The notes under the pieces: model-generated | Database searches by the model: none | What the model saw: only the letters and a program-made list of their open reading frames with translations | Told to the model about the DNA's origin: nothing | Shown: one piece after another, positions 1-64,000 of the stretch | Layout: every line of letters starts with the position of its first letter | Position numbering within the stretch: the stretch's first letter is position 1 | Translations under genes and position numbers: made by a program | Source: an uncultured Clostridia bacterium | Lineage (GTDB): Bacteria; Bacillota; Clostridia; Lachnospirales; Anaerotignaceae | Direction of reading: 5' to 3' | Assembly (NCBI GenBank): GCA_945868505.1 | Contig: CAMBLO010000002.1 | Location: forward strand, 1-64,000 | DNA: 64,000 nucleotides

Positions 1-55
1 CGTGGGTCAATTTTTTCTCGGCCGTCGTAAGTCAATTATACACCGGCTGTGACAG

Positions 56-256
56 ACTAATGCTATCGAAAGCCTGAACAGCACCTACCGCCGTCTGAAT
101 GCCCAGAGAAGCGTATTTCCCAGTCCTACAGCTTTGATGAAAGCTCTGTATCTGGCAACTTTCGAAGCATCGAAAAAATGGACTGTGACCCTCCGAAATT
201 GGGGTCGTGTTTATGGCGAACTGAGCATCATGTACGAAGGCAGATTGCCCGAATAA
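56..256 (+). pseudogene. IS256-family transposase, 3' remnant
   Basis: Reading from 56 gives the typical C-terminus of an IS256/mutator transposase, starting TNAIESLNSTYRR and ending with YGELSIMYEGRLPE before the stop at 254-256. The frame closes upstream at a TGA at 50-52, where the family normally continues, so the copy is a remnant or frameshifted. The rest of any element lies beyond the left edge. It marks the left side of the island as a place where mobile DNA has landed. Confidence 0.75.
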
Positions 257-263
257 TAAAAAA

Positions 264-311
264 CAGGCATATCAGAAGTCCTGAAAAATCAGGATTTTCT
301 TGACATGCCTG
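264..311. repeat. nested inverted repeat after the transposase remnant
   Basis: The outer arms CAGGCAT (264-270) and ATGCCTG (305-311) enclose an inner hairpin TCCTGA/TCAGGA (279-284, 289-294). It lies eight bases after the transposase stop, so it is probably the right terminal inverted repeat of the IS or a terminator inside that end. Confidence 0.5.
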
Positions 312-447
312 CATTTAGTAATTATAGTGTCTGTGTGGTTAGATAGTTGAAAAATCAGCTGTTGAGCCATCGAATCCTATCATAGAAAGCCTATTTACAG
401 AAAATTTTTCACACCCTCATAGTTATCGGAAATGTTCCACTCCACCG

Positions 448-2178
448 CTACTTTTCATTTTTTGCTTTGTGGTTGAATGCAACCCAACTAATTGCAGTTT
501 TTTGCAATTCTTCTAATAGTTCAAGATGTTTGCTGTAATTAATAGTGTTAAGACATCTACGTTTTTCTGTGAGCTTTATTACATTGCTCGCTTTTCCTTC
601 CATCCCAGTTTCTCGTTCAGTTCCAACAATGACCTGCCCCTCGTCAGACAAAAATAATTCTAATGATTTGAATATGCTCCCTAAGTTTTCGGCATCTTGA
701 CCTTGCTGATTAGGAGTGTCAACCACATAAAAATTGAAAGGGCTATTTGTTCTATATAAATTATATAGATACAGCGCCGACTGATACATATAAACTAATC
801 GTGGAGTTTCGCTTCCAGTACGGTCTATTATTTGCACAAAATCCCTTAGTTTGATGAATGTTTTAGGAAGATTTATCGCATCTGCTAAGGTGCGGCAATA
901 TCCTTCTATATCTTCTCTTATATCTTTGGAACGCTCTTTGGATTTCTTTTCGTTTATTTTCTCGTCAATTATTGCAATTTTAGAAACATATGAATCTATT
1001 TCTCCTTGTAGAACTTCCAATTGCCTCTTGCAGGATTCATATATCTCATACTGTCCCTTGTTTTTATAAAAAGAAGAATAGGATAGAAGTTGTTGAGAGT
1101 TCCGAACTTTTTGTTCAATAGACTGAATTTCTAAAGAGACACCGTTATATTTCTCCTTAAGTTCTTCTAATTCTTCTGTAGCAATAGATATGCTATTTCT
1201 CAGTTCTGTAATAAGCTTTTCACAATGAGCATAATCTGAAGTTATATTTAATTGTTCCTCTAATCCGTTTGAATAAATAGTGCCACAAATTGGGCAGACC
1301 AACTCATCTTCTTGAGTCATTGCAAATTCAATGTCCTTTTTTGTTTCTATGAGATTGTGTTCCACAACGTGCAATTTGTGTTGATTGACATATATATCAT
1401 TTTCCAAAACTGTCCTCTCTGCATTATAAGAAAATTGCATTTTCCTTAATTCTTCCGCCTTAGCAAGCAAAGATTCAATATCTGTTGTGACCTCTTCAAC
1501 GGATTCAATATTCTCAATTTGCGTTAGTGTAGATGTGATACGGGAAACAAAGCTTTGATTATAATTCAATTCTTTTTTCTTATCATCTTTTTCAAGTATA
1601 TGTTCTGCTTTTTGTGCTTGAAGTTCATAATACGTATCATCAAGGTAACCGCATACATATTTATTTGTATTTGGTTTCCAATCTTTAATGTACGCAACAT
1701 TACTGAAAGAATCAGCTATTTTACTCCATCCTTCATCTTGGTCAATATATTGAAATCTAAAGAGTAATGGCGGTGTTACATTGAATTGCTTACCATCTTT
1801 TGAAATGCAGGGCATTTTGATTTCTAAAATATCCATTAAACAGTTACTATATTCGTGAAAAGCTTCCGTTTCGATAATGCAAGAATAGGAATCCTCATTA
1901 TTCTCAAAAATCTGAAATTTTTTGCCTTGGCGAACAACACAAAACTGCTTTTCTCCATATTTAAAGAACAACAAATAAGCGGAAATCAGTTTTTTCCAAT
2001 CAGTTTCAATTCTTTTGCATTCACATCCCAAAGTAGTAAATATACTTTTGATAATTGAAGATTTGCCTGTTTTATTTCCTCCCAAAATAATATTAAGCCC
2101 ATTTTCAAAAGGAACCTCTAACGACCGAGACTCACTTTGACTGATTACTATCAGTTTTTTTATCGTTAGCCTTTTCAT
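448..2178 (-). CDS. SMC/Rad50-like ATPase of a defence operon (LmuB-like)
   Basis: The protein has 576 residues. A Walker A motif, GGNKTGKSS, is near residues 33-41, followed by a long charged coiled-coil region. A zinc-hook CPICG lies near residue 294, in the middle of the coil. A signature-like stretch GSETPR (about 451) and a Walker B variant FYVVDTPNQQ (about 481) complete the split ATPase head. This is the layout of the SMC-like ATPases in Lamassu and ABC-three-component defence systems, and the protein is somewhat shorter than typical LmuB. It is the last gene of a minus-strand operon, and its start lies inside the micro-ORF at 2132-2269, so translation is probably coupled. The likely role is sensing of DNA ends or structures with control of the neighbouring nuclease. 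The ATPase family is seen directly. The defence role is inferred from context. Confidence 0.8.
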   Translation of the reverse strand: MKRLTIKKLIVISQSESRSLEVPFENGLNIILGGNKTGKSSIIKSIFTTLGCECKRIETDWKKLISAYLLFFKYGEKQFCVVRQGKKFQIFENNEDSYSCIIETEAFHEYSNCLMDILEIKMPCISKDGKQFNVTPPLLFRFQYIDQDEGWSKIADSFSNVAYIKDWKPNTNKYVCGYLDDTYYELQAQKAEHILEKDDKKKELNYNQSFVSRITSTLTQIENIESVEEVTTDIESLLAKAEELRKMQFSYNAERTVLENDIYVNQHKLHVVEHNLIETKKDIEFAMTQEDELVCPICGTIYSNGLEEQLNITSDYAHCEKLITELRNSISIATEELEELKEKYNGVSLEIQSIEQKVRNSQQLLSYSSFYKNKGQYEIYESCKRQLEVLQGEIDSYVSKIAIIDEKINEKKSKERSKDIREDIEGYCRTLADAINLPKTFIKLRDFVQIIDRTGSETPRLVYMYQSALYLYNLYRTNSPFNFYVVDTPNQQGQDAENLGSIFKSLELFLSDEGQVIVGTERETGMEGKASNVIKLTEKRRCLNTINYSKHLELLEELQKTAISWVAFNHKAKNEK

Positions 2179-2269
2179 TATCTTTTTCCTCCTGCTGTTT
2201 TCGTAAATTTCTAATTAAAATTTTGTACTTTTGCTCTTGTTTAACTTTTTCAACTGAATTTTTGCTCAT
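2132..2269 (-). CDS. 45-residue charged micro-ORF between nuclease and SMC genes
   Basis: The ATG at 2269 lies inside the last codons of the DUF4297 gene (20-base overlap), and the TGA at 2132 lies 47 bases inside the SMC gene. The product is almost entirely helical-looking and charged (MSKNSVEKVKQEQKYKI at the N-terminus, then runs of K, E, Q and D). No family was recognised. The position matches the small middle component found between effector and ATPase genes in Lamassu (LmuC) and ABC-three-component operons, but this one is much smaller. It could be a miniature third subunit or merely a coupling leader for the ATPase gene. Confidence 0.45.
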   Translation of the reverse strand: MSKNSVEKVKQEQKYKILIRNLRKQQEEKDNEKANDKKTDSNQSK

Positions 2270-3341
2270 AATACAACACCTCAACTAACGATTTATCAAG
2301 AGAATCCGATAGGAGATTATGCTTTTGTAATTCTTGAATGCATAATCTTTTCAGGTCATTATTAAACCCATTTGTCTCACATGATTCACAATATGTAGAA
2401 ATTGTTTTTCGCAACACAACAACAATTTCTTGATATTTAACATCATTAACATCAAGCCACCTTGTATCGTGGAGCGTTTTTGCTGATTCTATACGATTAA
2501 TATCCTTGTCCGACAATGATTGAGTAATCAAGTAATCGTGAAATGCATCATAATTTCCGCTGTTCTTTATGTTACCATCAATTTTCTTGCCTATTTGAGC
2601 AATATCCACACCTTTTTTTTCAACTAAACTTTTCATACTAATAGGTACTTTGATTTTTTCTTTACTCTTTTTTCTTACATCATTTAGCAATTGCTGAAAA
2701 ATAAGATTGGCAGTATTGGACGGAATATTTTTGTCTGCCAAGTGGTTGAAAAATTTACCCATAGTTTGAGATTCATAAGTTGTTAGTTGTAGTTCCGATT
2801 TATGGACAAAAGTATTCTGAATAAACTCCTCAAAGACAGAATCAAAATTGCTCGGCATATCATCTAAAAATTCATTTTTAATCCTGTCTTTGATTTTTTC
2901 ATATAACGCAATATTTTCTGTCTGAAGCCTTTTCCCGTCTTCAATATATGACTGCCATAACAAAACCTCTTTATCAAAATCATTATTTGATACAAAATGG
3001 CAATGCGAACATTCAGCACCAAATGTCAAATAGTTGTAGAAAATAAAACCTAAAAAAGATTTTTTGTAGCTACCACTTTTTTTCTTTTCCCTTTTAGACA
3101 TTTCCGCAATAGTCCAGTCAGAAGAATCTTCTTTTGTCTTTATTTGAAAAAACTGATACTGCTGATTATTGGGAGAAAATTCAGCCATATCATCGTGAAA
3201 TTCACAAAAAACAATACACTCTGCATCTTCTTGAAGTTTACCTATTATATGGCATACAATCCAATGAACTTGATATTCAAATCTATTATAGGAGTCAGAA
3301 CCTGCTTGCTCACGCTGTTCAACAGTAAGGACGCTACTCAT
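2250..3341 (-). CDS. DUF4297 / Cap4-like dsDNA nuclease-domain protein
   Basis: The protein has 363 residues. The first third carries the DUF4297 (Cap4-type) nuclease pattern: an opening NRFEYQVHW helix, acidic residues HDDMAEF, and FFQIKTKE near residues 60-70, which is the Q-x-K version of the PD-(D/E)XK catalytic lysine motif. The remainder is helical and was not assigned. Cap4-like nucleases cut double-stranded DNA when a partner senses infection, and act as effectors in CBASS and in Cap4-type Lamassu. The start codon overlaps the abiEii stop (ATGA), and the end overlaps the micro-ORF. Because an SMC-like ATPase follows, this is best read as a LmuA-like effector. No CD-NTase gene is nearby, which argues against CBASS. 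Confidence 0.75.
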   Translation of the reverse strand: MSSVLTVEQREQAGSDSYNRFEYQVHWIVCHIIGKLQEDAECIVFCEFHDDMAEFSPNNQQYQFFQIKTKEDSSDWTIAEMSKREKKKSGSYKKSFLGFIFYNYLTFGAECSHCHFVSNNDFDKEVLLWQSYIEDGKRLQTENIALYEKIKDRIKNEFLDDMPSNFDSVFEEFIQNTFVHKSELQLTTYESQTMGKFFNHLADKNIPSNTANLIFQQLLNDVRKKSKEKIKVPISMKSLVEKKGVDIAQIGKKIDGNIKNSGNYDAFHDYLITQSLSDKDINRIESAKTLHDTRWLDVNDVKYQEIVVVLRKTISTYCESCETNGFNNDLKRLCIQELQKHNLLSDSLDKSLVEVLYYEQKFS

Positions 3342-4255
3342 AATTTGGGACTCCTTTCATTTTTATTCCATTTCATAATAAAGTTCCACTGCTCTTGCCA
3401 TTCTTTCTCATTCACAATCGCATCAAACACAGGCTCAAGAAAAGTCTGGATTTCCGTAATGACGAATGAAAACTCAAGCGTATTATCTTTTATGGTTTTC
3501 AAAAAGAATTTCCAACGCTTCTGCATATCTTCATCATCGCCAAGTGCAACAACACGCTTAAAACTATCTCTATCATAGGGAGTACCACGCCGCTGTAAGG
3601 TTTCAAATATAGCTGCCTGCAATTTTGCACCCTCAAAATCGAATGTCCTTGAAAGATAATAGATGTCATAAAAATCTTTCATTCTGCCTGTCAGCTCAAA
3701 ACGTTGCAGTATAGCATCAAACTTCTCAGCAATGGTGCTTTCAAGGGAATAAGTTTTGATTACAGGTGCTTCAAAGTCTGGAAGCTGAGTGTTGATTGTG
3801 CGTTCTTCGGCATGGGGGACTATAATATCGCCCACGCCTATATCAACATTGAACGGCACACGCACATTTTTTATTTGGGCAATAATCTGTGTACTGATAC
3901 CGTGATATTTTCTTTGCGGAGAAATCTCTTCAAAGCCTTTTGCTCGCATTTCTATATAATCGTTACCCGTCGGTGTGGCGATAATTTTACAAATCAACTC
4001 TTTTACATCATCTATTGCATTAGAGTATCCACGAAGCAGGAAATCGACATCAATGGTAGCTCGACTTTCAAAATTGGTTAGAGTATAAATGAACAATCCA
4101 CCTTTGAGTATTAGTGTATCCTCACACCCAGATTTTGATAGCTTTCTCAAAAATTCTTCCTGCACAAAAAGCTGCAAGCATTGCTGGTAGCTGATACCAG
4201 AGGCTTTTGCTTTATTTCTCAGCTTTGCCAGAACGGAAGCTGCAACATCTGCCAT
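3338..4255 (-). CDS. AbiEii/AbiGii nucleotidyltransferase toxin
   Basis: This is a DUF1814-type nucleotidyltransferase of 305 residues, the toxin of type IV AbiE systems. It shows the family motifs in order: LILKGGLF (about 50), RATIDVDFLL (about 65-74, with the metal-binding D-x-D), and a conserved lysine/KD block ending GRMKDFYDIYYLSR in the second half. AbiEii enzymes modify RNA (tRNA in the related MenT toxins) and stop growth on phage infection. The start was placed at the ATG overlapping the antitoxin stop (TAATG), rather than the GTG three codons earlier. Its own stop overlaps the next start by four bases, coupling the toxin to the nuclease gene downstream. Confidence 0.88.
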   Translation of the reverse strand: MADVAASVLAKLRNKAKASGISYQQCLQLFVQEEFLRKLSKSGCEDTLILKGGLFIYTLTNFESRATIDVDFLLRGYSNAIDDVKELICKIIATPTGNDYIEMRAKGFEEISPQRKYHGISTQIIAQIKNVRVPFNVDIGVGDIIVPHAEERTINTQLPDFEAPVIKTYSLESTIAEKFDAILQRFELTGRMKDFYDIYYLSRTFDFEGAKLQAAIFETLQRRGTPYDRDSFKRVVALGDDEDMQKRWKFFLKTIKDNTLEFSFVITEIQTFLEPVFDAIVNEKEWQEQWNFIMKWNKNERSPKL

Positions 4256-4863
4256 TACAACCACACTCCAATCAATTCTTTTACACGCGTTTGAACACGC
4301 AAAACTTTCGCATATTCTATAAGATTCGGTATATTCTTTTTCGGGTCTTTAACATAGCCCTGTACTGCTTTATTAAAAACCTCCTTATCCATCTTGTTCA
4401 TATTTCGCAGCACATCGCAAATAGTACGGTCACGGTCATAAATGCGGACTTTGTGGAAATCAATTTCACCTTCGGTTTCGCCCAGCGTAACCAACTCTGA
4501 CTCTACACGATATGCCTTTATAAACGGATAATCGATTTTTGTTCGCCGCTTAGAGACATTTTTATCTATTGCAAAGTTCCATTCAGCAGGATTTCTGTCA
4601 CTGTATCTATAATAGAATAGGGCAGTCTCCATACAGAGCACTGCATCGGGAAACAATCGATTGATAATGACAACTTCGCTTTCTCCATAATCTTGAGTCC
4701 AGTGATAGTAACCTCGCCTGACTCTTTCAATCAATCCTTCGTCTAAAAGTTGTTTTATATCTGCATAGTATAACTTTGAAGCTGTAAGTTCAGCAGTAGT
4801 CATAACATAATTATGACTGCTAAACAACATTCTCAGTGTCTCAATATCTTTATTCTGAAGCAT
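4255..4863 (-). CDS. AbiEi-family antitoxin / autoregulator
   Basis: The protein has 202 residues. An N-terminal winged-helix AbiEi_4-type domain contains MTTAELTASKLYYADI and the RRGYYHW turn, and a C-terminal antitoxin domain follows. AbiEi proteins repress their own promoter by binding inverted repeats and neutralise AbiEii without a stable complex. The ribosome site AGAGGTGA sits just upstream of the ATG at 4863, and a near-consensus promoter follows. As the first gene of the five-gene operon, it would set transcription of the whole set, including the nuclease and ATPase. Confidence 0.85.
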   Translation of the reverse strand: MLQNKDIETLRMLFSSHNYVMTTAELTASKLYYADIKQLLDEGLIERVRRGYYHWTQDYGESEVVIINRLFPDAVLCMETALFYYRYSDRNPAEWNFAIDKNVSKRRTKIDYPFIKAYRVESELVTLGETEGEIDFHKVRIYDRDRTICDVLRNMNKMDKEVFNKAVQGYVKDPKKNIPNLIEYAKVLRVQTRVKELIGVWL

Positions 4864-4879
4864 ATCTTCACCTCTATTT

Positions 4880-4905
4880 AATCGCCCTTAATCAGACCAA
4901 CGATT
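4880..4905. promoter_or_regulatory. possible AbiEi operator
   Basis: Arms AATCG (4880-4884) and CGATT (4901-4905), each next to a C/G triplet, form an inverted repeat between the -10 box and the abiEi ribosome site. AbiEi antitoxins are known to bind such repeats. The assignment is by position only. Confidence 0.35.
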
Positions 4906-4919
4906 GGGCACTTTACTAT

Positions 4920-4948
4920 ATTATATTCGATTTTTCTCTTTAAGTCAA
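4920..4948 (-). promoter_or_regulatory. promoter of the abiEi-led operon
   Basis: On the minus strand TTGACT (4943-4948) is followed after exactly 17 bases by TATAAT (4920-4925), about 57 bases before the abiEi ATG. This is one of the best sigma-A-type promoters in the window. Confidence 0.8.
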
Positions 4949-5067
4949 CAATAGCAAAGTGAACGCTTTTAATTATATCAATCAGGCAGTTTAGTATATA
5001 ATATGCCCTCCGCTTTTTTAACCAGATAAAATATTGGTCAGCGAAAAGACAAATATGTAAAAAAATA

Positions 5068-5094
5068 AGCGTACCACTGTTTTTATGATACGCT
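5068..5094 (-). terminator. terminator after the rlmD-tail copy
   Basis: A hairpin with arms AGCGTATCAT and a matching GGTACGCT is followed on the minus strand by a run of T. It lies just past the stop of the tail copy at 5103 and may be the original rlmD terminator. Confidence 0.6.
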
Positions 5095-5102
5095 CATCAT
5101 TA

Positions 5103-5471
5103 TTAAATTACCTCAAAATGCTTCAACGCATCCTTTATAGCTTCAACTTTTTCTGGTGTCGGATGCTTCCTCGGCTGTTTCAATTCTTCTACCGCATTAG
5201 GAGCATCGTACATCGGCAAGCCTAAATCTCTCTTTACCTCTGCGATATATGCGGTATGTACTTTAAAGCCATATTTAGCTTCTATGTACTCTTTTATCAT
5301 TTTGTAGGTCACTCGCTCTTTGGGCTTGTATGCTTCGGCTCTTTTAGCGATGTTATCAAGCGGAACTTTACCCTCACCCTCGCCAAACTCAACTTTTACG
5401 TTGATATGTCCGTCTGGTTTTTTGTGGGAAAGCAGTACTACCGTCTCGACGTGCATATCAAATGAGAACAT
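5103..5471 (-). pseudogene. detached rlmD 3' tail (site C copy)
   Basis: A 122-codon frame opens with MFSFDMHVETVVLLS and continues as a tail about 95% identical in protein to the end of the recombinase gene at 8437-8781. It is clearly related to the end of rlmD at 23373. The first 37 bases also resemble rlmD (GGATATGTTC, then codons for HVETV), matching its MDMFPRTVHVETV. This is therefore an rlmD C-terminus cut from its methyltransferase part by insertion, or an element-borne copy of it. No methyltransferase domain or good ribosome site precedes it. It may be translated, but it cannot be an enzyme by itself. Confidence 0.75.
5440..5447. other. attachment-site core C
   Basis: ACCGTCTC sits within a 23-base stretch shared exactly with site B at 8774, both followed on the minus strand by the rlmD tail. 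It is the presumed crossover region of the serine recombinase, corresponding to the HVETV codons of rlmD. Confidence 0.6.
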
Positions 5472-5670
5472 ATCCCCACAAAATCACGGAAATATGAGAA
5501 ATATTTCTGCAGTACGAATACTGTTCGTGCAACCCTTTTCCCACAAATACATAGCTAATATAAGATCTACGTCACTCTGATTCACAATTTAATCTTCGTT
5601 CATATCATCAATATCTTCTTCTGACTTACCAGTTTCTAATGCACAATTGCTCTATATCATTTTTTCTCTA

Positions 5671-6312
5671 CTATTCTAACATTTCTGATAATTTTAATTG
5701 TTTTAAAAATCTATCAGCAATATAATATTGGATATCTAATTTTTCTACTGGCTGTTTTCTAGCTCTAATAGATATTTTAAGTTTTCCAGCAGACACACTC
5801 ATCAAACCTATATTTAACTCTCTAAATTGTTGCCTATCTACTTTCTGCACATATTCAGAGCTTAATGCAACATATACTTCATTTGCATATTGTTTATATC
5901 TAATGGCTTGCTCTAATCCGGCTTTCCAGTCAGAAATTTTCGCTTCTACAGCAATAAAATTCTTAGTAACAGCGTCAATTTTTTTTACAGAAGTAATATA
6001 ATTTCCACTAATTTTAATATAGCCAAGATTTTCTAACTCACGAAGAAAATGATGAAATTTCCGGTTCACCCTTTCATCTGTAATTTTCATTTCATTCAGA
6101 CTTATTTTTTTGTGATTATAAATTCCGTTAAAATAGTAATATGCATTAAAATACTCATCAAATACAATATTGCTTCTATTTATATCTGTTGTATAAACTA
6201 TATCTGCAATATTGTTTCCTCCTCGTAGTTCTCTGACAATATATTGAGTCCCAAATCTTTCTTGTAAATCAAGAACCAATTTTTCCACCAATTCTTTTTC
6301 GTTTACAAACAT
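5671..6312 (-). CDS. PD-(D/E)XK nuclease-like protein, partner of the kinase
   Basis: The family was not recognised by name. The protein has 213 residues. RGGNNIADIVY (D37) and, after an insertion, FIAVEAKISDWKAGLEQA (E123, K125) have the spacing and context of a PD-(D/E)XK fold, including the helix and QxxxY-like stretch that usually follow. The insertion (about 75-110, NRKFHHFLRELENLGYIKIS) looks like a winged helix. The ribosome site AGGTGG precedes the ATG. It starts 21 bases after the kinase stop, so the two genes are one operon. A role as a nuclease effector or DNA/RNA-binding regulator is inferred, and the catalytic reading should be tested by structure prediction. Confidence 0.55.
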   Translation of the reverse strand: MFVNEKELVEKLVLDLQERFGTQYIVRELRGGNNIADIVYTTDINRSNIVFDEYFNAYYYFNGIYNHKKISLNEMKITDERVNRKFHHFLRELENLGYIKISGNYITSVKKIDAVTKNFIAVEAKISDWKAGLEQAIRYKQYANEVYVALSSEYVQKVDRQQFRELNIGLMSVSAGKLKISIRARKQPVEKLDIQYYIADRFLKQLKLSEMLE

Positions 6313-6333
6313 AATTCCACCTACTCAACTTAA

Positions 6334-8331
6334 TCAAACAATCTTTTTTAAATTCTTTAACAGTTTATAATAATCCGTATTCTTTTGGCTCCCCATAATT
6401 TTCTTTGGTATAGAATCCAAATTCTTCAGTGCGACATCAATACGTTCTCTTAAATAAATAATACGTTCTTCTCCATCATACTGATTAAATTTATCCACTT
6501 CTTCTATCATCATTTGCCAGTGATGCAACTGTACTCCTTTATCTCCAGTACCTATTTCAATAGCCGATTTACCATTACACCACTTACAATTGCATCCACC
6601 AAAATAATTATATATTTGTTCAAATGCAAACGTGTCTTTTTTCGGATAAGTCAAAAAAGATAATACTTGTGGAAAATAAAATTTTGAGTATAAATTAAAT
6701 GAATCTTTTTCTTCCTTTATATATTGCTCATCGAAATAATCTATACTTGCTAATCCAAGTGAAAAACCATGTATCCCCTTAGCAATCAATGTTAATCCTA
6801 AAGGGATTGGAACTTTCAAAGCAATAACAGGTTTACTTGTATATTTCTGTAAAGCAACCATAAATTCAAGATAACTCCCTAATGATTGCTCATTTAACTG
6901 TTTCATATCCGAAACTTGCACAATAAATCCGTCTACTTTCGCATGAACAAAGTATGATAATATCTTATCTGCTTGAAAAACCAAATGCCCAAGCCCAATT
7001 GATATCATTGCATATTTTTCTTTTCCTTCCTCGACCACCTGTGAGCTTTCATCAATCAATTGAATATTCATTCTAATCCAATCATCAACTTTTTCTACAG
7101 GATAATCGGTATTACTTATATAATGATACGGTAAAATTAATTTCTGCCCTATCGAAACTGTCGCATACCATTTATCTATATACTCTTTTCGTTTTTGAGG
7201 ATTATGTAAGTATTCCAAGGAAATTACGCCTTTTTCTGGCGCATAAGGCAATTCTACAAGCCCTTTTGTATTGCCAAACGCAACATAAGACAATCTTTGA
7301 GTTGATGGATCAATTATTACATTCTCAAAATTGTTATTAGCAAAATGTAAATGCAGTTTTTTCATCCAATTTTGAACATGAATAGGATAAATTATATCTG
7401 CTTTATTAACTTTCTCAAATTGTTCCGTAACATCTTTTTCTCGATATACCCACGCATAATATTTTCCTACAGTTACTAATTCTTCTTGAATATTCTTTTT
7501 ATCAAATGCGTCTATGAATTCATCAACAGTCTGAAAGCGTGCAAATGGTTCCTTTGCCGTTGCCTTAAATATAATATTTTCTAACCCATCACTTATAGTT
7601 GGATTGTACTGTTTTGGCGGTATGATAGGATCATTCAGAATTTTCATCAATAACTCGGGTAATGTTGAAGCTTTATAGGGAATATTTTTAGTCAGCATTT
7701 CATATAAAATTATTCCCAAGGCATATATATCTGCTCTATAGTCAATATGTTTGCTATCCTTCAATTGTTCTGGAGACATATATAGCGGTGAACCGATTTG
7801 AGTTCCTGTTGATGTTATTGAGGAAAAATCTATTATTTTACTCAAACCATAATCAATTATTTTTACATTTAGATTGTCATCAATCATTATATTGTCTGGT
7901 TTTAAATCTCTATGAATAATACCCGCATTTTCAATAATAGTATTATGCAAATCCCTTACGCCATGCAATACGCTTACAAATATGCGAATCAACGTCTCCA
8001 GTTCAACATCATTTTTCAAAAAACTTCTTAAAGTCCTTCCTGAAAAATACTCCATTACTATGACATATTCCATTATGCCAAACTCATTTTTAAAGTAAAA
8101 ATCTTCCTGATATTTAATCAGATTTTCTCCTTTTACATTCTTTAAAACATCTATTTCTCTTGTGATTCGATTTTGTTCGTTCTTAAATTCATCTAAAATA
8201 TAGGTTTCTGATAAAACTTTTGCAGCATATACATTATTTTCTTTTGATACTCTATATACAGCACCAAAACTCCCACTTCCAAGCGCTTCTTCAAATAAAT
8301 ATCCGTTAATCACTTGTCCAACAATATTCAT
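6334..8331 (-). CDS. Ser/Thr protein kinase with a large novel C-terminal domain
   Basis: The protein has 665 residues. Residues 1-275 are a complete Hanks-type kinase: GSGSFGAVY loop, AAKVL lysine, IIHRDLKPDNIM catalytic loop, DYG in place of DFG, and MSPE for APE. There is no membrane segment or PASTA repeat, so it is not a PrkC-type cell-wall kinase. The second half includes a predicted alternating beta/alpha region (for example KVDGFIVQVSDM) and a C-x-C-x2-C motif (GGCNCKWCNGK, about residue 580) followed by QLHHW. This recalls the zinc site of tRNA-guanine transglycosylases, but that link is only a suggestion. The ribosome site AGGAGG lies 8 bases before the ATG. Its place between att sites with a nuclease-like partner suggests phage defence. 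Confidence 0.8.
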   Translation of the reverse strand: MNIVGQVINGYLFEEALGSGSFGAVYRVSKENNVYAAKVLSETYILDEFKNEQNRITREIDVLKNVKGENLIKYQEDFYFKNEFGIMEYVIVMEYFSGRTLRSFLKNDVELETLIRIFVSVLHGVRDLHNTIIENAGIIHRDLKPDNIMIDDNLNVKIIDYGLSKIIDFSSITSTGTQIGSPLYMSPEQLKDSKHIDYRADIYALGIILYEMLTKNIPYKASTLPELLMKILNDPIIPPKQYNPTISDGLENIIFKATAKEPFARFQTVDEFIDAFDKKNIQEELVTVGKYYAWVYREKDVTEQFEKVNKADIIYPIHVQNWMKKLHLHFANNNFENVIIDPSTQRLSYVAFGNTKGLVELPYAPEKGVISLEYLHNPQKRKEYIDKWYATVSIGQKLILPYHYISNTDYPVEKVDDWIRMNIQLIDESSQVVEEGKEKYAMISIGLGHLVFQADKILSYFVHAKVDGFIVQVSDMKQLNEQSLGSYLEFMVALQKYTSKPVIALKVPIPLGLTLIAKGIHGFSLGLASIDYFDEQYIKEEKDSFNLYSKFYFPQVLSFLTYPKKDTFAFEQIYNYFGGCNCKWCNGKSAIEIGTGDKGVQLHHWQMMIEEVDKFNQYDGEERIIYLRERIDVALKNLDSIPKKIMGSQKNTDYYKLLKNLKKIV

Positions 8332-8436
8332 TCACAAGGCCTCCTAATCCCTTCTCTTTCAAGATTTTTATTCATTGTATCACATTGCTCCTACTTTTTC
8401 TATTGTACCACTATTCCTAATAATATGCTCTTGAGT

Positions 8437-10419
8437 TTAGATGACTTCAAAATGCTTTAACGCTTCCTTTATCGCTTCTACCTTCTCCGCTGTCGGATGC
8501 TTCCTCGGCTGTTTCAATTCTTCTACCGCATTAGGGGCATCATACATCGGCAATCCTAAATCTCTCTTTACCTCTGCGATATATGCGGTATGTACTTTGA
8601 AGCCATATTTAGCTTCTATGTACTCCTTTATCATTTTGTAGGTCACTCGTTCCTTGGGCTTGTACTCTTCGGCTCTTTTAGCGATACTATCAAGCGGAAC
8701 TTTTCCCTCACCTTCGCCAAACTCAACTTTTACGTTGATATGTCCGTCTGGCTTTTTGTGGGAAAGCAGTACTACCGTCTCGAGCATTGTCCCAGATTCC
8801 AAGGGCAGTTCTGTTACTTCCTGCCCATTCACAGGAACTGGAAAATTGAACACCATGTTCCTGATCCAGTTTCCATCCTTCTGTTTTTCTGGATACAGGT
8901 CAATTCGTTCAATAAACGCTCTCATAAACTCTTTTTGTTCGATTTCCGTGGCAGCACCGTATACTTCATCAAAGGCCAGTAGAAGTTGGTAAATATTATC
9001 GCCGGAGATTTTCTCCTGGCGGATACTCTGAATCTGGCTCTTCACTTCATCTATCTGTGTCTCGATTTCTTCTATTCTACCATACTGTTCGTCATATCGA
9101 CGCTGCAAATCCAAAATTTTTCTATCAAAATAGGGATCGTTAATATCCAGCGTGTCCATCTGACGCTCCAGCCTTGCTTTAATGCCCAAGGTCTGACGAA
9201 GCTGTGCCTGGAGTGTAGAAAGCTGCTTTTCCAAATCCTCGGTATCAACGGATGTCCCTATTTTCTCTTTGATTGCCTTTGAAAATTGCGGGTCATTGAC
9301 CATAGCCGAAATGATTGCCGCAACCATGCGGTTCATCTCCGTCTGCTCAATGTTCACACGGAAGGTGCATTTGTGCCCGGTTGCGCCCAACGTATTTTTG
9401 CAGTAATAGTAATAGCGGGTTTTCTTATCCTTACTGTGTGCCTTGGCTATATTTCCATAAAGGCTTTTGCCACAGCAGGGACATTTCAGAATACCGGACA
9501 AGATATGCGCGTGTTCCGGGTCAATTACTTTTTCCCTCCTAAAGGCGTTGGTCTTCCGTTTATCCTGTGCCAGGTTCCAATCTTCTTCTGAAATGATCGC
9601 CTCATGTTGCCCTTCATAGATTGGAAACTCGTCTTGCTCGACCACGTGCATCTCGTTTCTTGTTCCCAGCTTCTTTTCCGTTCTGCGGCGGCCATAGGCA
9701 ATCTTACCCATGTAAACAGGATTGTCCAAAACATCCTTCACAAAGTTGGAAGAAAAGCCGGGGATCGTGCCATTCTGACGGATTTTCTTTTTGTATCCGT
9801 GGTCATTCAGATACTTCGCCACACCGTTAATTCCATCGTTGGTATGGATATATCTGTCATAAATGAGCCTTACCACTTCTACTTCATCTTCGGCAATTTC
9901 CAATTTTCCATCCACTAATTTGTAGCCATACGGAGCAAATCCACCGTTCCACTTTCCCTCACGGGCTTTCTGCTCACGGCCTGCCATGGTTTGCGTCCGA
10001 ATGTTTTCACGTTCAATTTCCGCCACAGCAGAAAGGACGGAGATCATCAGCTTGCCGGAATCTTTGGAAGAATCAATGCCATCCTCCACACAAATCAGGT
10101 TGACACCAAAGTCCTGCATCAGCTGTAAGGAATTGAGAACATCCGCCGCATTTCTTCCAAAGCGGGAGAGTTTGAACACCAGTACAAACGAAATATCGTC
10201 CTTGCCCTGTTGGATGTCACTCAGCATCCGCTGGAACTCCAGCCGCCCCTGGATGTTCTTGCCGGAGAAGCCCTCGTCAGAATACTCTCCGACAATGGCC
10301 ATATCTTCATACTCAGCATACTTCCGTAGCTTATCCTTCTGGGCGTCCAGACTGTATCCATCCACCTGCATAGAGGTGGAAACTCTTGTGTAAATATAGC
10401 ACTTAGTCCGTCTTTTCAT
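8437..10419 (-). CDS. large serine recombinase fused in frame to an rlmD tail
   Basis: The N-terminal resolvase domain has YTRVSTSMQ (catalytic serine 14) and GRNAADVLNS. It is followed by a recombinase domain, a zinc ribbon (CPCCGKSLYG, then YYYCKN) and a coiled coil. The native protein ends near residue 546, at ETVVLLS. The remaining 115 residues are the rlmD C-terminal tail, read through the attachment site. The ATG at 10419 is preferred over the one at 10443, because AAAGGAG lies 8 bases before it and inside the longer frame. The enzyme would integrate and excise the element at the HVETV codons of rlmD. Whether the tail affects activity is unknown. Confidence 0.92.
   Translation of the reverse strand: MKRRTKCYIYTRVSTSMQVDGYSLDAQKDKLRKYAEYEDMAIVGEYSDEGFSGKNIQGRLEFQRMLSDIQQGKDDISFVLVFKLSRFGRNAADVLNSLQLMQDFGVNLICVEDGIDSSKDSGKLMISVLSAVAEIERENIRTQTMAGREQKAREGKWNGGFAPYGYKLVDGKLEIAEDEVEVVRLIYDRYIHTNDGINGVAKYLNDHGYKKKIRQNGTIPGFSSNFVKDVLDNPVYMGKIAYGRRRTEKKLGTRNEMHVVEQDEFPIYEGQHEAIISEEDWNLAQDKRKTNAFRREKVIDPEHAHILSGILKCPCCGKSLYGNIAKAHSKDKKTRYYYYCKNTLGATGHKCTFRVNIEQTEMNRMVAAIISAMVNDPQFSKAIKEKIGTSVDTEDLEKQLSTLQAQLRQTLGIKARLERQMDTLDINDPYFDRKILDLQRRYDEQYGRIEEIETQIDEVKSQIQSIRQEKISGDNIYQLLLAFDEVYGAATEIEQKEFMRAFIERIDLYPEKQKDGNWIRNMVFNFPVPVNGQEVTELPLESGTMLETVVLLSHKKPDGHINVKVEFGEGEGKVPLDSIAKRAEEYKPKERVTYKMIKEYIEAKYGFKVHTAYIAEVKRDLGLPMYDAPNAVEELKQPRKHPTAEKVEAIKEALKHFEVI
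8774..8781. other. attachment-site core B (recombinase end of the element)
   Basis: ACCGTCTC marks the point where recombinase codons change to rlmD-tail codons. The sequence on the tail side matches site C, and the sequence on the other side is unique to the recombinase gene. Confidence 0.65.
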
Positions 10420-10645
10420 GGCTGGAACTCCTTTCTCCGGCATGTTTCTGTTCAGCCGGTGATTTTATCAATCCCTCATTGCGGATGTAATACTCCAAAA
10501 GACGCAGGACATATTCTGGCGCATGGCGGTTATCCAGCTCCCATTCCGTTACCGTCCGATAGGGGATATGAAAGAATTTACAAAAGTCCTTACGGTTCAT
10601 ACCGGTCATTTCCCGCAGTTCTTTTATTTTGGTTTTGCAGTCCAT
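10403..10645 (-). CDS. XRE-like HTH protein next to the recombinase
   Basis: The protein has 80 residues from the ATG at 10645, which follows a GGAG at good spacing. A longer frame to 10675 is less likely. MNRKDFCKFFHIPYRTVTEWE is a clear helix-turn-helix, followed by EYVLRLLEYYIRNEG. Small proteins of this type are common in Lachnospiraceae elements and in XRE/antitoxin families. Its end overlaps the recombinase start by 17 bases, so the two are probably co-translated. The perfect-spacing promoter upstream is embedded in a long inverted repeat, suggesting autoregulation. Confidence 0.75.
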   Translation of the reverse strand: MDCKTKIKELREMTGMNRKDFCKFFHIPYRTVTEWELDNRHAPEYVLRLLEYYIRNEGLIKSPAEQKHAGERSSSHEKTD

Positions 10646-10671
10646 CGCACCATCTCCATAAACAAAAAAAC

Positions 10672-10720
10672 ACACGTTGCGTAATTATTATAGCATTGGC
10701 TTAATAATTACACAACGTGT
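10672..10720 (-). promoter_or_regulatory. promoter inside a 19-bp inverted repeat
   Basis: The arms 10672-10690 and 10702-10720 are complementary over 19 bases with one mismatch and an 11-base spacer. On the minus strand TTGTGT (10710-10715) and TATAAT (10687-10692) lie 17 bases apart inside it. A protein bound to both arms would cover the promoter of the HTH-recombinase pair. Confidence 0.6.
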
Positions 10721-10733
10721 AAATTGTAAACTT

Positions 10734-10916
10734 TTAAGCAGCGTCGGCAAAAGAGCTGCTTTGCTCCGTGCCTGGCTGTTCCTGCAAAGAAACAGGAGCA
10801 GCCATCTGGTGCCGCTCTAAGACTTGATTTCCATATTTCAGCATCAATTTTGTCATTACATCAATACAGCGGTCAAAAGCCGCATTATATTTCGGATCAT
10901 CATAGATTTTGCTCAA
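10734..10916 (-). CDS. small protein downstream of the relaxase, TTG start
   Basis: Starting at the TTG at 10916 gives 60 residues, MSKIYDDPKYNAAFDRC onward, ending SSSFADAA. AAAGGAG lies six bases before the TTG, within the relaxase 3' end, and the frame overlaps the relaxase by 17 bases. An alternative upstream ATG exists but has no ribosome site. The family was not recognised. It is presumably a mobilisation or maintenance accessory because of its coupling. Confidence 0.5.
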   Translation of the reverse strand: MSKIYDDPKYNAAFDRCIDVMTKLMLKYGNQVLERHQMAAPVSLQEQPGTEQSSSFADAA

Positions 10917-11886
10917 TAGGCCGCTCCTTTCTCCTGTGACCGCCACAGGCATACGCATCCAACACTTCCTTTGGAATGCGATCCAACACAGCAACAGCGT
11001 CAGCATAGTCCCGCCGCAGCTTGGCATCGGCCAGCTGCTTCAAAGTGCTTTCCTGGGTTGCTTTTTTCAGAGACTGCTCCAGCAGAGCATTCTCCTGTTT
11101 CAGCTTTTTGTTCTCTACGGAGGTTTCCGTAAATGCCACCTGATGCTTCTTCAAAGTACTGTGCATCTGCTCTACCGCAGGGATATACTTATCCAGCAGG
11201 GCCGAAATCTCGGTAGCTCTGCTTTTGGCGTTAAAGGCTCCGATACCGGACAGCAGTTCCTCCAGTTTGGCCTTTTGCTTGGTCAGTCGGGTCATCTCTT
11301 TGAACACTCTGGGCGGGATATGGTCACGTCCGGTCTGGCTGGCGCTTTCCCCACGCTCCAGGTCCGGGTATTTGAGCACCATGTATTCCCAAAACTTGTC
11401 CTGCCACTGGATCAGCTTTTTCTTGTTTCCTACGATCTCCTTGGCGCTGAGCCTGCCATCCGCAGTCAGCGGAACAAAAGAAAGGTGCATATGGGGCGTT
11501 TTCTCGTCCATATGCACCACAGCGGATATGATTGTTTTGGGGTCTTGGTTTTGCTGGAGAAAGGCCAGCGCCTCTTGAAAATAGGCTCTGATTTCAGATT
11601 TCTTCTTTCCCTGAAAGAACTCCGGTGTGGCAGTTACCAGGGCTTCCACGACTCGAACACTGTCTGACCGGGTACGGCAACCGGCTTTTTTGATCTGCCG
11701 CTCTGCCTCCGCACGATATTTTCGTTCCGGCTCGATCAGATGGAAATTGTACTTGCTCCTGCTGATGTCCACATCGGGATTGCTGGCGTATTTCTCTTTG
11801 GTTCGCTCGTTGTGGGCTTCAATATTCCCGATCTCCGGCCCCTTGTACTTGGCAAAGCGGAGAATGGCATACTGCGGCTTGCTCAT
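10900..11886 (-). CDS. MobV-family relaxase (Pre/Mob)
   Basis: The protein has 328 residues. The N-terminal motif AHNERTKEKYASNPDVD and the metal-binding HMDEKTPHMHLSFVPLT (H125, H132, H134) are the MobV hallmarks. The C-terminal third is a coiled coil (ENKKLKQENALLEQSLKK). It nicks oriT and pilots single-stranded DNA during mobilisation by a helper conjugation system. It overlaps the accessory gene upstream by four bases. The probable oriT lies in the 405-base gap further upstream. Confidence 0.9.
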   Translation of the reverse strand: MSKPQYAILRFAKYKGPEIGNIEAHNERTKEKYASNPDVDISRSKYNFHLIEPERKYRAEAERQIKKAGCRTRSDSVRVVEALVTATPEFFQGKKKSEIRAYFQEALAFLQQNQDPKTIISAVVHMDEKTPHMHLSFVPLTADGRLSAKEIVGNKKKLIQWQDKFWEYMVLKYPDLERGESASQTGRDHIPPRVFKEMTRLTKQKAKLEELLSGIGAFNAKSRATEISALLDKYIPAVEQMHSTLKKHQVAFTETSVENKKLKQENALLEQSLKKATQESTLKQLADAKLRRDYADAVAVLDRIPKEVLDAYACGGHRRKERPIEQNL

Positions 11887-12101
11887 ACTCTGTCCCTCCG
11901 TTTCTGCCAGATCAGGTCGTAGCCCAGCACATCGGCCAGCTCCACAACCTCCTTGTAGCGAATAGATTCACGCTGGAGCTTGGCCGACAGGTTGGAAACA
12001 CTGTCCGACCAGTCGTATTCCTCATGGAGTAGGTCAACTACCTCTTGCATTGTGTATCCCGCTCGGACGATCTGCGCCTTAATCTCGTTGCGTACCGTCA
12101 T
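11883..12101 (-). CDS. small HTH-like mobilisation accessory protein
   Basis: The protein has 72 residues from the ATG at 12101, preceded by AGGAGG at about 10 bases. A longer frame to 12161 lacks such a site. MQEVVDLLHEEYDWSDSVSNLSAKLQRESIRYKEVVELADVLGYDL looks like a compact DNA-binding helical domain. Its place directly before a MobV relaxase fits a relaxosome accessory or regulator. The name is by context, not by recognised family. Confidence 0.6.
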   Translation of the reverse strand: MTVRNEIKAQIVRAGYTMQEVVDLLHEEYDWSDSVSNLSAKLQRESIRYKEVVELADVLGYDLIWQKRRDRV

Positions 12102-12278
12102 AATCAAAAATCCTCCTACATTTACTTGATAAAAAAGCGAAGCCGGTATGCCCTCAGGCATAGCCGCTTCGCCGTGTCGTGAAAAATTCTCTTGTTACCA
12201 AATCTGTTCAGAATTGGCGGTGCGATGTCCTGTCCATTATCCGCACCTTCCGACTTTCCCGTTCCGTGTGACTTGGCT

Positions 12279-12342
12279 CGAAACCGTGCGTTTTCCCATG
12301 ATTCCATGCACCCGGTTCGCTGGTTCGAGAAGCACGGTTTCG
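12279..12342. repeat. 11-bp inverted repeat, possible oriT stem
   Basis: CGAAACCGTGC (12279-12289) and GCACGGTTTCG (12332-12342) are exact complements with a 42-base loop. This is the only long perfect repeat in the relaxase upstream region. Confidence 0.5.
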
Positions 12343-12476
12343 TAAAATAATTTCTGCCAATCGTCAAATACTTTTCGATTCTCACTTGCCTTGATTTGCA
12401 CCTCCGATTTTGCCAGTGATTTTTGATATACAACCGCTGAATTGCTATAAAAGAGAGAACAACGGTCAATCAAAGT

Positions 12477-12488
12477 GTACGTACGTAC
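12477..12488. repeat. (GTAC)3 palindrome, copy 1
   Basis: The 12-base GTACGTACGTAC lies just outside the 3' end of the primase/helicase gene. The same 12-mer recurs 62 bases away inside the gene end. Confidence 0.6.
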
Positions 12489-12506
12489 AGCGTCCGATTC
12501 CCAGTG

Positions 12507-13886
12507 TTAGCGCCGCCATTCTTCCGGCACATCTTCCGGTACGTACGTACGCATCGAATCACCGGAAAACACCGACATATTGTTTCTCACCAGTACCTCG
12601 ATTCCCAGAAAGCCACGCACTCGCCGTCCGGCAGCATTGGTCACATTGTTGCAGTATTCCAGATTGTAGCGGCTCTGGCAGGCAATCAGGGCTTCGCTGA
12701 AACTGCGGGGTTTTAGGGCGGGCAGATTATTTTCGGTGCAGTAAATCTGATATGCCTCATATAGCTCTTTGGAGCTGGCAGACATATCGGCTTTCCGGCG
12801 AATATACCCGTCTGAATCCAGAAAATCAAAGATATTGTTGTTATCTCGTTTGACAGCCTCCCGATTGTCTTTTGTGCGCTGGCTCTCGGTAAACTTGAAA
12901 TTGTTGGTGGCCAGCCGCTGCAATCCCTCAAAAGCCCACAGTAGAATGCCCTCCACCTCGGCTTTCATCTTCTCGGCAAGGTCAGGATCATCCACACGGC
13001 CAGCCGGTTTTTCTTTCGTGGTCAGCACCAGCTGGCGGCGGTAAAATCCGTCGCTCCGGTCAAACAGTGCCTGCAAATCCCCGTTGGAAAAAGCCAGCAG
13101 TCGGGCGCACATCCATCCCTGATAGCTCTGCTTGCCCTTGCGCTCCAAATCCATCTTGCCCTGGGCAGTGACGATGGACTTTACATAGTTGGTCTGACGC
13201 AGGGCTTCCATCCGCATATCGTCATCCACGCACAGGAGGATATGTTCCAAATCCGCACGGGCAAAGCGGTTCTCTGATATTTTTCCTATGCTGCCATCCT
13301 TCATATTCGAGCCGAACATGGTTCCCAGCACAGCGCCGATCTGCGACTTTCCTTCGCCGCCGTTGCCTTTAATCACCATCATCCGCTGTCCCTTGTTGCT
13401 GGGAATCAGGCAGTAGCCGATATATTCCTGCAAGGTGGAGATGTCCTCCGGATAGAGCAGGCCATCCAGAAATTTCAGCCAGAGAACAGGTTTTGGAGCG
13501 TTGGGGTTGTAGGCCACGGGGAAACGGTTGCGGACGATTTCTGGTTTTCCCTCTACAAAGGTTCCATCCAGAAAAAGTGTCCCGTTGGAAAAATGAATCC
13601 GATCCGGCTCTGGGGGGAAATCCTCCACCAATGCTGCCAGTTTCATCAGTTCAACAATGTTGCTAATTTTGCGGGGAATGTTGCTGACTGCACAGCATTT
13701 CAGTTCTTCAAAAATCTCTCCCCGCAGGGGAAGTTCATCGGTGATACGGCCTTCGGGCGTAAAAAAAGCCCCGTTTGTGAAGATGATCTTGTGTGCCTGC
13801 AAGAACTCATCACAAAACAGGGCTTCGTTGATGCTTTTTCCATCGAACCAGACGGGCATCCCATCAGGCTGCGCTTTGTTTTTCAT
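12507..13886 (-). CDS. D5/P4-type primase-helicase (SF3)
   Basis: The protein has 459 residues. Residues 1-150 resemble the D5_N region (FPPEPDRIHFSNGTLFLDG), followed by an SF3 helicase with Walker A GNGGEGKSQ (174-182), a B motif LLCVDDDM and a C-terminal winged helix. Phage and plasmid primases of this class unwind the origin of the element. With the CHC2 protein upstream, which overlaps by 23 bases, it forms a split primase-helicase, so the element probably replicates autonomously in its circular form. Confidence 0.85.
   Translation of the reverse strand: MKNKAQPDGMPVWFDGKSINEALFCDEFLQAHKIIFTNGAFFTPEGRITDELPLRGEIFEELKCCAVSNIPRKISNIVELMKLAALVEDFPPEPDRIHFSNGTLFLDGTFVEGKPEIVRNRFPVAYNPNAPKPVLWLKFLDGLLYPEDISTLQEYIGYCLIPSNKGQRMMVIKGNGGEGKSQIGAVLGTMFGSNMKDGSIGKISENRFARADLEHILLCVDDDMRMEALRQTNYVKSIVTAQGKMDLERKGKQSYQGWMCARLLAFSNGDLQALFDRSDGFYRRQLVLTTKEKPAGRVDDPDLAEKMKAEVEGILLWAFEGLQRLATNNFKFTESQRTKDNREAVKRDNNNIFDFLDSDGYIRRKADMSASSKELYEAYQIYCTENNLPALKPRSFSEALIACQSRYNLEYCNNVTNAAGRRVRGFLGIEVLVRNNMSVFSGDSMRTYVPEDVPEEWRR
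12539..12550. repeat. (GTAC)3 palindrome, copy 2
   Basis: This is an exact repeat of the palindrome at 12477-12488, inside the last codons of the primase/helicase gene (encoding RTYVP). The coding constraint alone would not produce both copies. Confidence 0.6.
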
Positions 13887-14484
13887 GGGCGTTATCCTCC
13901 TTTTTCAGCCTGTCCAGCCGTTCCTCCAAACTGGCGATCAGGCCATTTTTGTTCAGCATCTCCACGATTTTCACCCGCTGTTCCAGCTCAGCGGCAATGA
14001 GCAAATCTGCCAAATACTCCACATAGTCCAGCATCTGGCAGGCTTCCACAAACCGGTCATCCAGAACATCTTCCGGTGTCTTGGGTGCGTACCGCACCTT
14101 CCAGCTTTCCAGAAGATGCAGATAATCGCACAATACCCGCAGACAGCGCACTTCTTCCTGCCGGTATGCTTTCAGCAGAGGACGTTCCGGTTTGGGCAGA
14201 GCGATTGCTGCCGGTGGTTTGTCCGGGTCAATCCCGAAGTCATAAGCCAGCTTCTGCGCTGCCTCGTAACTGCTAAGGTCAAATGACCTCGCCACAAGGT
14301 CGATCACATCACCGGTTGCTCCGCAGCTGAAGCAATAAAAATACCGTTCGTTCAGCTTCATGCTGGGGTGCCGGTCATCGTGAAAGGGACAGAAAGTCAT
14401 GCCGTTTCGACTGACTTGCAGCCCATAGTGTTCAGCGGCTTGTCTCACGGTAACTGCTGCCTTTACAGTCATAAAAATATCCAT
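13864..14484 (-). CDS. CHC2 zinc-finger primase-like protein
   Basis: The protein has 206 residues starting at MDIFMTVKAA. The AGGAGG upstream fits this ATG best, although a frame to 14526 is open. The zinc ligands CPFHDDRHP (C32, H35) and FYCFSCGATGDV (C51, C54) are the DnaG-type CHC2 binding domain. The rest is helical, without an obvious TOPRIM. It would load on template DNA and work with the helicase encoded next. Confidence 0.85.
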   Translation of the reverse strand: MDIFMTVKAAVTVRQAAEHYGLQVSRNGMTFCPFHDDRHPSMKLNERYFYCFSCGATGDVIDLVARSFDLSSYEAAQKLAYDFGIDPDKPPAAIALPKPERPLLKAYRQEEVRCLRVLCDYLHLLESWKVRYAPKTPEDVLDDRFVEACQMLDYVEYLADLLIAAELEQRVKIVEMLNKNGLIASLEERLDRLKKEDNAHEKQSAA

Positions 14485-14649
14485 CTCATGTTCCTCCTTC
14501 ATCTTTGTACAGGTTTCTCCTGTCACCTCAATGTACGGAGAAAAAGGGCATGGCTCAAAAAATCCGTCAGTCTTGCAAGAAAATAAAACACCGCCTCCAA
14601 AACTTGCAGAATTGCAAGATAGAAGGCGGCTGGATTCTTAAAATATGGA

Positions 14650-14678
14650 TTGAGATTATTCCTGTTATGGAATATAAT
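14650..14678 (+). promoter_or_regulatory. promoter of the HTH-XRE-sigma operon
   Basis: TTGAGA (14650-14655) and TATAAT (14673-14678) are 17 bases apart, 34 bases before the HTH gene. The palindrome CTTGCA-GAAT-TGCAAG lies some 50 bases upstream, in the divergent region shared with the primase genes. Confidence 0.7.
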
Positions 14679-14711
14679 AAAAAGTAGAATTGTAAACAAT
14701 GAGGGCTGGTT

Positions 14712-14903
14712 ATGAAATATCTTTCTACGTTTGAAATTGCAGAGAAATGGGGGATTTCTCCCCGGCGGGTCGGCATCCTCTGCAACCAAGACCGGATTCC
14801 CGGCGCACAAAGAGCAGGAAGCCGCTGGATCATTCCGGAGGATGCAGAAAAGCCAACCGATGCCCGCATTAAAAGCGGGAAATACAGAAAAGAAACGAGG
14901 TGA
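14712..14903 (+). CDS. excisionase-like HTH protein
   Basis: The protein has 63 residues. STFEIAEKWGISPRRVGILCNQDRIPGAQRAGSRWIIPEDAEKP is the MerR-like winged helix of excisionases and small element regulators. GAGGG lies just before the ATG. It is the first gene of a plus-strand set, followed after 7 bases by the XRE gene. It could control directionality of the recombinase, but it is far from that gene, so general regulation is equally possible. Confidence 0.75.
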   Translation: MKYLSTFEIAEKWGISPRRVGILCNQDRIPGAQRAGSRWIIPEDAEKPTDARIKSGKYRKETR

Positions 14904-14910
14904 TCTTCCT

Positions 14911-15756
14911 ATGGAACAGGAATATCTCCCTGGTGATACTCCACAGCAGAGATTACAAGATTTGATGAAGGAGTATAAAATTACGCAGGCAGAGCTTGCT
15001 TCTAAAATTGGCGTTGCGGAAAGTTCCATCAGCCGTTTCCTAAATGGAACAAAGAACAAACTGACTATTGAGCAGATCATCAGTATTGCCCGAATTTTTA
15101 ATGTATCCTCGGATTTTCTGCTTTGTCTGACCAATGTGCCGGATAAGAAAAATTATGACATCTCTGAGCTTGGCCTTTCTGCCGAAGCAGCACGCAATCT
15201 CTATACGGGGCGAGTGAATCCGGAAGTGGTGAGCCGCCTGCTGGAAAACCGCCGCTTTGCCCAGCTGACCAGTATGATTGCCCTGTATTTTGATGAAACG
15301 ATGGCTTCCGGATTTGCCGCACAGGACCAAATCCTGCAATCGTTAAGTTCCATGTTGTTAATGACTGGCAAAGAACAGCCAGACGTTCGGAAAGCATCGC
15401 AACAAGCGGCACAGGCAGTCTCTCTTAACAAGGTTCCGGTTTTTCAAGCCGATCTGAGCAATATTCAGAATCAATTCATGGCCGTTCTTCGAGAGATCAA
15501 AAAGGAAATGACTTCTGGGGAGGAGATTTCCCAGAACATGACAAAAGAGCTTACCGAGCAGATGTTCTCAGAACTGACCAAAGGGCAGGATCTTCATCAT
15601 CCATCAGTTTCCCCAGAGCAGCTTGCAGCCATGGTCGTGCAGCCCATATCCCAGATGGGACTGGCAGAAGATGAATCACTGGCGGAATTACAGCAGGCGC
15701 TGCTTCACATGATGGAAAGTATGCAGCCTAAGCAAAGCGATGAGAACGATGACTAA
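14911..15756 (+). CDS. XRE-family regulator with long C-terminal region
   Basis: The start at 14911 is chosen because AGGTGA precedes it. An earlier frame opening is in the shadow of the HTH gene. Residues 10-70 are a classic XRE domain (ITQAELASKIGVAESSISRF, then KLTIEQIISIARIFNVSSDFL). The remaining 200 residues are helical and glutamine-rich, with no known domain. It probably represses element genes. It overlaps the sigma-factor gene by 17 bases. Confidence 0.8.
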   Translation: MEQEYLPGDTPQQRLQDLMKEYKITQAELASKIGVAESSISRFLNGTKNKLTIEQIISIARIFNVSSDFLLCLTNVPDKKNYDISELGLSAEAARNLYTGRVNPEVVSRLLENRRFAQLTSMIALYFDETMASGFAAQDQILQSLSSMLLMTGKEQPDVRKASQQAAQAVSLNKVPVFQADLSNIQNQFMAVLREIKKEMTSGEEISQNMTKELTEQMFSELTKGQDLHHPSVSPEQLAAMVVQPISQMGLAEDESLAELQQALLHMMESMQPKQSDENDD

Positions 15757-16402
15757 TGAGCGGCTTTGTACTCTGGCACAGCGAGGGGATACACGGGCGC
15801 AGGAGCAACTGGTGCAGAACAATCTGGGGTATATCCGAAAAACTGCAAATGAATTGTACATCAGCGTTGGCCTTGGGAACAGTGAACTGAGTATTGACCA
15901 CGATGACCTGATTCAGGAGGGGAGTATCGCCTTGCTTCGGGCAATCGCCCTGTATGATCCCGGCAAAAAAATAAAGTTTTTGACCTATGCGGGGCCTGCC
16001 ATCCGTAACGCCATGATGGATTTAATCTCGGCTGCTTTTGCGACCTTTGAACAGCGGATGCAATCTGACAAAGATGGTATCCCCGTGGAGAGAATCTGCT
16101 TGGATGATTTGCTTCCCGGCGAAGATTCTATGCAGCGTTCCAACCTGGTTGCTGACCCCTATGCGTCAGAGCCGGAAAAGATTATGGAGGAAGCGGAAAA
16201 CCGGAAAGAACTATATGAAGGGCTGCGGCGCATATCAGAACGGGAGCGGGTTTATCTGCTGTACCGTTTTGGCTTTGAGGACGATATGGAGCATCCTCTT
16301 GTAGGAACAGCTCTGCATTTCCATCTTAGTGAGAGCCGTGCAAGGTCAACTGAAGCATTGGCGCTGGACAATCTCTGGCTGGAACTGCCGTGGTGGTATT
16401 AG
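15740..16402 (+). CDS. element-encoded sigma-70-like factor
   Basis: The protein has 220 residues. NLGYIRKTANEL, then DHDDLIQEGSIALLRAIALY and FLTYAGPAIRNAMMDLI match sigma region 2 (core binding and -10 melting). SERERVYLLYRFGF with a following helix matches region 4, shortened and degenerate. The longer N-terminus and acidic insert are unlike ECF factors. It may direct polymerase to element promoters. The ribosome site is inside the XRE gene end. Confidence 0.8.
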   Translation: MRTMTNERLCTLAQRGDTRAQEQLVQNNLGYIRKTANELYISVGLGNSELSIDHDDLIQEGSIALLRAIALYDPGKKIKFLTYAGPAIRNAMMDLISAAFATFEQRMQSDKDGIPVERICLDDLLPGEDSMQRSNLVADPYASEPEKIMEEAENRKELYEGLRRISERERVYLLYRFGFEDDMEHPLVGTALHFHLSESRARSTEALALDNLWLELPWWY

Positions 16403-16976
16403 TGCGTTGTCGCTGCGGCGAGACGAGGGATGATATACCTTTGCTTCCTTTTCCGGTCAGTCGGATTCTGCCCGCTGTGCAAATCTTGATTTCGTCCTTG
16501 TCCGTACAAAATCCGCCTGTCCTACTGCCGCCGAAAAGTGACTGTCGCCCGCTATCTGCCCACCCAGCAGATAGCGAGTCCAGTCCCTTTCCGGCGTCAG
16601 CCGGAAGCAAAGGTATAACACACTAGACTTTCCTACGGAAAATCGTGTGCCAACAGGGGTGCTACTCGCCCCTATTGGAAACCCAGAGCAGAGGGGATAC
16701 TTCCCTCTGGACACCCTTAGTTTTCTTTGCACTTGCAGTCTGAAACAAGTGTAAAGAAAATACAAAAAGCATCTGCGCATCGCTTGTCGAAGCGCAAATC
16801 GTCCTTTTGTACAGATAATCCCCAATTGGATAAATTATAATTTCAAATTGTTAACATCTGCTGTAGTAGTAAAAAGTAATGCGGAACATAGTAAGATAAT
16901 AGATAGTACACCCGTGTTTTTTAACACCATACAAAGATTTTTACATAATGAATTAAGCCTGAAAGGAATATGGATT
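16403..16976. other. 574-base non-coding region with three hairpins
   Basis: No frame here has a ribosome site and plausible protein. Three strong hairpins stand in a row (16550-16576, 16650-16678, 16689-16709). The restriction gene starts after an AT-rich stretch at 16830-16976, which probably holds its promoter, though no clear boxes were found. The GC content drops at about 16,820, marking the join between element backbone and cargo. Confidence 0.5.
16550..16709. repeat. row of three stem-loops
   Basis: Stem 1 is CGCTATCTGC with GCAGATAGCG (10 bp, 7-base loop). Stem 2 is CCAA-AGGGG with CCCCT-TTGG around a 9-base loop. Stem 3 is CAGAGGG with CCCTCTG. None has a T-run long enough for a simple terminator, so this is a structured RNA, oriT or replication site candidate. 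Confidence 0.45.
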
Positions 16977-18890
16977 ATGGCAAAGAAAGAAGTAAAAACC
17001 GATTTATGGGTAGCTCGTCAGCTTGATGACTCCCAGATTAAATATGATGCCCAAGGCAGTAATGTGAAGGAAATTAACGATGCCCTTCAAAGTGCTTCGA
17101 AGCGTGGCACAGGAAAAGTTGGGTATCCGGAATATGTCGCGGTTGTTAAGGATTTTGTTATAGTTATTGAGGATAAAGCCGACCTGACTAAGCATCAAAA
17201 GCTAACTGATGCAGGAATTCTATCTGTTGATCAAAAAGATATTGCAAACTATGCTGTTAATGGAGCATATTTTTACGCAAAGCACATTGCTCAAAACAGT
17301 GCATTCCATAAAATCTTTGCAATTGGTGTTGCCGGTGACGAAAAGCATCATAAAATTACTCCTCTATATGTAGACGATAGAGAAGGGTATAAGGTGTTGC
17401 CTGATATTGAGTCTTTTACATCATTCACTGTTGCTAATATTGAGGAGTATTACACTCGCTATGTTCTTTCAGAAAAGACAGATGTAGAAAAAACCACAGA
17501 AGAAATTTTGAAGGACGCCGCAGAACTACATGAATATCTGCGCACTTATGGCTCGCTAAAAGATCAGGATAAGCCTTTGGTGGTTTCGGGCATTCTTCTT
17601 GCACTGGATGACAAGTTTTTCAAACCCAGTGATTTGCTCGGCGATGAGACTACTACAGACGGCCAGTTGATATATGACGCAATCCAGCGTCGTTTGAAGG
17701 CCTCCAATGTTGGCCCCGATGCAAAACGTGATAAACTAATGAGTGAATTTTCGATTATTCGCACAAGTGCCCGCTTGAACGAGATCGATCAAAAGCTGGG
17801 TAAAACACCGTTGAAATTCTATACCGAATTCTTGAAAAAGAATGTTTTTGACAACATAAAATATCGCAGTTCCAGCGAGGACTTCATCGGAAGGTTCTAT
17901 GGAGAATTTATGAGCTACTCTGGAGGTGATGGTCAAACACTGGGTATTGTCCTTACACCTCGTCATATTTGTGACCTATTCTGTGATTTGTTGAATATTC
18001 AGGCTACGGATATTGTGCTTGACCCCTGCTGCGGTACCGCTGGTTTTCTTGTGGCTGCAATGCACCATATGCTTGAAAAGGCTGGTGCTGATCAAACTAA
18101 GCGGAAGAACATCAAGAAAAAGCAGTTACACGGATTTGAGCTTCAAAGTAATATGTTTGCAATCGCTGCGACCAATATGATTCTTCGTGATGATGGTAAT
18201 AGTAATATTAAATGCGAGGACTTTTTGCGTCAAAATCCTGCTCAAGTGCAACTTAAAGGTGCAACTGTTGGAATGATGAATCCTCCCTATTCCCAAGGAA
18301 CCAAAGCTGATCCTTCACAGTATGAACTATCGTTCGTAGAGCATTTGCTTGACTCTTTGACCGAAGGAGCACGCGCTGCAGTAATTGTTCCACAGTCTTC
18401 TATGACGGGTAAAACAAAAGATGAGCAAGCATTTAAGGAAAATATTCTGAAAAATCACACTTTGGAAGGTGTTATTACCTGCAATACCGACACTTTCTAT
18501 GGTGTAGGTACTAATCCTGTCATTGCGATTTTTACTGCCCATGAGCCCCATCCCGCTGATAAGCTTTGCAAATTTATTGATTTCCGAAACGATGGCTATG
18601 AAGTGCGTGCACATATTGGGTTGGTTGAGGGTGACTCCGCTAAAGACAAGCGTCAGCATTTACTGGATGTATGGTTTGGTCGGACAGAGGCAGCTTCTAA
18701 ATTTTGCGTTGAATCTACGGTAAAGGCTGAGGATGAGTGGTTACATTCTTTCTTCTATTTTAACGATGACATACCAACGGATGCAGATTTTGAAAAAGCA
18801 ATTGGAGATTATTTGACTTTCGAATTCTCTATGGTTATGCAAAACAGAGAGTATTTGTTTGAGGGAGGCAATAACCATAATGAAGATTAA
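16977..18890 (+). CDS. BcgI-like fused restriction-modification subunit
   Basis: The protein has 637 residues from the ATG at 16977 (AAAGGA upstream), a length typical of BcgIA-type alpha subunits. An N-terminal nuclease-like domain includes DFVIVIEDKADLTKH (about 60-75). It is followed by a helical linker and an N6-adenine methyltransferase with motif I LDPCCGTAGFL (about 347) and motif IV NPPYS (about 434). With the specificity subunit next to it, it forms a type IIB/type I-like enzyme that both methylates and cuts. The stop overlaps the specificity gene by 11 bases. Confidence 0.85.
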   Translation: MAKKEVKTDLWVARQLDDSQIKYDAQGSNVKEINDALQSASKRGTGKVGYPEYVAVVKDFVIVIEDKADLTKHQKLTDAGILSVDQKDIANYAVNGAYFYAKHIAQNSAFHKIFAIGVAGDEKHHKITPLYVDDREGYKVLPDIESFTSFTVANIEEYYTRYVLSEKTDVEKTTEEILKDAAELHEYLRTYGSLKDQDKPLVVSGILLALDDKFFKPSDLLGDETTTDGQLIYDAIQRRLKASNVGPDAKRDKLMSEFSIIRTSARLNEIDQKLGKTPLKFYTEFLKKNVFDNIKYRSSSEDFIGRFYGEFMSYSGGDGQTLGIVLTPRHICDLFCDLLNIQATDIVLDPCCGTAGFLVAAMHHMLEKAGADQTKRKNIKKKQLHGFELQSNMFAIAATNMILRDDGNSNIKCEDFLRQNPAQVQLKGATVGMMNPPYSQGTKADPSQYELSFVEHLLDSLTEGARAAVIVPQSSMTGKTKDEQAFKENILKNHTLEGVITCNTDTFYGVGTNPVIAIFTAHEPHPADKLCKFIDFRNDGYEVRAHIGLVEGDSAKDKRQHLLDVWFGRTEAASKFCVESTVKAEDEWLHSFFYFNDDIPTDADFEKAIGDYLTFEFSMVMQNREYLFEGGNNHNED

Positions 18891-19977
18891 CAAAAAGAAC
18901 TGGGCTGCATTCACAGTCGAGGAATTATTTGATGAAATCAAGGCAACTAAAGGAAAAACAACTGGCCAACTGGTTAAGGGTGATGACGTTCCATACATTG
19001 CAGCAGCAAAAACAAATAATGGTTTTGCTGGTATGTGTAGTGCAAAAGAGCATCCAGAATGGGTATCTAATGGAAACGCTATTGTTTTTGTTCAATTAGG
19101 TGATGGGGCTGCTGGCCTTGCTCATTATGTACCTATGAGTTTTATTGGAATGAGTGGAAAGACATCAAGCGGCTATAATTCGAAGATTTCAAAAGATAGT
19201 GGTATTTTTATTGCCAGATGTCTCAGTTCTAATAAAGCTATTTTTTCTCACGGTCACAGTTGGACTGGTCGTAGATTGTTGAGCACCAAAACAATGTTGC
19301 CTACAAACGCTGACGGACAACCAGACTATGACTATATGACAGAGTATATCCAGCAGGAACGCAAAGCATTACAGGAGAAGTATCGAAACATATGCCAAAA
19401 ACGAATTGCTAAGTTAGGCAAACGCATTAAAATTCCCTCAATTAGCCAAAAGCAATGGAAAGCGTTCCTAATTTCTGACATATTTGACATCATGCCGGGC
19501 AAACGCTTAGTTGCAGCAAACTCCACCCCCGGAAACAGGCCATTTATCGGTGCTTTGGATAACAACAATGGTGTAGCACATTTTGTGAACGATACAAATG
19601 CGTCTCTGGACAAGAATGTGCTTGGAGTAAATTACAATGGAAACGGTATGGTTATTGGCTTTTACCATCCGTATGAGTGCATTTTCTCTGATGATGTTAA
19701 GCGATTTCACTTAAAGAACCATAAGGACAACAAGTTTGTTCTACTGTTTATGAAGGTAGCAATTTTACAGCAAAAAAGCAAATTTGGTTATCTGTATAAA
19801 TTTAATGCAGAACGCATGGCAAATACCCGAATAATGCTCCCTGTTACAGATGAAGGAATACCTGACTACCAGTACATGGAGCAGTATGCAAAAAATATGA
19901 TGCTACGAAAATATAAGCAGTATTTAGCTTATCTCGATTCAAAAGGAAAAGCGGAATCTGATACTACTAGTGTTTAG
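18880..19977 (+). CDS. restriction specificity subunit (S / BcgIB-like)
   Basis: The protein has 365 residues. Two target-recognition halves repeat the same layout: KKNWAAFTVEELFDEIKATKGK and, near the middle, SQKQWKAFLISDIFDIMPGKR. Each ends with a coiled-coil spacer (YMTEYIQQERKALQEK; YMEQYAKNMMLRKY). This is the HsdS/BcgIB architecture that recognises a bipartite site. The ATG at 18880 follows GAGGGAGG. An earlier frame opening at 18859 lies in the methyltransferase gene. Confidence 0.85.
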   Translation: MKINKKNWAAFTVEELFDEIKATKGKTTGQLVKGDDVPYIAAAKTNNGFAGMCSAKEHPEWVSNGNAIVFVQLGDGAAGLAHYVPMSFIGMSGKTSSGYNSKISKDSGIFIARCLSSNKAIFSHGHSWTGRRLLSTKTMLPTNADGQPDYDYMTEYIQQERKALQEKYRNICQKRIAKLGKRIKIPSISQKQWKAFLISDIFDIMPGKRLVAANSTPGNRPFIGALDNNNGVAHFVNDTNASLDKNVLGVNYNGNGMVIGFYHPYECIFSDDVKRFHLKNHKDNKFVLLFMKVAILQQKSKFGYLYKFNAERMANTRIMLPVTDEGIPDYQYMEQYAKNMMLRKYKQYLAYLDSKGKAESDTTSV

Positions 19978-20031
19978 TAACAAGCGGTTCCTAAATGGAT
20001 GCATCCCAGTATTGAGGAAAACGAGGATAAC

Positions 20032-21219
20032 ATGGATAAGATAATTAAATTTCCTGTGGATACCGGAAAAGTTGTCATTTCAGAAGATACAAAATCAACT
20101 CTTAGAAACCTATTTTCTGGATGTAGAGTAAATTTCTTGTTTGGCGCCGGATTTTCCGCAAATCTGTTAGGTACTTTAAACAATAACGAGGTAATTTTTG
20201 AAGCGCTGCAAAAATACCAAGCGAAAAATGAGGATGAAAGGAAAAAAGTGACGATACTCTTCGCTTTTTTGTATTGGTCATTTTTCGTTAGATGTATTGA
20301 GCCCATTTCCTCTAAAATATCGACATATGATTCCTCATTTGATCCATATAAAGAATTCGGAGACATTGTATACCGAATTTTTTCTGAAAGAGGCAATCCT
20401 GCGTTAGATAGGCAGTTTAGCATTTTTACAACCAATTATGATCCAATAATCGAGCTGATTTTTGACCATTCAAATTGCATATGCAATGATGGCTTTGAGG
20501 GGAGAATTGAGCCTCGTTTTGCCACTGATAATTATTCGAAAACATATTACAGACAAGCCATATTCTCCAATAGGAAAGCAGAAATTCCTTCTGTGAATCT
20601 TTTGAAATTACACGGATCTGTTACTTGGAGCCAAGACATTTTCTGGGGCGGTATTATATATCGACAGTATCGGGATAAAATAGGGTACTTTACAAATACT
20701 TACTCAACGCTGTTCGATACTACTATGGTGTCAACTATTGATGCACATTTTACAGCGAATCGGCCAGATGAAGCTAATAAGCAAATTCAATCTTTATTTG
20801 CAAGCAGTATTTTTGACACATTGCTTGCTAAAGAGGATGACTACGGCAAATTCATTCAAGCGTACAAAATGGCTTTTCTAATTGTGAATCCAACCAAGGA
20901 AAAATTTAGTGACACGCTACTGAACAAGAATTACTATGAACTTTTACGTATTTTCTCTAATGAATTAGAGAAGGAGAACTCACTTCTGGTGGTCAATGGT
21001 TTTTCTTTTAGGGATGAGCATATCCTAGATTTAGTAAAACGCTCCATGGTTAACCCATCCTTGAAAATACTCATTTTTGTATATCAGGCCACCGCAATTG
21101 GGGATTTCCAAAGGCTATTCGGTGAGGTAAAAAATAATAACATTACATATATTGCGCTTGATGGTGAAAACCTGTCTTTGAACTATTTCAATCAGATTTT
21201 GTCGCATATCCATTCCTAA
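20032..21219 (+). CDS. SIR2-domain defence protein
   Basis: The protein has 395 residues from MDKIIKFPVD, which follows a GAGG. A longer frame from 19999 is possible. NFLFGAGFSANLLG (about 34-47), FTTNYDPIIEL and LLKLHGSVTW (about 193) are the NAD-binding motifs of SIR2-like proteins. The C-terminus has LVVNGFSFRDEHILD, typical of defence SIR2_2 proteins. Such proteins deplete NAD in infected cells. It sits 19 bases before herA, matching the known SIR2-HerA pair. Confidence 0.9.
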   Translation: MDKIIKFPVDTGKVVISEDTKSTLRNLFSGCRVNFLFGAGFSANLLGTLNNNEVIFEALQKYQAKNEDERKKVTILFAFLYWSFFVRCIEPISSKISTYDSSFDPYKEFGDIVYRIFSERGNPALDRQFSIFTTNYDPIIELIFDHSNCICNDGFEGRIEPRFATDNYSKTYYRQAIFSNRKAEIPSVNLLKLHGSVTWSQDIFWGGIIYRQYRDKIGYFTNTYSTLFDTTMVSTIDAHFTANRPDEANKQIQSLFASSIFDTLLAKEDDYGKFIQAYKMAFLIVNPTKEKFSDTLLNKNYYELLRIFSNELEKENSLLVVNGFSFRDEHILDLVKRSMVNPSLKILIFVYQATAIGDFQRLFGEVKNNNITYIALDGENLSLNYFNQILSHIHS

Positions 21220-21238
21220 AAGAAAGAGGTGAATTGGT

Positions 21239-23065
21239 ATGAACGATTTTTATAAAATCGGACAAGTGATTGAAGTACGCGGTCAAAAACTTCGTATACG
21301 TGTTTTTGAAAACAAAAACAGCAATATTTTGGTATACCAAGGACACGTTATTAAAAATGTGTCTGTCGGTAGTTTTGTAAAGATTCCAAAAGGATTCAGC
21401 AATATCATTGGCCGCATAGAAGGAGAATACATTCAAGAGAATAAGTCTACGGGTGAGAATAACTGCCAACCCCACTTTTCAAAAGAAAGCGAAACCATTG
21501 ATCGCATTATCGAAGTAAGCATTATGGGTGTTCTGAATGACGGGCGTTTCCAGAGAGGCTTAATTGACATTCCGCTAGTTTTCTCGGACGCATATATGCT
21601 TGCTGATACAGAAGTGCAAAAGATTTTTGAGTTTAGCTCTGATTTAACTACTTCTGTGTGCATTGGCTCTATTAACGATTACAAAGAAGAAAAACTTTTT
21701 ATCTCGGCAAATTCGCTTTTCGCCAGTCATATAGGAATATTCGGGAATACCGGAAGTGGTAAATCAAATACATTAGCCAAAATATACACTGAGTGCTTTC
21801 AACGTTTTAAAGGAATGCCCGGATTTGCTAAAAGTAGATTTCTTCTTATCGACTTTAATGGGGAGTACACCCAAGCCTTTGATGACAGTAAACGAGTGTA
21901 TCGGCTATCAACAAGAGTTGATACAGGAGATTCAATCCCTATTCATCAATCTTTCTTGGAAGATGTAGAACTCTGGTCAATAATATGCGAGGCAACAGAG
22001 AAAACGCAAAAGCCTTTCCTAAGCAAGAGCATTGATCTATACCGTCGGTTACGCGGGACAGATAATCTTATGGCATATATTCGTGGAATGTTAAAAAATC
22101 TGCTTCTCCGATATTATGATGACCCTCAAATGTTTTTGCGGCAATTGACAGGACTTAAAAATATTCTGGCATTGCTATTTGTTGATGCCGAACCTGGAAT
22201 CAAAATTTTAAATAGCATCCAGGTTCGTGCAAATGGCACAAAATTTTGCCGTACAGATGATGATGGTGATCACTGGGGAAATACTTCTGATGATTACGAA
22301 CAACAATTCGTTTCTGTTATTTTGGATTCAGTGTTTTTCCCTAACAATTATAAAAGTCAAGATGAATATTTGATATTTGAGTACGCTTTACGGTATAAAT
22401 ACTTAGATTCTTTATGCTCGCAATATATCAATGAGGAGCACGTTGGTCCACTTATCTCAAGATTTGAAAATCGTGTAAAACGAGTAAAGCGTCTTTTCAA
22501 AATATGTGACAATCCTCCCGCTGATTGGCTGGCAATATATTCATTGGTTGATGTTAATGTGGAATTCAAAAAGATTGTTCCCCTAATTATTTGCAAGTAT
22601 TTCTATGAACGTCAACGGCTAAACTTCAATGGTAGTAGTTTACATATTATCATTGACGAAGCGCATAATGTCTTGTCCACAACATCGGAGCGAGAAAGTC
22701 AGACTTGGAAAGATTACCGCTTAGAAACTTTTGAAGAAATCATCAAAGAAGGGCGAAAGTTTGGAACGTTTTTAACCATATCAAGTCAGCGTCCATCTGA
22801 CATATCGGAAACCATTATTTCTCAACTGCATAACTATTTCATTCATCGATTGGTTAACAATGAGGATATACGAGCCATTGGTAAAGCTGTGGCATTCATT
22901 GACAACACTTCATATGAAATGATCTCTGTCCTGCCACAAGGAGCGTGTATCTTTACTGGCGTTGCTTCCAATTTTCCTGTTTTGGTGCAGGTTGATTTAT
23001 TGCCAAAACAACAGCAACCACAAAGTAGCACCATAAATCTTACGGAGTTGTGGAAAGAACCTTAA
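21239..23065 (+). CDS. HerA-like ATPase (DUF87), partner of SIR2
   Basis: The protein has 608 residues. An N-terminal HAS-barrel-like region is followed by Walker A GNTGSGKSNT (about 171), LLIDFNGEY (about 201), IIIDEAHN (about 470) and ISSQRPSDI (sensor/arginine region). HerA proteins form hexamers, and in SIR2-HerA systems they assemble with SIR2 to give an NADase/nuclease complex. AAAGAGGTGA precedes the ATG. A strong terminator follows, so the four-gene cargo ends here. Confidence 0.9.
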   Translation: MNDFYKIGQVIEVRGQKLRIRVFENKNSNILVYQGHVIKNVSVGSFVKIPKGFSNIIGRIEGEYIQENKSTGENNCQPHFSKESETIDRIIEVSIMGVLNDGRFQRGLIDIPLVFSDAYMLADTEVQKIFEFSSDLTTSVCIGSINDYKEEKLFISANSLFASHIGIFGNTGSGKSNTLAKIYTECFQRFKGMPGFAKSRFLLIDFNGEYTQAFDDSKRVYRLSTRVDTGDSIPIHQSFLEDVELWSIICEATEKTQKPFLSKSIDLYRRLRGTDNLMAYIRGMLKNLLLRYYDDPQMFLRQLTGLKNILALLFVDAEPGIKILNSIQVRANGTKFCRTDDDGDHWGNTSDDYEQQFVSVILDSVFFPNNYKSQDEYLIFEYALRYKYLDSLCSQYINEEHVGPLISRFENRVKRVKRLFKICDNPPADWLAIYSLVDVNVEFKKIVPLIICKYFYERQRLNFNGSSLHIIIDEAHNVLSTTSERESQTWKDYRLETFEEIIKEGRKFGTFLTISSQRPSDISETIISQLHNYFIHRLVNNEDIRAIGKAVAFIDNTSYEMISVLPQGACIFTGVASNFPVLVQVDLLPKQQQPQSSTINLTELWKEP

Positions 23066-23068
23066 AAC

Positions 23069-23102
23069 AAAGCCCATCGGTCAGTATTGACCGATGGGCT
23101 TT
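23069..23102 (+). terminator. terminator of the restriction/SIR2/HerA operon
   Basis: A 15-bp perfect stem (AAAGCCCATCGGTCA with its complement) has a GTAT loop and starts four bases after the herA stop. The T-rich arm ends suit both directions. Confidence 0.85.
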
Positions 23103-23116
23103 ACAAATCTATGCAG

Positions 23117-23362
23117 TTAATCTGTCAAACGATGCCGGGGTGTTCCGTGAATATATTTTTCCAATTCTCCGCTCAACACTACATTTGCATATTCTAGTGG
23201 CTGGTTATAGATTAACCATTCCAATTCGGATCGTTGATACATATTGTCTGCTACCTCGTTTTCAACAGCAACCGTATCAATCGAAATCATGCTACCATCA
23301 GCAAATTTCAGTTCAACGCAGGCTGTATCCAAATTGAACTCACAAGAGATCGCACGCTCCAT
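23117..23362 (-). CDS. DUF6061-like small protein behind rlmD
   Basis: The protein has 81 residues from the ATG at 23362, preceded by GAGGTG. MERAISCEFNLDTACVELKFADGSMISIDTV resembles DUF6061, a family frequent in clostridial mobile elements. Function is unknown. It begins 10 bases after the rlmD stop, so it is transcribed from the host rlmD promoter although it belongs to the element side of att core A. Confidence 0.65.
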   Translation of the reverse strand: MERAISCEFNLDTACVELKFADGSMISIDTVAVENEVADNMYQRSELEWLIYNQPLEYANVVLSGELEKYIHGTPRHRLTD

Positions 23363-23372
23363 GTTGTTCACC

Positions 23373-25013
23373 TCAAATCATCCCAAAAAACTTCAGTGCC
23401 TCTGTAATTGCCGCTTCCTTTTCTGGCGGACATTTCGGCTGTTTGGCATTTTCAGACTTTGGCTTATTATAGTTCTCCCGCTCAATAATGCCATATTTCT
23501 GCTTAACCTGGGCAATGTAGAGGGAAGAAACCTTCAACCCGGTCTGCTGCAATACACGTTCTTTGATCTGCCCGTATGTGGCGTCATTCTGGAACCCGGA
23601 CATATCCATATCCTCCAGCGAGAACTCCACACGAACCTTCTTTGAGTTGATTTCTCCCTTGGAAAGCAAGACAACCGTCTCCACATGCACCGTTCTAGGG
23701 AACATATCCATCAATTTCACCTTTTCCACCTTATAGCCCTCCTGCTGGAAAATTTCCAGATCTCTTACCAAAGAAGTAGGTTTACAGGAAACATAAACGA
23801 TCTCAGGGGCACCAAAGCCGATGATCTTACCGATGGCCTTAGGATGGATCCCATCTCTGGGAGGGTCCACAATAATCAGATCCGGCTTATCCTCCAGTTC
23901 ATCCACCTTTTGCAGGACATCCCCTGCAATAAAGGTGCAGTTTTCCAGATGATTTCGTTTTGCATTTTCATTAGCTGCCACCACCGCTTCTTCGATCAGT
24001 TCGATACCAACCACTTTCTTAGAACCAGCCTCTGCCATAATCTGACCGATGGTGCCTGTGCCGCAGTAAAGATCAAAGACCATCTTATTTGCTACATCCC
24101 CGGCAAAATCCTTAACGATAGAATAAAGTTTTTCCGCACCGGCGGAATTTGTCTGGAAAAAGGAATAGACAGAAACCTTGAATTCCAGATCAAAAAGCTT
24201 TTCCATGAAATAATCCCTGCCGTAGAGCAGATGCATTTCATCACTTTTTACCACATCCGCCAGACCATCATTCACAGAATGGAGGATACCACCGATTTTC
24301 CCCTCCAAAGGCAACGCCAGCAGCATATCTTTGAATTCTTCCACAACGAAAGGAACTTCGGAGGAAGTCACCAGATTCACCAAAATCTCTCCCGTTGCCG
24401 CACCTTTTCTGACTACCAGATGACGCAGGCAGCCATCATGGCGGGCTTTATGATAGAAAGGCACGTTCCTTTCCTGAAAGAAAGCCAGTGTGCCTTCCAC
24501 GATCTTCAAATAGTCTTTGTCGATGATATTACAGTCTTTCAAAGTTACCACTTCATAATAGCTCATGCGTTTCCGCATCCCCAGAGCCAGAGCGCCGTCT
24601 TTTTCTTCATCCCCAAAGGAAAATTCACATTTATTGCGATAACCTGTTTCGGAAGGAGCTGGCACGATGCCTTCCCAACTGCCGATGTGGATATTTGCAT
24701 TTTCCAAAAGACGCTTCACCTGACGTTCCTTCAGCTTCAGCTCCTCTTCATGGCGCAGGGTCTGGTAAGTGCAGCCGCCACAAAGCTCATAGTGAGAACA
24801 CATACCATCTGTCCGTTCCAGAGGGGAATGTTCCACAATCTCCATCAGGCGGGCTTCAATGCCGCTGGATTTTTTCTTGAATACCTGTGCCTTTACCTTC
24901 TGCCCGGGTACCGTATTCTTCACGATGACCTTTTCCCCTTCACAGTAGCCATAGGCTTTGTTGGGAAAATTTACGTCCTGAATTTCCAGAATGATTTCGT
25001 CTTTTTTCTTCAT
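23373..25013 (-). CDS. rlmD: 23S rRNA (uracil-C5)-methyltransferase RlmD with element-borne tail
   Basis: The protein has 546 residues. An N-terminal TRAM domain and iron-sulfur cysteines MCSHYELCGGC (C72, C78, C81) are followed by a Rossmann core (FDLYCGTGTIGQIM) and the catalytic YVSCKPTSLVRDL near residue 410. After HVETVVLLS (about 437-445) about 100 extra residues follow. This tail differs from the two other copies in the window and lies on the element side of att core A. The start MKKKDE follows GGAGG. The host enzyme thus appears complete but with a C-terminus supplied by the insertion. It could also be called RlmCD/RumA. Confidence 0.9.
   Translation of the reverse strand: MKKKDEIILEIQDVNFPNKAYGYCEGEKVIVKNTVPGQKVKAQVFKKKSSGIEARLMEIVEHSPLERTDGMCSHYELCGGCTYQTLRHEEELKLKERQVKRLLENANIHIGSWEGIVPAPSETGYRNKCEFSFGDEEKDGALALGMRKRMSYYEVVTLKDCNIIDKDYLKIVEGTLAFFQERNVPFYHKARHDGCLRHLVVRKGAATGEILVNLVTSSEVPFVVEEFKDMLLALPLEGKIGGILHSVNDGLADVVKSDEMHLLYGRDYFMEKLFDLEFKVSVYSFFQTNSAGAEKLYSIVKDFAGDVANKMVFDLYCGTGTIGQIMAEAGSKKVVGIELIEEAVVAANENAKRNHLENCTFIAGDVLQKVDELEDKPDLIIVDPPRDGIHPKAIGKIIGFGAPEIVYVSCKPTSLVRDLEIFQQEGYKVEKVKLMDMFPRTVHVETVVLLSKGEINSKKVRVEFSLEDMDMSGFQNDATYGQIKERVLQQTGLKVSSLYIAQVKQKYGIIERENYNKPKSENAKQPKCPPEKEAAITEALKFFGMI
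23674..23681. other. attachment-site core A (in rlmD)
   Basis: ACCGTCTC within GGAAAGCAAGACAACCGTCT corresponds to rlmD codons for ETVVLLS. Bases outside the core differ from B and C at the expected places, consistent with a crossover here. Confidence 0.65.
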
Positions 25014-25043
25014 AATTGCCTCCAAAATGTATTTGAAATGTAA

Positions 25044-25072
25044 TTGTATTCGACCTTGTTCTATGATATAAT
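25044..25072 (+). promoter_or_regulatory. promoter of the S1-domain gene
   Basis: TTGTAT (25044-25049) and TATAAT (25067-25072) are separated by 17 bases in the gap divergent from rlmD. Confidence 0.65.
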
Positions 25073-25150
25073 CAATTTCGTATGTGAAAGAAAATCCTTC
25101 TTTCCATCAGCATCAATCAATTCATTATTTGAACAGGAGTGTATACAGGA

Positions 25151-25606
25151 ATGTCCGAAAAATTAGAAGTAGGCAGTATCGTAGAAGGCAAAGTTGTTCG
25201 TGTAAAGCCCTTTGGCGCCATCGTTTCCCTTGGCAGTGTACAGGGTCTGGTGCATATCTCTCAGGTAGCCAACAGCTTCGTTCAGGATATCAACGACCAT
25301 GTGAAAGTTGGCGATATGGTAAAGGTAAAAGTCCTTTCCATCGATGAAGAAAACCGCAAAATCGCCCTTTCCATCAGAGATGCCCTGCCGAAAGAAGAAC
25401 GCCGCCCCAAGAGCGACAAACCTTTCAATAAGCAGCCCCGCAAACAGCACACAGAAACAACATCCAACCCCGCTCAGGAATATTTCCGTCCCCAATCCTC
25501 TGTCAATGCCTCTTCCGATTTTGAAGAAAAGATGAAGGAATGGATGAAACAGGCCAACGATCGTCAGACCAGCCTGAACAAAAGAGCCAACAAACGCTCC
25601 TATTGA
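25151..25606 (+). CDS. S1 RNA-binding domain protein (YugI/GSP13-like)
   Basis: The protein has 151 residues. One S1 domain covers residues 5-75 (GSIVEGKVVRVKPFGAIVSL, LVHISQVA, GDMVKVKVLSIDEE), followed by a basic, low-complexity tail. Proteins of this kind bind RNA and associate with ribosomes under stress (general stress protein 13 type). ATG at 25151 is preferred. A GTG at 25139 is also in frame, but AGGAG overlaps it. Confidence 0.85.
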   Translation: MSEKLEVGSIVEGKVVRVKPFGAIVSLGSVQGLVHISQVANSFVQDINDHVKVGDMVKVKVLSIDEENRKIALSIRDALPKEERRPKSDKPFNKQPRKQHTETTSNPAQEYFRPQSSVNASSDFEEKMKEWMKQANDRQTSLNKRANKRSY

Positions 25607-25690
25607 TTCCTGCCGCATATCTTTTTAATTTTACCATGAAACGGGCCCTGTTGCAAGATTTTGCCCCGCCCGAAGGGAGGAAAGAACGTC

Positions 25691-25987
25691 ATGAGTCTGC
25701 TTTTTCTCGCAGGTATTTATTTCTTTGCCAGAGGCGTTTTTGCCCTCTATGGTCATACAACATTTTATACCAAGCGCAGTCTGGAAAATATTGAAGAAGC
25801 CAATCTGCCTGCCTATTTGAAGGCAATCGGCAGAATGCACCTGATTGTCGGTGCCGTTTTTGTGGCAAAGGCCATTTTGGATGTGCCATTTCCCGGCAGC
25901 CGTCCGCTGCTCTATGGCTTTTTGCTGGTGCTTCTGGTTTGTGTATATTTCTTATCTAAAATTGATACCAAATATAAAAAGCAATAA
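25691..25987 (+). CDS. small membrane protein, DUF3784-like
   Basis: The protein has 98 residues. There are three hydrophobic segments (LLFLAGIYFFARGVFALYG, IVGAVFVAKAIL, LYGFLLVLLVCVYFLS) and a positively charged end. GGGAGG lies upstream of the ATG at 25691. The family is only suggested by size and layout. No partner is evident, and it is followed by a terminator. Confidence 0.65.
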   Translation: MSLLFLAGIYFFARGVFALYGHTTFYTKRSLENIEEANLPAYLKAIGRMHLIVGAVFVAKAILDVPFPGSRPLLYGFLLVLLVCVYFLSKIDTKYKKQ

Positions 25988-25993
25988 AAAATA

Positions 25994-26011
25994 CCCTCTC
26001 ATTAGAGAGGG
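25994..26011 (+). terminator. terminator after the small membrane protein gene
   Basis: CCCTCT-CATTAG-AGAGGG is followed by CTTTCTTTTT. Confidence 0.75.
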
Positions 26012-26034
26012 CTTTCTTTTTGCCAAAAGAAAAA

Positions 26035-26052
26035 GCGGTGTAGAAACACCGC
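26035..26052 (-). terminator. terminator of purC
   Basis: GCGGTGT-AGAA-ACACCGC lies 19 bases past the purC stop, and the minus strand continues with CTTTTTCTTTT. Confidence 0.75.
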
Positions 26053-26070
26053 CTGACTTTGCTATTTGAA

Positions 26071-26751
26071 TCAGCCGTTGATGATCTTTGTCAGTGTAAC
26101 GGGGTCAACGTATTTGCCGTCTTTGTATACACGCATGTTACCGGAAGCGATTTCATCGATCAGGATAACTTCGTCGTTGTTGTAACCGAATTCGAATTTG
26201 ATATCATACAGATCCAGACCCAGTTTAGCCAGTTCAGCAGCAACGATTTTTGTGATCTTCAGTGTCTGTTCCTTCATGCTGTCATACATTTCGCCAGTCA
26301 TAATGCCCAGAACAACCAGACCGTCTTTTGTTACCAGAGGATCGCCCAGAGCATCATTTTTGAATGTTGTTTCAACATAGCCGCCTTCGATGGGTGTGCC
26401 GTCTTCGATGTAATCACCGTAACGACGGATGAAGCTGCCTGTTGCTTTCAGTCTGCAGATAACTTCCAGACCTTTGCCGAATACTGTTGCAGGCAGAACT
26501 TCCATGGTTGCGTTATCCAGATCAGCGGAAACATAATGTGTTTTGATACCAGCTTCTTTCAGCACTTCAAAGAATTTGATGGATGTTTCCAGGTTTGCTT
26601 TACCGATACCTTCGATTGTCAGACCAACAGAGTTTTCACCGGGGTCGAATACGCCGTCTTTGCCTGTGCAGTCATCTTTGAATTTCAGCAGCACGTTGCC
26701 ATTTTCCAGTTTGTAAACGTCTTTTGTCTTGCCCTGATAAATCTTTTCCAT
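26071..26751 (-). CDS. purC: SAICAR synthetase
   Basis: The 226-residue protein matches PurC over its full length: [13 protein letters not shown] start, ATP-loop [24 protein letters not shown] and the signature [21 protein letters not shown]. It joins aspartate to CAIR in purine synthesis. It is a single gene between terminators, separated from other pur genes, which are not in this window. A 280-base leader precedes it, with TATAAT near 26787 but a poor -35. Confidence 0.92.
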
Positions 26752-26959
26752 TCTTGTTTCCGTCCTTTCTTATTTCAAAAAACACGATTATAAAGGGATT
26801 TCTTTCGTCCCGACAATTTAACTGTACTGCAAAAATTCCTCTTGTTCAAGTATTTTTTGCATCCGAAAAAAAATCTTGTCAGATTCAGCAGATGGCGGGT
26901 TTCAAGGCCAAAAATTTTTACAGATTAAAATTAGAAAAACGTCATTTTCCACGAAAAAA

Positions 26960-26975
26960 GCCCTCCAAAGAGGGC
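26960..26975. terminator. bidirectional terminator between rsfS and purC
   Basis: GCCCTC-CAAA-GAGGGC is flanked by A-run and T-run, so it may end rsfS transcription. Confidence 0.7.
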
Positions 26976-27033
26976 ATTTTTCTGTCGAATTCCGACTATT
27001 CGATTTTGCTATTTTTGTTATAATAACCACTTA

Positions 27034-27366
27034 TTACAAGCTTTTTGCGTCGCCCCAAACGTGGTCCAGACCGTAGAAATCTCTTTCTTCTCTGTTGAAC
27101 AGATGCACCAGCAGATTGCCGAAATCCAAGAGAATCCATGTGCCGCCGCTATAGCCTTCGCTGTGGTGCAGCTTCACGCCTTCCTTGAACAGCTTCTGCT
27201 CTACCTCATCCGCCATAGCTCGCAGCTGGTTCACGTTTTTCCCGCTGGCAATGACAAAGCAATCGGCAATGTTGGACAGATCTCTCAAATCCAGCACCTT
27301 GATATCTTCCCCCAGCTTATCTTCCAAGGCAGCCTGTGCAACCTTTGCAGCTTCCAATGCGTTCAT
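27034..27366 (-). CDS. rsfS: ribosome silencing factor RsfS
   Basis: The 110-residue protein matches the whole family (Iojap/RsfS): LEDKLGEDIKVLDLRDLSNIADCFVIASG, then HHSEGYSGGTWILLDFGNLLVHLF. It binds uL14 and blocks subunit joining in starvation. It is the last gene of the yhbY-DUF2974-nadD/yqeK-rsfS set, 15 bases after the previous stop. Confidence 0.93.
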   Translation of the reverse strand: MNALEAAKVAQAALEDKLGEDIKVLDLRDLSNIADCFVIASGKNVNQLRAMADEVEQKLFKEGVKLHHSEGYSGGTWILLDFGNLLVHLFNREERDFYGLDHVWGDAKSL

Positions 27367-27381
27367 TGTATTTCCTCCTTC

Positions 27382-28614
27382 TCAACGATTTTTATAATAT
27401 TCCAATGCTTCCAAGGAAAGGGGATGCAGCAGTCTGCCTCTCGCCTTTACGTAAGCAATGGTATTTTCCAAAATATATTCCATGGCCTGATCCAGATCCA
27501 GATAAGCCAATCGTCTTGCTTCATCCAGACCGCCGAATTTCTCCCGATTGGGCTCGATATAGTCTGCAATGAATATGATTTTTTCCAAAAGAGACATCCC
27601 TGCGCGCCCTGTGGTATGATACCGGATGGCATTCAGGATATCTTCATCCATCACCTGATATTCCCGCTTGGCAACCTCCGCCCCAAGGAAGGGATGAATC
27701 AGATCCGTCTGTTTTTGCATGATTTCATCGGTTTTTACTTTATATTCCTTACAGAAGCGCAGTCTCATACTTTCTGGATAATCCTTGGCACAATCGTGCA
27801 GCAGACCGGCAACTCTGGCCTTCTGCTGATCCTTGCTGGAACCATAGATTTCCGCCAGCTTTACCGCTTCTTCTGCCACACCCATGGTATGGATATAGCG
27901 TTTGACGGAAAGGGCAGACTGCAGTTTTTCCTGCATTGTTTCAATCGGCAGCATAAATTTCACCTCATTTTTCGCATCATCCTGATACAACCCAAATTTG
28001 TGGATATAATCCTCTACCTCCTGGGGCAGCAGATATTTGATAGGCTCGCCCTTTTGGGCTCTTTCCCGAATATCAGAGGAAGAAATGGCAAGGGCAGGCA
28101 CTTCCATATAGTGGATACGGCTGGAAAATTTTTCTCTGATTTCGCCGATATCCGCAAACAGCTTCGATTTATCATAGCCGGGTCTTGTTACCGCCACAAA
28201 GTCGCACAGGCTCAGCAGCCGTTCCGGCTCCTTCCAAGTCATAATCTGGTGGATGGCATCAGCCCCCGTGATGAAATACAGACGCACATCGGGTCTACAC
28301 ATCTTTTTCAATGCTTCTATGGTATCGATGGTATAGGTCACCCCGGGACGGTCAATCTCGATACGGGAAACCTCGAAGTTTTCATTTCGCATCGTCGCCA
28401 GCACCGTCATCAGATAGCGGTGTTCATTATGGGTCACCTTTTTATCGGTCTTATGGGCAGGCTGCCCCGCAGGCATAAAAATCACCTTATCGACCTTGAA
28501 TCTGTGGCGCACCGCCTCCGCTGTTACCAAATGTCCGTGATGGATGGGGTCGAAGGTACCACCCATGATGGCGATACTCTTGCAGTCCTTAAAATTTGCA
28601 ATTTCATTTCTCAT
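27382..28614 (-). CDS. nadD: NadD-YqeK fusion: nicotinate-nucleotide adenylyltransferase plus HD-domain Ap4A hydrolase
   Basis: The protein has 410 residues. Residues 1-205 are NadD ([12 protein letters not shown] nucleotidyltransferase motif; the [12 protein letters not shown] motif near 195). Residues 215-400 are YqeK, an HD-domain symmetrical dinucleoside tetraphosphatase with [13 protein letters not shown]. In most Firmicutes these are two adjacent genes, and here they share one frame with no stop between. One part makes deamido-NAD, and the other removes Ap4A. The start overlaps the end of the DUF2974 gene by 11 bases. Confidence 0.92.
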
Positions 28615-29734
28615 TTTCGTTCCTTCTTTCCCAGTTGCCCAATCTGGGCAGGGTCGTATATTCCCGAGCGGTTTCCATAGCCGCCAGCAACAGCAGCTTT
28701 AAAGAATCCCCGATAAATTTTTTCGTTTCTTCCTCCTCATCGCCCCAGGTACGCAGTGCCTGCAAGGCGATCTTGGGAGAGATCTGTATTTCCCCAAAGG
28801 TATCCACCGGCAGGATAGAGATATACTCATACACCGTATCAACGAATTTTTTCCGTTGTTCCTCCGGCAGGTCGTTCAGCCATGCTTTCACCGTCCGGTC
28901 CAGCAGTCGGCTTTTTTCCGACAGGGCCTCCAACCGCACAAAATCCTTCCCGATGATCTCCCAGGAATAAGGATCATGCTGCATGATGCCCTTCTGGCTG
29001 CTGCGGATGACTACATATTCTTCTTCATGCTCAAGCAGCATCCCGATGACAGAAGACTGGGGCACGAAGGTCTGCAGCCTGGGCAGTATAGCCCGATAGC
29101 CTTCCCTTTGCAGCATCCCTTCCCGAAAGCCGGGGCCATCATGGTTATAGACCGAAACAATCCGTGCCTGCACCTCCGCAGGACACATAGCCGCCGCAAA
29201 AACTGCCAGATTGCCGCCCTTGGAATGACCGCCCACCCGCAGTTTTCCTGAAAAATGCTCTGCCACTCGGCAAAGATAGATGCCTGCTTCCTGCTGAGAA
29301 GGAACCATATCCATAAAGCTCATGTTGAAATCCTCTTTCCAGCCCACGGAGGAGGAATCCGTTCCCCGATAGGCTACAAAAGCCATATCGTCCCCCGTCA
29401 GGATGGTCAGGGCAGAAAACTGTTTTTCCGCCGCAATATCCAGCTTATTCACATAGCCGCACAATTCCATTTTAGAAAAGCGTTCACTTTCCGCCAGATG
29501 CTTCAGCAGTTCCCAATCTTCCTCCACTCTGGATTTCCAAACCTCCCTAGGGCGGGCAAAATACAATTCCGCCGCCTGGGCGATGGTAACCGTCTCTTCC
29601 ATGCGTTCCGACAGGATGCTGTCAAAAAACACGTATGCCAATGTGGATAAGATCAACGAATCCACATCCTGAAAAGGAGACTGGGACAAAGTCAGGTCTC
29701 CCCGCCAAGTCAGATAGTCGAACATATTTGCCAT
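28604..29734 (-). CDS. DUF2974 (Mbeg1-like) alpha/beta-hydrolase
   Basis: The protein has 376 residues, starting [16 protein letters not shown], the typical DUF2974 opening. The nucleophile elbow is [13 protein letters not shown] (about 168-180). Members are lipase-like hydrolases of unknown substrate. It lies between yhbY and nadD/yqeK, with short gaps on both sides, and is probably co-transcribed. Confidence 0.85.
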
Positions 29735-29756
29735 AGTCTCCCCCTCTTTTTCAATT

Positions 29757-30056
29757 TTATTTTTTTACGGGAGGCAATTCAATTACAGGCTTTTTCGCAG
29801 GGCGATACAGCACAAATTTGTTGCCGATAACCTGCACCACTTCTGCCCCTGTTCTGCTGGCCAGCATTTCTGCCGCTTCTCTTGCGCCCAGCATATTATT
29901 GTCCAAAACACTGATCTTTACCAGTTCTCTGGCTTCCAATGCATTGTGTACGGTATCTCTCAGTTCAGGTGTCACGCCGTTTTTGCCTACCTGAAAAATC
30001 GCGTCGATGCCATTTGCCATCCCACGCAGGAATGCTCTCTGTTTGCTTGTTAACAT
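29757..30056 (-). CDS. yhbY: RNA-binding protein YhbY
   Basis: The protein has 99 residues from MLTSKQRAFLRGMANGID, with AAGGAG upstream. A longer frame to 30128 was rejected. The CRM domain shows VGKNGVTPELRDTV and GNKFVLYRP. It functions in 50S assembly. It is the first gene of the cluster. Confidence 0.92.
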   Translation of the reverse strand: MLTSKQRAFLRGMANGIDAIFQVGKNGVTPELRDTVHNALEARELVKISVLDNNMLGAREAAEMLASRTGAEVVQVIGNKFVLYRPAKKPVIELPPVKK

Positions 30057-30263
30057 AATATTCTCCTTCTGTGTATTCTTTCTCAATATAATCTTTCCTA
30101 TCATAGCATAGAAATCCCCCATTTGCAACGAAAACAGAGAAATCCACTTCTTTCCACCTTCTTCTTCTCCGTCTCTTTTTCACTGAAAAATAGTTGCCCC
30201 CATTTTCCAAAAGTGCTAAAATAATAGAAATATATTGTATGTAAGGTAGGGAGGGAAGCTTCT

Positions 30264-30818
30264 ATGGAAATTTTGATCGGCGGGAAATTAAAGCAGCTTA
30301 GAACAGAAAAAAAACTGAGTATTGCCGAACTTTCCAAGCTTTCCGATGTCAGCACAGGTCTCATCAGCCAAATCGAACGGGATCTTGTGGTGCCTTCTGT
30401 CACCAGCCTGTGGCGTTTGGCAAAGGCACTGGATACCAATATCAACTATTTTTTCCACGAAGAACCCAAGGAAGACCAGTTTATCATCCGTAATGGTGAC
30501 CATCAGACCATCGTCGCCCATCACAACAACAGTTTCTATAAATTATTGCATCCCGCCACACCAAACCGCATGATGGATTTTACCGAAATCACATTGAAAG
30601 CCGGATGCTCTTACGAAAAAAAGCCCCTCGTTCAGCACGAAGGGGAAGAATGTGGGTATGTTTTGAAAGGCGTCCTGACCATCTATCTGGATGGGAAGGA
30701 ATATAATCTTTACCCCGGCGACAGTATGTATTTCAGCAGTACCCTGCCCCATAAATACCTCAACAACGGGAAGGAAGACTGTGTCTCCATCTGGGCTATG
30801 ACGCCAAAATTTTTCTAA
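30264..30818 (+). CDS. XRE-cupin transcription regulator (PuuR-like)
   Basis: The protein has 184 residues. An N-terminal XRE HTH (LSIAELSKLSDVSTGLISQIER, VPSVTSLWRLAKAL) is followed by a cupin barrel (EECGYVLKGVLTIYLDGKE, YPGDSMYFSSTLPHKYLN). Such proteins sense small amines or amino-acid derivatives. GGGAGG precedes the ATG. It faces the dipeptidase gene across a shared terminator. Control of the dipeptidase genes is possible but not shown. Confidence 0.85.
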   Translation: MEILIGGKLKQLRTEKKLSIAELSKLSDVSTGLISQIERDLVVPSVTSLWRLAKALDTNINYFFHEEPKEDQFIIRNGDHQTIVAHHNNSFYKLLHPATPNRMMDFTEITLKAGCSYEKKPLVQHEGEECGYVLKGVLTIYLDGKEYNLYPGDSMYFSSTLPHKYLNNGKEDCVSIWAMTPKFF

Positions 30819-30827
30819 GCAAGCAAA

Positions 30828-30860
30828 AAGACCAAGAAGGGAAAATCTTCTCGGTCTTTT
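30828..30860. terminator. shared terminator between regulator and dipeptidase
   Basis: AAAGACCAAGAAG pairs with CTTCTCGGTCTTT (one G-T type mismatch), with T-runs outward in both directions. Confidence 0.75.
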
Positions 30861-30866
30861 TTTCAT

Positions 30867-31838
30867 TTAGCCCATCACTCTCTGGATCAGATTCAGCCAG
30901 TTGCCGCCGCCGATCATTTCCAGATCCTTTTCTGTAAAGCCTGCTTTTCTCATTTTCTCTATCAATACAGGAACCTTAGAACAATCCTCCATACCTCTCA
31001 GCAGGGAATCCTCCTGATCGCTGTAGCTCTTCATAAAATCTGTGTTCAGGAATTCAAAGAAGTCGAAGCCAAAGCCCAGATGCTCCACGCCAATCTTGTC
31101 TGCAATATAGGATGCATGGTTTACCAGATGGTCTACATCCTGTTCTTCCTTGATATCGCTGATGAAATCATTGAACCCATTCAGACCAACCAGACCATTT
31201 GTATCGCGGATGGCTTTCAGCTGATCGTCTGTCAGGTTTCTTGCCGCCCCTGCCAGTGCCTTTGCATTGGAATGGGAAGCCAAAATCGGGCCATTGGAAG
31301 CATCAATCACATCCCAGAAGGATTTTTCATTCAGATGGGAAACGTCAAGGATCATTTTCTTATCCTGAATGATCTTGATGGCTTTTCTGCCCAGCTCTGT
31401 CACCCCTCTATCGGGGTTGCCCTTCACGCCGGTTGCCAGAGCGTTTTCTTCATTCCATGTCAGCATGGCATGACGGGCGCCGATTTCATACAGAGCATCG
31501 ATTTTGCTCAAATCCTCGCCGATGCCGGCTAAGCCCTCGATGCCCAGCAAAATGGCAAATTTGCCTGCTTTCTGTGCCGCTTCCACCTCTGCTCTGTTAT
31601 GTACCAAAACGAAATCCTCTGTTTCTGCCATTTCTGCCTGCAAAGCCTTCACGATGGCATCCATTTCATCCTTGGGCTCAAAGCCATTGAAGGTATCTGC
31701 CCAGATTACGAAGCAGCCACCGCCGATGCCGCCCTTCCGCAGTCTTTCCAGATGGTGGTTTTTCAGCACCTGTGTTTCGCCTGCTTCTCTTTTGTATCTA
31801 ACGTCACTGAAAATATCGCTGTGTCCATCAAAAATCAT
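30867..31838 (-). CDS. membrane dipeptidase (peptidase M19), copy 1
   Basis: The protein has 323 residues. The zinc ligands of the renal-dipeptidase family are visible: DGHSDI at the start, the ILLGIEGL glutamate, SHLNEKSFWDV, SHSNAKAL and GFGFDFFEF near the end. It hydrolyses dipeptides, including D-residues. No signal peptide is seen, so the enzyme is cytoplasmic. It is a close paralogue of the gene at 32043, with the same length. Confidence 0.88.
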   Translation of the reverse strand: MIFDGHSDIFSDVRYKREAGETQVLKNHHLERLRKGGIGGGCFVIWADTFNGFEPKDEMDAIVKALQAEMAETEDFVLVHNRAEVEAAQKAGKFAILLGIEGLAGIGEDLSKIDALYEIGARHAMLTWNEENALATGVKGNPDRGVTELGRKAIKIIQDKKMILDVSHLNEKSFWDVIDASNGPILASHSNAKALAGAARNLTDDQLKAIRDTNGLVGLNGFNDFISDIKEEQDVDHLVNHASYIADKIGVEHLGFGFDFFEFLNTDFMKSYSDQEDSLLRGMEDCSKVPVLIEKMRKAGFTEKDLEMIGGGNWLNLIQRVMG

Positions 31839-31879
31839 AGTATCCCTCTTTTCTCTTCTGTTTTACCTTAAAACCATTC

Positions 31880-31952
31880 GTAAGGCTTCGCCTTACTCCC
31901 ATTGCCCTTACGGGACCACAGTCCTTCGGACTATGATATTTGCTCCGCAAAT
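31880..31952. repeat. cluster of short hairpins (dispersed repeat, copy 1)
   Basis: GTAAGGC-TTC-GCCTTAC, AGTCC-TTC-GGACT and ATTTGC-TCC-GCAAAT follow one another. Very similar stems and flanks (TTAAAACCA, CATTG) recur in reverse orientation at about 45226-45275. Confidence 0.55.
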
Positions 31953-31983
31953 CTTCCAAAAGGGTTTTCTCCGCTTTAAACAA

Positions 31984-32019
31984 AAAGACCGAGAAACTCA
32001 GTCGAGCCTCTCGGTCTTT
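31984..32019 (-). terminator. terminator between the dipeptidase genes
   Basis: AAAGACCGAGA and TCTCGGTCTTT pair around a 14-base loop, 24 bases after the stop of copy 2. Confidence 0.75.
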
Positions 32020-32042
32020 CTTATCCTTTGAAAAAGTTCGGC

Positions 32043-33014
32043 TTAGCCGATGACTCTCTGAATCAGATTCATCCAGTTGCCACGGGAAATCATTTCCAGT
32101 TCCTTATCGCTGAAACCGGCTTTCTTCATTTTTTCTACCATGAAAGGAACGTGTGTGCAATCCTCCAGACCTACTGTAAAGGTATTCTCCTGATCGCAGA
32201 AGGAAGCGTTTGCTTCGTCATCCAAAAATTCGCAGAAGTCAAAGCCAAAGGCCAGATGTTCTACGCCAATTTTGTTGGCAATGTGGTCTGCATGGCGGAT
32301 CAGGCCGTCTACTGTCTGTTCCGCAATATCCTTATGTACTAGCATATTGAAGGAATTCAGACCTACGATACCGTTGGTATCGCGGATTTCCAGCAGCTGA
32401 CAATCTGTCAGGTTTCTGGGCACATCTGCCAAAGCTCTTGCGTTGGAATGAGATGCCATCAGGGGGCCCCCGCCCACCTTCGCCATATCCCAGAAGGTGC
32501 GTTCATTGGTATGGGAAACATCCACCAGCATGTGCTTGTCGTGGAGCTTTTTCACAGCTTTTTTCCCCAGTTCTGTCAAGCCGCAGTCGGGGTCGCCTTT
32601 TGCGCCGCTGGCAAGGTCGTTCTGTTCGTTCCATGTCAGCATGGCGTGGCGGCAGCCAAAGTCATACAGCTCATCAATCTTATCCACATCTTTGCCGATG
32701 CCGGAAAGCCCTTCCAGACCGGGCAGAATATAGAATTTGCCTGCTTTTTTCGCTTCTTCGATTTCTTTGATATTTTTTACGATAACGGCTTCTTCACATT
32801 CCGCCATTTCGTCTTTGATGCACTGCATCAGTTCGCCCAATCTTTTGGAAGGGTTGGCATCATGGGGAGGATCGATCCACAGAACGAAGCAGCTGCCTTC
32901 GATGTTGCCCTTTCTCAGACGAGGCAGGTGATGGTTTTTCAGTACCTGCGTTTCACCTTTCAGTCTACGAACGGTTACGTCCGTAAAAATATCACTATGT
33001 CCATCGAAAATCAT
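32043..33014 (-). CDS. membrane dipeptidase (peptidase M19), copy 2
   Basis: The protein has 323 residues with DGHSDIFTDV, ILPGLEGLSGIG, DVSHTNERTFWDM, SHSNARALADVPRN and AFGFDFCEF, the same ligand pattern as copy 1. The overall similarity and matching length point to a tandem duplication. It lies 43 bases after the DUF819 gene, suggesting that the transporter-like protein and peptidase are expressed together. Confidence 0.88.
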   Translation of the reverse strand: MIFDGHSDIFTDVTVRRLKGETQVLKNHHLPRLRKGNIEGSCFVLWIDPPHDANPSKRLGELMQCIKDEMAECEEAVIVKNIKEIEEAKKAGKFYILPGLEGLSGIGKDVDKIDELYDFGCRHAMLTWNEQNDLASGAKGDPDCGLTELGKKAVKKLHDKHMLVDVSHTNERTFWDMAKVGGGPLMASHSNARALADVPRNLTDCQLLEIRDTNGIVGLNSFNMLVHKDIAEQTVDGLIRHADHIANKIGVEHLAFGFDFCEFLDDEANASFCDQENTFTVGLEDCTHVPFMVEKMKKAGFSDKELEMISRGNWMNLIQRVIG

Positions 33015-33057
33015 GATTTTTGCCTTCTTTCTTTTTTAGACCTTCATCAGTCTATGC

Positions 33058-34269
33058 TTACGCACCCAAGAACTGACCTACAAATGTACCGAAGTATGTA
33101 CCTACTACGTAACCCAGTGTACCTACCAGCATGATAGGGCCAACCAGTTTTACCCAGCCTTTGGAAATTGCCATAGCAGCAGCTGTTGTGGGGCCGCCGA
33201 TACATGCGTTGGAAGCCAGGATACAATCTTCCAGGTCGAATTTCAGCAGTTTGCCGAAGATGAAGCAGAACAGCATGTTTACGAATACCATGATAGCACA
33301 GAATACCAGCAGCAGAGGAGCGTTCAGGAAGATTGCTTTGATGGATGCAGGTGCGCCGATAGCAAAGAAGAACAGGTAGATCAGGTATGTACCGATTTCC
33401 TGAGAGCCGGACAGACCTTCCAGAGGTTTTGCAAAGATTGTCGCAATAATCATTGTCAGTGTTGTCAGGATCAGGTATTTGTTACCAAACAGACCGTTCA
33501 GAATGCTTGTTACAACGTTTGTTTTGGGGATCACATCAGACAGGATAGCTGCGATCTGTGTAGAAACACAAACGATGATAACGCTGATGGCTACGTTGAT
33601 GGCAATATCCATCAAGGAGATAGGTTTTTTGCCCCAGTAAGCAGCAGCCTGTGTTTTTGCTTCTTCATCTACGCCTCTTGCATTGACTTCGTCAATGTGG
33701 GGATGTTTGAATTTGTTTGCAAAGAATTTGATGCTGGGGATCATGATCAGTACAAAGAAGTACAGTGTCATCAGCAGGTTATCTGCTACAACCGCTGCGG
33801 AAGATGTTTCGCCGGGTACTTTAAATGCGTCTACCATTGCCGCAAAGTTTACTGTACCGCCGATGTAGGAGCCTGTCATCATAGCAGCTACACCTGCCAG
33901 ATTGTCTACAACGCCGCCCAATGCTTTGTAGCCCAAAATTGCGCCGATGGTCGTACCAATCGCACCGATGAAGAACAGGATCAAGATCTTCCCTGCTTCT
34001 CTACCGATCTTGCGGATATCGCAGCTCAGCAGCAGCAGAGGAATTGCCATGGGTACTACAAACCCCCATACAATGTCGTCAAACCATACGCAGTTTGTAG
34101 GGATGATCCCTAAGTTTGTCAGAGCCAACGCGCCCAGCAGCGCAACGATGGCCCCGGAAACTTTAGATGCCCATTTCCATGTCTGTTCTGCATAAATAGA
34201 GAATGCAGCCCAGCCACATGTGATAGCCATCAAAGCCCATGTGTTGTCGCCACTAATCAAAGTGTTCAT
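33058..34269 (-). CDS. DUF819-family membrane protein
   Basis: The protein has 403 residues with about ten or eleven hydrophobic segments. GVAAMMTGSYIGGTVNFAAM and ILASNACIGGPTTAAAMA are duplicated glycine-rich stretches typical of DUF819 (YjcL-like), a transporter-like family. Linked with dipeptidases, it may export or import a dipeptide or amino acid. The substrate is unknown. TATAGGAGGGAATTT precedes the ATG. Confidence 0.8.
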   Translation of the reverse strand: MNTLISGDNTWALMAITCGWAAFSIYAEQTWKWASKVSGAIVALLGALALTNLGIIPTNCVWFDDIVWGFVVPMAIPLLLLSCDIRKIGREAGKILILFFIGAIGTTIGAILGYKALGGVVDNLAGVAAMMTGSYIGGTVNFAAMVDAFKVPGETSSAAVVADNLLMTLYFFVLIMIPSIKFFANKFKHPHIDEVNARGVDEEAKTQAAAYWGKKPISLMDIAINVAISVIIVCVSTQIAAILSDVIPKTNVVTSILNGLFGNKYLILTTLTMIIATIFAKPLEGLSGSQEIGTYLIYLFFFAIGAPASIKAIFLNAPLLLVFCAIMVFVNMLFCFIFGKLLKFDLEDCILASNACIGGPTTAAAMAISKGWVKLVGPIMLVGTLGYVVGTYFGTFVGQFLGA

Positions 34270-34577
34270 AAAAATTCCCTCCTATAAATATAAGATTTTT
34301 ATTTATAAGCCCCGGATATTTTTATAATTGCGATAGATTCATTAGAATGGATAAATGAATTCAATATCCTGAACTTATGTCATATATATTAACATTCCCT
34401 TAAGATTCCGTCAATTCACCATTTCGACAAAAAACCACCCAAATTATGATATTTTTGTACAAATATCAGAACAAATCAAACAAAATTCGACCGCCCAATA
34501 GGGACTTTTGTGCCTATTGCACGTACAATTTTCGTCAACTTTTTCATTCAGTATTTTGAATTTAAAAATCATACAAA
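34270..34577. other. leader region of the DUF819 gene
   Basis: About 300 AT-rich bases have no open frame of interest. The region should hold the promoter of the DUF819-dipeptidase operon. No confident boxes or riboswitch were recognised. Confidence 0.4.
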
Positions 34578-34618
34578 AAAACGGTAAGGAACCAAAATGA
34601 ACAGGTCCTTACCGTTTT
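34578..34618 (-). terminator. terminator of pyk
   Basis: AAAACGGTAAGGA pairs with TCCTTACCGTTTT around a 15-base loop, five bases past the pyk stop. Confidence 0.85.
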
Positions 34619-34622
34619 TTAT

Positions 34623-36383
34623 TTAATCTTCTTTGGGAATTCCTTTATAAACAAAGCCTTTCTCCGCATCCACAGTGATGAGGGAATGGGCGGGGATAAA
34701 ATCCACTACCTTGGCATTACATACGATGACAGGGATATCCAGCGCACTGCCTGCAATTTCCGCATGGCAATCCACATTCTGATCCATAGGGCCTACCACA
34801 ATGGCTGCGGCCTTCTGGATATAGGGCATAAAGCTGCTGTCTGTGGCTGTGGTCACCAGAATATCGCCCTTGTGGAAGGTGCGTTCCACACCATCCCGGG
34901 TGGTGATGACTCTGGCTGTACCGCTGACCTTCTTTGTACCAACGCCCTTGCCCTTGCAAAGAACATCCCCCACGATATCCACACGGAGGGTATTTGTGGC
35001 GCCGCTGAAGCCCAGAGGCATCCCCAAGGCAGATACGACGGTATCGCCATTTTTCAGCATACCGCTGCTGACGGCAATCTTCAGAGCTGTATCAAATACA
35101 CCGCCTTTCGGCAGCTCCCCATGATACAACAAGGGCTTGCAGCCCCAAATCAGGTTCATCTGTCTCCATACCCGTTCATCAGATGTGCTTGCCAGCAGAG
35201 GGCAGACGGGACGATGCTTGGAAATCATCCTTGCCGTAAAGCCGGAACGGGTGATGGTAGAAATTGCTGCCGTATTCAGCTCCGCCGCCGCATTGCAGGC
35301 TGCTCTGCTGATGGCATTGGTGATATTCACTCTGGCAGGCTCTGTGATGCCCACCATTTTGCTGCCGTAATCGATGCTGCTTTCTGTTTTCTTGGCAATG
35401 CGAGCCATGGTTTCCACCGCCTCCAGCGGATAAGCCCCCGCTGCTGTTTCCCCGGAAAGCATGATGGCATCGCTGCCGTCAAAGATGGCATTGGCAACGT
35501 CGTTGGCCTCTGCTCTGGTGGGTCTGGGGCTGTGTACCATGCTTTCCAGCATCTGTGTGGCTGTGATCACCGGTTTGCCCCGCATATTTGCCTTGGCAAT
35601 GAGCATTTTCTGCACCAGAGGGACTTCTTCCGGGGGAATTTCTACCCCCAGATCACCTCTGGCAACCATGATGCCATCGGAAACCTCCAAAATACTGTCA
35701 ATGTTTTCCACACCCTCCTGATTTTCAATCTTGGAAATGATGTGGATATGTCCGCCGCCGTTTTCCTCCAACACCTTACGGATATTTACCACATCTGCCG
35801 CAGAGCGGATGAAGGATGCCGCTACGATATCGAAGCCGTTTTCCACACCAAATTTCAAATCAGCGATATCTTTTTCCATCAAAGAAGGCAGATTCACCTT
35901 TACCCCGGGCAGATTCACACCCTTGCGGGAGCTGACATTCCCCCCGTTGATGACAGTACAATGGACATCGGTATCTTCAATGCTGTCTACTCTCAATTCA
36001 ATCAGACCATCATCAATGAGGACACGGGAACCCCTCTGCAAATCCTTCGGCAGGTCTGCATAGGTCACGGAAACGATGGTTTCATCCCCTTCCACCTCCC
36101 TTGTGGTCAGGGTGAACTGGGCATCCTCTTCCAATCTTACTTTACCGTCCTTGAAGGTTTTTATGCGGATTTCAGGCCCCTTTGTATCCAAAATCAGAGG
36201 AATGGGGGCGTTTAGCTCCTCTCTGGCCTGTTTCAGTTTCCCAATGGTTTCCGCATGACTTTCATAGGTGCCATGGGAAAAATTGATACGGGCGGCATCC
36301 AAGCCGTTTTCAATCAGCTTTTTCATGATCTCCACGTCATTGGTAGCAGGGCCCAACGTGCAGACGATCTTCGTTCTACGCAT
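34623..36383 (-). CDS. pyk: pyruvate kinase with C-terminal extension
   Basis: The protein has 586 residues: the TIM-barrel catalytic core (LDTKGPEIRI, MVARGDLGVEIP, TATQMLESM), the C domain, then about 110 residues of PEP-utilising/phosphohistidine-like domain (DCHAEIAGSALDIPVIVCNA). The extended form is usual in Bacillus and Clostridia. It makes ATP and pyruvate at the end of glycolysis. It is last in the dnaE-mtrB-pfkA-pyk operon, with a 36-base gap after pfkA. Confidence 0.93.
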   Translation of the reverse strand: MRRTKIVCTLGPATNDVEIMKKLIENGLDAARINFSHGTYESHAETIGKLKQAREELNAPIPLILDTKGPEIRIKTFKDGKVRLEEDAQFTLTTREVEGDETIVSVTYADLPKDLQRGSRVLIDDGLIELRVDSIEDTDVHCTVINGGNVSSRKGVNLPGVKVNLPSLMEKDIADLKFGVENGFDIVAASFIRSAADVVNIRKVLEENGGGHIHIISKIENQEGVENIDSILEVSDGIMVARGDLGVEIPPEEVPLVQKMLIAKANMRGKPVITATQMLESMVHSPRPTRAEANDVANAIFDGSDAIMLSGETAAGAYPLEAVETMARIAKKTESSIDYGSKMVGITEPARVNITNAISRAACNAAAELNTAAISTITRSGFTARMISKHRPVCPLLASTSDERVWRQMNLIWGCKPLLYHGELPKGGVFDTALKIAVSSGMLKNGDTVVSALGMPLGFSGATNTLRVDIVGDVLCKGKGVGTKKVSGTARVITTRDGVERTFHKGDILVTTATDSSFMPYIQKAAAIVVGPMDQNVDCHAEIAGSALDIPVIVCNAKVVDFIPAHSLITVDAEKGFVYKGIPKED

Positions 36384-36419
36384 ATTGCGTTACCTCCTCT
36401 TTTCTTTTGTATCCATCCA

Positions 36420-37412
36420 TCAGATGGCTAAAATCTTGATGACATCATAGATTTCCGGATCCAAAGATTTTTTCATTTCCAGAGATTCGAACAGATCCAA
36501 AATTTCATATCTGCCCTTATTATATGCAACGACAACATTTTCTCTGCCGTCCAAAATGGCTTTTACGGCATGATAGCCCATCATGGAAGCGTGCATACGG
36601 TCTGTTGCTGTGGGGCTGCCGCCTCTCTGCAGATGGCCCAGAATGGTTGCTCTGGTCTGAATGCCTGTAATTTCCTGAATATCCTTCGCCAACTTCTGGG
36701 TGCCGCCAACGCCTTCCGCCACCACAATAAGATTATGGCGTTTCCCAATGCTTCTATTCTCTAAAATCTGCTGGATGACTCTGTTGCTGTCGATGACTTC
36801 CTTTTCTTCGGGGAACATAACTTCCTCCGCACCGCCGCACATACCGCACCAAACGGCAATATAGCCGGCATCTCTGCCCATGACTTCCACAACGGAACAT
36901 CTTTCATGGGAGTTGGAAGTATCCCGCAGCTTATTCAGGGCATCCATACCGGTATTGACCGCTGTATCAAAGCCGATGGTATATTCTGTACCGCACATAT
37001 CCAAATCGATAGTAGCAGGGATACCAATGCCGTTCACACCACGTTTTGCCAGCTCCGCCAGACCACGGTAGGAACCATCGCCGCCGATGACCACCAGCGC
37101 ATCCAGCCCCAGAATTTTATAGATGGCAGCTGCTTTATTCAGACCTTCTTCTGTCATCATTTCGGGACAGCGGGCTGTGTGCAGGATGGTGCCGCCCAGA
37201 TTCATTACATTGGAAACATCCTTGCTGTGCATTTCCTTGATTTCACCGCCGATGAGGCCTGCATAACCCTTGCGGATGCCTACCACATCAACACCATGAT
37301 ATTTGGCGGTTCTGACAACGGCACGGATGGCAGCATTCATGCCGGGGGCATCGCCGCCGCTGGTTAGTACACCGATTTTTTTAATTTTCTTTGTTTCATT
37401 CATTTCTGTCAT
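36420..37412 (-). CDS. pfkA: ATP-dependent 6-phosphofructokinase
   Basis: The 330-residue protein starts MTEMNETKKIKKIGVLTSGGDAPG, with GGGAGG upstream. A longer frame to 37436 is less likely. VIGGDGSYRG, IPATIDLDMCGTEYTIGFDTA and ATILGHLQRGG are the ATP and substrate sites. Glycine after GGDG suggests an ATP- rather than PPi-dependent enzyme. It lies directly before pyk. Confidence 0.94.
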   Translation of the reverse strand: MTEMNETKKIKKIGVLTSGGDAPGMNAAIRAVVRTAKYHGVDVVGIRKGYAGLIGGEIKEMHSKDVSNVMNLGGTILHTARCPEMMTEEGLNKAAAIYKILGLDALVVIGGDGSYRGLAELAKRGVNGIGIPATIDLDMCGTEYTIGFDTAVNTGMDALNKLRDTSNSHERCSVVEVMGRDAGYIAVWCGMCGGAEEVMFPEEKEVIDSNRVIQQILENRSIGKRHNLIVVAEGVGGTQKLAKDIQEITGIQTRATILGHLQRGGSPTATDRMHASMMGYHAVKAILDGRENVVVAYNKGRYEILDLFESLEMKKSLDPEIYDVIKILAI

Positions 37413-37448
37413 AAGTGATTCCTCCCATATTTTCATCCCAATTGATTT

Positions 37449-37697
37449 TTATCTTCTCTCAATATCTACTTCGCCAGCGCGAATCACGCCAAACTGGGTA
37501 TATACTTCCGCATTGCCCCGAATCTTCATGGCAGAGGTATTCTCTGTAAACTGGGCGATCAGCACTTCGCCCCGGTCCAGCTTTTCCGTATGGTGGATTT
37601 TCGTCACCTCGCCCCGGGTCACGCCGATGATGTTGACTCCCTTTTCCAAGGCTTTCACACAGATATAGGAAGTATCTGTCCCAATTTTTTCAGCCAT
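37449..37697 (-). CDS. mtrB: trp RNA-binding attenuation protein (TRAP)
   Basis: The protein has 82 residues. ICVKALEKGVNIIGVTRGEVTKIHHTEKLDRGEVLIAQFTENTSAMKIRG follows Bacillus TRAP closely. The tryptophan-pocket TSA and the RNA-binding lysine/arginine residues (EKLD, KIRG) are kept. TRAP forms an 11-mer that binds (G/U)AG repeats in trp leaders when tryptophan is present. Here it is in an operon with DNA polymerase and glycolysis genes, not with folE as in Bacillus. ATG 37697 follows GGAGGAGG. The frame opens at 37724. Confidence 0.88.
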   Translation of the reverse strand: MAEKIGTDTSYICVKALEKGVNIIGVTRGEVTKIHHTEKLDRGEVLIAQFTENTSAMKIRGNAEVYTQFGVIRAGEVDIERR

Positions 37698-37720
37698 ACA
37701 AATTCCTCCTCCATACGAAT

Positions 37721-40700
37721 TCAATATTTCAACACAACATTTTCTTCGCCAAGGAGAAGCCGCAGTTCTTCACAGAGGTCATCTTCCCCTGTGACCCAGT
37801 TGATACGGTCCGCCTTCATCCTCTGGTTTGTTTTTTCATCATAAATATATACAGGAACATCCCCGTGATATTTTCTCAAAATGGCAGTAATCTGCCCAAA
37901 GGGCACTTCCTTTTCTACTGCCAACTTCAGCCCGATGGATCTGGGCGGTTCTTTTTCTCCCAGCACCAAGGGCTTTATTTCCTGGGCAATAACCTTTCCT
38001 TCCCCATCGGCGGAAACATTGGCTCTGCCCGTGATGAGAAGGACTTCATCCTCCTTCAGGAAAGCAGCGCATTTTTCATAAACCTTGGGGAAAATGATGA
38101 TTTCTATACTGCCTTGAAAATCCTCCAATGTCACAAAGGCCATTTTATCATTGTTTCTAGTATATTTTACAGAAATGTCTGCAACCATACCACCAACGAT
38201 AACCTTTGTTTCTTCTTCCACCTGCTGCCGTTCCTCGCCTTCTTCCGCATGGAGAAAATCCAAGCTGCTGTGGCTGATCTTTCTTCTGAGCTGTTCTTCA
38301 TATTCCGCCAGAGGATGCCCGCTGACATAGATGCCCAGCACTTCTTTTTCCATAGCCAGTTTTTCCCGCAGGGGGTATTCCTGAATGGGTGGCAATTCAT
38401 CCTGCTGCTGGAAGGATTCATCCCCTCCATCCATATCAAACAGGTTCAGCTGCCCTTCGATATTATTTTTTCTGGCCTGACCGATGCCATCCAAAATACT
38501 TTTATAAATCACCATATATTGGCTGCGGAAGCCGCCGAGACTATCCATGGCACCGCCTTTGATCAGGCTTTCCATGCCTCGCTTGTTCCATTCGCCACCC
38601 TCCATGCGGTTGCAGAAATCCGTCATGGAAGTGAAGGGGCCATTCTTTTCCCGATCCGCCACCAAGGCATCCACCGCACCCTTGCCCACGTTCTTGATAG
38701 CCGCCAGTGCAAAGCGAATTTTCCCGTCGGATACGGAAAACTGTCGATAGCCCTCGTTGATATCAGGGGGCAAAAGCTGGATGCCCATTTTTTTACATTC
38801 CTCCACATAGCCGGAGACCTTCGACGCATTATCCATGACGCTGGTCATCAGCGCCGCCATAAATTCCACGGGATAATGGGCTTTCAGCCATGCTGTCTGG
38901 TAGCCCACCACCGCATAGCAGGCGGCGTGGCTCTTATTGAAGGCGTACTTGGCGAAGTCTGTCATTTCGTCGAAAATCTTCTCCGCCGCTTCCGCAGGGA
39001 TGCCGTTTTTCACACAGCCGGGCACATCCTTGCCGTCGCCGTAAACGAAATTCTTCCGTTCCTCCGCCATGACAGAAGCCTTCTTCTTGCTCATAGCACG
39101 GCGCACCAAGTCGCTCCGCCCTAAGCTATAGCCCGCCAAGTCCCGTACAATCTGCATAACCTGTTCCTGATAAACGATACAGCCGTAGGTATTTTCCAGA
39201 ATCGGCTCCAGCTTCGGGTGGGTATACTGCACATTGCCGCCAGCATTTTTCCCCTTGATATATTTGGGGATGAAATCCATGGGGCCGGGACGATACAATG
39301 CAATACCGGCAATCATATCCTCCAGACAGCGGGGCTGCAGCTCCTTCATAAACTGCTTCATGCCGCCGCTTTCCAACTGGAACACGCCCTCCGTTTTCCC
39401 CTGACAAATCATATCATAGACCGCAGGGTCGTTTTCCGGCAGGTGGTCCATATCCAGCTTCACACCGTGGATACGTTCAATTTCCTGTACCGCACTCTGT
39501 ATAACTGTCAAAGTCCGTAGACCAAGAAAGTCCATTTTCAGCAAACCCAGTTCTTCCAGCAGCGTCATGGTATACTGGGTGTTGACCTGCCCATCATTGG
39601 CACTGAGGGGCACATATTCCATAACAGGCTCCCGACAGATGACAACCCCCGCCGCGTGGGTAGAAGAATGTCTCGGCAAGCCCTCCAAGCGTATAGAGGT
39701 GTCGATGAGGCGTTTCGTATCCTCTTCCTCTTCATAAGCCTTTCGCAAGTCGGGGTTCATTTTCAGTGCCTTTTCGATGGTGATGCCCAATTCCGTAGGA
39801 ATCATTTTGGAAATGCGGTCCACATCCCCATAGGGCATCGCCAAGGCACGGCCAACATCCTTGATTGCCGCCCTTGCCGCCAGTGTACCGAAAGTAATGA
39901 TTTGGGCAACATTGGCTTCCCCGTATTTTCGAATCACATAGTCAATGACCTCCTGCCGCCGTTCGTAGCAGAAGTCGATATCAATATCAGGCATACTGAC
40001 ACGTTCGGGGTTCAAAAAACGCTCGAAAATCAAATCATATTTCAAAGGGTCGATGGTGGTGATGGAAAGGCAGTAGGAAACCATACTGCCCGCCGCAGAA
40101 CCACGCCCCGGCCCAACGATGATGCCATGGTCCTTGGCATATTTGATAAAGTCCCAAACAATGAGGAAATAATCCACATAACCCATATTTTCAATGGTGG
40201 AAAGCTCATATTCCAAGCGTTCCTTCCATTCTTCCTTGGGTTCGGGATATTTTTCCTGAAAGCCTTGGTAACAAATTTCTCTTAAATATTCCTCTGCTGT
40301 TTTCCCGTCAGGTACATCGAAACGGGGCAGCTTCAATTCATGGAAAGTAAAGGTCACATTGCAGCGTTCCGCAATCTTCGCCGTATTTTCGCAGGCCTCA
40401 GGGGCAAAGGAAAAGAGATCATACATTTCCTCCGAGCTTTTCACGTAAAACTGCCCGCCCTCGTAGCGCATCCTGTCCTCATCCAGCACCGTTTTCCCCG
40501 TCTGGATACACAACAGGATATCGTGAGGCTCTGCGTCCTCTTTATAGATATAATGGCTGTCATTGGTGGCAATCAGGGGAATCCCCGTTTCTTGACTCAT
40601 GCGCACCAATGCTTCATTGACGATTTTCTGCTCCCGCATGCCGTGGTCCTGCAATTCCAAAAAGTAATTGCCCTCACCGAAGATTTCCAGATATTCCAAG

Positions 40701-41200
40701 GCCGCTTCTTTGGCCTTTTCATAGGAAACCGTCAGGATATTTCGGGGAACCTCCCCCGCAAGGCATGCACTAGAAGCAATGAGCCCCTTGCTGTATTTCC
40801 TGAGAAGTTCCTTATCCACCCGGGGCTTGTAATAAAAGCCTTCCGTGAAGCCATAGGAAACCAGCTTAATGAGGTTTTGATAGCCTTCGTTATTTTCCGC
40901 CAGCAGCACCAGATGATAATAGCCGCCGCCCTTGCCTTCCTTTTTGAACCGGGAGCCTTCCGCCACATAGACCTCACAGCCAATGATGGGCTTTATGCCT
41001 GCCTCCAAGGCCGCTTTATAAAATTCCACCGCACCATACATGGCACCATGGTCTGTGATGGCGATGCTGTTCATCCCCAGTTCCTTTGCCCGCTGTACCA
41101 ATTCCTTGATTTTGGCAGAACCATCCAGCAGGCTATATTCCGTATGCACATGGAGATGCGTAAAGGGTCTGATTTCCATATTCATTTCATCCTGTTCCAT
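37721..41200 (-). CDS. dnaE: DNA polymerase III subunit alpha (DnaE)
   Basis: The protein has 1159 residues: PHP domain (HLHVHTEYSLLDG), polymerase palm (PDIDIDFCYERR), tandem helix-hairpin-helix, and OB-fold near the end (TIEI-like strand GSIEIIIFPKVYEK). It is DnaE-type (no internal exonuclease, unlike PolC). AGGAGG precedes the ATG at 41200, and a GTG at 41209 was rejected. First gene of the four-gene operon. Confidence 0.94.
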   Translation of the reverse strand: MEQDEMNMEIRPFTHLHVHTEYSLLDGSAKIKELVQRAKELGMNSIAITDHGAMYGAVEFYKAALEAGIKPIIGCEVYVAEGSRFKKEGKGGGYYHLVLLAENNEGYQNLIKLVSYGFTEGFYYKPRVDKELLRKYSKGLIASSACLAGEVPRNILTVSYEKAKEAALEYLEIFGEGNYFLELQDHGMREQKIVNEALVRMSQETGIPLIATNDSHYIYKEDAEPHDILLCIQTGKTVLDEDRMRYEGGQFYVKSSEEMYDLFSFAPEACENTAKIAERCNVTFTFHELKLPRFDVPDGKTAEEYLREICYQGFQEKYPEPKEEWKERLEYELSTIENMGYVDYFLIVWDFIKYAKDHGIIVGPGRGSAAGSMVSYCLSITTIDPLKYDLIFERFLNPERVSMPDIDIDFCYERRQEVIDYVIRKYGEANVAQIITFGTLAARAAIKDVGRALAMPYGDVDRISKMIPTELGITIEKALKMNPDLRKAYEEEEDTKRLIDTSIRLEGLPRHSSTHAAGVVICREPVMEYVPLSANDGQVNTQYTMTLLEELGLLKMDFLGLRTLTVIQSAVQEIERIHGVKLDMDHLPENDPAVYDMICQGKTEGVFQLESGGMKQFMKELQPRCLEDMIAGIALYRPGPMDFIPKYIKGKNAGGNVQYTHPKLEPILENTYGCIVYQEQVMQIVRDLAGYSLGRSDLVRRAMSKKKASVMAEERKNFVYGDGKDVPGCVKNGIPAEAAEKIFDEMTDFAKYAFNKSHAACYAVVGYQTAWLKAHYPVEFMAALMTSVMDNASKVSGYVEECKKMGIQLLPPDINEGYRQFSVSDGKIRFALAAIKNVGKGAVDALVADREKNGPFTSMTDFCNRMEGGEWNKRGMESLIKGGAMDSLGGFRSQYMVIYKSILDGIGQARKNNIEGQLNLFDMDGGDESFQQQDELPPIQEYPLREKLAMEKEVLGIYVSGHPLAEYEEQLRRKISHSSLDFLHAEEGEERQQVEEETKVIVGGMVADISVKYTRNNDKMAFVTLEDFQGSIEIIIFPKVYEKCAAFLKEDEVLLITGRANVSADGEGKVIAQEIKPLVLGEKEPPRSIGLKLAVEKEVPFGQITAILRKYHGDVPVYIYDEKTNQRMKADRINWVTGEDDLCEELRLLLGEENVVLKY

Positions 41201-41325
41201 TTGGCGCACCTCCTATCATATTCTAAAAATTCCGATTCTACACCACGGTTTAGTATACCATATTTTCCTTTTCAGCAAAATAAAATCATTCCAAATTCGA
41301 CTTTTCAAAACAGAAAATCAAAATG

Positions 41326-41375
41326 AAAAAATCTGCAAATTTTCAGCAAAACGCATAAAAATTGCAGATTTTTTG
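41326..41375. terminator. terminator in the gap between dnaE and the ABC exporter
   Basis: AAAAATCTGCAA and TTGCAGATTTTTT pair around about 23 bases. T-runs lie on both sides. It follows the ABC exporter operon on the minus strand. Confidence 0.65.
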
Positions 41376-41413
41376 TCCCATTGGGCAACTTTTGCCCCAA
41401 TTATATTTTCTTT

Positions 41414-42619
41414 TTATTCATACCGCAGGGCCTCCACAGGGTCTTTTTTCGCTGCCTTTCTGGCAGGATACAGCCCGAAGCCAAGACCCACCACTGCGGA
41501 AAAAATAACTGCCACTGCCACAACAGCAGGCTTCACCACCGCCGTAATGCCAACCACAGCACCGCCGATGGTAACAATGGAAATGCCCAGAGCCGTACCG
41601 ATGGCGCCGCCTGCGGCGGAAATGGCCGCCGCTTCGATAAGGAATTGTATCAGAATATCCTTGGTTTGGGCACCCAGCGCCTTTCGGATACCGATTTCAC
41701 GGGTACGTTCCGTCACAGAAACCAGCATGATATTCATAATGCCGATGCCGCCTACCAACAGGGAAATTGCCGCAATGGCACCTACCACCATAGAAAGGGA
41801 GCCCAGCATACTATCCATCATACCCATTTCTTCCATGGCGGATTCAGAACGGATTTCGCTCAGATCATGGTTTTTCATTCTTGCCACAAATGCTTTCACC
41901 CGTTCCAGAGTCTTATTCATGTCTCCTTCCGTATTCATGCAGAAATTTATGGTCCAGTTACTGGAATCCGCGGAAATCATAATACTTTCCGGCACATACA
42001 CAGATTTGGGACCACTGCCGCCCAGCATCCGCATCAAGGCAGAATCGGTGTTTTCATAGACTCCCACCACCATCAGTTCTGTGCTTTCCTGATTGATGGT
42101 GGTCTTTACGGTCTTGCCTACGGCATTTTCCACCCCAAAAAGATTCAGCGCCGTTTCCTTATCCAAAACAGCATAATTCCGTTTTCCTTGGATATCCCTG
42201 TCATTCAGCATCCGCCCATAAACGATTTTGGGGTCTTTCAATTCTGTCGGATTTTCCGCCAGTCCGCTGATGATGACCTTTTCCTTTTTTCGTCCTGCCT
42301 GCAGGTCGGTGCGCTCGCCCGTTTCAAAGCCCACATAGGTCAGATCATCTCCCATAGCCTCCTTCAGCCGTTCCACATCCTCTTGGGTAAACATCTCATT
42401 TTCCGTATAATAGCCGTCCTCCGTAATGATATAGACATAGGCCAGTCCAACACCCACATTTTCATATTCCTTGGCAAACATACTCCTCATGGTGTCCCCC
42501 AACGAGACAATGGCGATGACGGAACTGATACCGATAATCATCCCCAGCATGGTCAGGAAGGAACGCATTTTATTGGCACGGATGGCAGAAAAAGCCAGCT
42601 TGATGTTTTCAAATATCAT
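41414..42619 (-). CDS. MacB-type ABC transporter permease
   Basis: The protein has 401 residues. There is one membrane helix near the N-terminus, a large extracytoplasmic MacB-PCD domain, and three helices at the end (FtsX fold; LVGGIGIMNIMLVSVTERTREIGIRKALGA). It works with the ATPase gene (4-base overlap) and HlyD protein as a tripartite-like exporter of peptides or drugs in Gram-positives. Confidence 0.9.
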   Translation of the reverse strand: MIFENIKLAFSAIRANKMRSFLTMLGMIIGISSVIAIVSLGDTMRSMFAKEYENVGVGLAYVYIITEDGYYTENEMFTQEDVERLKEAMGDDLTYVGFETGERTDLQAGRKKEKVIISGLAENPTELKDPKIVYGRMLNDRDIQGKRNYAVLDKETALNLFGVENAVGKTVKTTINQESTELMVVGVYENTDSALMRMLGGSGPKSVYVPESIMISADSSNWTINFCMNTEGDMNKTLERVKAFVARMKNHDLSEIRSESAMEEMGMMDSMLGSLSMVVGAIAAISLLVGGIGIMNIMLVSVTERTREIGIRKALGAQTKDILIQFLIEAAAISAAGGAIGTALGISIVTIGGAVVGITAVVKPAVVAVAVIFSAVVGLGFGLYPARKAAKKDPVEALRYE

Positions 42620-43311
42620 CCTTCCTTCACCACCTTTGTATCGCTGATAATCTGTCCATCCTGAAAACGGACGATGCGCTTCGTATATTGGGCGATGTCC
42701 TCCTCATGGGTAACCACGATGACTGTCGCCCCTTCTTCATTCAGCTTCGTAAAAAATTCCATGATTTCATGGGAGGCTTTCGTATCCAGATTGCCCGTAG
42801 GTTCATCGGCAAGGAGAATGGCGGGGTCATTTGCCAAGGCTCTGGCAATGGCAACTCTCTGCTTTTGCCCGCCGGAAAGCTCATTTGGCATGTGGTGAAT
42901 CCGTTCCCCCAAGCCCACCTTTTCCAAAAGGGCCTCCGCCTTTTTCCTTCGTTTTTCCCCCTTCATGCCTGCATAGATCATGGGAATCTCCACATTTTTC
43001 AAGGCAGAGGTACGAGGGATCAGCTGGAAAGCCTGAAAAACGAAGCCGATCTTTTTGTTGCGGATGCGGGAAAGCTCATTTTCTCCCTGTTCTTCGATGC
43101 TGATGCCGTCCAAAAGGTATGTCCCTTCAAACCGCCTGTCCATGCACCCCAAAATATTCATCAGGGTGGATTTGCCGGAGCCGGACTGGCCCATGATGGC
43201 AACATATTCCCCTTCCGTGATCGTCAGGTTCACATCCCGCAGGGCATGTACCTGCACCGCCCCCGTGTCATAAGTTTTATGTAAATGTTCAATCTTGATG
43301 ATTTCCTTCAT
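42616..43311 (-). CDS. MacB-type ABC transporter ATPase
   Basis: The protein has 231 residues. Walker A is GQSGSGKSTLMNILG, signature LSGGQKQRVAIARAL, Walker B ILLADEPTGNLD. It matches the LolD/MacB-type exporters. It lies between the adaptor and permease genes of the same operon. Confidence 0.93.
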   Translation of the reverse strand: MKEIIKIEHLHKTYDTGAVQVHALRDVNLTITEGEYVAIMGQSGSGKSTLMNILGCMDRRFEGTYLLDGISIEEQGENELSRIRNKKIGFVFQAFQLIPRTSALKNVEIPMIYAGMKGEKRRKKAEALLEKVGLGERIHHMPNELSGGQKQRVAIARALANDPAILLADEPTGNLDTKASHEIMEFFTKLNEEGATVIVVTHEEDIAQYTKRIVRFQDGQIISDTKVVKEG

Positions 43312-43323
43312 GGCTTCGCCCCC

Positions 43324-44502
43324 TTACTGCGGCACCACTGCCGTGCCCTCGGTTAAAGCAGGGCTGGGATTCAGCACGATGATCTGTCCTTCCTTCAGTT
43401 CGCCGCCTTTGATTTCCACATACAGGTCTGTTTCCAGCCCCAGTTCCACGGGAACGATATGGATGGTGTTGTCCTCATTGACCACATAAACCACGGTACT
43501 GCCGTCCTCCAGTTCGCCCACGGCCTCATAGGGCACCGTCAATGCCTGTTTGGCTTCTGCGATATGGATAGTAGCTTTCGCAGTAATGCCTGCAATCAGC
43601 TTATCATTCTTTTCCTTCACGCTGATATAAACAGGGATGACCCGTTCCGATGTGGTGCCATCCTTCAATTCCCCTGTGGGAGAAATGCGGATGACCTCCC
43701 CCGCAACACTTCCGCCGTTCAAAATCTCCGCCGTGATATCCACCTTCTGTCCTACAGAAATCTTGGCAATATCATTTTCGCTGACCATGACCTTCATTTG
43801 CAGGTTATCCACATTTTCAATGACAAACATGGGCTTATCGTTCTCTGTTTCATCGGCAAACCGCCCCACCTTCGTATTCACGCGGGTCACTGTCCCGTCG
43901 ATCATACTGCGAATCTGGCAATCCTCCAATGTGCTGGCCTGTATGCTGATTTCCTGATTGGTGTTGGCAAGGGTCTGCTGTTCCACGGCAGAAAGCACAG
44001 CCTTCCCATTTTCCGCAGGGATGGCGTCCAGCTTTTGTTTGGCATCATCCAGTTCCGACTGGCTTGCCGCACCAATATCAAAGAGGGCTTTCGTATCATC
44101 ATAGGCTTTTTTGGCGTTGTCATATTCTATCTGTCTGTCCCGCAGGGTTTCCATCTGTTGCTTTTGCAACAATGTTAATCCACCTTTCTTCAAAGCAATC
44201 TCTTTGGAAAGGTCTGTGCTGTCCAATACCGCCAAAAGCTGCCCCTTCTTCACTCGGTCGCCCTCCTTCACCAAAAGCTCCTTCACTTCATAATGGAGAC
44301 GAGAAACCACTTCTGTGCTTTCTGTCCCTTCCAATACTGCTTTCAGCCGCAGGGTTTCCTCCAAATCCTGTTTTTCCGCCAAGGCGGTGCTGACCATTTC
44401 ACCCTCAGGCTCTCCACTGCCCAATGCCAGCTTCACTCCCACCGTAACTGCCACAGCGATTGCCGCAACAAGGATAATTTTTTTCTTTTTTGTCAATTTC
44501 AT
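43324..44502 (-). CDS. HlyD/MacA-like adaptor protein
   Basis: The protein has 392 residues. A membrane anchor KKKKIILVAAIAVAVTVGVKL is followed by a split biotinyl-lipoyl domain (VKEGDRVKKGQLLAVLD, later QIRSMIDGTVTRVN), a coiled-coil hairpin and a beta-barrel. AAGGAGG precedes the ATG at 44502, and a longer frame to 44562 was rejected. It is the first gene of the exporter operon. Confidence 0.9.
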   Translation of the reverse strand: MKLTKKKKIILVAAIAVAVTVGVKLALGSGEPEGEMVSTALAEKQDLEETLRLKAVLEGTESTEVVSRLHYEVKELLVKEGDRVKKGQLLAVLDSTDLSKEIALKKGGLTLLQKQQMETLRDRQIEYDNAKKAYDDTKALFDIGAASQSELDDAKQKLDAIPAENGKAVLSAVEQQTLANTNQEISIQASTLEDCQIRSMIDGTVTRVNTKVGRFADETENDKPMFVIENVDNLQMKVMVSENDIAKISVGQKVDITAEILNGGSVAGEVIRISPTGELKDGTTSERVIPVYISVKEKNDKLIAGITAKATIHIAEAKQALTVPYEAVGELEDGSTVVYVVNEDNTIHIVPVELGLETDLYVEIKGGELKEGQIIVLNPSPALTEGTAVVPQ

Positions 44503-44649
44503 AGGTGATATCCTCCTTCTTTTTTCCTGTTTTCCATTATACGGAAGAAATTGTAAGAACAACGATATGCTTTCTTAATCTTTCTTTAATTTTCCTATGG
44601 GATCCTCCAACGAATTGTATGCAGTTGAAAACAAATCTTGAAAAAAAGA

Positions 44650-44677
44650 TTGACAATTTTTTCTAGGGTGTTATAAT
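44650..44677 (+). promoter_or_regulatory. promoter of the metY-metA T-box leader
   Basis: TTGACA (44650-44655) and TATAAT (44672-44677) are perfect consensus boxes with a 16-base spacer, 600 bases before metY. Confidence 0.8.
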
Positions 44678-44683
44678 AATCTG

Positions 44684-45145
44684 CAATACGGCGGAGTCAG
44701 ATATCTTTCCCCGCCCAAATCAAATCCATACAAAAGGCTATGACGAAGAGGGCTGAGTGCCTGCGTTTTCAGAGAGTCGGTGGTTGCTGCGAACCGATAA
44801 CAATTTCACTCAAAAGCCTATGGCTTCCGAGCCGGAGGTTCGAAAGTGTGAAGCTTCTGAGCCAAGCGGATTTATGCAAGTGGATATTTCGGATGCTTGC
44901 ATACGAATGTACCCATTTGCATAAATCCATTTGGCGAAAGCCATCATTTGGAAAACACGAAGTGTTTTTCAAATGTCTTGGCTCTTTATGATGATTCCAC
45001 ACTGGTAGGCTCCTCCCGTGATTGCTGCGTAAAAGCATAGGGCTTGCTAGAGCCCGAAGAGGTGGCATATTTCAGATATGCAATTTGAGTGGTACCGCGG
45101 TTTTTATAGCCGTCTCAAAGGGTTTCTTTGAGACGGCTTTTTTGT
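44684..45145 (+). promoter_or_regulatory. T-box riboswitch (probably methionine-specific)
   Basis: The leader opens with GACGAAGAGGGC, then AGAGAGTCGGTGGTTGCTGC and GAACCGA, the Stem I distal motifs. TGAGTGGTACCGCGG (45086-45100) is the T-box antiterminator bulge. The strong terminator stem GCCGTCTCAAAG with CTTTGAGACGGC (45109-45137) ends in TTTTTTT. An ATG at 44820-44822, before GCTTCCGAGC, is the likely specifier for Met. Between Stem I and the T-box are unusual extra hairpins, including a 12-bp perfect stem (44868-44879 with 44917-44928). Uncharged tRNA would allow transcription of metY and metA. Confidence 0.88.
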
Positions 45146-45225
45146 TATAAGCGTAGAAAACCAAAATCATCTTATATGCAAGCTGATTTTGCTTGCAAAA
45201 ATCACTTTGCATATAGTATGAATTT

Positions 45226-45269
45226 GATTTGCGGAGCAAATCAATGAGTAAGGCACAGCCTTACTCATT
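45226..45269. repeat. short hairpin pair (dispersed repeat, copy 2)
   Basis: GATTTGC-GGA-GCAAATC (45226-45242) is followed by AATGAGTAAGGC-ACA-GCCTTACTCATT (45243-45269). This is the reverse-oriented relative of the group at 31880-31952. It sits in the untranslated region after the T-box terminator. Confidence 0.55.
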
Positions 45270-45310
45270 GGTTTTAACGCGAAATTAAACACACCAAGGA
45301 GGAAAACAAA

Positions 45311-46600
45311 ATGAGCGACTATCGTATCGAAACAAAATGTGTACAGGGCGGCTATACCCCTGGCAACGGCGAACCCAGACAGATCCCCATCATCCAGAGT
45401 ACAACCTTCAAATACAGCACCAGCGAAGATATGGGCAAGCTGTTTGACTTGGAAGCAGAGGGCTATTTTTATTCCCGTCTCCAGAACCCCACCTGTGACT
45501 ATGTGGCAGCAAAAATCCGAGATTTGGAAGGCGGCACAGCGGCTATGCTGACCTCCTCCGGTCAGTCTGCCAATTTCTATGCTGTATTCAATATCGTAAA
45601 TTGCGGCGACCATGTGGTTTCTTCTTCCACCATTTACGGCGGTACATACAACCTGTTTGCCGTAACCATGAAAAAAATGGGCATTGATTTCACATTTGTT
45701 GCCCCCGACTGCTCCGATGAAGAACTGGCAGCGGCTTTCAAGCCCAATACAAAAGCAGTGTTCGGCGAAAGCATCGCCAACCCTTCCCTAACCGTTCTGG
45801 ATATCGAACGTTTCGCCAAAGCAGCCCATGAACACGGCGTTCCCCTCATCGTAGATAACACCTTTGCAACCCCCATCAACTGCAGACCCTTTGAATGGGG
45901 CGCAGATATCGTTACTCACTCCACCACAAAATACATGGATGGCCATGGTGCGGCTGTGGGCGGCTGTATCGTAGACAGCGGCAACTTCGACTGGCTAGCT
46001 CATGCGGATAAATTCCCCGGTCTGTGTACTCCCGATGACAGCTACCACGGTATCACTTACGCAGAAAAATTTGGTAAGGAAGGTGCATTCATCACAAAAG
46101 CAACAGCACAGCTCATGCGCGATTTCGGCTCTACCCCTTCTCCCCAGTCTGCATTCCTGCTGAATCTGGGTCTGGAAAGCCTCCATGTTCGTGTACCCCG
46201 TCACTGCGAAAACGGTCTGGCTGTGGCAAAATATCTGAAAGCCCACGATCAGATCGCATGGGTAACCTATCCCGGTCTGGAAGGCGATAAATACTATGAA
46301 GTGGCACAGAAATATATGCCCAACGGCACCTGCGGCGTTGTCAGCTTCGGCGTAAAGGGCGGCAGAAAAGCAGCAGAAGCCTTCATGGGCCACCTGAAAA
46401 CAGCAGCCATCGAAACTCACGTTGCCGATGCCCGCACCTGCTGTCTGCATCCCGCCAGCTCCACCCACAGACAGATGAACGATGCAGAACTGGCGGCTGC
46501 AGGCGTTCCCGGCGATATGGTTCGTCTTTCCTGCGGTCTGGAAAGCGCAGAGGATTTGATCGAGGATATTGCCCAGGCTCTGGCAGCCATCAAGGAATAA
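45311..46600 (+). CDS. metY: O-acetylhomoserine sulfhydrylase
   Basis: The 429-residue PLP enzyme of the Cys/Met metabolism family has SGQSANFYAVFNI, VDNTFATPINCRPFEWGADIV and the PLP-lysine motif THSTTKYMDGHG, and a full C-terminus. The length and inserted loops favour MetY over cystathionine enzymes. It makes homocysteine from O-acetylhomoserine and sulfide. AAGGAGG is at good spacing. It lies 22 bases before metA. Confidence 0.92.
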   Translation: MSDYRIETKCVQGGYTPGNGEPRQIPIIQSTTFKYSTSEDMGKLFDLEAEGYFYSRLQNPTCDYVAAKIRDLEGGTAAMLTSSGQSANFYAVFNIVNCGDHVVSSSTIYGGTYNLFAVTMKKMGIDFTFVAPDCSDEELAAAFKPNTKAVFGESIANPSLTVLDIERFAKAAHEHGVPLIVDNTFATPINCRPFEWGADIVTHSTTKYMDGHGAAVGGCIVDSGNFDWLAHADKFPGLCTPDDSYHGITYAEKFGKEGAFITKATAQLMRDFGSTPSPQSAFLLNLGLESLHVRVPRHCENGLAVAKYLKAHDQIAWVTYPGLEGDKYYEVAQKYMPNGTCGVVSFGVKGGRKAAEAFMGHLKTAAIETHVADARTCCLHPASSTHRQMNDAELAAAGVPGDMVRLSCGLESAEDLIEDIAQALAAIKE

Positions 46601-46622
46601 AGAATGAAAGTGGTGAAAGAAA

Positions 46623-47540
46623 ATGCCAATTAAAATACCTAACGAATTACCTGCAGCCAAGGTGCTGACGGATGAAAATATTTTTATCATGACGGAATTC
46701 CGTGCTATGACACAGGATATCCGCCCTCTGCAAATCCTTCTGCTGAACCTGATGCCCACAAAAATTGATACGGAAACACAGCTTTCCCGTCTGCTGGGCA
46801 ATACCGCCTTGCAGATTGAGCTGGAACTGATTCATACCAAGAGCCATGAATCCAAAAACACTCCCGAGGACCATTTGCTGTCCTTTTATAAAACCTTCGA
46901 TGAGGTGAAAGATAAAAACTGGGATGGTCTCATCATCACAGGCGCACCTGTGGAACAGATGGAATTTGAAGAAGTGGAATACTGGGATGAACTGGTTGAA
47001 ATCATGGAATGGAGCAAGACCCACGTTCACAGCACCTTCCACATCTGCTGGGGTGCCCAGGCAGGTCTGTATTATCATTACGGCATCAAAAAACACATGA
47101 TGGAAGAAAAGCTGTTCGGCGTATTCCCTCATAAGCTGGATAAAAAGAAATCCATCCTCTTCCGTGGCTCCGATGATATCTTCTATGTGCCCCATTCCAG
47201 ACACACAACGGTACTGAGAGAGGATATCGAAAAAGAACCACTCCTGAAGATCATCGCTTCCTCCGAAGAAGCTGGGGTTTATGCCATCCATAACGACGGC
47301 GGCAGCCAGATTTTCATTATGGGTCATTCTGAATACGACCCTCGTACCCTGGAAAAAGAATATCTGCGGGATAAAAATGCAGGACTTCCCATCGAAGTGC
47401 CCAAAAACTACTATCCCAACGATGATGATACACAGGAACCTTTGGTGACATGGAGAGCCCATGCCAACCTGCTGTATTCCAACTGGCTGAACTACTTCGT
47501 ATATCAGACCACTCCTTACGATATCACACAGATCAAATAA
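46623..47540 (+). CDS. metA: homoserine O-acetyltransferase (MetA type)
   Basis: The 305-residue MetA-fold enzyme has a catalytic cysteine in [18 protein letters not shown] and the catalytic histidine at FIMGHSEYD. In the [15 protein letters not shown] loop the residue after V is glutamate. In this family glutamate there (position 111) goes with acetyl-CoA use and glycine with succinyl-CoA, so the product should be O-acetylhomoserine, feeding MetY. Confidence 0.92.
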
Positions 47541-47542
47541 TA

Positions 47543-47580
47543 AGAAAAAGGGTCTTTGCATTTGCAAAGACCCTTTTTCT
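47543..47580. terminator. terminator shared by metA and barstar genes
   Basis: An 18-bp stem beginning AGAAAAAGGGTCTTTGCA has a two-base TT loop and T-runs on both strands. Confidence 0.9.
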
Positions 47581-47832
47581 TTAATTCAATTCCATTTTTA
47601 TATTTTCCACCTCATGGAACACCCGCAGCAGATTCTCGCCGTATTTTCCCAAAGCGGTTTTCATTTCATCTGTATGCTGAAATTCCACTTTCATTTCGCC
47701 CATCTCTGTCAAACAATCGTGGAGAGCATCCAGATTTCCCCCATAATATTCAGGGAAACCAAAAGCCTCTTTCAAATATGCGTGGGCTTCTTCTTTAGAA
47801 GTCATTCTCTTTCCATCTAAAATGATTTTCAT
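47581..47832 (-). CDS. barstar-family RNase inhibitor
   Basis: The 83-residue protein matches barstar over its length: MKIILDGKRMTSKEEAHAYL, FPEYYGGNLDALHDCL (the acidic inhibitory helix), and a short final strand. It stays in the cytoplasm and neutralises the barnase-like protein encoded 12 bases upstream in the same operon. Confidence 0.88.
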   Translation of the reverse strand: MKIILDGKRMTSKEEAHAYLKEAFGFPEYYGGNLDALHDCLTEMGEMKVEFQHTDEMKTALGKYGENLLRVFHEVENIKMELN

Positions 47833-47844
47833 GCCAATCCCCCA

Positions 47845-48291
47845 TCAATAAAGCTGTTCAAAGCTTTCGTAATGGTCAGCGGTATAATAGATATCGCCAT
47901 CCTGAGAATATACGATACGCTCGCCGCCGCGATAGCCCCCTTCGTAGTTGACATCGCATTCATGGTAAGTATCTTCTTCCGGCAAAATCCCTTCGTAATT
48001 GCCAAATTTGTCACCGCCGATGCTCATGCCCTCAGCCACTTCCCAAAGGTTTCCCTTTTTATTGTCCCAGCCCAGAGCCTCCACCTCTTTTTTCGTAATA
48101 AAGTTATCGGGCAGGTCGCCGTAGGTATGCAGATACAGTGCCACATCCTCCGGTGTGGTATAACTGCCGTTTTCATCAATGGTATAGACTACTGTCTGGC
48201 TTTCGCCGCCCTGTTCTGCTGCGCAGCCGGTGAACAAACTCATGCAGAGCATCAGCATAGCCATCAAAAGGGCTGTCCATTTTTTCTTCAT
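47845..48291 (-). CDS. barnase-like ribonuclease lipoprotein
   Basis: The protein has 148 residues. A signal peptide with lipobox (LMLCMSLFTGC, C23) is followed by the RNase N1/barnase fold: ALYLHTYGDLPDNFITKKEVEALGW, SIGGDKFGNYEGILP. The catalytic residues are present: E in ECDVNYEGG, R in GERIVYS, H in TADHYESF. It should be secreted and membrane-anchored. Barnase in Bacillus is secreted freely, so lipid anchoring is a variation. Confidence 0.9.
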   Translation of the reverse strand: MKKKWTALLMAMLMLCMSLFTGCAAEQGGESQTVVYTIDENGSYTTPEDVALYLHTYGDLPDNFITKKEVEALGWDNKKGNLWEVAEGMSIGGDKFGNYEGILPEEDTYHECDVNYEGGYRGGERIVYSQDGDIYYTADHYESFEQLY

Positions 48292-48360
48292 TTCCTATCT
48301 CCTCCTTTTGCTTTGTTCCATCCTAGCATGATTCAGGCGTTTTTTCAACCAAAGAAAAAA

Positions 48361-48386
48361 GCCCCGCACTCTTTCGAGTCCGGGGC
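48361..48386 (-). terminator. terminator of nifJ
   Basis: GCCCCGCACT and AGTCCGGGGC form a 10-bp stem with one mismatch. The minus strand continues TTTTTTC. Confidence 0.75.
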
Positions 48387-48439
48387 AATTTTTATGAATC
48401 GCTAGGAATCACTTTTAAGCTTTAGAAATTAGCCCTGCA

Positions 48440-52054
<3,615 letters not shown>

Positions 52055-52095
52055 TCACCCTGATTCAAGTTATGTAAGAAAATTTATCAAACCAG

Positions 52096-52106
52096 TTGTC
52101 TGACAA
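52096..52106. promoter_or_regulatory. FadR-type GntR-like palindrome, site 1
   Basis: TTGTCTGACAA is a palindrome of the TNGTNNNACNA type bound by FadR-class GntR regulators. It lies about 45 bases downstream of the nifJ -10 box. Confidence 0.45.
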
Positions 52107-52151
52107 TCAATTTATTCTTTTGGAACGTGAAACGGGATTTTTTACTTGATT

Positions 52152-52180
52152 ATTATACAATCAATTCATTTTCTTTTCAA
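52152..52180 (-). promoter_or_regulatory. nifJ promoter
   Basis: On the minus strand TTGAAA (52175-52180) and TATAAT (52152-52157) lie 17 bases apart, 182 bases before the nifJ ATG. Confidence 0.75.
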
Positions 52181-52309
52181 CAGCAAAATGAAAAAACACC
52201 CGTTATGTTTCTAACAAGATACCTTTTGTAATATTTTCTGTATATACTTATGTTTTAATAAATATTTTTATGCATTTTTCTTTTCTTTTGTTGTTTTCTC
52301 TTTATTTTG

Positions 52310-52320
52310 TTGTCAGACAA
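52310..52320. promoter_or_regulatory. FadR-type GntR-like palindrome, site 2
   Basis: TTGTCAGACAA is the same half-sites as site 1, about 130 bases upstream of the nifJ -35. Two copies in one leader region make chance less likely. Confidence 0.45.
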
Positions 52321-52580
52321 TATTAAATTTTGTACAAAAAAATGTACTTCTAAATCCCCTTCGAAAAAAAGTTCGTTAAGCAAAAAACAAACGAGAGGTA
52401 TACAGTGTATTTATACGGGAACATATGAGCAAAAATCCATCTTTTCTCTGTCAAAAACACGCAAAAAAAGCAGCAAACCAACAAAATGAGATGTCTGATT
52501 TCAAAAATTCAGACTTTTTTCTATCCCTGTGAAATAGCCCCAATTCCCAAAACTTCGCTTTTTCCTTCCTTTACATAAAA
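52321..52580. other. non-coding region between nifJ leader and next operon
   Basis: This AT-rich stretch contains one 60-codon frame with low-complexity lysine/serine content and no ribosome site, so it was not called. No other structure was seen before the terminator at 52581. Confidence 0.4.
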
Positions 52581-52611
52581 AAGAGAGCAAATCATCTGAT
52601 CTCGCTCTCTT
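52581..52611 (-). terminator. terminator of the DUF3298-like gene
   Basis: AAGAGAGC pairs with GCTCTCTT. The minus strand continues with TTTTTT. Confidence 0.7.
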
Positions 52612-52628
52612 TTTCTTCTTTTTTCATT

Positions 52629-53648
52629 TTATTTCTGGAACAAATCCTTATAGGCATCCTTCCAAACAAACTGTTTGCCTTCTGTTGTCCAATAGTGTAA
52701 TTCCAAGCCGCCTTCGTTGCTGCCTTTCAGCAGCACCAGCCCACCTTCGGCAGTCAGGAAGAAATACTCTGCTGTCCAGCCTTCGCCCGCAAATGTTTGC
52801 ACTTCTTTCAAAGATGCTTCATCCAGCATATCTGCCAGCGTCACGGTTTTCTGCCCCAGCAAATCGATATTTTCCGCCATTTTTATAGAAACGCCATCCT
52901 CTGTGCCTTCCCACCAGAAGGACAGGAAATTCTTTGTGCACATACCCATCTGCACTTTCAGCTGCAGCTGACCATTCTGTTCTTCCGCTGTCAGGTATGT
53001 TTCCACATAAGCCTGCATTTTTTCCATCATACTTTTATTCAGGTTCTTTTCGAAATTGCTGTCATTCAGACCAACAATCACAGGCACTTCCACCTGATAG
53101 CTTCTACCGTCCTTTTCACCGGAAATTTCCTTCACCGCCAGCAAAGGCACTGTGCTGTCCTTTGTCTGCAGGGTCACCTGTCTGGTCTCCCGATTAAATG
53201 CCACTTCCCCTGTGTAGTAGGCAGAAATCAGCTTTTCATCGGCATACAGGCATCCATTGATCATTTCTACCTCAACAGGCAGTGTCACTTCATAGCCATT
53301 CAGCGTTGCGTTTTTTTCGCTGGGCTGCACTGCCAAGGTTCTGCCCCGATAAGAAACCTCTGCGGCTCTGGTTTCTGTATTCCATTTTACAGAACCGCCC
53401 AGCCCTTCCATTACGTTGCGCAGGGGCAGCAGCAACACATCGGAATCATCAAAATAAATCGGCATATTTTCCATGTTTTCCAGAGTCTTACTGCCATCTT
53501 CCGGCAGCTCCGTCTCCTGCTCCACAGGTGTCTCAGGGACTTCTATTTCTATTTCGTTGGGGCTTGTCAGGCTGATGGCGATGCCAATCGCCCCCGCCAG
53601 TAGGGCAGCCCCCGCAATCGTTATAACCGAAACTTTTTTAAATGTCAT
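52629..53648 (-). CDS. membrane-anchored protein with copper-amine-oxidase-like stalk domain
   Basis: The protein has 339 residues. An N-terminal anchor SVITIAGAALLAGAIGIAISL is followed by a stalk-type domain (IYFDDSDVLLLPLRNVMEGLGGSVKWN) and a second half resembling the DUF3298/PdaC-tail (VEVPVIVGLNDSNFEKNLN, VTLADML). Such proteins bind the wall. The function is unknown. It is a single gene with its own terminator. The final WTTEGKQFVW resembles the same fold. Confidence 0.7.
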   Translation of the reverse strand: MTFKKVSVITIAGAALLAGAIGIAISLTSPNEIEIEVPETPVEQETELPEDGSKTLENMENMPIYFDDSDVLLLPLRNVMEGLGGSVKWNTETRAAEVSYRGRTLAVQPSEKNATLNGYEVTLPVEVEMINGCLYADEKLISAYYTGEVAFNRETRQVTLQTKDSTVPLLAVKEISGEKDGRSYQVEVPVIVGLNDSNFEKNLNKSMMEKMQAYVETYLTAEEQNGQLQLKVQMGMCTKNFLSFWWEGTEDGVSIKMAENIDLLGQKTVTLADMLDEASLKEVQTFAGEGWTAEYFFLTAEGGLVLLKGSNEGGLELHYWTTEGKQFVWKDAYKDLFQK

Positions 53649-53722
53649 GTTTTTCCCTCTTTCTGTCTTAACTCAGAAAGCATACCATACTACAGGGCAA
53701 ATTGCAATCTTTCCACGAAAAA

Positions 53723-54721
53723 TCAACCTTTATGCCCAAACAGAGAAGCAATCTGGGCCGGGAGAGATGCCGCCTCCTGAACCAAAGGCCCGCGGCTGAC
53801 GGTGATCCCATTCCCACCATAGGAAATGCCGATCTCCTGAGTATCATTCTCCCAAGTCATCTCCGCACCGACCATTGTCGCCAGATCCCTCAATTTATAG
53901 TATACAGTTCCCTCTTTCACACGGCAGGTGAGCTGATATTCCGTTCCTTCATAGAAAACTTTCATTTCGTCATCAACAACCTGTCCTGCCGCCTCGGGCA
54001 GGCTCAGTGCTACCCCCAGATGGGCGAACACTTTCTTGCCATCCTCCGCCGTCAGGTAATAGGTATTGTTTTCATGGTACGCCTGCACAGTGCTGCCCAG
54101 CAGAGAAGGCTGCACCGCCATTTCCCGTATTTCGCCCTTTCTCCAAGGGTTTGCAGGATCAGGGTCTGTAGGGTCCCAGCCGCGGCGCTTCAGGTCTGCG
54201 GTATTGATCTTCTTCACGGGTGCAGGCTGCAAAGGTTCCTGCACATTCCCACGATACATTTTTACCGTTGTGCCGATAGGGCAATTATCGTAAATCCATT
54301 TTACATCCTTCACGCACAGACGGATGCAGCCTGCGGAAGCAGAAGAACCCAGCTTGTTGTATTCGTCATATTCCAGTGTGGTCTTGTCCTTTTCCAGATA
54401 AGGCACAGAATGGAACAGATAATGCCCGGTGATGCGTGTGGCATACTGCCCCCATACATTTCCAAACAAGGCTCTCCATTCGTACTTTTCAATGGTATGG
54501 AAGGTGCCCTCCGGCGTAGATTCGCCGCCGCTGCAATAAAATGCCTTGATGGGAATTGTGTAATTTCCTGCATTGTCCTTTTCATAAACTGTTACGATGT
54601 TATCTGTCAGATTTACTGTTATGTAATAAGGATAATTCTCCTTTTCCGCTGCCATTGCCGTCCCTGAAAAAGAAAGCAGCATCAGGCAGAAAAGCAAAGC
54701 CCCTAAGATCCGTTTTTTCAT
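53723..54721 (-). CDS. L,D-transpeptidase (YkuD) with C-terminal stalk domain
   Basis: The protein has 332 residues. A signal peptide (LLFCLMLLSFSGTAMA) is followed by the YkuD domain with HSVPY and GSSASAGCIRL (catalytic cysteine), and after a linker a copper-amine-oxidase-like stalk (VYYKLRDLATMVGAEMTWEND). It would cross-link or anchor peptidoglycan. AAGGAG fits the ATG at 54721. Confidence 0.88.
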   Translation of the reverse strand: MKKRILGALLFCLMLLSFSGTAMAAEKENYPYYITVNLTDNIVTVYEKDNAGNYTIPIKAFYCSGGESTPEGTFHTIEKYEWRALFGNVWGQYATRITGHYLFHSVPYLEKDKTTLEYDEYNKLGSSASAGCIRLCVKDVKWIYDNCPIGTTVKMYRGNVQEPLQPAPVKKINTADLKRRGWDPTDPDPANPWRKGEIREMAVQPSLLGSTVQAYHENNTYYLTAEDGKKVFAHLGVALSLPEAAGQVVDDEMKVFYEGTEYQLTCRVKEGTVYYKLRDLATMVGAEMTWENDTQEIGISYGGNGITVSRGPLVQEAASLPAQIASLFGHKG

Positions 54722-54853
54722 TTCCATTCTCCTTTTTATCAAAATTTTTTGTCAGAACTTTATACTCTTCTCATTATGTATTATAAGAAAGGAAACCGCA
54801 AGAATCAAGAAACAGATTCTTAAAAAAACCTGAATTTTTCCATGCATGATAAA

Positions 54854-54878
54854 AGCCCCGACCTTTGCAGTCGAGGCT
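54854..54878 (-). terminator. terminator of xylB
   Basis: AGCCCCGAC pairs with GTCGAGGCT, with one mismatch. The minus strand has TTTT following. It sits 11 bases past the xylB stop. Confidence 0.6.
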
Positions 54879-54888
54879 AATGGGTCTA

Positions 54889-56412
54889 TCAGATATTTTT
54901 CAGTTGTTTGAAGCTGCTAAACAGGGTTTGATACAAATCCTTATACAGCGTAAAGAACTTCGCATATTCGCCATTCGCCGCCATATCCGGCTGGGAAACG
55001 TCTTTTTTGCGTACCAGTTCGTTGCAGGCTGTTTCCAAATCGGGATAGATGCCTGCGCCAACGCCTGCCAAAATCGCCGCACCCAACGCACCGCCCTGAT
55101 CGGACTGTACTGTGCTGACGGGGCAGCCATACATATCCGCCAGCATCTGCCGCCAGAAGGGGCTTCTGCCGCCGCCGCCGCAAATCATCATATCCTCGAT
55201 GGGTACGCCCATTTCACGGAACACTTCTACACATTCCCACTGGGAGAAGGAGATACCTTCCAGAACGGAACGAATCAGATGAGGTCTCTGGTGCATTGCG
55301 GACAAGCCGAAGAATACACCACGGCAATCAGGGTCGGAATGGGGAGAACGTTCCCCCATCAGATATGGCAGATACAGCAGCTTTTCGGAGCCGATGGGCA
55401 CTTTTGCCGCTTCCGCCGTCATAATTTCATAGGGGTCAACGCCTTTTTCCACCGCTTCTGCCATTTCAGGCGTGCAGACATTGTTTCTCAGCCACTGGAA
55501 GGAAAGACCAGCCGCCTGCGTGCAGCTCATTACTGTCCATTTGCCGGGCACAGAAGCACAAAGGGTATGCACTCTGCCCTTGGGATCCAATGCCATCTGG
55601 TCGGATACAGCATAAACCACGGCAGAGGTGCCAATGGTGGTAAAGGCTTTCCCCTGAGAAACGATGCCTGTCCCAATGGCAGCCGCAGGATTATCCCCAG
55701 CACCGCCCACAACAATAGTGCCTTCTGCCAAGCCTGTCAAAGCCACCGCTTCTTTGTGAACCGTACCTGTCACATCTTGGGATTCATACATTTTCCCCAG
55801 CAGTTTTTTATCGATGCCCAGACCTTCCAGAATCTCATCAGACCATGTACGCTTTGCAACATCCATCAACTGCATCCCGGAAGCATCGGATACTTCTGTA
55901 GCATATTCACCCGTCAGTTTATAACGGATATAGTCCTTGGGCAGCAGGATATGGGCGCATTTTGCATACAGTTCAGGCTCATGCTTTTTCACCCACAGGA
56001 TTTTCGCTGCGGTAAAGCCTGTGACCGCGGGGTTTGCTGTAATCTGAATGATTTTTTCCGCGCCGATGATGCGGTTCATATCTTCTACTTCTTCGCCGGT
56101 TCTCTGGTCACACCAGATAATGGAACGGCGCAGCACTTCACCATTTTCATCCAGCATAACCAAGCCGTGCATCTGACCGGAAAGGCCGATGCCCTTGATA
56201 TCCCCGGGAGCCACACCGGAATCCTGCAGCACACACTGCACGCCTTTCACAACAGCGTCCCACCAATCATTGGGTTCCTGTTCTGCCCAGCCGTTCTGCT
56301 CCTGATAGAGAGGGTATTCAAAGGTTTTTGCTGTGATAGGATTGGCATCCCTGTCAAAGAGGACTGTCTTTGTGCCGGAAGTACCAATGTCAATACCCAG
56401 TAAATATTCCAT
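54889..56412 (-). CDS. xylB: xylulokinase
   Basis: The 507-residue FGGY-family kinase has GIDIGTSGTKTVLFD at the start, SGQMHGLVMLD and GGGGRSPFWRQMLADMYG (ATP region near the end). The size and the QMHG motif are typical for XylB. It phosphorylates xylulose. It follows the dehydrogenase by 24 bases, so the two act in sequence: polyol to xylulose, then xylulose 5-phosphate. Confidence 0.92.
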   Translation of the reverse strand: MEYLLGIDIGTSGTKTVLFDRDANPITAKTFEYPLYQEQNGWAEQEPNDWWDAVVKGVQCVLQDSGVAPGDIKGIGLSGQMHGLVMLDENGEVLRRSIIWCDQRTGEEVEDMNRIIGAEKIIQITANPAVTGFTAAKILWVKKHEPELYAKCAHILLPKDYIRYKLTGEYATEVSDASGMQLMDVAKRTWSDEILEGLGIDKKLLGKMYESQDVTGTVHKEAVALTGLAEGTIVVGGAGDNPAAAIGTGIVSQGKAFTTIGTSAVVYAVSDQMALDPKGRVHTLCASVPGKWTVMSCTQAAGLSFQWLRNNVCTPEMAEAVEKGVDPYEIMTAEAAKVPIGSEKLLYLPYLMGERSPHSDPDCRGVFFGLSAMHQRPHLIRSVLEGISFSQWECVEVFREMGVPIEDMMICGGGGRSPFWRQMLADMYGCPVSTVQSDQGGALGAAILAGVGAGIYPDLETACNELVRKKDVSQPDMAANGEYAKFFTLYKDLYQTLFSSFKQLKNI

Positions 56413-56436
56413 AGTTACACCGCCATTCTGTGGAGA

Positions 56437-57471
56437 TTACAGTTTGATGACTGCTTTTACTACGTTTTCCTTATCGTTGATGGCAGCTTCGAAAGCAGCC
56501 TGAATATCATCAAATGCAAATTCATGGGTTGCTACTGTGCCGATATCGATGCCGTTTGCAACTGCAGCGATGGCTTTTGCATACAGGTTTCTGTAACGGA
56601 ATACGGATTTGATAGTAGCTTCTTTCGCCATGATCTGACCGAAATTGAATGTAATTTCAGGGTTCGCAGACATACCAACCAAAGTGATGGTACCGCCAAT
56701 TTTTACCAGATGAGGTGTCTGTGCGATAGTCACAGGAGAACCTGCTGTTTCAAATACTTTGTCGATGCCTGCACCGTTTGTAAATGCCGCAACCTCTTTC
56801 AGAACATCTTTTTCTTTGGCATTGATCACACGGGTTGCGCCCAGCTTCATGGCAAAGTCCAGACGTTTCTGGGCCATATCAACTACTGTGATATCTGTTG
56901 CACCGCAAGCCTTACAAGCCAGCAGAGTCATCAGACCGATGCAGCCGGAGCCCAGAATGATAACCTGATCGCCCATGCCAACGTTGCCCTGATGTGCTGC
57001 ATGAAGACCAACTGCGAAGGGTTCAATCAGTGCGCCTTCTTTTGTAGTCATGCTGTCAGGCAGCTTGAAGCACATATTTGCAGGGAATGCGATATAGTTT
57101 TCATAACAGCCCTGCACAGGAGGCGTTGCCAGGAACTGTACATCGGGGCACAGGTTATATCTGCCGGATTTGCAGAATTCACACTGACCGCAGGTAATAC
57201 CGGGTTCCAGTGCAACTTTGTCGCCAACAGCCAGAGAGGTTACGCCGGGGCCCAGTTTTTCCACAACACCGCCTGCTTCATGGCCCAGCATAAATTCGCC
57301 GTCTACCACGAAGTCGCCGCATCTGCCATCATGAAAATAGTGTACGTCGGAACCACAGATACCAACGTATTCTACTCTAATCAGAACTTCGCCTTCCTTG
57401 GGTTCGGGAACGGGCACTTCTCTGATCTCCATTTTGTTCAGTTCTACCATATATGCTGCTCTATTTTTCAT
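56437..57471 (-). CDS. zinc polyol dehydrogenase (xylitol/sorbitol type)
   Basis: The protein has 344 residues from the ATG at 57471 (GAGGAG upstream). The MDR fold has catalytic zinc residues GICGSDVHYFHDGRCGD and GHEAGG, structural zinc cysteines CGQCEFCKSGRYNLC, and the Rossmann loop ILGSGCIGLMTLLA. With XylB next, xylitol or a related polyol is the likely substrate. The exact substrate is not provable from sequence. Confidence 0.88.
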   Translation of the reverse strand: MKNRAAYMVELNKMEIREVPVPEPKEGEVLIRVEYVGICGSDVHYFHDGRCGDFVVDGEFMLGHEAGGVVEKLGPGVTSLAVGDKVALEPGITCGQCEFCKSGRYNLCPDVQFLATPPVQGCYENYIAFPANMCFKLPDSMTTKEGALIEPFAVGLHAAHQGNVGMGDQVIILGSGCIGLMTLLACKACGATDITVVDMAQKRLDFAMKLGATRVINAKEKDVLKEVAAFTNGAGIDKVFETAGSPVTIAQTPHLVKIGGTITLVGMSANPEITFNFGQIMAKEATIKSVFRYRNLYAKAIAAVANGIDIGTVATHEFAFDDIQAAFEAAINDKENVVKAVIKL

Positions 57472-57526
57472 GTTACTCTCCTCGCTTTCACTCGATTCCA
57501 TTATCTTTTGAAAATACCTTCTATTG

Positions 57527-57546
57527 GATTTGTTTTCATACAAATC
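57527..57546. promoter_or_regulatory. inverted repeat before the dehydrogenase gene
   Basis: GATTTGT and ACAAATC arms with a 6-base gap, about 60 bases before the ATG. It is a possible operator for a sugar-responsive repressor. Confidence 0.35.
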
Positions 57547-57622
57547 TGTACTTTTTATGATACCAGCATCAGGGAAATTATGCAATGTTTCTGCCTTTCA
57601 AACAGGAAAAATTTCAAAAAAG

Positions 57623-57661
57623 AGAGGTACCACCTCCGGCCGAACCGAAAATGGTACCTCT
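57623..57661 (-). terminator. terminator between the ABC transporter and dehydrogenase genes
   Basis: AGAGGTACCA and TGGTACCTCT form a 10-bp perfect stem. The minus strand ends in CTTTTTT. Confidence 0.75.
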
Positions 57662-57722
57662 AAAAATCCGAGATTACATCAATCAGAAATCACAGGATAC
57701 ATTACTATGTAATTACCTGCAA

Positions 57723-58703
57723 TTAGTCTGTGATCTGGCCTCTTTCTCTGTACATTTCAACATATTCTGTTGCATTGTCCTTTGTGATCAGAACTTCTGC
57801 GATATCTGTGTCGATCTGTGTTTCTTCGCCTGTCAGCAGTTTGTGAACTGTTTCCATGTTCAGAGCTGCCAGATCGATAGCGGACTGCAGGCAAGTTGCT
57901 GTCATTCTGCCTTCTTCGATCAGCAGGCAAGCTTCTGCTGTACCGTCAACGCCGTATACCAGCATATCATCGTACATATCGTTGCCTTTTACTACTTCCA
58001 GAGCACCAGCAGCCATGTTGTCGTTCATGGAGATAACTGCATCGATATCGCCGTGAGCGATTGTCCAGTCTTCCATCAGAGCCATAGCTTCGTCTTTGTT
58101 CCAGTTAGCGAAGTCTTCGCCTACAATTGTTACGTCAGGTCTCTTATCGAAGAATTCTGCTTTCCATGCTTTCAGTCTTTCGTCTGCGTGGAAGTTGCCG
58201 GAGGGCCCCTTCAGAACAACTACTTTAGCATTTTCGGGAACCTGAGTCAGAGCCAGTTCAGCGTTAACCTGAGCCTGTTTGTAAGGGTCAGCATCGACAG
58301 AGGATGCACCTTCGATACCGGAGATTCTGGAGTTTGTTGTGATTGCAACCAGACCAGCTGCTACAACTTCTTCTACATAAGGTCTCTGTGCTTCGCCGTT
58401 GTTGGGCTGTACGATAACTGCATCGAAGCCGTTAGCGATAGCGTTTTCAATTGCTGCGTTTTCTTTGGCATCATCAGCCTCGCCGTCGAATACAGTCAGT
58501 TCAATATCAGGATACTGATCTGCTGCTGCCTTCATTTCGTTTGCCAGCCATGCTGCGAAAGAGTCGGACTGCGCTCTTGCGATATAAGCTACTTTGTAAA
58601 CATCACCGGATGTTTCTTCAGTTGCTGTTTCACCGCCGCCACAGCCTGTCAGTGCAGTTGCTGCCATAGCCAGTGCCATAAATGCTGCTAAATACTTTTT
58701 CAT
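57723..58703 (-). CDS. sugar ABC transporter substrate-binding lipoprotein
   Basis: The protein has 326 residues. The lipobox is ATALTGC (C21), followed by a periplasmic-binding-protein type 1 fold (DAVIVQPNNGEAQRP, DAVISMNDNMAAGALEVVKG, GVDGTAEACLLIEEG), like ribose/galactose binders. It is last in the ABC operon. A pentose or polyol ligand is suggested by the xylB neighbour. Confidence 0.9.
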   Translation of the reverse strand: MKKYLAAFMALAMAATALTGCGGGETATEETSGDVYKVAYIARAQSDSFAAWLANEMKAAADQYPDIELTVFDGEADDAKENAAIENAIANGFDAVIVQPNNGEAQRPYVEEVVAAGLVAITTNSRISGIEGASSVDADPYKQAQVNAELALTQVPENAKVVVLKGPSGNFHADERLKAWKAEFFDKRPDVTIVGEDFANWNKDEAMALMEDWTIAHGDIDAVISMNDNMAAGALEVVKGNDMYDDMLVYGVDGTAEACLLIEEGRMTATCLQSAIDLAALNMETVHKLLTGEETQIDTDIAEVLITKDNATEYVEMYRERGQITD

Positions 58704-58803
58704 GTTACTCTCTCCCTTTCTTTTTTAAAATTTTCTTGTGAGAAATTTTTTGCTCTATTTGAATTTGAATGCTCAAATAAAAGCCTTTGTCAGAAAATGA
58801 AGC

Positions 58804-59811
58804 TTATGCTTTTGCTGCAGGTGCTTCCTCTTTCTTTTCTTCTTCATCCTCTTTTTTCAGGATGACTTTAGGTGCTTTTTTGTTTTTGAAGCGAATATCA
58901 TACAGTACAGCTACTACGATGATAATGCCTTTTACTACCTGCTGGATATAAGAGTCTACGCCCTGCAGGTTCATGATATTGTTCAGACAGCCAATGATGA
59001 AGGAACCAACCAGTGTGCCAGATGTTGTACCAACACCGCCGGAGAAGCTTGTACCGCCGACGATGGCAGCTGTCAGACCTTCCATTTCATAACCAACAGC
59101 ACCGTTGGGCAGACCAGCGTTTACACGAGCCATGAACAGAACGCCGGCAATACCAACCAAGATACCATTGATCAGGAATGCCATGTATTTGGATTTTACA
59201 ACATTGATACCGGAAGCAACAGAGGCTTCTTCATTACCACCGATGGCATAGAAGGAACGTCCCAGCTTCGTATGGTTCATAATATACCAGATGACTATCG
59301 TCGCCACGATCATAAAGATAACAGGGATGGGCATAGGGCCGATCTTCCCCTGACCTACTTTTACATAATTGCCAATCTGCAGGATATTCTGACCAGAGGT
59401 ATACAACAGAGCCAACCCTCTGGCAGCCATCTGGGTCGCCAGTGTTACGATGAAAGCAGGCATATTACAGTTTGCTACAAAGAATGCGTTGATCATATTG
59501 AAGATCACAGCAACACCAATGGCAACGGCAAAAGCAACTGCCATTGAGCCTGTCGATTTATAAAGGCTGACAGACAATACGCCCGCCAAAGCCAGTACCG
59601 CACCGGAGGACAAGTCCAGCAGGCCGGATACGATCAGAACCATTTCACCATAGGCCAGGATTGTCGATACAGACAGCTGTACGGCAATATTGGTAATGTT
59701 TCTGGAGCTTAAGAAGTTGTTATTCATCACTGTGGAAATGATGATCATAAACAACAGAACGAAGAAAATTGAGTATTTCGTCATCAGATGACTTGCTTTA
59801 CTATTTTTCAC
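58804..59811 (-). CDS. sugar ABC transporter permease (RbsC-like)
   Basis: The protein has 335 residues with about eight to ten membrane helices and the RbsC signature GLLDLSSGAVLALAG and GLTAAIVGGTSFSGGVGT. It ends in a charged KKEDEEEKKEE tail, which is unusual for the family. It lies between ATPase and binding-protein genes of the same operon. Confidence 0.9.
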   Translation of the reverse strand: MKNSKASHLMTKYSIFFVLLFMIIISTVMNNNFLSSRNITNIAVQLSVSTILAYGEMVLIVSGLLDLSSGAVLALAGVLSVSLYKSTGSMAVAFAVAIGVAVIFNMINAFFVANCNMPAFIVTLATQMAARGLALLYTSGQNILQIGNYVKVGQGKIGPMPIPVIFMIVATIVIWYIMNHTKLGRSFYAIGGNEEASVASGINVVKSKYMAFLINGILVGIAGVLFMARVNAGLPNGAVGYEMEGLTAAIVGGTSFSGGVGTTSGTLVGSFIIGCLNNIMNLQGVDSYIQQVVKGIIIVVAVLYDIRFKNKKAPKVILKKEDEEEKKEEAPAAKA

Positions 59812-59829
59812 GATAGATCTCCTCCTTTA

Positions 59830-61338
59830 TTATTCCTGAATAATGCTATGTGTACCAGTAGCATAAACCATGATCGCTTCCTGAGAGAATTCCTCTCTCT
59901 TCAGTTCACCAGCGATATGTCCCTGGTTCATAACATAGATTCTGTCACACATACCGATCAATTCGGGCAGCTCAGAGGAAACCATTACGACTGCTTTACC
60001 TGCTTGTGCCACTTCTGTCATCAGTTTATAGATCTCAAATTTCGCACCTACGTCGATACCTCTTGTAGGTTCGTCCAAAATCATGACTTCCGGATCGCGC
60101 ATCATCCATTTTGCCAGCAATACCTTCTGCTGGTTCCCACCGGACAGAGACTGGATAGCTGTTTCCTGAGAAGGTGTTTTTACGCTCATTTTATCGAAAT
60201 ATTTGGCAACTGTCTGTTCCTCTTCTTTTCTATGGGCGTGACCGCCATAGAAGAATTTTTCCAAAGAGGACAGGCTGGCATTTTCCCGCACGCTTCTCAT
60301 AGGAATGATACCGTAACGACGACGGTCTTCAGACAGCATGACCATGCCATGCTTGATACTGTCGGAGGGATGATTTGTTTTGATTTCCTTGCCGTGTACC
60401 TTGACTGTACCTGCATCTGTATGTTCCAGACCAAACAAAGTACGCATGACTTCTGTTCTGCCTGCACCTACCAGACCGGCAAAGCCCACGATTTCGCCTT
60501 TGCCAACATGGAACGAAACATCCTCGAACAACTGACCGCTTTTCAGACCTTCTACCTCCAGCAGAGGTTCGCCGATCTCAATCTCTTCTTTGGGATATAC
60601 ATTTTCCATACGACGACCTACCATCAGGGCGATGACCTCGTCGATATTGGTATCTTCCGCCCGCATACTCTTAACGACCGTACCATCACGGAATACGGTG
60701 ATATCATCAGCAATACGGAATACTTCGTCCATCTTATGGGAAATATAAATGATAGCACAGCCCTTTGCTTTCAAGATCTCGATCTTCTTGAACAGCAGTT
60801 CAACTTCTTTCTGTGTAATAGAGGAAGTTGGTTCGTCCATTACGATGATGGATGCATCGTTGGAAATGGCTTTCATGATCTCCAGCATCTGAATATCAGA
60901 GGTTGTCAGTGTTTTCAGCTTGTCTGTGGGTTTATAAGGAAGATGCTCGTCCTGCAGCAGTTTTACTGTTTTTTCCCGCACTTCTCTCCACTTTACTCTG
61001 CCCAGCTTATCCACAGGCAGACGTCCCAAGAAGATATTTTCTTCTACGGACATTTCAGGCACATAGTTCAATTCCTGTGCGATCATAGCGATACCCAGGG
61101 ATCTCGCTTTGATGGGATCTTTGATTTTTACCGGCTGTTCATCGATATAGATTTCGCCGGCATCGGGTTTATAGATCCCGTTGATGATTTTCATTAGTGT
61201 GGACTTCCCTGCACCATTTTCACCACAAAGCGCATGTACCGTCCCTTTTCTAACTGTAAAGTCAATTTTGTCCAAAGCCTTTACACCCGGAAAAGATTTT
61301 TCAATTTTTGAAACCCGAAGTTTGATATCGTCCCCCAT
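59830..61338 (-). CDS. sugar ABC transporter ATPase, two cassettes (RbsA/MglA-like)
   Basis: The protein has 502 residues. The first cassette has Walker A GENGAGKSTLMKI and DEPTSSITQKEVELL. The second has a degenerate loop GLVGAGRTEVMRTL but keeps SGGNQQKVLLAKW and DEPTRGIDVGAK. Double ATPases of this kind serve ribose, galactose and xylose importers. It is the first gene of the operon. Confidence 0.92.
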   Translation of the reverse strand: MGDDIKLRVSKIEKSFPGVKALDKIDFTVRKGTVHALCGENGAGKSTLMKIINGIYKPDAGEIYIDEQPVKIKDPIKARSLGIAMIAQELNYVPEMSVEENIFLGRLPVDKLGRVKWREVREKTVKLLQDEHLPYKPTDKLKTLTTSDIQMLEIMKAISNDASIIVMDEPTSSITQKEVELLFKKIEILKAKGCAIIYISHKMDEVFRIADDITVFRDGTVVKSMRAEDTNIDEVIALMVGRRMENVYPKEEIEIGEPLLEVEGLKSGQLFEDVSFHVGKGEIVGFAGLVGAGRTEVMRTLFGLEHTDAGTVKVHGKEIKTNHPSDSIKHGMVMLSEDRRRYGIIPMRSVRENASLSSLEKFFYGGHAHRKEEEQTVAKYFDKMSVKTPSQETAIQSLSGGNQQKVLLAKWMMRDPEVMILDEPTRGIDVGAKFEIYKLMTEVAQAGKAVVMVSSELPELIGMCDRIYVMNQGHIAGELKREEFSQEAIMVYATGTHSIIQE

Positions 61339-61523
61339 AGGTTCCTCCCTTCCGTAATACAGACCATAAAAAAGCCCGTTAGTACTTATTGATTGTGTTA
61401 CTTTTTAGAAATAAGCTTTTGAGTATTACGTTCCACATGGCTGCGTTTTAACGCTTTCCCATTGTGCTTATTCTTCATAGAACCTTTATATATGATTTTT
61501 TCAGATTGTACTTATTTTTATTA

Positions 61524-61553
61524 AGTATATACTCAAATGTGCCAAAATGTCAA
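61524..61553 (-). promoter_or_regulatory. promoter of the sugar ABC operon
   Basis: TTGACA (61548-61553) and TATACT (61524-61529) with an 18-base spacer. The leader to the ATG is about 180 bases. Confidence 0.65.
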
Positions 61554-61641
61554 TACTGGATAGGAAATTATATATTCAATTTGAATAAAAAAACTACATA
61601 TATACGACAATTATTGATAACACTTTCTCTATAATAAGTTT

Positions 61642-61655
61642 TGAAACGTGTTTCA
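61642..61655. promoter_or_regulatory. LacI-like palindrome upstream of the ABC promoter
   Basis: TGAAAC-GT-GTTTCA has perfect arms. It resembles a CcpA site but fails the consensus at the central CG, so the binder is uncertain. Confidence 0.3.
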
Positions 61656-61710
61656 TTATGTGACATTTTTCCCTGTCGCATATTGTTCTTTTTTTGCAGG
61701 CAATCCAACT

Positions 61711-61742
61711 AAAAAAGGGCCTTTTCCCAAAGGTCCCTTTTT
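61711..61742 (-). terminator. terminator of the GGDEF gene
   Basis: AAAAGGGCCTTTT and AAAGGTCCCTTTTT pair. It sits 63 bases past the stop. Confidence 0.65.
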
Positions 61743-61805
61743 ACATAAAACGCGTATACTCTTTAAATACTCTCTTCTTTTTCCATCAAGGTTACCTGAT
61801 TAAAA

Positions 61806-62702
61806 TTAATCGGTGCTGACACGGTTTTTGCCATTCTTTTTGCTATGATACATCAAATCATCTGCCCGTTCCACAACCGAATCCACAGTATCCTCCTGAC
61901 GTACTACGGTGATCCCCACAGAAACAGAGACATTCAGCCCTTTTCCTTCCCAGGTGACCTCTGTATTCTGCACCATCTGCCGAAACTTCTCCCCGATCAC
62001 AGGTGCATCGGAAGCATCTGCAATAGCATAAATACCTACATACTCCTCTCCGCCCCATCGACCTACAAGATCATTACGACGCACGCTTCGTTTGATGCCC
62101 GCCGCGATATTTTTCAACACCAAATCACCAACATCATATCCATATTCATTGTTAAAACGACTGAAGTTATCGATATCCGCAAACAATACAGCAATCGGAC
62201 GGCCAAAACGGTGAAATTCCTCTAATTTATAGTGCAAAAAGCTTTCCAGATAACGGCGGTTCGGAAGATGTGTCAGCCCGTCATGCATGGCGATATTTGA
62301 CAAACGCTCCACCAAATCATCCTCATACACAGTGGGCGAATCCTGCGTAAACACCTCCACAGCCCCAACGATCTCACCATTTCTTTTGATCGGAAAGATA
62401 TTTACATAGACAGGGATGCGAAACCCCTCCTTATGGCGAACGAAAACCCTTTCTTGCCGCTGCTGCCCATCGATAAGGGTGGAAAACAGCGGGCACCCCA
62501 TGGTACACAGCGGATGGCCTTTCTCATCAATATGATTGAGGGAGGAAAACTGACATTCCTTGCCTACGATCTCATCCGGCGCATATCCCGTAATTTCCTG
62601 TGCCGCCTTATTCCAAAAAAGAATTTTTCTCTTATTATCTACAAAATATATCCCATCTCTCAGATTATTCAAAATAGTCAGATACAGTTCTTCACTTTCC
62701 AT
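61806..62702 (-). CDS. PAS-GGDEF diguanylate cyclase
   Basis: The protein has 298 residues. A PAS domain (FVDNKRKILFWNKAAQEITGY) lies within residues 1-125, and the GGDEF domain has the active-site variant GRWGGEEYVGI. The upstream inhibitory RxxD is not evident. It would make cyclic di-GMP in response to a PAS signal. It has no membrane segment. The chemotaxis genes beside it suggest motility control. Confidence 0.9.
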   Translation of the reverse strand: MESEELYLTILNNLRDGIYFVDNKRKILFWNKAAQEITGYAPDEIVGKECQFSSLNHIDEKGHPLCTMGCPLFSTLIDGQQRQERVFVRHKEGFRIPVYVNIFPIKRNGEIVGAVEVFTQDSPTVYEDDLVERLSNIAMHDGLTHLPNRRYLESFLHYKLEEFHRFGRPIAVLFADIDNFSRFNNEYGYDVGDLVLKNIAAGIKRSVRRNDLVGRWGGEEYVGIYAIADASDAPVIGEKFRQMVQNTEVTWEGKGLNVSVSVGITVVRQEDTVDSVVERADDLMYHSKKNGKNRVSTD

Positions 62703-62760
62703 GCTCTACTCTCCCATGTAAAAATTTCTGTGTCAATATCAATGCACATTCTATACGAAA

Positions 62761-63129
62761 TCAGCCTTTAATGACTTCTCTCAATCTGCAAAGCACCTTT
62801 TCCTTTTCGAAAGGCTTATAGATAAATCCCTTTGCACCGATTTTTTCCGCCTCCTCAATGGTATCGTCATAAGCAAGAGAAGAAAACATAATAATACGAG
62901 CATCGGGGAATTCACTTAAAATTTGTCTGGAGGCTTCCAGCCCATCCATCCCCGGCATGATAATATCCATTGTTACCAAATCAGGACGAACCTCTTTATA
63001 TACCTCGATGGCTTCCTCGCCGCTGCGGCAATAATGAACAATTTCAAATTCCGTATCCTGCAACAACTTCACCATATTCATATATACAATTTTTGAATCG
63101 TCTACAACCATCAGTCTAGCCAAAATCAT
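62761..63129 (-). CDS. CheY-like response regulator
   Basis: A single receiver domain of 122 residues has VVDDSK, the phospho-acceptor TMDIIMPGMDG (D near 54), and the YKPF lysine. There is no output domain. It lies between CheX-like and GGDEF genes and could be the target of the CheX phosphatase. Confidence 0.92.
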   Translation of the reverse strand: MILARLMVVDDSKIVYMNMVKLLQDTEFEIVHYCRSGEEAIEVYKEVRPDLVTMDIIMPGMDGLEASRQILSEFPDARIIMFSSLAYDDTIEEAEKIGAKGFIYKPFEKEKVLCRLREVIKG

Positions 63130-63159
63130 CCACTCCTTTATTATATAATCAATCCTTTT

Positions 63160-63639
63160 TTATTCATTGGACAACACCAATTTATCGTGCAAAAATATGG
63201 CGGGCTCATATTGCTCGCTCGTATAGCAGAAGGTCATCAAAGAATCTGCTCTTTCACTTTCGGGAAGAAAATATCCCTCTGCAAAGCAAGGACAATGGAA
63301 CCTTGCTCTGGCCTGAATCGTTTGAAAAATCGCAGCCACGATATGTCCACATACCACATTAAAAAACTCCTTGGTACATTCCACAACATCCTCGTAGTTT
63401 TCTACCGTTTCTTCCAGCATATTTTCTGCGATCGCCCTCAGCAACGGCTGCTCTGAACAAAACACAAGACGGATCCGATAATCTCCCTCTAAAGTGGTAT
63501 ATACCGTAGAAAGGTTTTCTTTACAAAAAAGCTCCGCCCGCAAACATTGTGTATCAAACATTCCAAATTGCTGAAGAGATTCCTGCATCACCTTCTGAAT
63601 CGCTGCATATACTTCCTCTCTTCCTTTCGCGCACTCCAT
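63160..63639 (-). CDS. CheX-like chemotaxis phosphatase
   Basis: The protein has 159 residues. ECTKEFFNVVCGHIVAAIF carries the E-x3-N type active-site pattern of CheX/CheC phosphatases. The rest fits the fold loosely. It would dephosphorylate the CheY-like protein encoded 30 bases downstream. Confidence 0.7.
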   Translation of the reverse strand: MECAKGREEVYAAIQKVMQESLQQFGMFDTQCLRAELFCKENLSTVYTTLEGDYRIRLVFCSEQPLLRAIAENMLEETVENYEDVVECTKEFFNVVCGHIVAAIFQTIQARARFHCPCFAEGYFLPESERADSLMTFCYTSEQYEPAIFLHDKLVLSNE

Positions 63640-63708
63640 ATCTATCGTCTCCTTCTCTTTCCTTCAGCGGCACCACAAGATTGCAGCAATGCCGCTATAA
63701 CATAAAGA

Positions 63709-64000
63709 TTAGTAGATCAACAATTCATCCTCTTTCATATGAATATCGCAACGGTACGTCCGCTGTTCTATGGTGCACCATTTATTTCCCAACCGCACCT
63801 TTGTCGTTGGATAAATCGTATCACACAAAATCTTACATTTGGATATATCGATCTCTTTCTGTTCCAATTTTTCCAACTGCTTGAGCATCTGCTCTTTCTT
63901 CATTCCCAATACCGACTTCTGCAAACGAAGTTTTGCCAAGACCTGCGCCCGCGCTCTTTCTTTATTCTCATCTTCCAGAATCTCATATGTATCCAGATAT
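63709..64000 (-). CDS. FapA-like (DUF342) protein, C-terminal part; start outside window
   Basis: The frame stays open to the right edge (about 96 codons seen). A coiled coil (KKEQMLKQLEKLEQKEID) is followed by KCKILCDTIYPTTKVRLGNK, the characteristic DUF342/FapA end repeat. The family is a polymer-like beta-helix protein linked to flagellar and chemotaxis loci. Only this part can be judged. Confidence 0.65.
   Translation of the reverse strand, partial: YLDTYEILEDENKERARAQVLAKLRLQKSVLGMKKEQMLKQLEKLEQKEIDISKCKILCDTIYPTTKVRLGNKWCTIEQRTYRCDIHMKEDELLIY

Follow-up and report, generated by a model that had tools for sequence, protein, structure and literature searches.

A conserved candidate microprotein in Lamassu defence loci and an AbiE toxin–antitoxin pair at the head of one such operon

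Organisation of the locus

Five genes are read off the minus strand at this locus, and all coordinates given here are those of the window, the whole 64,000-nt stretch of DNA that was analysed. The first gene (4255..4863) encodes an AbiEi antitoxin of 202 aa with an N-terminal AbiEi_4 domain (PF13338, 3.3e-07; PADLOC AbiEi, 2.6e-69). It lies 5' of a gene (3338..4264) for an AbiEii nucleotidyltransferase toxin (PF08843, 4.1e-45; PADLOC AbiEii, 7.1e-89), which is 308 aa long if read from the GTG at 4264 or 305 aa from the ATG at 4255. In both Pfam and PADLOC the pair has the arrangement of a type IV toxin–antitoxin system, a winged-helix AbiEi ahead of an AbiEii nucleotidyltransferase. Next come LmuA, a Cap4/DUF4297 nuclease effector of 363 aa (2250..3341; PF14130, 9.7e-24; PADLOC LmuA, 3.3e-147), a micro-ORF with an ATG start that encodes 45 aa predicted to form a single helix (2132..2269), recognised by its cross-locus conservation, and LmuB, an SMC/Rad50-like ATPase of 576 aa with a CPxCG hook (448..2178; PADLOC LmuB, 5e-250).

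With the ATG start of AbiEii, successive genes overlap by 1, 4, 20 and 47 bases, exactly the five head-to-tail frames described in an initial annotation of this DNA, which had also named AbiE and the Lamassu-like nuclease and ATPase correctly as one overlapping unit. By eye, a Shine–Dalgarno-like stretch precedes each start (gaggtg for the micro-ORF, aggagg for LmuB). The zinc hook claimed for the ATPase is borne out by seven aligned LmuB sequences, in which CPxCG is invariant, as are GKS and DxPxQQ.

A sigma-70-like promoter, TTGACT-N17-TATAAT, lies on the minus strand at 4920..4948, 85 bases before the AbiEi start, with 11 of 12 consensus matches. Of the 21 close AbiE loci (the window counted), 16 have a like site at -84 to -87; in the outliers it lies at -148 (L008, L009 and L012), at -74 (L103) or is absent (L102). 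The earlier description of one strong promoter is a fair one. The pattern is present in 3 of 19 distant AbiE pairs (L104–L122), and over the whole region there was no surplus of promoter-like sites (21 observed against 18.9 expected). Repeats flanking the promoter agree at 13 of 16 bases in the window, against a maximum of 12 in ten shuffles; they are clear in L013 and L097 (15 of 16 bases), and most loci show an agreement that does not surpass that of shuffles.

Identity of the nuclease and ATPase

Judged by their sequences, the nuclease and ATPase are the LmuA and LmuB of Lamassu and thus already known; their matches to PADLOC Lamassu models rule out an undescribed pair. The best models, PDLC00247 for LmuA and PDLC00256 for LmuB, cover nearly the full length of each protein. 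The window LmuB matches the solved LmuB of 9ux7 in a profile search (9e-43), whilst Foldseek matched the predicted LmuA model to solved LmuA (9ux7_C, 1.8e-05; 9hr5_C, 4.6e-05) and to Cap4 (6vm5, 3.5e-05), all three with TM-scores of 0.3–0.5. No ABC-3C C-terminal domain was found in LmuA with E-values up to 1, the search returning Cap4_nuclease and a weak USP32_N only.

These are features of type I Lamassu: an SMC-like LmuB with nucleotide-binding motifs (PDLC00256, 5e-250) and a Cap4/DUF4297 LmuA directly 5' of it. Type I is also defined as having two genes and no third component, whereas here a conserved micro-ORF occupies the junction; the definition itself may fall short.

Searches for close LmuB relatives returned 2 of 58 sampled genomes in the window's own family (itself and one at 26%). 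Among the matches listed, with at most three candidates per genome, they returned 3 of 392 in the order (itself, 27% and 26%), 3 of 398 in the phylum (itself, 26% and 23%) and 1 of 397 in the Cuneatibacter family (the centre itself). The LmuA profile matched 4 of 299 genomes of the phylum, self included. No lead came from viral contigs searched for LmuB relatives with the window protein as sole query, from phage records searched for LmuA or from the PDB searched with the C-terminal part of a neighbouring kinase.

A conserved microprotein at the LmuA–LmuB junction

The micro-ORF, previously treated as a minor part of the locus, proved to be its most unusual one, with a core conserved across three phyla. 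This core, [FY]-x-x-L-[IV]-R-N-L-R, is found at the LmuA–LmuB junction of systems whose LmuB proteins are only 21–27% identical; in the window, LIRNLR is encoded at 2218–2201, inside the 71 bases that separate LmuA from LmuB. All 13 clade relatives match the 45-aa ORF over its full length, and in a scan that excluded L008 the frame was open in 12 of them.

Across a wider set of 34 junctions the motif is present in 22, where 0.35 would be expected; of 704 further 270-base pieces from these loci, 9 contain it. These counts do not measure prevalence: LmuB profile A2, the source of most distant loci, was built solely from systems with the microprotein (L032 weakly so). The 34 junctions comprise 23 loci with the motif, filtered at 15% difference, and 11 motif-less loci that were left unfiltered and include near relatives; L032, with LLLNLGG only, is counted as a miss. 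Adding the junctions left out, namely L052 and L055–L057 (no LmuA by profile) and L059 (a stop within the motif and an LmuB that also looks broken), gives 22 of 39; L062 and L063 stand outside the junction counts. Amongst the 24 loci fetched after the first sighting of the motif it is present in 15, 7 of them admitted by inspection. The 11 motif-less junctions, which include three of the first nine plasmid loci as well as L015, L016 and L017, indicate that Lamassu can exist without the microprotein. Presence of the motif tracks the LmuB tree, needing 3 changes against 11.6 in shuffles (none of 500 as low); near-copies and broken LmuB genes were excluded from the trees, which label L032 as micro-positive and carry long-branch warnings.

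Conservation of the core is at the level of protein. In frame, 821 of 1149 codon differences (71%) are synonymous, against 184 of 1000 (18%) and 39 of 1005 (4%) in the two shifted frames, and none of 1000 column permutations gave an in-frame share as high. Leu -2 is encoded by all six of its codons and Arg 0 by AGA, AGG, CGA, CGT and CGG, the residue remaining constant in each case. Such synonymous codon use rules out the motif as a mere ribosome-binding site for LmuB or an RNA element; in the window clade, moreover, it lies 5' of a separate aggagg. A related possibility is that the micro-ORF is a translational coupler that carries ribosomes from LmuA to LmuB and whose peptide is itself inert. 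In the loci inspected the micro-ORF does overlap LmuB, in many of them LmuA too, and the LRK codons fall near the expected LmuB ribosome site in several. A coupler would, however, need no fixed amino acids, yet Leu -2 and Arg 0 are held constant across varied codons, and the separate aggagg site in the window clade tells against it too; we consider it unlikely.

The microprotein is basic and predicted to form one helix (residues 3–40). Sixteen microproteins were compared with PADLOC with E-values up to 1, giving no family, and with Pfam, giving weak single-member matches only; very short proteins score poorly. Neither LmuC nor any other convincing family was matched in PADLOC, Pfam or PHROG. 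A profile match to ribosomal protein eL18 (E 5.1e-05, about 20 residues) had no other support and was set aside, since convergence can give a short basic helix such a match. We propose, from these sequence comparisons, that the tiny gene encodes a conserved and easily overlooked candidate protein common to distant Lamassu systems.

Recurrence of the gene order and the partners of AbiE

The order AbiEi–AbiEii–LmuA–micro-ORF–LmuB is found whole in 9 of 13 related loci and in part in two; the other two begin inside LmuA and none contradicts it. As the order recurs in related loci, it is not the product of chance neighbours. The two modules might nevertheless be a normal AbiE and a normal Lamassu that sit independently in a mobile defence island with no functional link, sharing transcription only because of their proximity. 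The behaviour of AbiE elsewhere favours this. Of 250 sampled genomes from the Cuneatibacter family, 30 carry the same AbiEii family, at 32 places in all. A coupled same-strand ORF follows AbiE at seven of these places (coupling being taken as -35 to +20, limits chosen after seeing the data), and LmuA is next at two; at others, restriction-modification genes or nothing coupled come next. AbiE pairs L095–L103 (AbiEii 73–86% identical) have no adjoining Lamassu, L018 carries a nearly identical pair ahead of a different LmuA, and none of the 38 Lamassu loci outside the window clade has an AbiE match, six of these having less than 500 bases 5' of LmuA. AbiE and Lamassu parts also diverge differently within the same loci (AbiEi 82% and the rest 99–100% in L013; AbiEi 96% and LmuA 83% in L005), so the modules evidently recombine as well. 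Against independence, all nine clade relatives with enough upstream sequence share the order with AbiE in front, and their hosts are named as Lachnospiraceae and Oscillospiraceae; AbiEii and LmuA either overlap by 4 bases or are separated by 18. We give independence a real though minority chance of being correct. In L008, L011 and L094 a damaged LmuA or LmuB stands beside readable AbiE, and LmuA or LmuB is also damaged in L014.

AbiE looks like a portable head module; in relatives, what follows it can be restriction-modification, HerA-like or, for distant AbiE, Gabija genes. The initial annotation had seen in AbiE–Lamassu a new fused system, a view at odds with AbiE's occurrence without Lamassu or before restriction-modification genes and with its absence from the 38 outside loci. 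It had also supposed that freely varying neighbours would mark two unrelated modules placed side by side: the downstream partner of AbiE does vary, but the upstream partner of this Lamassu clade is constant. Its further suggestion was a two-tier defence in which Lamassu acts first and AbiEii serves as backup; on this model the toxin would be released should Lamassu fail or AbiEi synthesis stop. The co-oriented, overlapping order is compatible with this, but no sequence feature ties Lamassu activation to loss of AbiEi and the partner of AbiE varies, making such a backup role quite improbable.

A possible three-protein Lamassu behind AbiE

In three-component Lamassu a middle protein stands between sensor and nuclease; no such protein is ascribed to the two-gene kind. 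The reading we prefer, at a probability of roughly 0.55, is that the locus encodes a type I Lamassu with a hidden third subunit, the 45-residue basic helical protein coded across the LmuA–LmuB junction, placed behind the AbiEi–AbiEii pair with all five genes transcribed from the AbiEi promoter. It builds on the family identities, the overlaps, the recurrence of the order, the protein-level conservation of the microprotein and the promoter site common to close AbiE pairs. Counting against it are the motif-less junctions, the stop in L059 and the LLLNLGG of L032, the weak repeats around the promoter, the scarcity of the promoter pattern amongst distant AbiE pairs, the differing divergence of AbiE and Lamassu, and the damaged LmuA or LmuB genes.

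In other Lamassu systems LmuB reportedly senses abnormal DNA (ends, hairpins), whereupon LmuA is freed, assembles and cuts DNA; by analogy, LmuB and LmuA would act likewise here. The microprotein would stand in for LmuC, the middle component, its LIRNLR helix holding LmuA to LmuB in a resting complex; with no LmuC match, this replacement is argued from gene position. AbiEi would repress the shared promoter, keeping a dangerous nuclease low, and AbiEii would make loss of the cassette costly.

More broadly, we propose on comparative grounds that many 'two-gene' Lamassu systems have the microprotein as a third subunit, missed so far because its gene overlaps its neighbours. The full generalisation, to which we assign slightly less than even odds, is that a large share of such systems are three-protein machines in which a LIRNLR microprotein of ~42–74 residues bridges LmuA and LmuB or restrains LmuA on LmuB, and that AbiE is a portable, autorepressed and addictive head for different defence systems. 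If true, this would change the parts to be cloned, purified and modelled for two-gene Lamassu systems and provide a minimal peptide with the potential to switch a defence nuclease. All-frame translation of overlapping defence-gene junctions, compared across phyla, could reveal further missed subunits, and the AbiE result yields the testable claim that a toxin–antitoxin pair can front different defence systems.

Comparison with known systems

The AbiE pair resembles other AbiE type IV toxin–antitoxin systems in its order, with the antitoxin before the toxin, in its overlapping start and stop codons and in its Pfam AbiEi_4 and AbiEii domains; it differs from a plain AbiE system in that the operon runs on into Lamassu. 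Type I Lamassu likewise has a Cap4 nuclease LmuA followed by an SMC-like LmuB, but is defined by two genes with neither a 45-aa ORF between them nor AbiE 5' of them. Type II Lamassu, DdmABC and ABC-3C are described as having three components with a small middle one, and share with the window this three-part layout, a Cap4 LmuA and an SMC-like LmuB. In contrast to type II and ABC-3C, the middle protein of the window is tiny and has no match among PADLOC families and no convincing one in Pfam or PHROG, and LmuA, unlike the ABC-3C effector, gives no match to the ABC-3C C-terminal domain. The solved LmuAB–DNA complex (9ux7/9ux8) is a two-component Lamassu whose LmuB is related to that of the window and whose LmuA matches it in fold; in a quick tree its LmuB groups with those of L052 and L056, where no motif is seen (SH-aLRT 100).

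Gene identity and operon layout

On the minus strand of the window, the AbiEi reading frame (4863-4255) is followed by those of AbiEii (from 4264 or 4255, two starts being possible, to 3338), a 363 amino acid Cap4/DUF4297 protein (3341-2250), a 45 amino acid micro-ORF (2269-2132) and a 576 amino acid SMC-like ATPase (2178-448). The initial annotation gave overlaps of 1, 4, 20 and 47 bases between these frames, and the same values are obtained when AbiEii begins at ATG. By eye, the start of each of the five genes is preceded by a ribosome-site-like stretch (gaggtg for the micro-ORF, aggagg for the ATPase), and a TTGACT-17-TATAAT site lies 85 bases upstream of the AbiEi start.

Pfam identifies AbiEi (AbiEi_4, 3.3e-07), AbiEii (4.1e-45) and the nuclease (Cap4_nuclease, 9.7e-24), with the ATPase giving only weak SMC_N/AAA matches under their cut-offs. 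PADLOC recognises AbiEi (2.6e-69) and AbiEii (7.1e-89) and, because it matches nearly the full length of the nuclease to LmuA (3.3e-147) and of the ATPase to LmuB (5e-250), we assign this pair, on sequence grounds, to Lamassu, type I by gene content. The nearest PDB sequence to the window's LmuB is the LmuB of the solved LmuAB-DNA complex 9ux7/9ux8 (profile E 9e-43). The AlphaFold model of LmuA (mean pLDDT 76, weak beyond about residue 260) matches Hachiman 8zue, LmuA 9ux7_C, Cap4 6vm5 and Salmonella LmuA 9hr5, with E values of 3.8e-08 to 4.6e-05 and TM-scores of 0.3-0.5. Residues D51, Q66 and K68, which we take to be consistent with a PD-(D/E)XK site, are kept across the LmuA rows (n=9), as are GKS, CPxCG and DxPxQQ across the LmuB rows (n=7).

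Recurrence of the AbiE-Lamassu order

A pattern scan of GTDB contigs for close LmuB proteins yielded at least 13 loci, several of them near-copies. The order AbiEi-AbiEii-LmuA-micro-ORF-LmuB, which the initial annotation had proposed as a single unit, recurs in 9 of the 13, counting two (L012 and L013) whose contigs end within LmuB. Two further contigs (L007, L014) include just the 3' part of AbiEii and two (L006, L010) start inside LmuA; in the L006 genome, AbiEi, AbiEii and the beginning of LmuA stand at the end of a second contig. Some loci are decayed, with an internal loss in LmuA (L008), both LmuA and LmuB broken (L011) or LmuB broken (L014). The window's Lamassu clade is rare, since no further close LmuB was found in samples of its own family (58 genomes), order (392) or phylum (398), nor, besides the centre itself, in 397 genomes of the Cuneatibacter family; in the larger samples, up to three candidates per genome were scored among the matches listed. 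Outside the clade, none of 38 Lamassu loci has an AbiE match, six of these having fewer than 500 bases upstream of LmuA.

A conserved microprotein between LmuA and LmuB

An unlisted ORF with the core of the window's micro-ORF is present at the LmuA-LmuB junction of five of nine plasmid Lamassu systems (Aliarcobacter, Polaromonas, Agrobacterium, Haematobacter and Mesorhizobium), for which the PLSDB gene table, itself incomplete, has no such gene. The Roseomonas plasmid junction bears a weak likeness to the microprotein, and those of Vibrio, Klebsiella and Planococcus lack the core. One of four distant genome loci (L023, from the same taxonomic order as the window) carries it, the junctions of L015, L016 and L017 being without; LmuB of L023 and of the aligned plasmid systems is 21-24% identical to that of the window. 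Among 24 Lamassu loci fetched later (L038-L061), 15 are micro-positive, eight are without the motif and one (L059) has a stop inside it. Eight of the 15 matched the first pattern automatically, five were variants (IRSLR, VRSLR, IRNQR, IRNTR) admitted by inspection and two, L040 (VRNRR) and L041, lay outside the first scan.

The motif pattern occurs in 22/34 junctions versus 0.35 expected from Markov shuffles; elsewhere in these loci, 9 of the 704 pieces of 270 bases contain it. Mapped on an LmuB tree of 40 rows, the micro-positive label changes three times versus 11.6 in shuffles (0/500 as low). The 9ux7 LmuB, whose structure is solved, clusters with L052 and L056; neither of these shows the motif.

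Codon usage argues that the microprotein is conserved as a protein. Of 23 non-redundant cores, 22 keep leucine -2, with all six codons used, 22 keep arginine 0 (AGA, AGG, CGA, CGT, CGG) and 20 keep asparagine +1. Synonymous changes make up 821 of the 1149 in-frame codon differences within the core's six codons (71.5%), compared with 184/1000 and 39/1005 in the shifted frames; column permutation of the core gives a mean of 60.5% and a maximum of 68.6%, with 0/1000 reaching the observed value. The window's core (2218-2201) lies within the 71-base gap between LmuA and LmuB, and therefore the coding of neither neighbour accounts for its conservation. Were the micro-ORF purely a translational coupler, its fixed amino acids would be left unexplained.

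A net charge of +2 to +12, counting K, R, D and E, makes the microprotein basic, and a single helix is predicted for it across residues 3-40, the first 30 or so with high confidence. None of the PADLOC families fits it, nor does any in PHROG or Pfam convincingly, and the PDB sequence matches of its profile are eL18 N-termini only (best 5.1e-05), probably reflecting convergence of a basic helix.

AbiE as an apparent portable module

AbiE appears to be a portable module. In a Cuneatibacter-family sample centred on the genome of L005 (G455) and placed in Lachnospiraceae by tree, AbiEii relatives (E up to 1e-50) occur in 30 of 250 genomes at 32 places, all of which were inspected (31 regions plus L005). 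At seven of the 32, a same-strand ORF starts -35 to +20 bases from the AbiEii stop; three (L097, L115, L124) have too little downstream sequence to judge coupling, and in L123 AbiEii is split. The coupled ORF is LmuA in L005 and L094, truncated in the latter. In L098 (5694-8674) the AbiE pair is followed by a type II methylase and a HerA-like gene, and in L106 (4284-8267) by a type III methylase and its restriction subunit; L105 has a truncated frame behind AbiEii whose start resembles that of the L106 methylase gene. An unknown gene is coupled to AbiEii in L112 and L117 (library scans took in L117 and left out L105 and L112), that of L117 (2240-6702) forming a three-gene set with mad8/HerA-like and HATPase genes.

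Outside this sample, GajA of a Gabija system starts (ATG) 47 bases downstream of a distant AbiE in L128 (2235-5987; AbiEii 31%) and is followed by GajB. On the viral contig L018 (5402-7831), the AbiE pair shares 99.5% and 96% identity with that of the window and precedes a different LmuA-like protein with an ABC-3C C-terminal domain (CTD7, PF20283, 2.1e-08); the match of this protein to the PADLOC LmuA profile begins at profile position 114, the first part of the profile being absent, and the stretch ends soon after. Upstream of AbiE in the window, a short ORF (5103-5471) is a near-copy of the C-terminal end of a large serine recombinase (8437-10443). Because a matching tail also precedes AbiE in L018, the cassette appears to be located at the 3' end of a recombinase.

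Other genes in the window include a 665 amino acid protein kinase (6334-8331; Pkinase 4.3e-46, PADLOC PD-T4-6 3.5e-60), which has a CNCKWC stretch and a 376 amino acid C-terminal part that matches no PDB sequence. The adjoining 5671-6312 protein has a weak sce7726-family match, under cut-off, and the two are possibly a further defence pair. By eye, a methylase and specificity-like pair, a SIR2-like ORF and a HerA-like ORF stand in a row at 16848-23065, which suggests a defence island, and 1-256, near the LmuB 3' end, resembles a transposase gene end, presumably IS256-like.

Promoter and possible AbiEi control

Whatever gene lies downstream, 16 of the 21 close AbiE loci have the promoter site at -84 to -87; it is at -148 in L008, L009 and L012 and at -74 in L103. 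The pattern is unmatched in L102, and 3 of 19 distant loci (L104-L122) match it. Direct repeats flanking the promoter are clear in L013 and L097 (15/16 bases), are also above ten shuffles in L011, L098 and L099 (14) as well as in L122, a distant locus (15), are borderline in the window and L004 (13 versus a shuffle maximum of 12) and are not above shuffles in most other loci tested. In L013, L097, L011, L098 and L099, the repeats on either side resemble ATATAGTAAAGTACCC and are 14-15/16 alike within a locus, making them candidate AbiEi operators. AbiEi autorepression is known in other AbiE operons, according to PMC7725324. We infer that AbiEi and its promoter govern the window's Lamassu genes.

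Comparison with known Lamassu systems

The nuclease-ATPase pair and AbiE are both already known. No published description of the microprotein or of the AbiE-Lamassu unit was found in the literature searched; the 2025 Lamassu structural papers, outside that search, may mention either. AbiEi of the upstream pair may hold Lamassu expression low, and AbiEii would make loss of the cassette costly.

In reviews of Lamassu, LmuB is described as the likely sensor and LmuA as the effector, with a small middle LmuC missing in some systems (PMC10586767); the triggers given are hairpins and DNA ends (PMC12904381). In Vibrio cholerae DdmABC, LmuA is of the Cap4 kind and the middle protein is a small one with DUF6521; once the system is activated, LmuA is released and assembles into a tetramer, which switches on the nuclease (PMC12409362). 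The PADLOC paper reports LmuC for about 10% of the Lamassu systems, which it names type II (PMC8565338). Because the window's microprotein occupies the same place in the operon as LmuC, we propose that it may bind LmuA and LmuB, keeping the nuclease restrained or aligned up to the point where LmuB encounters abnormal DNA.

Follow-up and report, generated by a model that had tools for sequence, protein, structure and literature searches.

In tRNA-guanine transglycosylases (TGTs), nucleophilic attack is carried out by Asp280 of the bacterial enzyme or Asp279 of QTRT1, product formation is supported by a further aspartate (Asp102 or Asp105), and the zinc ligands of QTRT1 are Cys317, Cys319 and Cys322 together with a His (PMC6165067). 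QTRT2, in which Asp279 is replaced by Glu, provides a precedent for a TGT barrel that is non-catalytic (PMC6165067), and a TGT homologue is also present in the BREX-related BRC systems (PMC12839542). Phage defence is known to employ kinases and also TGT homologues; at the locus described here the two are joined, a combination for which we found no precedent in the open-access papers searched.

The window that we analyzed, a stretch of 64,000 nucleotides from an uncultured Clostridia bacterium (Anaerotignaceae; assembly GCA_945868505.1, contig CAMBLO010000002.1), contains a gene coding for a 665-aa fusion of a Hanks Ser/Thr kinase to a TGT-like barrel (6334..8331, minus strand), with relatives in 23 genome loci. 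The original prediction had treated this interval as the unit; the 665-aa frame proved real, but it runs uninterrupted on the minus strand (in the frame read, the plus strand is stop-rich), and the unit extends to a second gene at 5671..6312. The ATG start is preceded by AGGAGG, and a likely operon start is found at 8336..8402 (minus strand), where this AGGAGG follows a promoter-like TAGAAA-17-TACAAT whose second hexamer is preceded by TG; the assignment comes from the sequence and a pattern scan, in which shuffled sequence yielded such sites at least as often. Residues 1-281 (7489..8331, minus strand) form the kinase domain, which retains every catalytic motif: Pfam Pkinase matched residues 13-266 with 157.9 bits, the hallmarks of Hanks kinases are found (glycine loop, Lys-Glu pair, HRDxKxxN, DFG/DYG and an APE-like motif), and G20/F22/G23, K38, E59, D142, K144, N147, D160, G162 and E188 were unchanged in all 23 kinase-containing sequences, so that the kinase half is complete, as had been predicted. 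Kinase and barrel are joined in the relatives wherever the contig reaches the N-terminus (23 genome loci). NCBIfam kinase scores of the fusion were far under the curated cut-offs. Membership in PD-T4-6, the top PADLOC model (E 3.5e-60), was considered and dropped, as the match covers residues 6-276 alone, as that of a generic kinase would. In one relative, from Petralouisia muris (L013:4264-6261), the fusion frame is interrupted within the barrel (483 + 175 aa) while the kinase and the partner gene are open, which reflects either decay of this copy or a sequencing error.

The C-terminal domain of ~383 residues had no significant match in Pfam, NCBIfam, PADLOC, PHROGs or among PDB sequences, in keeping with the earlier statement that this half matches no familiar kinase partner. 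Structure prediction, the check that had been proposed for it, returned a barrel, so that for the fold the stated refutation (neither barrel nor zinc site geometry) did not occur. The AlphaFold2 model of residues 283-665 (6337..7485, minus strand), built from an alignment of 21 members, had a mean pLDDT of 84 and a pTM of 0.87 and comprises eight beta/alpha units together with a hairpin, the cysteine motif and helices at the C-terminus, with domain residues 248-263 poorly modelled (a plasmid-record row was left out of the AlphaFold input alignments). When this model was searched with Foldseek, the ~45 top PDB chains were all TGTs (best E 7.6e-7), with TM values of 0.5-0.6 as compared to 0.35 for the first non-TGT barrels listed; VIA-align gave Z 22.2 over 315 residues against human QTRT1 and 21.7 against archaeosine TGT. 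TGT, queuine and archaeosine enzymes were thus the top structural matches by a wide margin, as the resemblance first noticed by eye had suggested, and phage TGT-type models matched more weakly (best E 2.5e-5) than cellular ones. At the level of sequence, the PF01702 profile gave zero matches among the 21 barrel members, and when the barrel was compared with 26 TGTs by hhalign, the zinc stretch alone aligned, at negligible probability, and forced windows left the register unfixed. The host's true Tgt is encoded by a separate gene. We conclude that the C-terminal domain is, in its predicted structure, a TGT-like (beta/alpha)8 barrel at the fold level.

A putative zinc site, C580-x-C582-x2-C585 ... 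H603 (6523..6594, minus strand), was judged from the motif and the overall fold. Its cysteines, which the original prediction had singled out together with the His, are kept in 24 of 24 sequences and the His in 23 of 23 (one sequence stops short of it). Since the motif is invariant even in sequences that share as little as ~26% identity with the window protein, it is not a product of chance, and its spacing pattern is the same as that of Cys317/319/322 and the His in QTRT1 (PMC6165067).

The base-exchange-like chemistry that had been proposed along with the fold found no such backing. The nucleophile position of TGTs, at the end of strand 8, is occupied in the barrel by S, E, T or A when placed by strand order, and no conserved Asp is present between domain residues G237 and F251 among the relatives aligned; the first invariant acid beyond this stretch, E535 (domain residue 253), lies just after strand 8. 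The invariant D341, in a conserved DPxTxRLxY motif, lies at a strand end that matches the second catalytic Asp of TGTs (after strand 3), with the register taken from strand order and not from superposition; this residue mapping rests on strand order throughout because the register could not be verified by aligning sequence profiles. The invariant polar residues of the barrel are D341, T344, H403, E428 and E535. Full-length QueC, required for preQ0 synthesis, was found in 4 of 15 module-bearing genomes and was missing from 11, several of these genomes being incomplete and salvage being possible; QueC matches of any kind occurred in all 15, most of them of the short, low-scoring kind that related PP-loop enzymes would be expected to give. 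With the same caution over incomplete genomes, the scarcity of QueC speaks against a self-supplied deazaguanine chemistry. As the end of strand 8 has no conserved Asp to serve as nucleophile, the barrel is better named TGT-like, and base exchange is unsupported.

The original prediction overlooked both the nuclease-like gene that constantly accompanies the fusion and the surrounding defence genes. The partner gene (5671..6312, minus strand; 213 aa) begins 21 nt past the end of the fusion gene. Its AlphaFold2 model (pLDDT 84.8) shows a PD-(D/E)xK nuclease-like core into which a winged helix is inserted, with fold matches to 3dnx (SPO1766; Z 12.5), PaqCI (10.4), XisH-type proteins (8-9), EndoMS (7.8) and Can2 (6.9), and D37, E123-x-K125 and Q135xxxY139 were unchanged in 22 sequences. 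By this modelled core fold together with the D, (D/E)xK and motif IV residues, we assign the partner to the PD-(D/E)xK superfamily and predict it to be a nuclease; our search for a family at the sequence level found none. The two genes are neighbours in every locus with enough sequence (two contigs end inside the fusion, L016, or inside the partner, L010), the partner lying downstream in most loci and convergent in Priestia and Cytobacillus. Within the host's order the fusion is present in 3 of 392 genomes, and the full-length partner is present in the same 3, all other matches scoring below 25 bits. The pairwise distances measured for the three parts (kinase, barrel and nuclease) are correlated at 0.90-0.95, a value consistent with joint inheritance, although shared ancestry alone inflates such correlations.

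Relatives turn up in few genomes (1-3 in every ~400, counting that of the window) and range over Clostridia, Bacilli, Bacteroidota and Ignavibacteria, plus a short archaeon-labelled contig that may be misbinned; they also occur on plasmids, and none was seen in the viral contigs and phage records searched. In six loci, MmeI-type IIG genes lie immediately upstream of the pair. The MmeI genes of two of these, L025 and L008, are 73% identical, while their fusions are 34% and 87% identical, respectively, to that of the window; since the fusions stand so far apart, MmeI was probably joined to the pair on more than one occasion. Other neighbours include a PglX-like (BREX-like) methylase (L023), AbiE (L027 and L028) and a DrmD-like helicase with AbiA (L029). 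AbiE genes 74-87% identical to those of the window (3338-4863) are located at L027:5562-7156 and L028:5370-7129, and the modules that they adjoin are ~34% identical to the window's, from which it follows that AbiE and the module were joined more than once. At L021:5196-12397, the pair is nested between type III restriction Mod and Res genes. The module therefore recurs near unrelated defence genes in separate lineages.

The same holds in the window itself, where the order is the pair, then AbiE and Lamassu: AbiEi, AbiEii, LmuA and LmuB were identified by PADLOC at 448..4863 (minus strand; E 2.6e-69 to 5e-250). Upstream of the pair is a large serine recombinase (8437..10443, minus strand), recognized by eye from its resolvase-type N-terminus and recombinase zinc ribbon, and the recombinase 3' end occurs again on the far side (5103..5471, minus strand), so that a 300-nt direct repeat (5103-5402 vs 8437-8736; 92%) brackets the kinase-nuclease pair. 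Together with the relatives on plasmids, this agrees with the mobile setting originally envisaged. A third copy of the 3' end is present elsewhere in the genome (G000 contig C14:35513-35852), and the three copies may indicate how the island acquires its cassettes. Further along the window (16848-21219) are a type I-like restriction N6-methylase and specificity-like genes, followed by an unassigned 406-aa gene with an FLFGAGFSA motif that appears SIR2-type-like by eye.

Searching plasmids with the partner protein located three further triads. On a Kocuria plasmid the module has a fused, convergent form near a recombinase, whereas on plasmids of Polaromonas (L079:3815-6267; betaproteobacterial) and the haloarchaeon Natribaculum (L077:4710-7466) nuclease, kinase and barrel are three consecutive separate genes, the Natribaculum trio lying 1.4 kb past an Eco57I-type methylase. 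The barrels were matched by hhalign with probabilities of 98.9% (Kocuria), 97.2% (Natribaculum) and 71.8% (Polaromonas), the last assignment leaning on gene order. The zinc motif is missing from all three forms. The Polaromonas nuclease is shorter (169 aa) and probably has no winged helix. That one trio occurs both fused and split argues that its parts act together. Standalone homologues of the barrel (hhalign 98.8%) adjoin RES-Xre toxin-antitoxin genes on actinobacterial plasmids (L058:7926-9134, L059:3788-5017, L060:5899-7104, L061:5722-6885 and L062:5779-6930), with an Xre/MbcA/ParS antitoxin gene adjacent and a RES toxin gene in 4 of the 5 contexts; such a barrel is possibly a third component of RES-Xre systems.

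Because the fusion lies beside a nuclease-like gene in every locus with enough sequence, and often among anti-virus genes, it probably acts as the switch in a defence system so far undescribed. From the conserved kinase and nuclease motifs, the predicted TGT fold, the constant pairing and the defence neighbourhoods we infer functions in sensing, signalling and defence, and we give a little more than even credence to a mobile, probably anti-phage two-gene module composed of a TGT-like barrel sensor, a Hanks kinase and a PD-(D/E)xK nuclease-like effector. In such a module, the barrel would bind an infection signal (a nucleobase, nucleotide or nucleic acid) where TGTs bind base and RNA; the signal-bound barrel would release the kinase, which would phosphorylate itself or its nuclease partner, and the winged helix of the latter would dock it on DNA, the cutting of which would amount to direct restriction or to a cell-sacrificing defence. 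The system may form a second line of defence that fires once restriction-modification is evaded, a role that would fit since the pair is often beside DNA methyltransferases. The order from barrel to kinase to nuclease is our guess from the gene architecture. As the part that changes partners, the barrel suits an input role, with the kinase as a relay and the nuclease or a RES toxin as an exchangeable output. A wider proposal is tentative, and we would place it short of an even chance: a so far undescribed three-part immune system would be shared by archaea and bacteria, its detector, a converted tRNA-base-exchange fold, would drive a Hanks kinase together with a DNA nuclease, and in actinobacteria the same barrel would also work with NAD-consuming toxins of the RES type.

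The main rival to a sensing barrel is a barrel that is itself an effector: an altered TGT-type glycosylase or transferase acting on a tRNA or phage DNA base, activated by the kinase, with the nuclease cutting the damaged nucleic acid. The invariant D341 (by strand order at the place of the second catalytic Asp), T344, H403, E428 and E535 would suit a working enzyme equally well, and E or S/T in the nucleophile position is compatible with other chemistry; nevertheless, the loss of the TGT nucleophile Asp, the 11 of 15 module genomes in which full-length QueC, and with it preQ0 supply, is missing, and the distant forms that dispense with the zinc motif weigh against catalysis, and we consider this reading rather unlikely. 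A toxin-antitoxin or plasmid-maintenance module, in which a nuclease toxin is restrained by the kinase-barrel protein and defence is a side effect, would agree with the two-gene layout, the plasmid and island sites and the standalone barrels beside RES-Xre genes, yet restriction-modification genes are directly adjacent in separate lineages, including the flanking type III Mod and Res genes, which makes such a module clearly improbable; in part it overlaps with the explanation that we favour, since toxin-antitoxin modules are often defensive too.

It is barely credible that the pair marks DNA as Dpd systems do, with the barrel inserting 7-deazaguanine into host DNA, the nuclease cutting unmarked DNA and the kinase acting as a regulator. 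A TGT fold next to a nuclease-like partner does recall DpdA with its restriction proteins, and the TGT homologue of the BRC systems (PMC12839542) points the same way; however, none of four barrels matched a DpdA model in PADLOC, even at E up to 10, the nucleophile Asp is not conserved, most hosts are without a preQ0 supply, and DpdB and DpdC were not seen among the neighbours scanned. Returning to the sensor reading, bacterial immunity would gain a recognition fold with a clear route to its ligand; if the barrel is instead an enzyme, a new base chemistry controlled by a kinase would be added. With two genes and ~2.7 kb the module is compact, and each of its parts has an obvious inactivating mutation, so that these proposals are directly testable.

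Among described systems, with Dpd (DpdA) and BRC systems the module has in common a TGT-type barrel in a defence setting (PMC12839542), but no barrel-joined kinase has been described for those, and the module is without Dpd partner genes and mostly without preQ0 supply. PD-T4-6, MAD6 and PglW likewise place a Hanks kinase in defence islands, and their kinase domains are the best PADLOC matches of the fusion; these matches end with the kinase domain (residues ~6-280), and the C-terminal domain of the fusion and its partner differ. The partner has the core fold and the D, ExK and QxxxY set of SPO1766 (3dnx), PaqCI, XisH, EndoMS and Can2, and departs from them in the winged helix between the catalytic D and ExK and in belonging to no sequence-level family. 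The RES-Xre modules of actinobacterial plasmids with an extra barrel gene contain a homologue of the fusion's barrel and no kinase, and their output would be a RES NAD+ phosphorylase rather than a nuclease. Bacterial Tgt, QTRT1 and archaeosine TGT (PF01702) share with the barrel the whole-domain fold (Z 21-22 over ~300-315 residues) and the C-x-C-x2-C...H motif, in contrast to an identity of 8-13%, the lack of a profile match and a nucleophile Asp that is not conserved in the barrel, which also has a longer loop after strand 8 and the fused kinase. QTRT2, the non-catalytic TGT subunit, resembles the barrel in combining a TGT barrel and zinc site with a replaced nucleophile Asp (Glu in QTRT2; PMC6165067); it is without the second Asp, whereas the barrel, by strand order, keeps one as the invariant D341.
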